Virus record (IMG/VR): IMGVR_UViG_3300010411_000009
Location: 1 to 32,688 of that record
Origin: a virus
Reading direction: 5' to 3' (one strand)
Length of the DNA: 32,688 bases
Each line of letters begins with the position of its first letter. The stretch's first letter is position 1. The notes beneath the pieces were generated by a model. The model did no database searches and was not told where the DNA came from. It was given only the letters and a program-made list of their open reading frames with translations. This document shows, piece after piece, positions 1 through 32,688 of the stretch. Made by a program: the position numbers and the translations under genes.

Positions 1-226
1 GACAATGACAATAAGTTTGTATTGTTTTATGCTTTATAAAATGGAATCTTTTACAAACTTTATAACAAAAGTCTTGTTTAAGTTCTTCTTGTCTAAGAAA
101 GTGTGCAGGGTAGTTATTTCTAATGGAACTTGCTAATATCCGTATAGGACAAGCATCACCACATTGACCATTTAGTTGTCTGCGTACTTCGGTATACATA
201 TCTAAGATTACTTTGGTACAATACAC
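1..226 (-). CDS. Partial Cys-rich hypothetical protein (C-terminus off the window)
   Basis: An open frame of 75 codons runs leftward off position 1 with no stop. I chose the GTG at 224-226 because it follows an AAAGGAAA Shine-Dalgarno site by about 7 bases. An in-frame ATG at 197-199 (residue 10) is the alternative. The visible product starts VYCTKVILDMYTEVRRQLNG and contains at least seven Cys residues scattered along it (for example NGQCGDACPIR, DFCYKVCKRF), together with many basic residues. This might suggest metal binding, but the spacing matches no zinc-finger class I know. It lies downstream of the GIY-YIG gene on the same strand, about 75 bases away, and may share its transcript. The function is not recognised. 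Confidence 0.5.
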   Translation of the reverse strand, partial: MYCTKVILDMYTEVRRQLNGQCGDACPIRILASSIRNNYPAHFLRQEELKQDFCYKVCKRFHFIKHKTIQTYCHC

Positions 227-301
227 AATTATTTCCTTTATAGTTAATTATTAATATTTACCACCATTTAGGCGAAGCCCTGTTCGAGGTGTTACAATAT
301 A

Positions 302-622
302 TTATGCTACAGTGAATGCTTGAGAACCATCAGTGAATGTAATTGGTACTAATGTACCTGAAGGATATTCTTTAATTTTTGTAATAAGATTATTGCCATT
401 ATGTATTGTGTTATGAATAGGATATTCAGTTATAATAGCTTCTTTTTCTTTCTGTAGTGCTACCTTGCGAGTAGGAAATGATTCCATAGTTACTTTAGTT
501 ATCTTATCGAACCAAGAAGCATTACGGCTATGCTGTCCTAATCTTTGTAGTTTACTTAATGAGATACCAATGTATAGTAAGTTATCATCTTTATCCCAAT
601 GTCTATATAGTGTTGTTTTCAT
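302..622 (-). CDS. GIY-YIG nuclease-domain protein
   Basis: A 106-residue protein that is essentially one GIY-YIG domain. Seen in order: TLYRHWD (the GIY strand, degenerate), LLYIGIS (the YIG strand), RLGQH with the candidate catalytic Arg, a Trp-containing segment SWFDKI, then FPTRKVALQKEKEAI with the candidate metal-binding Glu, and PIHNTIHN with the C-terminal Asn. The family cuts DNA using one divalent metal ion. Free-standing phage members can be homing endonucleases, host-DNA degraders or repair enzymes, and nothing here decides between these. The ATG overlaps the stop of the upstream winged-helix gene by one base (TAATG), and a GGAGGATTA SD lies inside that gene's end, so the two are probably translationally coupled. 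There is no extra DNA-binding domain, which argues against a classical homing enzyme unless the partner supplies specificity. Confidence 0.72.
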   Translation of the reverse strand: MKTTLYRHWDKDDNLLYIGISLSKLQRLGQHSRNASWFDKITKVTMESFPTRKVALQKEKEAIITEYPIHNTIHNGNNLITKIKEYPSGTLVPITFTDGSQAFTVA

Positions 623-1056
623 TACTTTAATCCTCCATAAACTTTTATTGCATTAGTATATTCAGAACATTTAATGAAAGCAGGATTAATAATCCATGAA
701 TCAGCAGGTATTGGTTCAAATCTGTTATAAGTCTTGATTTTCTTTATTAAATTAAACTTCTTTAATTCTCTTATCCTAAGCCTATGTAATGCTTTCTCTC
801 TATTAGTCATAATCTTAGTAGAGTATGTCGTTATATTTGTTTCTGGTGCTCTATTGTTTTTTAGTTCATTAAACAGAATGATTGCTGGTTTAGACATTTG
901 TGCTATAATATTAAATATGTCTGTCTTTTTTTCTTTGTCTTTAGTATACATACAATTGATTTCTCCTATAGCTTGAAACTTACCAAAGTTGTTTTTATAC
1001 CTCTTGTTTATAGTTATTTCTTCACTACTGTGAATTTCTACTGTATCTATTATCAT
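622..1056 (-). CDS. Winged-helix protein, RepL-like
   Basis: A 144-residue basic protein. The N-terminal third is a beta-rich segment (DTVEIHSSEEITINKRYKN...), and the rest looks like a winged helix-turn-helix: a helix with SKPAIILFNELKNNR, a second with TNREKALHRLRIREL, then a wing KKFNLIKKIKTY ending in SWIINPAFI. The closing 'W-[MI]-INP-x-[LF]-I' pattern is typical of RepL-type plasmid replication initiators and related phage DNA-binding proteins. By analogy it may bind DNA in replication or transcription control, but the target is unknown. The ATG follows AAAGGAAAT at a slightly long spacing. It overlaps the GIY-YIG gene by one base, suggesting the two act together. The 28-bp palindrome at 1107-1134 lies just upstream and could be its operator or a terminator of the preceding transcript. 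Confidence 0.6.
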   Translation of the reverse strand: MIIDTVEIHSSEEITINKRYKNNFGKFQAIGEINCMYTKDKEKKTDIFNIIAQMSKPAIILFNELKNNRAPETNITTYSTKIMTNREKALHRLRIRELKKFNLIKKIKTYNRFEPIPADSWIINPAFIKCSEYTNAIKVYGGLK

Positions 1057-1106
1057 ACCATATTATTTCCTTTAGTTTATTTAAATACATAGTAAGAGAT
1101 ATTTGA

Positions 1107-1134
1107 TAAAACGTCAATATATATTGACGTTTTA
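1107..1134. repeat. 28-bp perfect palindrome (bidirectional terminator or operator)
   Basis: Two 14-base arms (TAAAACGTCAATAT and its exact complement) meet with no spacer. As RNA this gives a stem of about 12 bp with an ATAT loop, flanked by A and T runs, so it could act as a Rho-independent terminator in either direction. As DNA it is a perfect two-fold site of the kind bound by dimeric repressors. It sits 50 bases upstream of the winged-helix gene start and downstream of the other minus-strand genes. Confidence 0.7.
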
Positions 1135-1257
1135 GTATTATAATGTTAACGTAGTTTACTGTTTTAAGAATGTAAGTTATTGTAATTATATAGGATATAA
1201 GATTTATATTTGCATATATATATATTAAGGGAATGTTTGTACAGGTATGATGTGATT

Positions 1258-1431
1258 TTAGGATATCGGTTGTGTATCGGTATTTAGAGATAGAGAGATA
1301 GTATGTGTGTTGTAGACTTTGTGTTCTACAGAATAGCTGTTTATCCATTTCCGAGTACTAACACCCTCATGTAGTCTCAATCGCCACGTATGGGTATCAT
1401 ATGCTCGATATAGGCATACATCTACTCTCAT
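1258..1431 (-). CDS. Possible 57-aa hypothetical protein
   Basis: An ORF starting MRVDVCLYRAYDTHTWRLRL, placed between a minus-strand terminator (1488-1518) and the palindrome at 1107-1134. The stretch is less AT-rich than the intergenic DNA to its left, and the translated protein has a plausible amino-acid mix in its first two thirds. The last part (NTHTISLSLNTDTQ) reads like translated low-complexity DNA. The SD is weak (GTGGA about 10 bases before the ATG). The frame could be extended to a start at 1521, but that would cross the terminator hairpin, so I prefer the internal ATG. It may be non-coding. The surrounding 1135-1487 stretch holds nothing else recognisable apart from AT-rich DNA with a (TA)n run and a short hairpin (TGTAGA/TCTACA) near 1311-1330. 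Confidence 0.25.
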   Translation of the reverse strand: MRVDVCLYRAYDTHTWRLRLHEGVSTRKWINSYSVEHKVYNTHTISLSLNTDTQPIS

Positions 1432-1487
1432 GACGATAGTCCACTTTCTTTCTTTGTAATATACTATCTTCTGTGTGTGTTTTGTGT

Positions 1488-1518
1488 GAAAAAATATACC
1501 TACCCAGTTAAGGGTAGG
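1488..1518 (-). terminator. Rho-independent terminator, minus strand
   Basis: Read on the minus strand, a 7-bp stem CCTACCC/GGGTAGG with the 6-base loop TTAACT is followed by TATATTTTTT. It sits 9 bases after the stop of the 86-aa gene at 1527-1787 and would end the transcript of that gene and the 49-aa gene before it. Confidence 0.8.
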
Positions 1519-1526
1519 CATGAAGG

Positions 1527-1787
1527 TTATAGTTCCATTTCAAGTAGAGACTTTAAAGCTTTGGTCTGCTTGAGTTCAGGATGATTCTCTGTGAAGTTCT
1601 GTCTGCGGTCTGCCATGTGAGTAGCCTTAGACATTGAGGTGAAATCGCGTCCATCAGAGCTGATGTCCTCGAGCATACCAAGAGAGTTCTTAGTAATGCG
1701 TTCGGTAGATATACATACTGTATCTACGAGGTTAAGTGAGCTGATGAGAGTAGTTCCGATGGTACGTAATACTGATAGATTTGCCAT
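1527..1787 (-). CDS. Hypothetical small protein, 86 aa
   Basis: Starts MANLSVLRTIGTTLISSLNL, with a hydrophobic-amphipathic first 25 residues, then a polar, charged C-terminal half (DISSDGRDFTSMSKATHMAD, ending KSLLEMEL). The start is supported by a GGAG SD (AACGGAGAAATAACAGC before the ATG) that lies inside the end of the preceding 49-aa gene, four bases away, so the pair is likely co-translated. A minus-strand terminator follows directly. The coding stretch is clearly less AT-rich than the flanking DNA. I do not recognise the family. The N-terminal segment could be a membrane-associating helix, but there is no clear transmembrane span of 20 hydrophobic residues. Confidence 0.65.
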   Translation of the reverse strand: MANLSVLRTIGTTLISSLNLVDTVCISTERITKNSLGMLEDISSDGRDFTSMSKATHMADRRQNFTENHPELKQTKALKSLLEMEL

Positions 1788-1791
1788 GCTG

Positions 1792-1941
1792 TTATTTCTC
1801 CGTTAAAGTTTTGAGATTATTATAATGAAATGTCCCATCAAATGGTTTGCAATACTCATACAAGTATACGCGTAAACGCTTGGACAAATGTTTATTGTAA
1901 AGATACTGTGATTGCCAAGATGTAAAAAGTTGTTCAAACAT
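1792..1941 (-). CDS. Hypothetical protein, 49 aa
   Basis: A short ORF with a strong SD (AAAGGAGC, 5 bases before the ATG). It encodes MFEQLFTSWQSQYLYNKHLS followed by a basic, aromatic stretch (KRLRVYLYEYCKPFDGTFHY) and ends four bases before the next ATG on the same strand. SD strength, tight spacing to the 86-aa gene and ordinary amino-acid use make it a credible gene despite its size. The tyrosine- and lysine-rich sequence does not match a family I know. It is the first gene of a two-gene unit closed by the terminator at 1488-1518. Confidence 0.6.
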   Translation of the reverse strand: MFEQLFTSWQSQYLYNKHLSKRLRVYLYEYCKPFDGTFHYNNLKTLTEK

Positions 1942-2210
1942 GATAGCTCCTTTAATTAAAGTTATAGAGATGTATACAGTTCTCCACCCTTGAGCCGTAA
2001 GGCTGTTGGTCTGAAAGTTTTAGGTCTGTTTTTCTGGGTAGTGGGGGGGTGAATTATGGAAAAGGATAGTTTGAATAAAGAACTGGTCTTGTAGGTAAAT
2101 TAAAAAATTTCAAAATACCTGAAAAGAAGAATTTCTGGATATACTTATATGCAGTTTAAAGGGATGTTTTATAGAGGTATAGGTAAAAGTGGTATGGTTA
2201 TATAGGAAAG
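1942..2210. other. Non-coding leader region with a G-rich patch
   Basis: No credible gene on either strand. It holds the SD of the 49-aa gene, a short AGCC/GGCT hairpin with a GTAA loop (1992-2003), a direct repeat GGTCTG about 15 bases apart, and a run of seven G (2043-2049) that is out of place in this AT-rich genome. A 12-codon ORF after the G run is too short to call. It is a candidate leader, promoter or packaging-related region, but no near-consensus promoter is visible. Confidence 0.4.
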
Positions 2211-2215
2211 TATTT

Positions 2216-2255
2216 AAAAAGACTCATATGAGGATGTATAGTACTCATATGAGTC
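2216..2255 (-). terminator. Hairpin terminator behind the DUF5662-like gene
   Basis: A perfect 12-bp inverted repeat, GACTCATATGAG/CTCATATGAGTC, around an 11-base loop. On the minus strand it is followed by TTTTTAAAT. It starts six bases after the stop of the gene at 2261-2788, the right position for a terminator. Each arm itself contains the palindrome CATATG. Confidence 0.75.
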
Positions 2256-2260
2256 TATCG

Positions 2261-2788
2261 TTATTTATCTTTTGTATAAACTCTATCAAAGATTTTATTT
2301 ATAAAGCTTACAGCATAATCAGGAATATTTATTTTATCTTTGTTATTTTCATAATAGTCTTTTGCTGTATTTCCAAACTTATAACCCATTGCAATCCAGT
2401 CAATTACCATATGAACACAATGTACTTCCCAATCTGCATCAGAATAAGGTTTTATACTTGTCCAGTTTTCCCAGTGATGTGGATTATTTTTTTTATGGTG
2501 TTCCCAAGCTTGATCTATGTTAAAATCAGTTTCTTCATTAACTGGATAAAAAGCTTTACGATATTGTACAAACTCATATTCTGATAACTTAGACAAGTCA
2601 TGATAGGAAATCTCTGAGTCAATGCTTATAAAATAAAAATCATCCCAAATAAAACGCATATCTTTACATTTGGATTGAACTTCAATCCAAGCTTTGTTTA
2701 CATTTGTTACATGTTCTTTAATGTAATCAAGATATTCTTGTGTTTTTTTTATTACTTCTAAAGTTGTATTCATTTTATTTATCTCCAT
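2261..2788 (-). CDS. DUF5662-like protein
   Basis: A 175-residue protein of a family found in phages and bacteria. The marks I recognise are YHDLSKLSEYEF (family pattern HDxSKxSxxE), then YRKAFYP, then AWEHHKKNNPHHWENW (AWxHHxxxNxHHWExW), followed by a late acidic and aromatic helix region (VHMVIDWIAMGYKFGNTAKD). The array of conserved His and Asp residues suggests a helical metal-binding fold, perhaps HD-like, but the biochemical role of DUF5662 is not known to me. The N-terminus is helical (TTLEVIKKTQEYLDYIKEHV). The ATG at 2788 is preceded by AAGAAAAATATT, a poor SD. An internal ATG (residue 6) follows GGAGATAAATAAA and may be the true start, giving 170 aa. It is transcribed away from the late operon. 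Confidence 0.75.
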   Translation of the reverse strand: MEINKMNTTLEVIKKTQEYLDYIKEHVTNVNKAWIEVQSKCKDMRFIWDDFYFISIDSEISYHDLSKLSEYEFVQYRKAFYPVNEETDFNIDQAWEHHKKNNPHHWENWTSIKPYSDADWEVHCVHMVIDWIAMGYKFGNTAKDYYENNKDKINIPDYAVSFINKIFDRVYTKDK

Positions 2789-2844
2789 AATATTTTTCTT
2801 GGTATTGAATCCAAGTAGATTCTTTTGTTGTAAAAGGAAAAACC

Positions 2845-2940
2845 ATGAAAGTCGAAGTTCTGTTATTTAATAGCCACCTGAACCTGGGCAATGTTTATAT
2901 ACTACTTTATGGTTTATTCTATTACAAGAGGATTTATTGA
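2845..2940 (+). CDS. Possible 31-aa peptide upstream of the late promoter
   Basis: An ATG preceded by AAAGGAAA at 7 bases opens a 31-codon frame, MKVEVLLFNSHLNLGNVYIL..., rich in hydrophobic and aromatic residues and ending at a TGA that lies inside the -35 box of the late promoter. The SD is good, but size and composition could arise by chance in AT-rich DNA, and no promoter for it is evident. Treat as tentative. Confidence 0.22.
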   Translation: MKVEVLLFNSHLNLGNVYILLYGLFYYKRIY

Positions 2941-2965
2941 CAATAAAATGTATTGTAGTTATAGT
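2937..2965 (+). promoter_or_regulatory. Sigma-70-type promoter of the late operon
   Basis: TTGACA, a 17-base spacer and TATAGT: consensus -35, optimal spacing and a near-consensus -10. The predicted start of transcription is near 2972, giving a leader of about 45 bases before the ATG at 3019. It points into the terminase operon. N4 late genes are read by host sigma-70 polymerase, which fits. A second promoter with the same TATAGT -10 lies at 13815-13842. Confidence 0.85.
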
Positions 2966-3018
2966 ATCGGTTAAATATAGTCATATTTATTAATTACTGT
3001 ATGAATTGGAGAAATTAA

Positions 3019-3267
3019 ATGGATGAATTTAGTGATTTTATTGATAAAGTTTACTTTGAACATATGCAGCCTTTTGGAGATGGACCTATAGTTACTATTG
3101 TTATTGTAAGACTTGTTAATGGGGTTGTACTTACTGATACCAGTACATGTGATGTTAATGAGTATGATAAAGAAAATGAATTAGATAACTGTATTGATAC
3201 TATTAAATACGAGCTTAGTTATTTACTTGAATTTAAGCAAGCCTGTTGGAAGGGAGGTGATATTTAA
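3019..3267 (+). CDS. Phage gp49/Sf6-gp66 family protein
   Basis: An 82-residue acidic protein. The order VTIVIVRLVNGVVLTDTSTC, then VNEYDKENELDNCIDTIKYE, then LSYLLEFK matches the small phage family named after N4 gp49 and Sf6 gene 66 (a beta hairpin with 'LxNGxxxxxxSxC', an acidic 'DxENxxxxxG' helix cap and a final helix ending in L). The molecular role of that family is unknown. It is the first gene after the late promoter, with a good SD (GGAGAAATTAA), and the next gene starts two bases after its stop. Such proteins commonly sit next to small accessory genes such as the one that follows. Confidence 0.7.
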   Translation: MDEFSDFIDKVYFEHMQPFGDGPIVTIVIVRLVNGVVLTDTSTCDVNEYDKENELDNCIDTIKYELSYLLEFKQACWKGGDI

Positions 3268-3269
3268 TT

Positions 3270-3461
3270 ATGAAAATATATAATCCTATTATAAAATATT
3301 TTACTTATAAGCATTTACCAGAACATCTACAGGAAGTCAGCAAACCTTTTTGTGACCTTGCTGAAATGATTGATTCTAATATTACAGACAGTGCTGAGAA
3401 GTCTGCTGGATTACGTAAACTACTTGAAGCTAAAGATTGTATTGTGAGAGCGATGGTTTAA
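3270..3461 (+). CDS. Putative Acb2/Tad1-hairpin-domain protein (possible anti-CBASS/Thoeris sponge)
   Basis: A 63-residue helical-hairpin protein. YFTYKHLPEHLQEVSKPFCD begins helix 1, which continues LAEMIDSNI. A turn with TDSAEKSAGL follows, then helix 2 LRKLLEAKDCIVRAMV. This follows the pattern of the small phage family holding the Acb2/Tad1 hairpin ('F-x-Y-x-x-x...LAxxI...S-x-E-[KR]...AL-x-x-L-x-x-A...A'). In Acb2 proteins, hexamers bind cyclic nucleotides and so blunt CBASS signalling, and related proteins bind Thoeris signals. Membership here is by pattern only, and many family members are untested. It follows the gp49-like gene by two bases with SD GGGAGGTG and precedes the small-terminase candidate, an odd place for an accessory gene, expressed late unless read from another promoter. 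Confidence 0.58.
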   Translation: MKIYNPIIKYFTYKHLPEHLQEVSKPFCDLAEMIDSNITDSAEKSAGLRKLLEAKDCIVRAMV

Positions 3462-3463
3462 TT

Positions 3464-4129
3464 ATGATGTCACCTGATGAATTTAAAGCTGCATTGCCTG
3501 CTCAGTTAAAGCATAGAGTTTCAGATGAAGTTATGGATTCTATTAATAGAGTTCTTAGTGGACCTGAAGCTACAGAACAGTTTAAAGAAAACCTACTTTC
3601 TTATACCAGTGTTTTATTAACTGGTAAATTTAAAATGAGTAGTTATATTGATGCGGTAAGATATGTAAGTTTTCTACTACTTGGTGGAACCAGTAAAGCA
3701 GCTTTTACTGCTACGTTTCCGGATAAGATTGTTAAATGGAATGCTGCTGGAGTTGCCAGTAAAGATCAAGCAAGTTATTTTTCTGCGTATCATAAGAGTA
3801 AATTGGTTAATTTAATTATTGAACAGACTCTTATTCCTATACATGTATTGAATAATGGAGTGTTTCAACAGGCTATTAATGTTCAGGCTGATTTAATGAT
3901 GAATGCAAATTCTGAAAAAGTAAGATCAGATGCAGCAGCTTGTTTAATTAAAGAGCTACGGCCTCCTGAGACTACCAAGATTGAGCTTGATGTAGGGTAT
4001 GAGGGTGATAAGACCCTTGAGACTTTAAGAGCTACTACACGAGAACTGGTAGAGCAACAAAAAGAATTATTGAGACAAGGTACACCAGTTAAGTGCATTG
4101 CAGAGGGGGTATTGGTTGTCAAAGAATAG
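3464..4129 (+). CDS. Probable small terminase subunit (N4 gp69-like position)
   Basis: A 221-residue protein immediately before the large terminase module. Residues 45-110 contain MSSYIDAVRYVSFLLLGGTS, then KAAFTATFPDKIVKW and YFSAYHKSKLVNLIIEQTLI, a helical layout like the DNA-recognition region of small terminases in which 'xxAFxxTFPDR' follows a helix-turn-helix. The C-terminus (TLETLRATTRELVEQQKELL) is a helix suited to oligomerisation. In N4 the gene next to the large subunit is gp69, of uncertain role. I infer TerS from position and size, not from a diagnostic motif. I chose the ATG at 3464, two bases after the preceding stop. The next codon is also ATG. A TTG 27 bases upstream would overlap the preceding gene. 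Its end overlaps the next gene's TTG start inside a repeated 15-mer. Confidence 0.55.
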   Translation: MMSPDEFKAALPAQLKHRVSDEVMDSINRVLSGPEATEQFKENLLSYTSVLLTGKFKMSSYIDAVRYVSFLLLGGTSKAAFTATFPDKIVKWNAAGVASKDQASYFSAYHKSKLVNLIIEQTLIPIHVLNNGVFQQAINVQADLMMNANSEKVRSDAAACLIKELRPPETTKIELDVGYEGDKTLETLRATTRELVEQQKELLRQGTPVKCIAEGVLVVKE

Positions 4130-4316
4130 CTTAAAAATCATTTTTGAAGATGGTTACTTTGAAACACGAAAAGGGCATTATTTATATGGAATTAAGCATA
4201 ATGGAAAAAGACCTGTATTAATTGAATTCTATGGTACTTACCCTTCTGAAGATGCTATACAGCAGGCTACATATTGTGTTCACGTAAATAAAGGAAAAGT
4301 CGTTGTCAAAGAATAG
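4115..4316. repeat. 15-bp direct repeats flanking a 66-aa ORF
   Basis: GTTGTCAAAGAATAG occurs exactly at 4115-4129 and at 4302-4316, 187 bases apart. Each copy encodes the last residues of one gene (VVKE, stop) and, in another frame, the first residues of the next gene (TTG start, MSKNS). The gene between them therefore begins like the large terminase and ends like the small-terminase candidate, as expected if a cassette was inserted or duplicated through this junction. Confidence 0.85.
4116..4316 (+). CDS. Hypothetical protein, 66 aa, TTG start
   Basis: A small protein wedged between the small and large terminase genes. I chose the TTG at 4116 because it sits in the same sequence (TTGTCAAAGAATAG) as the TTG start of the large terminase and follows a purine-rich GAGGGGG SD. 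A TTG 18 bases upstream is possible. The product reads MSKNSLKIIFEDGYFETRKG, then GIKHNGKRPVLIEFYGTYPS and a C-terminal helix plus VVVKE. It looks like a small alpha/beta protein, with no motif I recognise. It overlaps both neighbours by 14 bases, so translation of all three is likely coupled. It may have arrived as an insertion at the gene junction. Confidence 0.55.
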   Translation: MSKNSLKIIFEDGYFETRKGHYLYGIKHNGKRPVLIEFYGTYPSEDAIQQATYCVHVNKGKVVVKE

Positions 4317-6957
4317 TGATGTATTAAATCTAATAGAAGACTTTGATATCAAAAAGGTAGAAGATTGGTTACGTGAAGTTACTTATTCAGATGATCCAGA
4401 TTATATGCCTTCTGATTTTGCTTTAGAATTCATTGCCTTTATCAAACTTGTAAATGGTGAAGAAGGAGAAGAAAATAAATCTCCTGTTATTCATTTACAG
4501 ATGTTAGATAATATACAGAAGAATGATAAAGATACTGTGAATATGTGTCACAGGGGAGCCAGTAAAACCACGTTGCTTGGTTCTTATTTAATTCTGTATA
4601 TAGCTACCTATGGTGATATCCCTGGTTTTGGTAAAGTAGGGTATGCACTCTATGTAAGTGATGCTGTAGAGAATGGTATTAAGAAGATGAGATTAGATCT
4701 TGAGTTTAGGTGGAATAATTCTGAATTTTTACAAGAATATGTACCAACTGCTAAGTTTACTGATATCAGATGGGTATTTAAAAACAAGGATGGTAATCAA
4801 TTTGTTGTTACAGGCCATGGTGCCAAAGCTTTATCATTGGATAGTAAGCTTTATACTGATAAAGCTACTACAACAATTGGTAAGTGTAAGGTCGGTGATC
4901 ACATCTTTGGTGCCGATGGTAAATTAACTACCATTACTCATAAGAGCGAAATTTTTTATAAACCAATGTATGAATTAAAGCTTGTTGATGGACGTAGTAT
5001 TAAAGTAAGTGAAGACCATATTAATTCAATTATTTATAAAGAAACTTCTGGTCGCACAGTAAATTTTGTAAAAAAGAATTTAATTACTAAAGAATTATTG
5101 TCTTTAGATTTACAACATGTACGTATTCATAAGTGGACTGAGGGTAGAACTCGTGTGGTTAAAGAAAATCTTTTATTTATTGAAAACTGTAAGCCAGTTG
5201 AATATTCATGTAAAGATTTGCCTATTGATCCTTATACTCTTGGCTTACTACTCGGTGATGGTTCATTAAGAAAAGGTAGTGTTGTTCTTCATGCACATAA
5301 GGATGATTGGGTTGAGTATCGAAAAAATATTCCTTACCCTTTAGGAAAAGTGCAGGTAGATAGACGCAATACTAATGTGATATCTCAAACAATTTGTGGA
5401 TTGACTCAAAAAATAAAAAGCTTAAATCTTATAGGACATGGAAATAATAAATTTATACCTGCACAATACCTTAGAGGTTCCATTAAACAACGGCAAGCAC
5501 TTCTTCAAGGTTTGATGGATACTGACGGTACTATTGGAAAAAGGAAAATTAATCCTACTACCAGTTTTTGTAGTAATTCTATAGATCTCATTGAAGGTGT
5601 TGCAGAATTAGTACGTTCTCTTGGTGGTGACGTATTTATAGGGCGTACAGGAAAAAAAGCATATAGAATACAAGTAAAATTAAATATGTCTGTTTTTAAA
5701 CTAACAAGAAAAAAACAGTATGAAAAGTTTAATAGAAAATATAGGGTAGCTATTGAATCTATTCAAACAATTCCTTTAGAACCAAGCCAATGTATTGCGG
5801 TAGATAATGAAGAGCATCAATTTATTACTGATAATTACACACGAACACATAATACAGGCGTTCGTGGTACTAAGGAATTAGGTAAACGTCCTGTATTAGC
5901 AATTCTTGATGATTTACTTTCAGATGATGATGCACGTTCTCCTACTGTTATTGCTTCTATTGAGGATACAGTGTATAAAGCAATTGATTATGCTTTGCAT
6001 CCTAAGTATCGTAAGATTATTTGGAGTGGTACTCCTTTTAATGCTAAAGACCCTTTATACAAAGCTGTAGAGAGTGGAGCATGGCATGTTAATGTGTATC
6101 CCATATGTGAAGAATGGCCTTGCAAAAAAGAAGATTTTAGAGGTTCATGGCCTGACAGGTTTCATTACGAGTACGTTTTGAAACAGTATACAAAAGCATT
6201 TAAAGCAGGTAAGATAGCTGCTTTTAACCAAGAGTTGATGTTACGTATTATGAGCGATGAGGACAGAGTAATTTTGGATCATGATATAAACTGGTATTCA
6301 AGAGATGCTTTGTTGTTAAAAAAAGATTGTTATAACTACTATATAACTACAGATTTCGCCACCTCTGAAGAGACTTCAGCAGATTTTTCTCCTATATTGG
6401 TTTGGGCTTATAGTTCATTGGGTCAATGGTTCTTGGTGGATGGTGTATGTGCTAAACAATTAATGGATAAGAACCTTGATGATCTATTTAGATTAGCACA
6501 GCAATGGAAGACAAATTTACAAGAAGTAGGCATTGAGACTTCCGGTCAACAAGGAGGGTTTATTCCTTGGATTCAAGAAAGGATGCTAAAGACTCAAATA
6601 TTCTTTAATATTGCTAAAGATAAGAATAGTAGTAAACTTGGTATTAGACCAAATACAAATAAAATGAAAAGATTCAATGTTGTTGTTCCTTGGTTTAAAA
6701 CTAACATGATGTTCTTTCCTAAAGAGTTAAGGGAAACTTTTTTAATGAAAGAAGTGATTAATGAACTGGAACTGATAGCACCATCTGGTATGCGGTCAAA
6801 ACATGATGATACTAATGATTGTATATCGATGCTGGCTAATTTAACTCCATGGAAACCAAATGCTGATGTAGTGATAAGAAAGGATAAGAATACAGGTATA
6901 TGGGAAACAGAAGATGATCAAGAAACCCAATGTGATATTAATTCATATTTAGTATAA
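4303..6957 (+). CDS. Large terminase subunit (TerL) interrupted by an intein
   Basis: An ATP-driven packaging motor and nuclease, 884 codons; removing the intein (residues 176-517) leaves a 542-residue TerL, a normal size. ATPase: Walker A-like CHRGASKTT (82-90) and Walker B AILDDL (533-538), with the pre-Walker-B GxRG loop split by the intein (GHGAK | TGVRG). Nuclease: YYITTDFA with D684, VGIETSG with E745 and HDDTNDCISML with D835, D836 and D839, the usual RNase-H-like acidic set. A TTG start at 4303 is chosen: SD AAAGGAAAAG is well placed, the preceding gene overlaps by 14 bases, and no upstream ATG exists in frame. The position matches N4 gp68. Packaging depends on splicing because the intein lies within the ATPase. 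Confidence 0.93.
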   Translation: MSKNSDVLNLIEDFDIKKVEDWLREVTYSDDPDYMPSDFALEFIAFIKLVNGEEGEENKSPVIHLQMLDNIQKNDKDTVNMCHRGASKTTLLGSYLILYIATYGDIPGFGKVGYALYVSDAVENGIKKMRLDLEFRWNNSEFLQEYVPTAKFTDIRWVFKNKDGNQFVVTGHGAKALSLDSKLYTDKATTTIGKCKVGDHIFGADGKLTTITHKSEIFYKPMYELKLVDGRSIKVSEDHINSIIYKETSGRTVNFVKKNLITKELLSLDLQHVRIHKWTEGRTRVVKENLLFIENCKPVEYSCKDLPIDPYTLGLLLGDGSLRKGSVVLHAHKDDWVEYRKNIPYPLGKVQVDRRNTNVISQTICGLTQKIKSLNLIGHGNNKFIPAQYLRGSIKQRQALLQGLMDTDGTIGKRKINPTTSFCSNSIDLIEGVAELVRSLGGDVFIGRTGKKAYRIQVKLNMSVFKLTRKKQYEKFNRKYRVAIESIQTIPLEPSQCIAVDNEEHQFITDNYTRTHNTGVRGTKELGKRPVLAILDDLLSDDDARSPTVIASIEDTVYKAIDYALHPKYRKIIWSGTPFNAKDPLYKAVESGAWHVNVYPICEEWPCKKEDFRGSWPDRFHYEYVLKQYTKAFKAGKIAAFNQELMLRIMSDEDRVILDHDINWYSRDALLLKKDCYNYYITTDFATSEETSADFSPILVWAYSSLGQWFLVDGVCAKQLMDKNLDDLFRLAQQWKTNLQEVGIETSGQQGGFIPWIQERMLKTQIFFNIAKDKNSSKLGIRPNTNKMKRFNVVVPWFKTNMMFFPKELRETFLMKEVINELELIAPSGMRSKHDDTNDCISMLANLTPWKPNADVVIRKDKNTGIWETEDDQETQCDINSYLV
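4828..5853 (+). mobile_element. Intein with LAGLIDADG homing endonuclease in TerL
   Basis: 342 residues inserted in the TerL ATPase. The N-terminal splicing block is ALSLDSKLYT...KVGDHIFGADG, so residue 1 is Ala, not Cys or Ser. Block B is GRSIKVSEDHINS (H239). A two-motif LAGLIDADG endonuclease is present: LGLLLGDGS (D319) and LLQGLMDTDG (D406, D408). The C-terminal blocks are SQCIAVDNEEHQF with C497, and RTHN followed by Thr as the first extein residue. Ala at position 1 plus Cys at block F position 4 and Thr before HN is the arrangement of class 3 inteins, which start splicing from that Cys. The usual Trp in block B is Asn here (N241). The insertion point beside GxRG and Walker B is a conserved target, as inteins prefer. 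Confidence 0.9.
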
Positions 6958-6966
6958 GAGGTTATA

Positions 6967-7692
6967 ATGGTTTTACAGGATTTATTTGATACACTTGCTA
7001 TGGGAGAATTTGCTAATCTTGCTTTAGCTAATTCAGTTACTGGTTCAATTAAAGAAGAGTCTTATCCAAGAATTGTAAAGGCAATTAATAGAGGACTCCT
7101 TGAGATTTATAAAAAATTTATCATTAAAAAGAAGAAAGTAATTATTGTTCAACAGGCTGACTTAGATAGGTATTATCTTAGAACAGACTATATAGGTTAT
7201 TCTGGATCTACCGGTATTGAAGCTTATGTTTTAGACCATAGTGATGAGATTTTTCTAAACGATATTTTACGTTTACTATATATACAAGATGCTAATAAAA
7301 ATTTTATTGATATTAATCCACCTCATCCAGGTAAAGAACAAACGTATTTTAAGTCGGCACATTATGATACTTTAGATCTTGTTACTATTGATTCTGATCA
7401 AGCATTTACTATTACATATCAAGCACAATACCCAAAAATATGCATTACAGATAGTTTTGATCCTGAAAATTATAAGCTTTATTATCCTCCTTTTATTGAA
7501 GAAGCTTTAATTAATTATGTTGCTTCTTTGCTTATTAAAGGTAAAAATACAAAAGCTTCTGAAGGTGAAGGTTACGCTTCTAATACTTTTGCTGCTAAAT
7601 ATGAATTAGCGTGTTTAAAGATTTTACAAGCTGGTCTTACCGAAGAAGTATATGAACAAGATAACAGATTTGAAAAAAGAGGTTTTGTATGA
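6967..7692 (+). CDS. 30-kDa virion protein, N4 gp67-like
   Basis: A 241-residue protein directly after TerL, the place of the N4 30-kDa virion protein (gp67). It starts with a helical MVLQDLFDTLAMGEFANLAL, then ITGSIKEESYPRIVKAINRG-like content and LLEIYKKFIIKKKKVII, followed by a beta-rich middle (YYLRTDYIGY, FLNDILRLLYIQDA, ITYQAQYPKI) and a final helix pair (PPFIEEALINYVASLLIKGK, AAKYELACLKILQ). The N-terminal helix, middle beta domain and C-terminal helix layout resembles podovirus head-to-tail adaptor proteins, so it may form a ring under the portal. That is inference. SD is AAGAGG, 9 bases after the TerL stop. Its stop overlaps the next ATG (ATGA). Confidence 0.68.
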   Translation: MVLQDLFDTLAMGEFANLALANSVTGSIKEESYPRIVKAINRGLLEIYKKFIIKKKKVIIVQQADLDRYYLRTDYIGYSGSTGIEAYVLDHSDEIFLNDILRLLYIQDANKNFIDINPPHPGKEQTYFKSAHYDTLDLVTIDSDQAFTITYQAQYPKICITDSFDPENYKLYYPPFIEEALINYVASLLIKGKNTKASEGEGYASNTFAAKYELACLKILQAGLTEEVYEQDNRFEKRGFV

Positions 7693-8081
7693 TTCCTGGT
7701 AAATACCCAATTACGATTTGGAGAGGTGGTACTTGGTCTATTGGTATTACTCAAGATGTATTAGATTTTGCTGAGTATGATGAAATACGTATGCAGGTAC
7801 GTCCTCCTTTTAGAAAAAATTCATCTTCTGCTTGTAGCAGTTCAACTGCTCTGTTGAGCCTTACGCTTGAAAATGGGCGTATTACAGTAGAAGAGGATAC
7901 TAACACATTACGTCTTACTATATCGTCCACAGATACGGCAGCTATCAAGTTTAATGAAGGTGTATATGATCTTGAATTAGTAACTCATGTTGATTTAGAG
8001 GCTGACCCTCAAATTACTGAAGAGGTTGTTGATAAGTTATTGTATGGTACTGTTGAGGTTGAAGGAGAACAGACAATATGA
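7689..8081 (+). CDS. Tail-fibre-upstream beta protein, 130 aa
   Basis: A small beta-rich protein placed between the 30-kDa protein and the tail fibre and overlapping both neighbours by ATGA junctions, so the three are translationally linked. PGKYPITIWRGGTWSIGITQ at the N-terminus and FNEGVYDLELVTHVD, then LLYGTVEVEGEQTI at the C-terminus follow a pattern common to roughly 110-130-residue phage proteins encoded just before tail fibres ('PGxYxxxIxxGxTW ... GxYDLExxxxxGxVxxLLxGxVxV'). These are thought to be tail or fibre attachment components, but I know of no experimental role for this branch. The Ser- and Cys-rich stretch KNSSSACSSSTALLS near residues 42-56 interrupts the usual hydrophobic strand pattern and may be a surface loop. 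Confidence 0.6.
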   Translation: MIPGKYPITIWRGGTWSIGITQDVLDFAEYDEIRMQVRPPFRKNSSSACSSSTALLSLTLENGRITVEEDTNTLRLTISSTDTAAIKFNEGVYDLELVTHVDLEADPQITEEVVDKLLYGTVEVEGEQTI

Positions 8082-11000
8082 CTGATACTGTAAGTGTCAC
8101 AATACAGGAAGATCCTATGCCTGTATTAATTGATACTGGTACAGCAGCAATTACAATAACAGATGCAACTACTAATAAGATTACTGTTATAGAAGCAAAT
8201 CCTGTTTCTGTATCTGTTGCTAATGGTAATCCTTCAGTTACAATAAATAATGGAGGATATTCAGGTACTGTATCAGTTTTACTTTCTGATCTTGTAGGAA
8301 AATTAACAAGAACTCAGATGGAACCAGGATTACTTTCTGACTTAGAAAAGCTTGAATCTCTTTGGATAAGACTTGGTAATAACCTTATTTTATCATATCC
8401 TGATGGGATAGCTATTCAAGAAGCAGGTACTGAGTATACAGATTCAAGTATTATTAGTGCTGTAGCTGATATTGATGTGAGTATTGATGGTAAACTTAAT
8501 GTTGCTTATTCTACTATTACACAAACAGCAGATGCTATTGATAGCAGAGTTACATCTATTGAGGGTACTACTAATGATCGTATAGAAGTAGCTGAATCCA
8601 GAATACTTCAGACAGCGAGCGATATTACATCTACTGTTACAAGATTAGATGCTTCAGATGATTCTATAGAACTTTTACAATCTTCTATTTCTCAAGCAGA
8701 AGATTCTATTGAACTTGAGGTAACTGCACGGGAAGAATTAGAAGATGAAGTTGTAACAGTTCAATCCAGTATTTCATTGCTATCAGATTCTATTTCTTTG
8801 TACACAGAAACTCTTGATACACTTAGTGATCGTGTAACTTCTTCTGAAATTATTCTTGGAAATGATGGAATTAATTTATCAGTTGTAGAACAAGGTTTAG
8901 CTAATTATACTTATTCTCTTAGTACAATACAGACACAGTTAAATAACCAATGGGGTATTACTGTTGAAGAAGATATTAATGGTAATAGTTATACTTCTGG
9001 TTTTGGTATCATTCTTCATCCTGCTTGGCTTATTGGAGAAGAATATACTATAGGACAAACTGTTACTTATTCAGATGTTGTATATGAATGCTTAATAGCA
9101 AATACTTCTTCTTCATCTAATAATCCTTTTGATGATTCTGTTACTTGGGTTGAATTACCTAATGGTGTTAAATCTGAATTTTCTGTTAATGCTGAATCAT
9201 TTCAAATATGGACTAATGATGGGCTTGTACCCATGTTTACTGTTACTAATGGGCAAGCAGCAATTAATGGTGATCTTGTAGTACAATCTATTGAATCAGA
9301 TGATTATGATGATGTGTCTTTACCTGGATTTAAATTAGATCCAGCTACTGGTTCTGCTGATTTCAGAGGTATGACACTTACGCTTGGTTCAGGTAGTTCT
9401 GGTTATTCTAATTTTAGTGATAAACCCCAATCTCTTGCTGATATCAGTACATCTGAATATGCTCTACTTAGTACAGCAGGTAGTGATTCTGTCAGGGTAT
9501 CTTGGTTCTATAGTCATGTACCTACGATGCTTAACGCGCCTGTAACTGATTGGGATGTAGCTGATTACAATGACCATGTAGGAGATTTATATTTTGATAC
9601 TTTTAATAATAATCCATATTTCTTTAACTTATCTTTAGGTGAGTACAAGTGGGATAGTTTAGTAGATCCTGATATTGCTTTATCCCTTCAGAATGCAGCA
9701 GATGCACAAGAGGCTGCTGATGGTAAGGTCACATTCTATTATGATACTCCTGTTCCTCCCTATCAACTGGGTGATTTCTGGGACCATACAGACGGTTTAA
9801 AAGTTTGCACTACTGCCAGGCCTACTGGAAGCTTAATCGCTACAGATTGGACTGTAAAGGCCACTAATGGAGCTACTTGGGATACGAACGTAATTGGCAA
9901 GCCAGAAAATTTAGGAGATCTTGACTCAATAGCAGCAAGTGAATTAGCTACAGCATTAAGTAATTCTATTCAAGCAATTTCTGATGCTTCTTCAGCACAG
10001 GATACAGCAGATGGTAAGATAACCTCATTCTATCAAGATACAGAACCAACTACTGGTATGAGTACCGGTGATTTTTGGGTAGATACTAATGATAATAATA
10101 AGCTATATAGGTATACCGGTAGTGCTTGGGTTTCTGCACAAGATAATCTTATAGGAACTGCCATAACAGCAGCACAGACAGCACAGACAACTGCAGATGG
10201 TAAAGCAGAAGTTTACTATTCTGCTACTGAACCAACAGGTATGAGTGAAGGTGATCTTTGGTATGACACAGATGATGAGCAGAAAAGATTGTATAGGTAT
10301 AATGGTTCAGAGTGGTCTACTGTAGCTTCGTATGGAGCTAATTGGGGTTCAAATATTCTTAACGAACCTTTGTCATTAGCTGATATAAGTGCAGAAGAGG
10401 GAGGTAAGCTTGCAGGAATTGCTAATGGTGCTGATGTTACCAGGGATAATGTTGCAAAGGGTGTAGAAGGACAGGAAGTGTACACCATTAGTGCTTATGC
10501 ATACCAGGATACAGCACATCATACATTAGGCGGTTTATGGAATGAGGATGGTGTTAATTTAACAAGTGCTTTTGGTAATAATCCTCGGTCTTATGTGTTA
10601 TCTGTATTTAATAGAGCCTCTTCTTTCTGGATTAGTCATACTAAATACGATATATATGGCGATTCCAATAATGCTCTTTTACTTGCCAATGCTTTAAATG
10701 CACTTGATAATAATAGTATAATTGTACTGGTTGGTTCTCATGCTCCTGGTCAGAATAGACTTACAAATGGTTTACCTGATGCTATATATCGGTGTGGCGG
10801 TAGTAGAACTATTTTTGAAAATCAAGATTGGACCATTCTTCATCCATCTTATATCTTAGTTGGTTATCCAGGTATGGGTGAAGGTTGTGGACATGAGGCA
10901 TTTGCTCCTGGTTCTGTTGGTTGGGTTGCAGGGTATGGTTCTGTTGGTTGGGTTGAAACGCAAATTGTAATCAAAAATGGTTCAATTGTCGGATTAACAC

Positions 11001-11752
11001 GAACTCCCACATTTGGAGCACTTGCAGGCCTTGATAAAATCACAGATACTGTGATTGATTCTAATGCTATATCAGCATCTAAGATTAATGCTACTAATTT
11101 AGCTGCATTATCTACTGCTACTGGTGCATTATATGTCGATAATAGTATCACGCTTAATGCAAACACTGGCCGGATAAAAACGGTTGGTAAGGATAGCTAC
11201 GCCGATGAAACGTCAGGGTTTTATCTTGGCATGAACGATTCCGGCGCGGCCCTCAATATAGGCGACTCATCTAACTATTTGAAATATTATAATGGAGATA
11301 TGACTGTTGGTGGTGACATAATAGCCACAGGGAATATTAAAGCTAAAAACGTAACAACAGAAACAATAAATGACAATGCTGTTACCATACCAATGGCATC
11401 ATTTAGTAGTGCTTATACTAAGTTCACAACTCATTATAACTATTATGGTTCTTTAAGTTCTTTAACTATTCCATCAAAAGGGAATTTTATACAGATACTT
11501 ACGTCAGTAACTGTTTTTAATGAGGATAATCGTTCGTCAAGTCTTTATTTAACTTTATTTAGAAATAATGATGAATTGCTTACTGAAGATCTTCACTTAG
11601 TAAGTAAGACTTTTCAGAAATTCCAATTAAACTATGTCGATAATAATCATACTGGGAATTTAACTTATTCTTTAAAGTTACAAATTAGAATATCAAGCAA
11701 AAGAGTATACACAGAAAATAGGTTCTTATCTTTATTAGAGGTACAAAAATGA
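8078..11752 (+). CDS. Modular tail fibre / appendage protein with an ILEI-like domain
   Basis: 1224 residues, receptor-binding tail protein. In order: a beta N-terminus probably docking to the tail (1-110); a helical heptad-like region with repeats such as STITQTADAIDSRVTSIEG (about 125-290); a chitin-binding-like fold AWLIGEEYTIGQTVTYSDVVY (about 314-361); three ADGK...YY..PT..GDFW modules (starting near 547, 644 and 706) alternating with NxxDKPxSLADI-type linkers; an ILEI/FAM3-like domain (about 797-960, KYDIYGDSNNALLLANALNA); and a lambda J-type C-terminal region (GRIKTVGKDSYADETSGFYL) leading to a terminal beta domain. The class resembles appendage proteins at the gp65/gp66 place in N4. 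The DNA for residues about 1029-1066 is much GC-richer than the rest, suggesting recent exchange. The gene ends in an ATGA overlap with the next. Confidence 0.85.
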   Translation: MTDTVSVTIQEDPMPVLIDTGTAAITITDATTNKITVIEANPVSVSVANGNPSVTINNGGYSGTVSVLLSDLVGKLTRTQMEPGLLSDLEKLESLWIRLGNNLILSYPDGIAIQEAGTEYTDSSIISAVADIDVSIDGKLNVAYSTITQTADAIDSRVTSIEGTTNDRIEVAESRILQTASDITSTVTRLDASDDSIELLQSSISQAEDSIELEVTAREELEDEVVTVQSSISLLSDSISLYTETLDTLSDRVTSSEIILGNDGINLSVVEQGLANYTYSLSTIQTQLNNQWGITVEEDINGNSYTSGFGIILHPAWLIGEEYTIGQTVTYSDVVYECLIANTSSSSNNPFDDSVTWVELPNGVKSEFSVNAESFQIWTNDGLVPMFTVTNGQAAINGDLVVQSIESDDYDDVSLPGFKLDPATGSADFRGMTLTLGSGSSGYSNFSDKPQSLADISTSEYALLSTAGSDSVRVSWFYSHVPTMLNAPVTDWDVADYNDHVGDLYFDTFNNNPYFFNLSLGEYKWDSLVDPDIALSLQNAADAQEAADGKVTFYYDTPVPPYQLGDFWDHTDGLKVCTTARPTGSLIATDWTVKATNGATWDTNVIGKPENLGDLDSIAASELATALSNSIQAISDASSAQDTADGKITSFYQDTEPTTGMSTGDFWVDTNDNNKLYRYTGSAWVSAQDNLIGTAITAAQTAQTTADGKAEVYYSATEPTGMSEGDLWYDTDDEQKRLYRYNGSEWSTVASYGANWGSNILNEPLSLADISAEEGGKLAGIANGADVTRDNVAKGVEGQEVYTISAYAYQDTAHHTLGGLWNEDGVNLTSAFGNNPRSYVLSVFNRASSFWISHTKYDIYGDSNNALLLANALNALDNNSIIVLVGSHAPGQNRLTNGLPDAIYRCGGSRTIFENQDWTILHPSYILVGYPGMGEGCGHEAFAPGSVGWVAGYGSVGWVETQIVIKNGSIVGLTRTPTFGALAGLDKITDTVIDSNAISASKINATNLAALSTATGALYVDNSITLNANTGRIKTVGKDSYADETSGFYLGMNDSGAALNIGDSSNYLKYYNGDMTVGGDIIATGNIKAKNVTTETINDNAVTIPMASFSSAYTKFTTHYNYYGSLSSLTIPSKGNFIQILTSVTVFNEDNRSSSLYLTLFRNNDELLTEDLHLVSKTFQKFQLNYVDNNHTGNLTYSLKLQIRISSKRVYTENRFLSLLEVQK

Positions 11753-12243
11753 ATCAAGTTTTTAGTATTTATAACCTGTTAACAAAAGAGATAACGTCAA
11801 AAATAGTGTGTTCAAAAGAAATGGTAGAATTACAAACACAAGAAGATGAAGGATATATAATTGGCTATGAAGACCCCCTTACTCATAGAATAAATGATAC
11901 CGAAGACGGCTTTATAGAGTTGTCGGATACAGAAAAAGAAGACCAATTATACCTTAAACGTGAAAATACAAAACCAACTCTTTTGGATGTTTCATTATCC
12001 GACACAGAATTAAATGAAGTTATCGAAGATTATTTTTTAAATCGAGTGGATGCAGAGACATGGAGAAAATCCAATTATAGCTACCTACGAGAGAAAGCTT
12101 ATCCAGACGAAACAGAATATAAAACTGACGCAGAAATAAAGATAGGTTCAGGAATCCCTGAATACGTAGAGGCAGGAGAGCTGCAATTGCAACAGTATTA
12201 CGAAGACTGCATTAACGTTAAAATAAGATTTCCTAAGGAGTAA
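11749..12243 (+). CDS. Tail-fibre-associated protein or chaperone candidate, 164 aa
   Basis: A strongly acidic protein translationally coupled (ATGA) to the tail fibre. The first half is a short beta domain (VFSIYNLLTKEITSKIVCSK ... GYIIGYEDPLTHRI). The second half holds NYSYLREKAYPDETEYKTDA, close to the 'LRxxAYPxxxEQLDxxW' helix found in many small proteins encoded behind tail fibres, including candidate fibre-assembly chaperones. The last part (EYVEAGELQLQQYYEDCINV) is helical. Function is inferred from this motif and position. Codon use is less AT-biased than the fibre's middle part and resembles the GC-rich patch at the fibre's end, so fibre tip and accessory gene may have moved together. 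Confidence 0.5.
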   Translation: MNQVFSIYNLLTKEITSKIVCSKEMVELQTQEDEGYIIGYEDPLTHRINDTEDGFIELSDTEKEDQLYLKRENTKPTLLDVSLSDTELNEVIEDYFLNRVDAETWRKSNYSYLREKAYPDETEYKTDAEIKIGSGIPEYVEAGELQLQQYYEDCINVKIRFPKE

Positions 12244-12245
12244 GA

Positions 12246-12506
12246 ATGGCAAACAAGACTTGGACAGCAACAGACCTAAACATGGGCGTTTTGAGACTTA
12301 AACGTGACGACGTAGAAGGTACTTTATCAATTATGGAAGGGTATTCATATGCCGATGAAAATGGTGATACCATTGAAGATCTACCAAAGAAAACAATTTC
12401 TACTACAGTAGCATATGCAGATTTGCCTGATACTGTGATTACAGGGCTACTTACTGTTTTTGAATATATTTACGGGCAAGCATTAATCGAAGAAGGAATG
12501 GAGTAA
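12246..12506 (+). CDS. Hypothetical tail-region protein, 86 aa
   Basis: An acidic 86-residue protein starting MANKTWTATDLNMGVLRLKR two bases after the preceding stop, with an AAGGAGTAAGA SD. A beta N-terminal half (LRLKRDDVEGTLSIMEGYSY) is followed by a helix-rich C-terminus (DLPDTVITGLLTVFEYIYGQ, then ALIEEGME). It is likely co-expressed with the fibre and the 164-aa protein and shares their more balanced base use. I do not recognise the family. The small size, acidity and position would suit a fibre accessory or an assembly helper, but nothing in the sequence proves it. Confidence 0.55.
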   Translation: MANKTWTATDLNMGVLRLKRDDVEGTLSIMEGYSYADENGDTIEDLPKKTISTTVAYADLPDTVITGLLTVFEYIYGQALIEEGME

Positions 12507-12507
12507 A

Positions 12508-12957
12508 ATGCAAATTATAGTTAATAGGTTTACTTCAGATGCTGATACTACAATTAGTACACTTTCTGTAGATAATCGTTTTATTTGTTTTGGTTTAGAA
12601 GATGGACATAGAGATATAAAAGTAATAAATGAAACCAGAATACCAGCGGGTACTTATGCTGTAAATATAAGAACAGTAGGAGGTCTTCATAATAGATACA
12701 AAAAACGATTTAGTGATAATCATAAAGGAATGCTTCATATCTTAGATGTTCCTGGTTTTGAATACATTCTTATCCATTGTGGTAATGATAATGATGACAC
12801 AGGAGGCTGTTTACTGGTAGGTGAGGGTGCTAATACTCGTAAAGGTAATATGTCCATTACAAGTAGTGTCAGGGCTTATAAAAAGCTTTATCCTAAAGTA
12901 ATCAATGCAGCTATTATGGGTAGGCTTTACATAACTTTTAAAGACAATGACAGGTAA
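12508..12957 (+). CDS. DUF5675 family protein (possible cell-wall-acting enzyme)
   Basis: A 149-residue match to DUF5675: RFTSDADTTISTLSVDNRFI, then CFGLEDGHRDIKV, RIPAGTYAVNIRT, and the hallmark FEYILIHCGNDNDDTGGCLL (H90, C101). The family is predominantly viral and often sits near lysis genes. The paired 'IHxGN' and 'GC' resemble the catalytic His and Cys of YkuD-type L,D-transpeptidases, so a peptidoglycan-modifying or -cleaving role is plausible, but I know of no proof. It occupies the N4 lysis-gene position between the tail genes and portal. No other muramidase or amidase is visible in the window, which makes this the leading lysin candidate. It starts one base after the preceding stop with a GGAATGGAGTAAA leader as SD. 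Confidence 0.75.
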   Translation: MQIIVNRFTSDADTTISTLSVDNRFICFGLEDGHRDIKVINETRIPAGTYAVNIRTVGGLHNRYKKRFSDNHKGMLHILDVPGFEYILIHCGNDNDDTGGCLLVGEGANTRKGNMSITSSVRAYKKLYPKVINAAIMGRLYITFKDNDR

Positions 12958-12963
12958 ATATTT

Positions 12964-13326
12964 ATGGAAACACAAGTAACGTGTAAAATATCTTATGAGA
13001 ATTTAACGGCAAAAGAGAAAAAAGAAATATGTAATGGCTGTGGTGGTAAAGGTGGGTTTGTTAGACCACCTCATAAAGCTTTTTATAAAGCATCATGTAA
13101 CCATCATGATTATGCTTATTTTGTTGGTTGTACTAAAGAAGATAAAAATAAAGCAGATAAAATGTTTTATAAATTGATGATAAAAGATTGTTCATCTTTA
13201 CCCTGGTATTCTTATATCAGATATAGACCGTGGTGTTGGTTATACTACAATGCTGTTAAAATGATTGGTAGTAAATTTTTTTATTATGGAGATGCCAAAA
13301 GGTATCCAAAAAGAGAGGTGTATTAG
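12964..13326 (+). CDS. Phospholipase A2-like protein
   Basis: A 120-residue basic protein with a phospholipase A2-type core. ICNGCGGKGGFVRPPHKAFY provides a Gly-rich loop that could bind calcium. ASCNHHDYAYFVGC (C45, H48, D49, C56) is the active-site helix with the HD dyad, and NKADKMFYKLMIKDC (D65, C76) is the second helix with the supporting Asp and a Cys. The C-terminus (LPWYSYIRYRPWCWLYYNAV) is aromatic and may touch membranes. Family enzymes hydrolyse the sn-2 acyl bond of phospholipids. Similar short phage proteins lie near lysis genes, where envelope damage or membrane passage would be useful. There is no signal peptide, so cytoplasmic release by a holin or virion delivery would be required. 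Confidence 0.72.
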   Translation: METQVTCKISYENLTAKEKKEICNGCGGKGGFVRPPHKAFYKASCNHHDYAYFVGCTKEDKNKADKMFYKLMIKDCSSLPWYSYIRYRPWCWLYYNAVKMIGSKFFYYGDAKRYPKREVY

Positions 13327-13327
13327 T

Positions 13328-13726
13328 ATGAAAAAAGTATGTATGGTTTTTATGAGTATGTTGTTTATTGGTTCACTTTTGATCAATGGATGTACTATTA
13401 GTGATGCAGATAGAATTGCTAAAAAGATTAATGCAGTACATGATACTATTAAAGTAGTAATTACTGATAATACTATTAAATCTAAAATTCCTATGGATAA
13501 GTGGGATGAGCTGGTAATTCTTGAAGGTAAATACCAAAAAGCTAAAGTAGATTATATTGCAGCAAGAAAAGCAAATAGTGCAGATAGCTGGTCTATTTTA
13601 AAAGAGATGGCATCTTATGGTAATAGTATTTTAACTATTATTGAACCTTTTCCTTTTCTTGGTAAATATGCTACTGAAGTCAAAGTAGCATCCACTACCA
13701 TAAAGGCTCTAATAGGTCTATTTTAA
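13328..13726 (+). CDS. Small lipoprotein, 132 aa
   Basis: Starts MKKVCMVFMSMLFIGSLLIN followed by GC: a basic n-region, hydrophobic core and lipobox (LLINGC), so the mature protein would be lipidated at Cys22 and held in a membrane. The rest is mostly helical (DADRIAKKINAVHDTIKVVI, then KWDELVILEGKYQKAKVDYI) with a hydrophobic C-terminal segment (TIKALIGLF). Following the DUF5675 and phospholipase-like genes it might be an outer-membrane spanin-type or superinfection-exclusion lipoprotein, but the helical repeat-like content is not typical of o-spanins. I chose the ATG at 13328 because the signal peptide begins there with an AGAGGTG SD. An upstream in-frame ATG at 13265 would bury it. A hairpin follows the stop. 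Confidence 0.65.
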   Translation: MKKVCMVFMSMLFIGSLLINGCTISDADRIAKKINAVHDTIKVVITDNTIKSKIPMDKWDELVILEGKYQKAKVDYIAARKANSADSWSILKEMASYGNSILTIIEPFPFLGKYATEVKVASTTIKALIGLF

Positions 13727-13749
13727 GCTATTTAAACAGTAACTGATAC

Positions 13750-13791
13750 AAAGGCATTAGAAAATTGTAAACATCGTTTTTTAGTGCCTTT
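13750..13791 (+). terminator. Hairpin after the lysis-position cassette
   Basis: A 15-bp stem with two G-U pairs (AAAGGCATTAGAAAA with TTTTTTAGTGCCTTT) and a 12-base loop, 24 bases after the lipoprotein stop and just before the second late promoter. No clean U run follows, so it may attenuate or mark an RNA processing site rather than terminate fully. Confidence 0.5.
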
Positions 13792-13814
13792 AAACTTCTT
13801 ATATGTATTAGTTA

Positions 13815-13842
13815 TTGACTAAATTTAATTACTTGTTATAGT
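13815..13842 (+). promoter_or_regulatory. Second sigma-70-type late promoter (portal/capsid unit)
   Basis: TTGACT, a 16-base spacer, TATAGT. The -10 is identical to that of the promoter at 2937-2965 and the -35 differs by one base. It lies in the 148-bp gap before the portal gene, about 30 bases from the ATG, giving a short leader with an AGGTAGGTAT SD. Confidence 0.75.
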
Positions 13843-13874
13843 TTATTTAATTTTATTAACAAAAAGGTAGGTAT

Positions 13875-15998
13875 ATGGCTGAGTTAGAAAACATGTCTTC
13901 AAGCGAATGGGTAAATCCTCCTTCAGTTGAAGATTTAAAAAAGAATATAGATGATGCTGATATTGATCAAGCTGAACACCTTACTAAGGTTAAACATTGG
14001 CTTGATAATCTCAATGTAGAAGGGTCAGCTAAACCAGTTAAAGTTGCGGGACGTTCTTCAGTAGCCCCGAAGCTTATTAGAAAACAAGCTGAATGGCGCT
14101 ATTCATCTTTGTCTGAACCTTTCCTTAGTTCACCTGATATTTTTAACGTTTTACCGAGAACTGCTGGTGACAGAAAAAGAGCACAGCAAAATGCACTTCT
14201 TTTAAACTACCAATTTAATAATGTTATTGACCGTGTTAATTTTATTGACTCATATGTAAGAGATGATGTTGATATTGGAACAGTCATTGTTAAAGTTGGT
14301 TGGTATTCAGAAACAGAAATTGTAGAAGAAGAAGTACCCATATTTGAATTTCAGCCTGTAGTTAATGAAGAACTGCTTAAGCAGTATTTAGCTTGGCTTG
14401 AAATGAGAGAAACTAATAAAGACCTATATGCAGAAGTATACAATCCAGGTATAGATCAAGCATTAGATATCTTAGTAGAAACAAAAGAACTTGTTATTCC
14501 CAGGCAAGTAGGTTCTGAACTGGTTGAAACTTTAAAAGAAATTAGAAATGAACCTACGGTAGAAACCTGCTTGCCAGAGAATATCATTATTGATCCTTCT
14601 TGTAATGGTGATTTAAATAAAGCTGAGTTTATTGGTGAAAGATTTAAATCAAGTTTATCTGCTCTTAGAAAAGATGGTAGATACTATAATTTAGATAATC
14701 TTGATACCTCATCAGCAGATCCATTAACTGATCCAGACCATGAAGAAGGTCCAGACAACAATACTTTCAATTTTGATGATGAAGCAAGAAAACAATTTAT
14801 AGTACATTCATATTGGGGTAATTGGGATATTAGTGGTAAAGGTGTTGCAGAACCTATCTGTGCTTTTTGGGTTGGTAATACTATGATACGTCTTGAAAGA
14901 AACCCTTTTCCATTTAAGAGACCTCCTTTTGTTAAGGTAGTTTATATGCCTGTAAGAAAATCTTCTTGGGGTCAACCAGATGGTGAACTACTTGAAGATG
15001 GGCAAAAGGTTATAGGAGCAGTTACAAGAGGTATTATTGATCTTCTTGCTAAGTCAGCTAATAGTCAAACTGCTTTTAAAGAAGGTGCTATTGATCCTAC
15101 TAATATGCGTAAATTTAAAAGAGGTGAAGACTATAAAGTTACTGGTTCTGAATCACCTCAGAATTCAATTTATATGCATAAGTATCCTGAAATACCCAAC
15201 TCAGCTTATAGTCTTATTGCTTTAGAACAGAATGAAGCAGAATCTCTTACAGGAGTAAAAGCTTACTCTTCAGGTATTTCAGGCGAAGCTCTTGGATCAA
15301 GTGTACGTAATGGCAGATCAGCATTAGATGCTGCAAGTAAAAGAGAACTTGGTATCTTACGTAGATTGGCTCATGGAGTAGTTCAAATAGGTCGTATGAT
15401 TATTGCTATGAATGCTGAATTCCTTTCAGAGGAAGAAGTAATTCGAGTAACTAATAAACAATTTATTCCTATTAGAAGAGATGACTTACAAGGTTCTTTT
15501 GATTTAGAACTCACTATTTCTACAGCAGAAGAAGATGATAAGAAAGCAGAAGAACTTGCTTTTATGTTACAAGCTTCTGGTAGTACAATGGATGCTGGCT
15601 TAAAGCAAATGATTTTATCTGATATTGCTCGATTAAGAAAGATGCCAGCTATTGCAGATAAGATTGAGGCATATAAACCTGAACCTGATCCAATACAGCA
15701 GATGCAAATGCAATTACAGCTTGAGTTATTAAGAGCACAGGTTGCTAAAGAACAAGCATTGGCTACTAAACATGCTTCTGAGGCAGAGCTTAATGGTGTA
15801 CAGGGTGTACAAGCAGCTACACAGGCAAGATTTAATGAAGCTAAAGCAAATACAGAACAAGCTAAAGCAAGAAGTCTTGGTAGTGATGCAGATATTAAAG
15901 ATCTTAATTTTGTTGAACAGAGTGAAGGTGTAAATCAAGCAAGAGCAGTTGAACAGATTAAAGCTAAACAAAATAATAAACCAACTCAGGAGAAGTAA
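13875..15998 (+). CDS. Portal protein, N4 gp59-like
   Basis: 707 residues, the size of podovirus portals of the N4 class (N4 gp59 is about 760). It forms the dodecameric ring through which DNA is packaged and ejected. Visible marks: an early RKQAEWRYSSLSEPFLSSPD segment, ending in PDIFNVLPRT, then a central PFPFKRPPFVKVVYMPV stretch, the GVKAYSSGISGEALGSSVRN turn, and a long C-terminal helical barrel rich in Gln, Ala and Lys (QQMQMQLQLELLRAQVAKEQ and onwards to the end). Its place between lysis genes and scaffold and capsid genes, and the second promoter just upstream, fit an N4-type head module. The C-terminal crown is low complexity but heptad-like. The next gene's SD lies inside its last codons. 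Confidence 0.88.
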   Translation: MAELENMSSSEWVNPPSVEDLKKNIDDADIDQAEHLTKVKHWLDNLNVEGSAKPVKVAGRSSVAPKLIRKQAEWRYSSLSEPFLSSPDIFNVLPRTAGDRKRAQQNALLLNYQFNNVIDRVNFIDSYVRDDVDIGTVIVKVGWYSETEIVEEEVPIFEFQPVVNEELLKQYLAWLEMRETNKDLYAEVYNPGIDQALDILVETKELVIPRQVGSELVETLKEIRNEPTVETCLPENIIIDPSCNGDLNKAEFIGERFKSSLSALRKDGRYYNLDNLDTSSADPLTDPDHEEGPDNNTFNFDDEARKQFIVHSYWGNWDISGKGVAEPICAFWVGNTMIRLERNPFPFKRPPFVKVVYMPVRKSSWGQPDGELLEDGQKVIGAVTRGIIDLLAKSANSQTAFKEGAIDPTNMRKFKRGEDYKVTGSESPQNSIYMHKYPEIPNSAYSLIALEQNEAESLTGVKAYSSGISGEALGSSVRNGRSALDAASKRELGILRRLAHGVVQIGRMIIAMNAEFLSEEEVIRVTNKQFIPIRRDDLQGSFDLELTISTAEEDDKKAEELAFMLQASGSTMDAGLKQMILSDIARLRKMPAIADKIEAYKPEPDPIQQMQMQLQLELLRAQVAKEQALATKHASEAELNGVQGVQAATQARFNEAKANTEQAKARSLGSDADIKDLNFVEQSEGVNQARAVEQIKAKQNNKPTQEK

Positions 15999-15999
15999 A

Positions 16000-16206
16000 A
16001 TAAAAATTTATTTTGGTACAAAAATTATTGAAGCAGAACCTTGTAAAGCATGGAAACAGTTTGGTAACCACTGTATTAATACAGAAGGGTATAAAATAAA
16101 GTATCCTGATGGTTATATTTCATGGAGCCCTAAAACTGTTTTTGAAGCTTGTTGTAAATCTAATGATAACTGGTCTACTTGTATTGAAGATAGAGATTTT
16201 TTCTAA
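16000..16206 (+). CDS. Small 'DGYxSWSPK' phage protein, possible AUA start
   Basis: A 68-residue protein of a widespread small phage family recognised by EAEPCKAWKQFGNH near the start, then EGYKIKYPDGYISWSPKTVF. Relatives as I recall them begin right before '(K)I.FGTK.I.AEP'. Here that point has no ATG, GTG or TTG. The codon is ATA at 16000, exactly 7 bases after a GGAG SD that overlaps the portal stop. The only usual start in frame is a TTG at 15949, inside the portal gene, without an SD and adding 17 residues the family lacks. I therefore mark ATA as the likely start. The role of the family is unknown. It is co-transcribed between portal and the next head gene. Confidence 0.6.
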   Translation: MKIYFGTKIIEAEPCKAWKQFGNHCINTEGYKIKYPDGYISWSPKTVFEACCKSNDNWSTCIEDRDFF

Positions 16207-16234
16207 TAGCTATACTATTAAAGGAGAAGAAGTA

Positions 16235-16564
16235 ATGAATGAAGCACAGAAAATTGAAATTTCAATGGAAGGTTTGAAAAGAAAAATTAGTACAATGAAA
16301 AATCTTCAACGTCTTTCAGAGAATGAAGATTTTAAAGAGCTTATCCTTGAAGAGTTTTGTAAAAGACGAGCTTTGGCTATGGTAGATATGGCAGTAGCTC
16401 CAGGCTTTTTAGATGAAACAAATAAAGAGTATATTAAGAATCAGCTTATTGCTGTAGGTAGTTTAAATACTTATATGCATAATGTACTTAAAGAAGGCGA
16501 AATGGCTATTGAAGCATTGGCAGAATCTGAAGCAGAACATAATATGGCTCTCAGGGAGGAATAA
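16235..16564 (+). CDS. Hypothetical head-module protein, 109 aa
   Basis: An all-helical acidic protein: MNEAQKIEISMEGLKRKIST, then KNLQRLSENEDFKELILEEF, CKRRALAMVDMAV and a C-terminal AIEALAESEAEHNMALREE. It has a strong SD (AAGGAGAAG) 6 bases before the ATG. Small helical proteins of this kind occur between portal and scaffold in N4-type phages (the gp58 slot). They often carry the 'LxxLxxNxDFKxLIxxxY' pattern seen here at residues 25-40, but no function is established. The upstream frame to 16109 is open but overlaps the preceding gene and lacks an SD, so I reject the longer start. It is followed after three bases by the scaffold-like gene. Confidence 0.65.
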   Translation: MNEAQKIEISMEGLKRKISTMKNLQRLSENEDFKELILEEFCKRRALAMVDMAVAPGFLDETNKEYIKNQLIAVGSLNTYMHNVLKEGEMAIEALAESEAEHNMALREE

Positions 16565-16567
16565 TAT

Positions 16568-17776
16568 ATGCCTGAAGAATTAAGTCCATTAGAAATGTCA
16601 GATGAAAAATTTGATGAGATTAATCTTGAAGACATTGAACCAAAAGTAGAAGAGGAAGAGACTGTTAATGAAACTTCGTCAACAGAAAGTGAAGGTAGTG
16701 ATAAAGAGGCCGTACAAGGCGAAGAGGCACTTGAAGTTGACAAGGAAACAGAGGATAGAGAAGAGGGAGTGGAGGTCGATTCAGTTGATAGCACTGATAC
16801 CTCTGCTACCGAAGATGATGGATCAACAGAAATTGAAGAAGTATCTTCAGAGGAAGACGAAGCAATTGAAGAAACCGATGAGAGTTCCGACATCTCTGAG
16901 ACCAAATCTACTGATACAGGAGAATCTACCGATGAGCAGGTGGTAGACTACAAAGCTGAATACGAAAAGCTTATGATGCCATTTAAAGCTAATGGTACTG
17001 AGATGCAAGCAAAGAGTGTCGAAGATGCTGTACAGCTAATGCAGATGGGTGCAGGGTATCATAAGAAGATGGCAGCATTAAAACCTGCTATACGCCAGAT
17101 GAAGTTACTTGAAAAGAATAATTTACTTGATGATGATAAGCTTAATTACCTTATTGATTTGAGTAATAAAAATCCAGAGGCTATTCAGAAGCTGTTGAAA
17201 GACAGCAATATTGACCCTCTGGATATAGATGTAAATGCAGAAACAGCTTACAAACCAACTGAGAGGAAAATTACCGATACAGAAATCGCAATTGATGAGG
17301 TTATTAATGATATCCGTGATACCCCAACTTTCAAGCGAACTCTCAATGTCGTTTCCGATCTATGGGATGAATCAAGTCAAAATGCCATTGCCTCTGAACC
17401 TCAAATCATTAAAACGATCAATGGGCATATGCAAGATGGTACTTACGATGCAGTCATCAAAAGAGTTGATTATGAACGCAGCCTTGGTCGATTACAAGGC
17501 ATTTCAGACATTCAGGCATACATGACTATGGGTAATGTAATGGCAGACGAAGGAGCGCTTTATAGAAGCGGTACAACTAAACCTGTTAAGCAACCAATTA
17601 GTGTGCCTCCAATTAAGAAGCAAGTTTCTAAAAAAGACATTGAAAGGCAAAAAAGAAAAATTGCAGCAAGTCCCACTAAAACAGCTAAGACCCCTGCTAC
17701 AACTTTTAAAAGCCCACTTGAAATGACTGAAGAAGAATTTGCTAAAATTGATATTAACAAATTTAAAGATATATAA
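16568..17776 (+). CDS. Scaffold-like capsid assembly protein
   Basis: 402 residues between portal and capsid, at the N4 gp57 position. The first 125 residues are extremely acidic and Ser/Thr/Glu-rich (disordered). Then comes a conserved-looking block DYKAEYEKLMMPFKANGTEM, followed by VEDAVQLMQMGAGYHKKMAA and KLNYLIDLSNKNPEAIQKLL, helical, and a basic C-terminal tail (KKQVSKKDIERQKRKIAASP). Acidic N-terminus, helical middle and basic C-terminal end are typical of scaffolding proteins, whose basic end binds capsid protein. A short motif appears at both ends: SPLEMSDEKFDEI (from residue 6) and SPLEMTEEEFAKI (from residue 382). The 5' half uses less AT-rich codons than its neighbours. SD is GGGAGGAATAATAT. 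Confidence 0.72.
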   Translation: MPEELSPLEMSDEKFDEINLEDIEPKVEEEETVNETSSTESEGSDKEAVQGEEALEVDKETEDREEGVEVDSVDSTDTSATEDDGSTEIEEVSSEEDEAIEETDESSDISETKSTDTGESTDEQVVDYKAEYEKLMMPFKANGTEMQAKSVEDAVQLMQMGAGYHKKMAALKPAIRQMKLLEKNNLLDDDKLNYLIDLSNKNPEAIQKLLKDSNIDPLDIDVNAETAYKPTERKITDTEIAIDEVINDIRDTPTFKRTLNVVSDLWDESSQNAIASEPQIIKTINGHMQDGTYDAVIKRVDYERSLGRLQGISDIQAYMTMGNVMADEGALYRSGTTKPVKQPISVPPIKKQVSKKDIERQKRKIAASPTKTAKTPATTFKSPLEMTEEEFAKIDINKFKDI

Positions 17777-17788
17777 GGTAACAATATA

Positions 17789-19099
17789 ATGACTGCTATT
17801 TATGGTGCTACAGACGGTTCAACTTCTTCTATTGGTGAACAGTTTCGTACTGATTACTATTATGCTAAATCTCTAAAAGAGATGCAGAAAGAAAAATATT
17901 TCACTCAGCTTGCTGATACTAAAAATCAGCCTAAAAACATGGGTAAAACCATGAAGATGTATAATATCATTCCTTTGTTGGATGAACGAAATACCAATGA
18001 CCAGGGTATTGATGCTGCTGGTGTTATTCTAACATCTACTAAGTGGTACATTTTTGAAAATGGTGCTGCTGTTATTAATACTTCTGGTTATTCTACCGAA
18101 GCTTTGGCTCTTGCTGCTGTAACAGATTCTGATACACAGACTGTAACTCAAGGTTATGGTAATTTGTATGGTGGTAGTAAAGATATTGGTACTGTTCAAG
18201 GTAAGCTACCTGCACTTTCTGAAAATGGAGGTACAGTTAATGGTGTTGGTTTTACCCGTCTACCTATTGAAGGTTCTCTTGAAAAGTTTGGTTTTTTTCA
18301 GTCTTATACTAAAGAATCTGAAGACTTTGATACTGATCCCAATCTTGTAGCTGATAAGACCAGAGAGATGATTTTTGGTGCTCATGAGCTTACTGAGGCT
18401 ATGCTTCAGATTGATCTTATTAATCATGCTGGTGTAGAGTTTTTTCCTGGTGCTGCTACAGTAGATACTATTGAAGAACTTACTGGTGAAACTGGTACTG
18501 ATGTTGCTACTGTTATCGCATATGATGATCTTGTAAAAATGGATATTGAGCTTACCAATAATAGATGTCCTAAAAAGACAAAAATTATTACAGGTCATAG
18601 AAACACTGATACTATGGTAGTACCTGCTGCTCGTATTATGTATATTGGTTCTGAAATGTTACCTACTATGCTACGTATGAAAGATTATCATGATGAGAAA
18701 GCTTTCATTCCTGTAGCACATTATGCTGCTGCTGGTTCGCCTATCAATGGTGAAGTTGGTACAATAGCTGGTTTTAGAGTTGTTGTTGTACCTGAGATGT
18801 TTCATCACGCAGGTGCTGGTGCTTCTGTAACTTCTAATGCTGGTTATAGAGAAACCAATGATAAGTATGATGCATATCCTATGGTAGTTGTAGGTGATGA
18901 ATCTTTCTCTACAATTGGTTTTCAGTCTAATGGTAAGACTGTAAAATTTAAAATTAAACATTGTAAACCTGAATCTCCTGAATCTTATGCAATGGATAAA
19001 TATGGTGAAACTGGTTTTATGTCTATTAAATTTTACTATGGTTTCTTGCCTGAGAGGACTGAAAGATTAGCAGTTGCATGGTCTGTAGCTGAAATTTAA
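17789..19099 (+). CDS. Major capsid protein, N4 gp56 family
   Basis: 436 residues, HK97-fold capsid protein of the N4-gp56 type. Family marks include the early EKYFTQLADTKNQPKNMGKT segment (an E-loop-like region) followed by MKMYNIIPLLDERNTNDQGI, then TREMIFGAHELTEAMLQIDL and NRCPKKTKIITGHRNTDTMV. A late FRVVVVPEMFHHAGAGASVT and YGFLPERTERLAVAWSVAE close the protein. It has the expected position after the scaffold gene. Composition is Gly/Ala/Thr-rich and codon use is the AT-ending kind expected of a highly expressed gene in this genome. SD AAGGTAAC lies 7 bases before the ATG. A strong terminator directly behind it would set the amount of message for the following virion genes. Confidence 0.9.
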   Translation: MTAIYGATDGSTSSIGEQFRTDYYYAKSLKEMQKEKYFTQLADTKNQPKNMGKTMKMYNIIPLLDERNTNDQGIDAAGVILTSTKWYIFENGAAVINTSGYSTEALALAAVTDSDTQTVTQGYGNLYGGSKDIGTVQGKLPALSENGGTVNGVGFTRLPIEGSLEKFGFFQSYTKESEDFDTDPNLVADKTREMIFGAHELTEAMLQIDLINHAGVEFFPGAATVDTIEELTGETGTDVATVIAYDDLVKMDIELTNNRCPKKTKIITGHRNTDTMVVPAARIMYIGSEMLPTMLRMKDYHDEKAFIPVAHYAAAGSPINGEVGTIAGFRVVVVPEMFHHAGAGASVTSNAGYRETNDKYDAYPMVVVGDESFSTIGFQSNGKTVKFKIKHCKPESPESYAMDKYGETGFMSIKFYYGFLPERTERLAVAWSVAEI

Positions 19100-19105
19100 T
19101 TTACC

Positions 19106-19147
19106 GGCTACTCATCTATTTATTGGGTGAGTAGCCTTTATATTTTT
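19106..19147 (+). terminator. Rho-independent terminator after the capsid gene
   Basis: A 9-bp perfect stem GGCTACTCA/TGAGTAGCC that can extend by two pairs (one U-G) around a loop of about 9 bases, followed by TTTATATTTTT. It lies 7 bases after the capsid stop. Partial read-through is likely, because the remaining virion genes have no obvious promoter of their own. Confidence 0.88.
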
Positions 19148-19164
19148 ACTTGGAGAAGATTACA

Positions 19165-19686
19165 TTGAATGAATTAGATGCATTGCTCACACTTAAAGAA
19201 GAAGCAGATAAACTTGGTATTAAATATCATACTAATATTGGTTTTGATAAACTTAAAGAAAAGGTAGATAACATGAATCAGACTGTAACTGAAGAAGCAA
19301 AACCTATTAAAAAAACAAAAGGTCAGATTAAAGCAGAACAGATTAAAGCAGCTAAACGCCTACATCATATCAGAGTTACTTGTATGAGTGATACTCGTAA
19401 AGGGTGGAAAGGTGATTGGTTTACTGTAATGAATAGTACTTTTGGTACCATTAAAAAATATGTACCATTTAACCTTATAACACATGTTGAATCATGTATT
19501 CTCAAACAACTTAAACGAAAGAAAAAGCAAGAGTTTTATGAAGTTCCTGGTAAATTTGGAACTACTGATAAAAGAGCACGTATGGTTCCTATGTTTGCTA
19601 TTGAAGAACTTGATGATTTGTCTGTTGAAGAGCTTAAAGAACTCGCTACACAGCAAGCCGTAAATCGTAGCATTACTAAGGAATAA
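19165..19686 (+). CDS. Virion protein after capsid with HeH-like N-terminus (N4 gp55-like position)
   Basis: 173 residues. The N-terminal ELDALLTLKEEADKLGIKYH, then TNIGFDKLKEKVD, is a helix-extended-helix (HeH/LEM-like) motif of the kind found in small phage proteins that bind DNA or partners. A Lys-rich linker follows, then a domain with HHIRVTCMSDTRKGWKGDWF, FGTIKKYVPFNLITHVESCI and a basic KQLKRKKKQEFYEVPG. That second part resembles the N4 gp55 class of small proteins next to the capsid gene. I chose the TTG at 19165: the SD GGAG at 19152-19155 lies 9 bases before it, whereas the upstream TTG at 19150 would place the SD within the gene. A later ATG (residue 37) would remove the HeH motif. 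Confidence 0.62.
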   Translation: MNELDALLTLKEEADKLGIKYHTNIGFDKLKEKVDNMNQTVTEEAKPIKKTKGQIKAEQIKAAKRLHHIRVTCMSDTRKGWKGDWFTVMNSTFGTIKKYVPFNLITHVESCILKQLKRKKKQEFYEVPGKFGTTDKRARMVPMFAIEELDDLSVEELKELATQQAVNRSITKE

Positions 19687-19689
19687 TTT

Positions 19690-20733
19690 ATGTCTACTTC
19701 AATTGATACTATACTTCTTGAAGATGGTGCATCTTTAGACGCCCCTGACGTATCCAGATTAACCGATACAACTGTAGGTGGTACTGGTGTATTCGATGTA
19801 CTCATGACAGCCGTTAAATCGCATCTACAAGAAGAGTATGATGCTGATAGAATCTCTGGTAGTGAATATTCTCAAGTATGGCTTGGTGCTATGCAAGGTG
19901 CTATGAATACTGCACTTCAGTTTCTTTTAAATAGTCAGCAAGAAGAAAAAATCCAAGCAGAAATAGCATATACTCGTCAGAAAACTGTTACTGAACTTGC
20001 ACAGACAGATGATGATATTCCTGTAGGTCTTGGTTTTAATGGTGATTACAATGTAGAAGGTCTTGTTGCTCTTCAGAAAGATAAACTTGAATTAGAAAGT
20101 ACTTTAGTTGATGTTCAAGTACAACAAGCTGAAACACAAAAAGCTTTGGTTGGTCAGCAGATTATTTCTGAATTAGCTCAAACAAGTGATAATTTTGAAA
20201 ATGCTGCTGTAGCAGGGTACGGTTATAATTCATCTACTACTCTTGCTGGTATGTTAAAAGTAGCAAAAGAAAAAGCTGCTGCTGAATTAGCGTTTACTGA
20301 ACAGAAAACTGTTACAGAGCTTGGTAATACAAGTGATACTAAACCAAGTGATCTTGGAGAGATGACAGGTACTACAGCTATTACTGGTCTTGTTGCTTCA
20401 CAGATAGAAAAGACTGATGCAGAAGTTACTCTCTTAGCACAGAAAGCTAATACAGAATTAGCTCAAACATCAGATACAGTTAAAATGGGTACTCCATATT
20501 TAAATGATGTTGTCTCTGTAAATGGTGTAATTAGTAAACAGAAAAACTTATATAATGCGCAGACTGATGGTTTTGTAAGAGATGCAGAGCAAAAGGTATT
20601 AAAAATTGTAGCAGATACTTGGTCAGTTATGGCTACTCAAAGTGCAGCTACTGCCAATTCGACTAATGGTTTAGATGATGATTCTTTAGGTGCTATAGTT
20701 ACTAAAGCAAAGAATGGTATTGGTGTTTCATAA
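19690..20733 (+). CDS. Repeat-containing virion protein (N4 gp54-like position)
   Basis: 347 residues, acidic, Ala/Thr/Gln-rich. After a head with SIDTILLEDGASLDAPDVSR, a helical segment (MTAVKSHLQEEYDADRISGS) follows. Then four imperfect repeats built on [QK]-x-x-x-x-E-L-[AG]-[QN]-T-[SD]-D, centred at E102, E161, E210 and E256, are each followed by a Gly-rich turn and a helix such as VEGLVALQKDKLELES or ITGLVASQIEKTDAEV. The geometry suggests an elongated helical protein. The position matches the N4 structural proteins gp54 and gp53 between capsid and vRNAP. The start has SD AAGGAATAATTT. A 91-bp gap with no clear promoter follows. Confidence 0.62.
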   Translation: MSTSIDTILLEDGASLDAPDVSRLTDTTVGGTGVFDVLMTAVKSHLQEEYDADRISGSEYSQVWLGAMQGAMNTALQFLLNSQQEEKIQAEIAYTRQKTVTELAQTDDDIPVGLGFNGDYNVEGLVALQKDKLELESTLVDVQVQQAETQKALVGQQIISELAQTSDNFENAAVAGYGYNSSTTLAGMLKVAKEKAAAELAFTEQKTVTELGNTSDTKPSDLGEMTGTTAITGLVASQIEKTDAEVTLLAQKANTELAQTSDTVKMGTPYLNDVVSVNGVISKQKNLYNAQTDGFVRDAEQKVLKIVADTWSVMATQSAATANSTNGLDDDSLGAIVTKAKNGIGVS

Positions 20734-20824
20734 TAATATACTTGTATAACGTTTAAAGGTATCAAATAATACGGTATAACTAAACTTAATATACCTATAT
20801 CAGTATATAAATTAAAGGCATTAA

Positions 20825-23167
20825 ATGGGCTTTTTTTCAGGTGAAACTAAAATTGATGTTTTTGCTAATACATGCCATCTTACAGATGTAGATACTACTT
20901 CTGTTGCTGATGCTGTATTATATGCTATTTTATCTGGTGAATCCATCGCGAGTTCAATACTTAATGTTACAATGAATCAGATGTCTAATCAGATGAAGCA
21001 ATTTAGAGCATATGCAAAAGAATCTTATTCACTTGGTTTACCTAAAGTTACTTATGAATCGTCTGTAATCTTCCCTGAAGAAGATGTTACTGATGCCATT
21101 ACAGCCGATACAAATGCTCCCTATGGTGTAGTATTAGATTTCCATTATGTAGCTCCTTTGGTGCCTTCAATGGTTGCTGCTCCTTATCTATTTTCACAAC
21201 GAGGATGGGACCCAACAACAGGTTCTATATCAATTCTCCCATCAGGTTATGAATCAAAATATGGAACATGGTATGAAGGTTCTGTATATGATATTACTTT
21301 AAATAGTAGTTATACCTCTATAGTAATTACATACTATATAAAACATTTACGTATACGCACCCTTTTTAATACTGAAAATGGTATACGTAATTATGAAATA
21401 CATACTCTATCTACTGAGTATAAAAATGAAACTATTGCTGCTCCTACTGGTTTATACTTTGGTAGAAATTATTGTGTAGCTGCTTATTACAACTTAAAAA
21501 GTAATTTAACACCAGAGACTGCTGAGAACTGGTGGTTTTATGACATGAGTTCTAAAATTTATCCAGCTTTAATACCAAGTAATTCTATTGATGAATCTAA
21601 TGATTTGTTACCAATTATACCTATTAGATATCAAAATGATGATATGACTCGTGATGAGGTACAAAATACAGAATTGTATCTTACCAGTAAAACTCTTTTA
21701 AATAAAATTGGTGTTAGCATAGATGATGTAGCAGATTTGATCGAAGAGAATCCTGATTCTGATGAAATAGATCATGCTTATGTTATGTTTGGTGTAGACT
21801 TACAATCAGATGAACCAGCAAGCATAAGATATATGGCAGAGTTTTTTGATTTTATTTCTGACAAAAGTACAGCAACTATGTATACAGATATTGAAGATAA
21901 CCTTTTGTCTTCTACTTCTACAGGTACGAAACTTACTGAAGGCGTGTTTGATTATAATACATATCGAGCATCAGTAGGTATTGCTACTGATGAATCAAAT
22001 AGTTCTAATAGTACAATTTATGGAACAGATAATGTATTGCATGTAACTTCTAATAGTTCTTTAGGTTCTTTTAGTGAATTTGGTTTAAAAGTTGAAATAT
22101 CTTATTCTTATATAAGATCAGAAATTAAAAGTGGCAGTATTGGTGATATAGGTTATGCAACTAAATCTTGGAGTAAAGGTACTGTAGTTAATGGTTTAAC
22201 TTGGGTCTATTCAAATGGAAAATATTCTTTAGACGATACAAAATTAATTTTAAAAGTACAAATCACTGAGAATTCATATAAACAAATAACGGTTAAAGGT
22301 TTAGTTCATCGAAATTATATCTATAAACAGCATTCTGTAATTACTACACTCAATGATGTAATTATTGATGAAGATGAACATAATTTTGTAATTCCTTTAC
22401 ATTACAATCTATCTGCTCTTCTTCCTATAAATATTAAAAATCAACTGTATCAAGATTCAATGGTTTTGGTTTTAAACAGCGTAGTAAAAACTCATGTAGC
22501 TTGGTATTCTACTGGTTTTTTTAAATTTGTAGTTATGGTAGTAGGTATTGTAATTTCAATATATACTGGTGGTGCAGGTAGTTTTATAAGTGCTCTTGCA
22601 ACAGCAACTGCTGCTGGTGCTATGGCTGTTTTGATGTTTTTACTTAAAACAATTATATTTACTTTAGCATTAAGTAAAGCACTGTCATTTGTAGCTCAAT
22701 GGGTAGGTCCAGAGATAACGGCTATTCTATCTGTAGCAGTAGCTACTGTTGCAGCAGCAAGTAAAATACCAGCTATCAATTCTATACAAGTATTGGGAGT
22801 ATCTATGCCTACGGCAAGTACTCTTATGAAATTATCTACTATGTTATTGTCTTCTTCCGGTAGTGCTTTTTCTGCTTTAGTAGAGGATGTAAATAAAAAA
22901 GCAACTAAATTTACTGAATATGCAGAAGGTAAATTTGAAGCTTTAGAAGAATATGAGGATTTAATAGATGATTCTGGTTTAGATGCAGTTGAGCTTTTAG
23001 ATTCTTTATCTTATTCTTCAGGTTTAACCCAAATGGCAAATATTACACCTGAAGAATATTATGATTTAGCAATTCATACAGGAAATATTGGTGTACTGTC
23101 TTTAAGCAGCCCTATGACTTTCCATAATATTGCATTAACTTTACCAGAACCAGAATTTTTTACATAA
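20825..23167 (+). CDS. Large virion protein with hydrophobic segment, probable ejection protein
   Basis: 780 residues. The N-terminal part (SVADAVLYAILSGESIASSI, then LNVTMNQMSNQMKQFRAYAK) is helical. The middle is a long beta-rich body with tyrosine-rich strands. Residues about 565-645 are strongly hydrophobic with several potential membrane spans (FFKFVVMVVGIVISIYTGGA ... AGAMAVLMFLLKTIIFTLAL ... ITAILSVAVATVAAASK), followed by an amphipathic, acidic end. Virion proteins with such spans in podoviruses are typically ejected with DNA to form an envelope channel, as the T7 internal proteins do. It lies in the group of N4 virion genes before vRNAP and could help pass the vRNAP into the cell. 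No enzymatic motif is visible. Confidence 0.65.
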   Translation: MGFFSGETKIDVFANTCHLTDVDTTSVADAVLYAILSGESIASSILNVTMNQMSNQMKQFRAYAKESYSLGLPKVTYESSVIFPEEDVTDAITADTNAPYGVVLDFHYVAPLVPSMVAAPYLFSQRGWDPTTGSISILPSGYESKYGTWYEGSVYDITLNSSYTSIVITYYIKHLRIRTLFNTENGIRNYEIHTLSTEYKNETIAAPTGLYFGRNYCVAAYYNLKSNLTPETAENWWFYDMSSKIYPALIPSNSIDESNDLLPIIPIRYQNDDMTRDEVQNTELYLTSKTLLNKIGVSIDDVADLIEENPDSDEIDHAYVMFGVDLQSDEPASIRYMAEFFDFISDKSTATMYTDIEDNLLSSTSTGTKLTEGVFDYNTYRASVGIATDESNSSNSTIYGTDNVLHVTSNSSLGSFSEFGLKVEISYSYIRSEIKSGSIGDIGYATKSWSKGTVVNGLTWVYSNGKYSLDDTKLILKVQITENSYKQITVKGLVHRNYIYKQHSVITTLNDVIIDEDEHNFVIPLHYNLSALLPINIKNQLYQDSMVLVLNSVVKTHVAWYSTGFFKFVVMVVGIVISIYTGGAGSFISALATATAAGAMAVLMFLLKTIIFTLALSKALSFVAQWVGPEITAILSVAVATVAAASKIPAINSIQVLGVSMPTASTLMKLSTMLLSSSGSAFSALVEDVNKKATKFTEYAEGKFEALEEYEDLIDDSGLDAVELLDSLSYSSGLTQMANITPEEYYDLAIHTGNIGVLSLSSPMTFHNIALTLPEPEFFT

Positions 23168-23182
23168 ACAGTGAGGTGTTAA

Positions 23183-23638
23183 ATGACTGATAGTAATTAT
23201 AGTTCTTTTGCTAATAATATGAATTTTTCTAATTCAAAAATTCTTTCAGATATTTCTAAAAAATTTAACAATGGTGGGTATTCAAACAGTAGTTTAAGTA
23301 ACACAGGAATTAATGCGAACCAATTTGGTTTTAATTTAGGTGATACTTCTACAAGTAATTCTTTTTTAAAGGGTGTGTTTGGTGGTAAGAATGCTGATGG
23401 TAGTATGTCAAATAACTGGAGAGGTACTGCTTTAAATGTACTTCAATCAGGTCTTGGTTTTTATCTTGGTAGCCAGCAACTTGATCAAGCAGAGGATGCT
23501 TTAGCTGAAAACAAGAGACAATTTAATACTAATTATAATGCTCAAAAAACATTGATTAATGATCAGTTGAAATGGCAGTATCAAGCCAGAAAAGATAGAA
23601 ATGCAGCTAATGCTGGTGAATTGGCTCAAATCTCATAG
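23183..23638 (+). CDS. Internal virion protein, 151 aa (T7 gp14-like layout)
   Basis: The first 60 residues are Asn/Ser-rich and probably disordered. Then a Gly-rich segment with FLKGVFGGKNADGSMSNNWR leads into a helix GTALNVLQSGLGFYLGSQQL. The rest is a polar coiled helix (DQAEDALAENKRQFNTNYNA, then INDQLKWQYQARKDRNAAN). A short amphipathic helix followed by a Gln/Asn/Lys-rich coil is the layout of small ejected proteins such as T7 gp14, encoded right before the larger internal proteins. No domain is diagnostic. It is tightly linked to its neighbours (15 bases after one, 9 before the next), has an AGGTGTTAA SD, and likely packs with them inside the capsid. Confidence 0.58.
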   Translation: MTDSNYSSFANNMNFSNSKILSDISKKFNNGGYSNSSLSNTGINANQFGFNLGDTSTSNSFLKGVFGGKNADGSMSNNWRGTALNVLQSGLGFYLGSQQLDQAEDALAENKRQFNTNYNAQKTLINDQLKWQYQARKDRNAANAGELAQIS

Positions 23639-23647
23639 GAGTATATA

Positions 23648-25477
23648 ATGGCACAAATTACATGGCGTAATGTAGGTGGTAGTTCTGGTGGTAGTTCTGG
23701 TGCAAGTGCTAATACACAAGCTCAAGCCAGTGCTACAGATACTCTTATGAAGGCTTTTGATCCTCTTAGAAACGAGTTAAATGCTCGGCAAGGTGTTAAC
23801 ACTCAGAATTGGGATAACACCGCTAAACAGAACACACAGGCTATGAGAGCACAGTTACAAGGATATCAGAACTTGGGTGATTTGAATAAAGCAGAAGCTG
23901 AAGGTGCTACTTCAGAACAAGCTTTTACTAATCAGTTTGGTGCTCAGTATGATCCTACTGCAAGAAAGGCTGCTATAGATGAACGTAGAATGTATTTACA
24001 GAATGCTGCAAGAAATGAAGCTATTCCTGCTGCTTTAGCTATTGCTGATGAGAATCAGGATATTGGTGCTGGTCTTGGTGAGTTAGAAAATAAGTATAGA
24101 AGTATGGGTATGGCTGAGCCACAAATACAAAAAGAATTGAATACTTTTAGGGCAAATAATTCTGCTCGTGTAGAGGGCTATGAGAAGGCAAATAAGAAGG
24201 ATGCAGATACTTTTCTTACTACAGTAGGTACTCCTAAAAACCCTTCTCAAATCGAAGACATAGTAGCTCAAGCAGGTCAAGCAGGATTAAAGAATACTGA
24301 TTATCTTCGTGATAGACTTACTTCTGAACTTAGTGCATCTCATGAACAAGAGAAATACCAAAGAGGTGCTAATGATTATTACAGAAAAGAGAGAGAACGT
24401 AATGCGATAAATTCTGCTATGGAACGTGGTACTGCTATGCTACAGCAAGGTGCTACACCTCAAGAAGCTTTTGCAGCAAATAAAAGTAATCTTACAGGTG
24501 CTCAGTTACCTAAGTTTCTTAATGCTATGGCTGTTAATGATCCTAATCTTAGTGCTATGAGTAACACACAGAAAGAACAGTACCAAAGAATTGCTGCAAA
24601 AGGTGCTCAAGGTTTAACAGCACATCAAGCAAAACTGGATAAAGTAAATTCTGATTTTGTATCACAACGTGAAAAAGTAACAAGAATTACTCCTGCTGTA
24701 CTTGATACAGTAGATAAAGCCAATACTACTCCAGGTGGTATGGTAGGTAAAATCTCTGATTATATGTCTTCTACTGGATGGGAACCATCTGATATGTGGT
24801 CTGACAAGATCACAGGTAAAGGTAGAGTAGAACAAGAATTAAATAACTTTAAAGCACAAATTGTAAATGAAGCTGCAAGTGCTACTCCTGCTGAGGTAGA
24901 CGCTATACTATGGAATGCTTATCAAGATACTAATAAGAAATCTTTTTTTGGTGATACTGGTTTAGATGTAGAACTTATGAGAACTTCTCTTACAAAGAAT
25001 ATAGACGATTTTAAGAAAGGTGAGCTAATAGACCAACAGCGTATTCAATTTAAACAAGCTGCTGATGCTGAAATGCAAGAGTTAACTGAAGGTCAATTAG
25101 ATTATATGTATGGTCTTAAATCTTCTATAGAAACAGGTAATAAGACAGGTAAAAAAGGTAGTATTGTTGACAGACTTAAAGATATAGATAAGAATGCTTT
25201 ACCTATAGATGAGAGTAAAACTCTTGTTGGTCGGTATAAAGCACAAATGAAACAAATAGATAAAGCAGCAAAAGATAAACAAGCTGCTGATACCGCTGCT
25301 GCTAAGTTAAAAATTGAAGCTGCTAAAAAAGAGAAAGCAAGCAAGACAAAAACTTCAAATACAACTAAAGCAAATCTTTTAAAAGAACGTATAGCCCGAG
25401 AAACACAAAGTGGTTACACAGAACCTGATCCCGATCAAAAACCATTTAATTTTACTCTCAAAAAAAGACCTCAATAA
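23648..25477 (+). CDS. Internal virion protein, 609 aa (T7 gp15-like layout)
   Basis: A mostly helical, Gln/Ala/Lys-rich protein. The start MAQITWRNVGGSSGGSSGAS (with 'ITWRNV') is a recurrent beginning of large internal or ejected proteins in podoviruses. The remainder is a run of helical segments (LRNELNARQGVNTQNWDNTA ... EAIPAALAIADENQDIGAGL ... ERNAINSAMERGTAMLQQGA) and a highly charged Lys/Ala C-terminus (AAAKLKIEAAKKEKASKTKT). Its place directly before the vRNAP suggests it forms part of the ejected core, by analogy with T7 gp15 and gp16. No peptidoglycan hydrolase motif is visible. SD is AGGAGTATATA and there are 14 bases to the next start. Confidence 0.62.
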   Translation: MAQITWRNVGGSSGGSSGASANTQAQASATDTLMKAFDPLRNELNARQGVNTQNWDNTAKQNTQAMRAQLQGYQNLGDLNKAEAEGATSEQAFTNQFGAQYDPTARKAAIDERRMYLQNAARNEAIPAALAIADENQDIGAGLGELENKYRSMGMAEPQIQKELNTFRANNSARVEGYEKANKKDADTFLTTVGTPKNPSQIEDIVAQAGQAGLKNTDYLRDRLTSELSASHEQEKYQRGANDYYRKERERNAINSAMERGTAMLQQGATPQEAFAANKSNLTGAQLPKFLNAMAVNDPNLSAMSNTQKEQYQRIAAKGAQGLTAHQAKLDKVNSDFVSQREKVTRITPAVLDTVDKANTTPGGMVGKISDYMSSTGWEPSDMWSDKITGKGRVEQELNNFKAQIVNEAASATPAEVDAILWNAYQDTNKKSFFGDTGLDVELMRTSLTKNIDDFKKGELIDQQRIQFKQAADAEMQELTEGQLDYMYGLKSSIETGNKTGKKGSIVDRLKDIDKNALPIDESKTLVGRYKAQMKQIDKAAKDKQAADTAAAKLKIEAAKKEKASKTKTSNTTKANLLKERIARETQSGYTEPDPDQKPFNFTLKKRPQ

Positions 25478-25491
25478 AATAGGATAAATAT

Positions 25492-28400
25492 ATGCCATTA
25501 GATCTTGATGCTTTAACTGCTACTAAAATGGCTTCTTTAGAAGGAACTTTAAAAGCCAAAAAAGAAAATGTTCTTACTCCTGCTGCACAGTATTTACAGG
25601 AACGTGCAAATAAAGCACAGGCTCTTAATCCTTTACCTTCAATGGATCAAGAGATTACTCCTACTGAGTTACCTGCTATAGAAGAAAATATTGCAAGGTC
25701 TACTTACAGAGGTGGTAGAGAAGCTGTTCAAGGAATGGCTGGTTTAACTTATGGTTTAGGTGCTGGTGCAGCAGCAATAGCTGAGACTGTTTTAGGTGAA
25801 GGCGGTTTATCTACTGATATAAAAAAATCCATGGTTAATAAGTATGTAGCCAATGAAAAAGCAATGGCTGTTTATGCAAAACCTGAAGATTCTCTTACTT
25901 ATTCTTGGAAAAAAGCTACTGAAGAAGGCGATGTTGGTGCTATGCTTTCATGGGCATCTCATGGTATTGGTTATGTAGCTGCTCAAATGGCTACTATGCT
26001 TGCAGGTGCAGGTATTGTTGCTCAAGGTACTAAAATGCTTGGTAAGAAAGCAGTAAGTAAAATTGCAACTACTCTCATTGAAAAAGAAGCAACAAGACTT
26101 GCTGCTGGTAAAGCAGTTACAGAAGCTACTATGAACCAAGCTACTAAGACTGTAGCAGGTAGGCTTGGAACTCATTTAGGTATGGGTATAGAGGGCTTTG
26201 GTATGGAAGGTGGGGAGATCATGGGTGATCTTGCTAAACAGTCCGTAATCGAAGACAGGGGCCTCACAGGAGCAGAGATAGGCAAAGGGTTAACTGCTAC
26301 AGCTATTGCAGGTAGTATTGAGTATCTTGAAAATGTATTAGAACTTGGTGCTTTTAAAGGTAAACTTGCTAATTTACCTGGAACTAAAAGCATAAATGGT
26401 AAGACAGGTAAATTAGCAAGAGCTGCTGTTACAGGTGCAAAGGTATCTGGTACTGAGGCTCTACAAGAAGCAGCGCAGACTGCTGTAGAACAATGGGGTA
26501 AAGGACAAGATCTAAATACAACTGAAATTATTGATGCTGCTGGTTTAGGTGCATTAGGAGGTGGTCCTGCTTCAGTAGGTGGATTAGCTACTAAATCAAT
26601 AAAAGAACAAAAAACTGCTAATTTTAAGCGTGCTGAAAAAGACAGAATTAAACCACAAAATACTGCTGGATTTAAAACCAAAGTTAAGAAAGCTGCTGAA
26701 ACTGCTAAAGGTGTATTAAAGTTTACTGAAGCAGACAGTCCTGATCGTAATGAAACTACTGCAATTAATGTAATGCATGAACGTGTACAGAAAGAAGAAG
26801 TAGCTGCTTCAGAAAAAGTAAAGATTGGTAAAGATGCTCTTAATCTTTTTAAGAGTATGCATAAAGAACATGGAGAACTTCTTGCTGAATTCGCTGCTGG
26901 TACAGAAGAAGACAAAATAAATAATCCTGAAAAGTATGATGCAATAGATGCAAAGGTTACTGAATTAGAAACAAGAATTAAAGATACTGAACCTATTGTT
27001 ATGGCTATTGTTAAAGCCAAACAAGCAGATAAAGAAGTAGAACCAGAAGCATTGCTTGAAACTTTTAGACAGTCTTTTGTAAAAGAAAATGGTAAAACAT
27101 CAGGTAATATTGCTGAATCTATACGTAAGGTTTTTGGTTCTAAAGCATCTAATACGATTATGGATTCTACTGCTGAAGGTTATATTGATATTGAAGAACA
27201 GTTAAAAGCGTATACAGGAGATTTAACAGAAAATGAAAAAGCTGAAGTACAGGCTGGAGCTAAACTACAAAAGTCTTCTGATGCTGTTATTCAGCAAGTA
27301 AATAAGAATGTAGGTAAAGTAAATACAGATATCTTAGAAGGAAGCCTTGAGGGAGATTTTAAAGGTATTTCTCAGCACATTGAAGGTATTACGGATGCTA
27401 TGGCATCAGGTGATACTAAACTGGCTCAGGATCTACAGCAAACACTTTCTAAGTGGGCAGATAGCAGAGTACATAGATTTGAAGTATTTAATGAAATGTA
27501 CGAAAAAGGTGATAAAGCTTCTTTTAAAACTAAAAAAGCTTTTGCTGAACTAAGTGCAATACGTAAAGCACAAATAGGTAAAGATTTATTTGTAAATAAA
27601 GGATCTAAAGGTTTAGTAGATTTTATGGGTCTTGAAGCACAAGCATTGCAAGATGCTGCTGCTTATGGAGAGGAAATTCTTAACACAAAACCTACTAATA
27701 CAAAAACAGAAACACAGGTAAGGGATAGTCGCACAGCTACTTCTCCAGCGTCGGTCGACATCAAAATCACTCCACAAGAGAAAGTAACTCCTGAAAAGAC
27801 CGATCAGGGGGGAGTTGATGCTCAGATCAATCCTGCTTCTGTAAATGCTACAGAGCAGGATGGTTTGGGTTATTCTGATGAATATATTAATCAAATGTCT
27901 CAGTTAACTGATGAATCAAATACAGAGGATTATATTAATGCTGAGGTTACAGCGAATGTAGAATATAGGAATACTTCCAATAAAACAGAAGAAGGAATTA
28001 GTAAGCGTAAATCAATTAAAGAAAAGCTTTTAGAATTACGAGAAAAAAAGAATAATACGTTACCTTCAAATACAGAAAAGAAAGCTCTTAAAGAGTTACA
28101 GAATTATTTTAATAAATCAGGTCATAAACAAAAAGAAGTTGCTACTGTTAAAATTGTAAATAAACCAAAACAAAGTAAAGACTTAAAGGCAATTGCTAAG
28201 GCTTTTGGTGTACAAGTACATTTTTATGAATCTACTTCTGATGCTATTAATAAACAAGAAGGTGTAGCTACATATACAGATGCTCGTAATATTTTCATTA
28301 ATAAAGATACTAAAGATTCTCATCTTGGTATTTTAGGTCATGAAATTACTCACCAGCTTAAACGTAAACATCCTGATCTGTATACAAAGCTTGAAACTCA

Positions 28401-31400
28401 TTTAGAAATTAGTGATGAAAATTTTAATCAATTTAAAGATAGTTTACTTAAAGATGTTAAAGGTACTCCTATAGAGAAGGAGTATGCTAAGAATGCAAAA
28501 GAAGAGCTTCTTGCTATGTTCGTTGGTGAGCATTTCGGTAATAAATCTTTTTGGAATAAAGTAAAAGTATCTGATAAAAAACTATTTGATAAGCTTGTTA
28601 ATATTGCTCATAAAATACTGACTAAAGTAATGAGAGCAGTTACTATTGTATCTCCATATTTTAGTGATTTACGAGCAGCACAGAAAACACTATTTGAAGT
28701 AATGCAAGAAACTGTTCAGAGAGAGCAAGAGATAACCAAAAAAGACACTATTACAACAACGCATACTGACATATCAGTAAGAGGTTTAAAAGCTGTAAAA
28801 GACCCTGAAATGAGTATTACATTAAAAGATTCTATAGCTGATTACAGAAAATCTTTTATTAATACTGTAAATTTTTTAGTACAACCAAAATATAAAAATT
28901 TTATTGATCAAGATCCTATCCAGTATTTACTTCAAGAAGATGGTAAATTGCCAGAACAAGTTACTGAAGCTTTAATGGCTGTTAGTTACAAATGGCTTGC
29001 TACTCAAGCTTCAAGTTATGTATCTAATGATGAATACAGAATGTCCAGTATTCTTGGTTTAGATGAAGATAGTGATATTCAATTAACTCCTGATGCAATG
29101 AAAGCATTAAGACATATAGGAGTACAGGCAAATTATCCTATTGAAGCTCTTGGTAAAGAAGCATTTAAAATACTTGGTATTAAAATAGGTGATAATGCTG
29201 ATTATGATTTAAGGGATCGTATGGAATTATCTCTTGGTTCTATGATGATTGCTACTATGGAACAGCAAAAGCTTATAGAACCAGTGTATATATTTTCAGG
29301 GAGTGCTGGTAATAAGGATAAAGGAATAGCTCCTTTTGGATATGCTGGATTAATCGCAAAACAAAAAGATCCTCTTAATCCTTTTTATGCTAATGTGACT
29401 GATCGTTTTAAAACCAGTGAAAAGTATATAGCAACTAAGAATGCTGATCCTACTATTACATTTTATAGACCAATATCACAACCTCATACTAAATTGAAAA
29501 ATGAAAGAGAAGCATCTCCTATTATTCGTGGTATAGCAAAAGATTGGAATACTGATAGAACAGCTTGGGATAATACTTATAATCCAGATGGTGAGAAAAG
29601 AGATTTTAGTTTTAAACCATTTACTTATAAAGAAGGTCATCAATTTCTTACTAAAAGAGCTGGTTTTCAATGGACTAAAGAGCAGTCTGCTAATTTGATT
29701 AAAAATATCAATACTCCTTGGGTACCTAATGCTCCTGTAATGAATGTATTTCTTGCTTTAGATCAAGATAGTCAAGAAAGAATTTTAGATAGACAAGATA
29801 CAGACACTGAACACATCTCAGAACATGAAAGTAATAAAGGTATTAATCTTGGTATTCAGAAAAGTATTGAAAAAGTAGCAGGATGGTTATCTGCTGCTGA
29901 GTTAGAAGAAAATGGGTATGAATCTGAATTCTATATTCCTGCTGAACCATGGAAACAAGAAAGAATGGGTATGACATCTTCTGTATCACCGCAGGGTGAT
30001 AAGTTGATGCGTTCTTTGTTTAATATGAAAGATTGGAAACGTGATATGGATCTTAATGATCCTGCACAAAAGGATTTGTTTTTACTTGGTATTGGTTTAT
30101 ATCTTGATATCGAATTTACTAAAGAAGGTGGTATAGTTAATACAGTTCAAAAAACTGAAGAACTTTTACAAACAGATATAATGCAAAATGGTATTCAATC
30201 TATTAAAAACTTAATAAATCGTAATACTGATATTATTAAAGTGACTCTTGATGTTGAAAAAGCTACTGAAACAGAAATGAAAAATATAGTAGCAGCGGTT
30301 AAGAAAGGTGGAGTAAAAGCACAATCTCTTAAAGCATTGGTTGAATTTGCAAGATATGATTTAGCTGTAGAAGCAGGATCTAAAACTTTTGAAACTACTA
30401 TGACTATTGAAATTGATGGTACTGCTAATGGTCCTGCTTTTGGCAGATGGCAGTTTATGCAAGATCCTGAAAATCCTTTGTTACATCTTGCTGCATTACA
30501 GACCGGTGGTTTTCGTTTCTATGAAAATGTAGAAGGACAAGCTAAATGGGATTTATCTGAACATCTTGCTGTAGCATTAAATCATGATGCTTATCAGATT
30601 ACTGGTTTTGCTTGGGCTAATACTCAGTTACAAAGAGAGATAGAAGTACAAGAAGAAAAGCTTGATACACATAGCACTGCTGGTAAAAAATATGATGCTC
30701 AGAAAACCATAGATAAAATGCATGCTTTTCAAGAGATTATGGGTGAAGCTATTGATCCAGAGACAGGCAATGTATCTAAAGAAATGCGTAAGCTTGCTAA
30801 ACCTCCTACAATGAAAACCATGTATTCTATGGGTCAGAAGAAGCTTACTCAAGAATTGATTCATAATACTATTAAAACTATTGAAATGAAGGCAAAAAAG
30901 TTCAGTGAAGATGCTGAAGTATTACATGCTCTAAATATGACTGTATTGACTCTTACAGATCATCCTTTATTTCCTATTTCTGGTAATGGAAATAATATTA
31001 AGACATTACCTATCTCTAAAGAAAAAGTACTTAATACAAGGTTATCTGATGCTGCTATAACAGTTCTTTCAAAGCATATTAGTGAAAATCAAGGTAAGAC
31101 TATGTATGAAGCTGTAATAGAAGTATTTCAAGAAATCAAAGAAACCTCAGATACACTAAATCAAGGACTTAGTTTAGCTACTGTTTACTATAATACAATG
31201 CGTAAAGGATATATTGCTAAGGCATTAAAAGAAGGCAATAAAGAAATTCTTTCTGTTGGTGATGTTAAAAAAATAGATAAACAATTAGAAAACATCTTTC
31301 CACAAATACAAGGTGCTGGTGGTAGTATGTTACCCATGGCAAGTTTAGATGATAGAAGAGATTATTCAGCAAAGCATCCTGTAGTCCAAGGATACCGTAA

Positions 31401-32688
31401 AAAAGACAATAAAGGTAGGAAGGTATATACTCCTACTCGTAAGACTGTATATCCCCGTAAAATAGCCAGTATGAGCGATCCAAGGGTAAGTGGAACTGTT
31501 TTGGGTACACAGCATTTAGATGCAGCAGATGCTAATAAGCTTATGGCTTATTTTGCATTCCTTAATAACCATGATGGATTTACTTTAAGTATCTTTGATG
31601 GTGCAGCATTATCTAATAAAGCCAATGAAATATTTTATGATATTAATTCAAAGTATTCATTTGCTGGTGCAGTTAATGATCTGCTTGTTAATTCAAAGAA
31701 AGTATTTACTGCTAAAGGCAAACAGCTTGCTAAAGAGTTTCCTGAATTTAATTTGGAAGATGCTTTACATGCAGAATTAACTAAACAAAGGATTGGTAAA
31801 GAAAGTGAAAAATATACTGATAAGAGAGGTAAGCAAAGATACAGACAAGTAGCTATTTCTAAAGAAAAGACTGAATCTGTTATTAATGTTTTATCTGCTC
31901 AAGTTGAGCATACAAGTAATAAAGCAAAAGAGAATCAACAGATACTTGCTAAATCAGTACTTGGTATTTCTCAGTATGCTTTCCCTGGTACAGAGTTCAT
32001 TACTAAAAATAAAGAAGTTGATGAGATTTATGGTATTAAACCCTCTGAAATTACAAATGAGAGAACTAAAGTATTAGAAGAAAATATTACTTCTATGCAA
32101 AAAATGCGTAGAGATCTTGGATACAAAGATACTCCTGCTACTATAAAAGAAATCGTCAAGAAAATTGTAAAAGAAGAGACTATAGAAAGTACTCCATTTA
32201 AAATAAAGAAAAATCTTAATCCAAATTTTGATTTAACTTCTAAAAAAGAACAAGATTTTAATGTAATAATGGTAGGTGCTCCTGTAAAAACAGTTAAAGC
32301 TACTGCGTATACTTCTGATAAATTTCCTGGTATTGGTTTTGCTTTTCATAAAGATCCCGATAGAGATGCATGGATTTTATCAGAAGTAACTACAGGTGGG
32401 AAAGTATTACATGGGGAATTTACTCAACAGGAACTCATTAATACTCTTGAAACAAATATTGATTACACACGTTTTTTAAAAGCTTTAGAAGCTTTAAAAA
32501 AAGAAAACACTTATGGAAGCAATAGAGATTCAAATTTATCAGAAGATCCTGCTGATTTTGAAATAGAAGAAAAAGTTAATAATGAAAATGTAATTGAACT
32601 CTATGATGCTATTAAAGATAATGGAAATAAAAAAGTAAGTGAAACACATGATCTTCAATTAAAAAGTATTCTTAATAGAGTAGTCAAG
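25492..32688 (+). CDS. Virion RNA polymerase (N4 vRNAP-like) with zincin domain, 3' end off the window
   Basis: 2399 codons without a stop, running off the right edge (N4 vRNAP is about 3500 aa). Residues 70-330 are Gly/Ala-rich with amphipathic or membrane-seeking stretches (AGLTYGLGAGAAAIAETVLG, HGIGYVAAQMATMLAGAGIV), as in ejected proteins. Residues about 900-1010 form a zincin peptidase: NIFINKD, GHEITHQL (H950, E951, H954) and EELLAMF (E1004/E1005). Polymerase motifs: KQERMGMTSSVSPQG with R1491 and PQG 1500-1502; motif A EIDGTANGPAFG (D1642); motif B RKLAKPPTMKTMYSMG (R1766, K1770, Y1778); motif C LSIFDGA (D2036). The D-to-D gap of 394 is close to N4's 392. A further domain follows (about 2250-2330, GIGFAFHKDPDRDAWILSEV). 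The SD before ATG 25492 is weak (AGGATAAAT). The enzyme would transcribe early genes from hairpin promoters, none of which I find here. Confidence 0.9.
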   Translation, partial: MPLDLDALTATKMASLEGTLKAKKENVLTPAAQYLQERANKAQALNPLPSMDQEITPTELPAIEENIARSTYRGGREAVQGMAGLTYGLGAGAAAIAETVLGEGGLSTDIKKSMVNKYVANEKAMAVYAKPEDSLTYSWKKATEEGDVGAMLSWASHGIGYVAAQMATMLAGAGIVAQGTKMLGKKAVSKIATTLIEKEATRLAAGKAVTEATMNQATKTVAGRLGTHLGMGIEGFGMEGGEIMGDLAKQSVIEDRGLTGAEIGKGLTATAIAGSIEYLENVLELGAFKGKLANLPGTKSINGKTGKLARAAVTGAKVSGTEALQEAAQTAVEQWGKGQDLNTTEIIDAAGLGALGGGPASVGGLATKSIKEQKTANFKRAEKDRIKPQNTAGFKTKVKKAAETAKGVLKFTEADSPDRNETTAINVMHERVQKEEVAASEKVKIGKDALNLFKSMHKEHGELLAEFAAGTEEDKINNPEKYDAIDAKVTELETRIKDTEPIVMAIVKAKQADKEVEPEALLETFRQSFVKENGKTSGNIAESIRKVFGSKASNTIMDSTAEGYIDIEEQLKAYTGDLTENEKAEVQAGAKLQKSSDAVIQQVNKNVGKVNTDILEGSLEGDFKGISQHIEGITDAMASGDTKLAQDLQQTLSKWADSRVHRFEVFNEMYEKGDKASFKTKKAFAELSAIRKAQIGKDLFVNKGSKGLVDFMGLEAQALQDAAAYGEEILNTKPTNTKTETQVRDSRTATSPASVDIKITPQEKVTPEKTDQGGVDAQINPASVNATEQDGLGYSDEYINQMSQLTDESNTEDYINAEVTANVEYRNTSNKTEEGISKRKSIKEKLLELREKKNNTLPSNTEKKALKELQNYFNKSGHKQKEVATVKIVNKPKQSKDLKAIAKAFGVQVHFYESTSDAINKQEGVATYTDARNIFINKDTKDSHLGILGHEITHQLKRKHPDLYTKLETHLEISDENFNQFKDSLLKDVKGTPIEKEYAKNAKEELLAMFVGEHFGNKSFWNKVKVSDKKLFDKLVNIAHKILTKVMRAVTIVSPYFSDLRAAQKTLFEVMQETVQREQEITKKDTITTTHTDISVRGLKAVKDPEMSITLKDSIADYRKSFINTVNFLVQPKYKNFIDQDPIQYLLQEDGKLPEQVTEALMAVSYKWLATQASSYVSNDEYRMSSILGLDEDSDIQLTPDAMKALRHIGVQANYPIEALGKEAFKILGIKIGDNADYDLRDRMELSLGSMMIATMEQQKLIEPVYIFSGSAGNKDKGIAPFGYAGLIAKQKDPLNPFYANVTDRFKTSEKYIATKNADPTITFYRPISQPHTKLKNEREASPIIRGIAKDWNTDRTAWDNTYNPDGEKRDFSFKPFTYKEGHQFLTKRAGFQWTKEQSANLIKNINTPWVPNAPVMNVFLALDQDSQERILDRQDTDTEHISEHESNKGINLGIQKSIEKVAGWLSAAELEENGYESEFYIPAEPWKQERMGMTSSVSPQGDKLMRSLFNMKDWKRDMDLNDPAQKDLFLLGIGLYLDIEFTKEGGIVNTVQKTEELLQTDIMQNGIQSIKNLINRNTDIIKVTLDVEKATETEMKNIVAAVKKGGVKAQSLKALVEFARYDLAVEAGSKTFETTMTIEIDGTANGPAFGRWQFMQDPENPLLHLAALQTGGFRFYENVEGQAKWDLSEHLAVALNHDAYQITGFAWANTQLQREIEVQEEKLDTHSTAGKKYDAQKTIDKMHAFQEIMGEAIDPETGNVSKEMRKLAKPPTMKTMYSMGQKKLTQELIHNTIKTIEMKAKKFSEDAEVLHALNMTVLTLTDHPLFPISGNGNNIKTLPISKEKVLNTRLSDAAITVLSKHISENQGKTMYEAVIEVFQEIKETSDTLNQGLSLATVYYNTMRKGYIAKALKEGNKEILSVGDVKKIDKQLENIFPQIQGAGGSMLPMASLDDRRDYSAKHPVVQGYRKKDNKGRKVYTPTRKTVYPRKIASMSDPRVSGTVLGTQHLDAADANKLMAYFAFLNNHDGFTLSIFDGAALSNKANEIFYDINSKYSFAGAVNDLLVNSKKVFTAKGKQLAKEFPEFNLEDALHAELTKQRIGKESEKYTDKRGKQRYRQVAISKEKTESVINVLSAQVEHTSNKAKENQQILAKSVLGISQYAFPGTEFITKNKEVDEIYGIKPSEITNERTKVLEENITSMQKMRRDLGYKDTPATIKEIVKKIVKEETIESTPFKIKKNLNPNFDLTSKKEQDFNVIMVGAPVKTVKATAYTSDKFPGIGFAFHKDPDRDAWILSEVTTGGKVLHGEFTQQELINTLETNIDYTRFLKALEALKKENTYGSNRDSNLSEDPADFEIEEKVNNENVIELYDAIKDNGNKKVSETHDLQLKSILNRVVK

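What the first reader, a model, noticed from the sequence alone, without database searches (positions are those of the whole stretch)
28200..28700. Zincin metallopeptidase fused in one chain with the virion RNA polymerase
Residues 950-954 read HEITH inside GHEITHQL, preceded by a beta strand NIFINKD and followed about 50 residues later by EELLAMF, the geometry of gluzincin-type peptidases (two His and a distal Glu as zinc ligands). The same frame continues without a stop into RNA polymerase motifs from residue 1490. Zincin domains of this style are known in injected 'polyvalent' proteins of phages and conjugative elements. Coupling one to an N4-type vRNAP suggests an injected protein that cleaves host proteins, a defence component or itself before early transcription. 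I know of no description of this in N4 vRNAP.
Basis: partly seen in the sequence, partly recalled or inferred. Interest (0 to 1): 0.85.

Follow-up and report, generated by a model that had tools for sequence, protein, structure and literature searches.

The report
Extra zincin in a phage virion polymerase
A giant RNA polymerase that an N4-like phage probably injects into bacteria carries an additional metal-dependent protease-like domain in the hinge before the polymerase; proteases in such polymerases were already known, but this one sits at an unusual place and comes from a different protease lineage.

Summary
The ORF at 25492-32688 (2,399 aa, cut off by the contig end) is an N4-type virion RNA polymerase (PHROG E 3e-138), and residues 881-1090 form a genuine zincin domain (HEITH at 950-954, Glu at 1004/1005). 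The domain has clear homologues (E 2e-23; 3e-17 with the motif masked) in giant phage polyvalent proteins, and its AlphaFold2 model (pLDDT 83, pTM 0.82) resembles polyvalent-protein zincins. The claim that nothing like this had been described is wrong: Iyer et al. 2017 reported that N4-like vRNAPs are fused to one or more zincin peptidases, N4's own lying just after the polymerase. All 19 schitovirus vRNAPs read here have that C-terminal zincin, and this protein's last 64 residues match its beginning, so a second zincin probably lies off the contig. What is unusual is an additional zincin of another clade, in the hinge between N-terminal domain and polymerase. The nearest relative (45-49% identity) lacks it. 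Rhodovirinae vRNAPs have a different zincin in the same slot, so the tree needs two gains. Most likely role: cutting the vRNAP at its hinge after injection; host-protein cleavage and loss of catalysis (an acidic residue replaced by Met) remain open.

The parts
25492..32688 (+). Virion RNA polymerase ORF, 2,399 aa, open at the contig end
   Evidence: phrog_2206 E 2.9e-138; tblastn to 186 phage records; frame open to the end
25492..27696 (+). N-terminal domain (res 1-735), the part that in N4 is membrane-associated
   Evidence: res 13-411 match L022 E 1.2e-81; res 427-825 match L021 E 1.1e-10. The membrane role is inferred from N4 (PMC12633501)
27697..28131 (+). Polar hinge/linker, res 736-880
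   Evidence: composition of res 741-860; the same slot is a ~100-residue linker in N4, res 907-1006 (PMC12633501)
28132..28761 (+). Additional zincin domain, res 881-1090
   Evidence: homologues E 1.7e-23; AF2 pLDDT 83, pTM 0.82; fold matches
28339..28353 (+). HEITH, res 950-954: two His zinc ligands and catalytic Glu951
   Evidence: invariant in 17/17, but the search pattern imposed G-H-E-x-T-H and K
28501..28506 (+). Glu1004-Glu1005; Glu1005 is the likely third zinc ligand
   Evidence: Glu1005 invariant in 17/17 and not imposed by the search
28516..28518 (+). Met1009, where all 16 relatives have Asp or Glu (likely second-shell residue)
28813..31941 (+). Single-subunit RNA polymerase domain, about res 1108-2150
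   Evidence: catalytic residues R1491, D1642, R1766, K1770, D2028
32497..32688 (+). First 64 residues (2336-2399) of the usual C-terminal zincin region, cut by the contig end
   Evidence: matches L021 res 2162-2224, E 3.4e-8; in L021 the HExxH is at 2285
23183..25477 (+). Two genes in the N4 gp52 and gp51 slots (ejection proteins by position)
   Evidence: 151 aa: phrog_2646 E 1.8e-11; 609 aa: position only; same order in L009 and others

Best explanation
This is the virion RNA polymerase of an uncultured N4-like phage that gained an additional zincin domain, of the kind found in injected polyvalent proteins, in the flexible hinge between its N-terminal domain and its polymerase. Shown: the domain is a zincin by sequence family and predicted fold; it lies in that hinge; its nearest relatives lack it; and the protein's end matches the beginning of the usual second zincin region. 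Inferred: it is packaged and ejected with the DNA, as N4 vRNAP is, refolds and binds zinc in the cytoplasm, and cuts the vRNAP itself at or near the hinge, freeing the polymerase (with its C-terminal part) from the membrane-held N-terminal domain. Confidence that it is an added zincin: about 0.95. Confidence in self-cleavage at the hinge as its role: about 0.4. The number below is for the combined statement.
For: vRNAP identity. Zincin. The closest homologues lie in polyvalent-type giant proteins, L062 with a helicase and L071 with a DNA methyltransferase. Placement: NTD homology up to about res 825 and RNAP homology from about 1099 bracket the domain. It is absent from the vRNAP and the rest of the contig of L021 and L022, and the RNAP tree puts the window with those two at 100/100. 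Self-processing: Rhodovirinae vRNAPs carry a zincin of another clade in the same slot, and the tree forces two changes; repeated use of the one hinge between a membrane-held and a soluble part suits cleavage there. N4 NTD is membrane-inserting and joined to RNAP by a ~100-residue linker (PMC12633501). Zincin auto-processing of polyvalent proteins is proposed by PMC5512222.
Against: No catalytic or processing data. N4 vRNAP is packaged unprocessed despite its own zincin (PMC5512222). A hinge is also simply the place where an extra domain is tolerated. Met1009 replaces an otherwise invariant acidic residue, which may weaken activity. Only one sequence carries this domain at this place.
Confidence: 0.42

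Rival explanations
1. The zincin is an injected effector that cleaves a host protein (for example a defence or transcription component) early in infection, and rides on the vRNAP because that is the injected carrier.
For: Its closest relatives occur in polyvalent proteins with quite different partner domains; PMC5512222 lists host targeting as a possibility; lineage-specific presence is typical of host-directed functions.
Against: No target known; a repeated position at the hinge is not needed for a free effector; nothing in the window points to a target.
Confidence: 0.3
2. The domain has lost catalysis and serves as a folded spacer or binding module in the hinge.
For: Met1009 where 16/16 relatives have Asp/Glu; zincin-fold domains without catalysis are known (own knowledge).
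Against: All three zinc ligands and the catalytic Glu951 are kept.
Confidence: 0.18
3. The zincin cuts the vRNAP during head assembly, before packaging.
For: Phage P1 DdrB, another zincin-bearing protein, is processed before packaging (PMC5512222).
Against: N4 vRNAP is packaged whole although it has a zincin (PMC5512222); cutting at the hinge before packaging would separate the polymerase from the part thought to guide ejection.
Confidence: 0.08
4. HEITH is a chance motif in an unrelated helical linker.
For: HExxH alone is not rare enough (expected 0.05 per such protein); Foldseek against solved structures has no match below E 0.001.
Against: Family-level homology that survives masking of the motif, a confident zincin-like model, zincins filling the top VIA rows and polyvalent proteins at TM 0.78-0.81.
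Confidence: 0.02

Closest known systems
Zincin-like metallopeptidase (C1 domain) of Escherichia phage N4 vRNAP gp50 (PMC5512222, PMC12633501)
   Same: Zincin fused in one chain with the same kind of virion RNA polymerase; HExxH plus distal Glu; profile match to the family of this domain, hhalign probability 94.7%, E 6.4e-8.
   Different: N4's lies about 130 residues after the polymerase; this one lies before it and is most likely additional. No direct sequence match to any other vRNAP.
N-terminal zincin of Rhodovirinae vRNAPs (DSS3phi2, EE36phi1, RPP1 and others)
   Same: Same slot between NTD and polymerase, in addition to the C-terminal zincin; HExxH and distal Glu kept in 8/8; at least 23 records.
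   Different: Different clade: HExxHxxD signature; hhalign probability only 8.6% to this domain's family.
MPTase domains of phage polyvalent proteins (Iyer et al. 2017)
   Same: GHExTHxxK helix, EExx(A)D helix and FW after it; closest homologues in such proteins; BFVD top matches are named 'Large polyvalent protein associated domain'.
   Different: Partner here is a virion RNA polymerase; Met1009 replaces the acidic residue.

Membership tests
N4-like virion RNA polymerase | T7-like single-subunit RNAP catalytic residues in a giant late-gene protein | tested here: met
   Catalytic residues invariant in alignment with 12 vRNAPs; phrog_2206 E 2.9e-138
N4-like virion RNA polymerase | Position after gp54-gp51-like virion genes | tested here: met
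   phrog_2050, phrog_2220, phrog_2646 hits upstream, same order in named phages; the 609-aa gene by position only
N4-like virion RNA polymerase | C-terminal zincin after the polymerase | tested here: inconclusive
   Its first 64 residues match L021 (E 3.4e-8); the HExxH would lie beyond the contig end. The A4 profile alone did not find it in the window
N4-like virion RNA polymerase | Packaged in the virion and ejected | not testable with these tools
   Uncultured virus
Zincin metallopeptidase fold | N-terminal helix, beta sheet, HExxH helix, further helix with Glu | tested here: met
   AF2 model order H15-24, E28-34, E44-46, E53-57, H64-79, H122-135; top VIA rows are zincins, Z 4-6, rmsd 3.5-5.6 A over 91-164 residues; these Z values are middling
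Gluzincin-type active site | HExxH and distal Glu ligand | tested here: met
   H950, E951, H954, E1005 invariant in 17/17; the first three imposed by the search pattern on the relatives
Gluzincin-type active site | Acidic residue four positions after the ligand Glu (as in the relatives) | tested here: not met
   Met1009 against D/E in 16/16 relatives
Gluzincin-type active site | Zinc binding and peptidase activity | not testable with these tools
   Needs protein
Polyvalent-protein MPTase | Sequence kinship with zincins of polyvalent proteins | tested here: met
   phmmer E 1.7e-23 to 1e-11 to several such proteins; masked motif still E 2.7e-17
Polyvalent-protein MPTase | Match to a curated Pfam family | tested here: not met
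   No Pfam family at its cut-off for this domain; weak M48/M78 among relatives

The most novel reading that the evidence does not exclude
A self-cutting hinge has evolved at least twice in virion RNA polymerases: in this lineage and in Rhodovirinae a zincin of a different clade was inserted between the membrane-held N-terminal domain and the polymerase, to release the injected polymerase from the ejection channel once it is inside the cell.
Probability: 0.25. Interest if true: 0.72.

Novelty: new variant of a known kind. Interest (0 to 1): 0.42.

Why it matters
How a giant injected polymerase is handled once it leaves the ejection channel is an open question for N4-like phages. A zincin placed exactly between the membrane part and the polymerase, gained independently in two lineages, gives a concrete test: does the hinge get cut, and by which zincin? 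Rhodovirinae phages that are in culture make the test practical. The general fact of a zincin in vRNAP is not new.

Tried and rejected
Close relatives by exact peptide patterns from P0001 or P0002 in IMG/VR: none. tblastn of the zincin in named phages: none at E 1. A 13-sequence vRNAP alignment was too divergent for a scan. Scans with A7 and with an 'EIDGTANG..AFG' pattern found only the L021 contig again; none in bacterial and archaeal genomes, so no prophage relative by that pattern. phmmer against PDB with the zincin: only a chance match; profile of the family: IrrE at E 0.7, not significant. Foldseek against PDB: no match below E 0.001. AlphaFold2 of the polymerase part (res 1110-2150) with three sequences failed (pLDDT 37), so no fold evidence for it; a profile of those three found no solved structure. 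Considered and rejected: chance HExxH; duplication of the C-terminal zincin (no direct match; hhalign 14% to the related A4 group); one common origin with the Rhodovirinae N-terminal zincin. My MAFFT of whole vRNAPs misplaced the window's tail; the local comparison replaced it.

Full report
What was checked. The window is an IMG/VR linear virus fragment of 32,688 bases. The ORF from 25492 runs off its end: 2,399 residues without a stop. HEITH stands at residues 950-954 (nt 28339-28353) and EELLAMF begins at residue 1004.

The host protein. PHROG 2206, virion RNA polymerase, matches with E 2.9e-138, and tblastn finds 186 phage records, with homology starting near residue 1105-1118. In an alignment with 12 named vRNAPs the catalytic residues are invariant: R1491, D1642 (motif A, DGTANG), R1766 and K1770 (motif B), D2028 (motif C). 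Upstream lie genes in the N4 gp54-gp53-gp52-gp51 order (compare). So this is the ejection-protein operon of an N4-like phage. In the RNAP tree the window groups with two IMG/VR contigs, L021 and L022, at 100/100, apart from the named genera sampled. An AlphaFold2 attempt on the polymerase part failed for lack of relatives.

The zincin. HExxH alone would be expected 0.05 times in such a protein, so family evidence was needed. A degenerate pattern for GHExTHxxK in IMG/VR gave 54 stretches. Among them phmmer with residues 881-1090 finds L062 at E 1.7e-23, L053 at 3.1e-20, L071 at 1.3e-17 and L078 at 3.9e-17. With the nine motif residues masked L062 still scores E 2.7e-17, while 50 shuffles that keep the motif stay at or below 16.7 bits against 75.6. 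These relatives are giant phage proteins: L062 with a helicase module, L071 with a DNA methyltransferase, that is, polyvalent proteins. The AlphaFold2 model (17 sequences) has pLDDT 83 and pTM 0.82, with the helix, strands, HExxH helix and Glu helix of a zincin. Against solved structures Foldseek alone is not significant, but the VIA re-alignment is headed by zincin-fold proteins at Z 4-6. In the viral library the best three matches have TM 0.78-0.81 over the whole model, two of them named large polyvalent protein.

Active site. H950, E951, H954 and E1005 are invariant in 17 sequences; E1005 was not imposed by the search. At position 1009 the window has Met where all 16 relatives have Asp or Glu. 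In thermolysin-type enzymes an Asp at this spacing supports a zinc-binding His (own knowledge). Activity is therefore likely but not certain.

What is already known. Iyer et al. [quoted passage not shown] PMC8472413 and the N4 cryo-EM preprint PMC12633501 agree. I read 19 vRNAPs of named schitoviruses: each has an HExxH after the polymerase.

What differs here. The window's zincin lies before the polymerase. It has no direct match in any other vRNAP. L021, 45-49% identical in the polymerase core, has the C-terminal zincin only. Neither L021's nor L022's contig holds a domain of this family, although L022 has the same N-terminal domain (E 1.2e-81). The window's last 64 residues match L021 residues 2162-2224 (E 3.4e-8), and L021's HExxH is at 2285, so the usual C-terminal zincin very probably follows beyond the contig end. 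Hence the domain is most likely an addition, not a shift.

A second case. Two Rhodovirinae vRNAPs have an extra HExxH before the polymerase. tblastn finds that domain in 23 records, all roseobacter phages, and HExxH plus a later Glu are kept in 8 of 8 read. It belongs to another clade (hhalign 8.6% to the window's family), and the tree forces two changes for 'zincin before polymerase'. The hinge has thus probably received a zincin at least twice.

How it probably works. In N4 the N-terminal domain inserts into membranes and is tied to the polymerase by a ~100-residue linker; the polymerase is thought to stay anchored (PMC12633501). A zincin in that linker is well placed to cut it after ejection. 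That step is inference. Host cleavage, loss of activity and pre-packaging cleavage are the rivals, in that order.

Verdict. Observation confirmed; interpretation partly supported; the claim of no precedent is wrong. New variant of a known kind, moderate interest.

Noticed in passing
window 4303-6957 (+): The terminase large subunit gene carries an apparent intein: LAGLIDADG_3 match at residues 397-444 and terminase homology resuming at about 518, after a ...YTRTHN/T junction.
   Followed up: partly
L004 res 2187 and 2424; L017 res 2286 and 2609: Vibrio phages PG11 and 1.238.A have two HExxH sites after the polymerase, so the number of zincins per vRNAP varies on that side too.
   Followed up: no
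L011, L012, L084-L089: Rhodovirinae vRNAPs share an N-terminal HExxHxxD zincin in at least 23 records; I found no text in the papers read that describes its position.
   Followed up: yes
window 8078-11752 (+): A 1,224-aa tail-tip-like protein contains a carbohydrate-binding module of family 5/12.
   Followed up: no
window 13875-15998 (+): The portal matches Pfam's SU10_portal family (E 2e-139) although the gene block is N4-like.
   Followed up: no
window 32254-32496 (+), vRNAP residues 2255-2335: A stretch between polymerase and C-terminal zincin (GIGFAFHKDPDRDAWILSEVTTGGKVLHGEF) has no counterpart found in L021 and matches no Pfam family; possibly a further inserted domain.
   Followed up: partly
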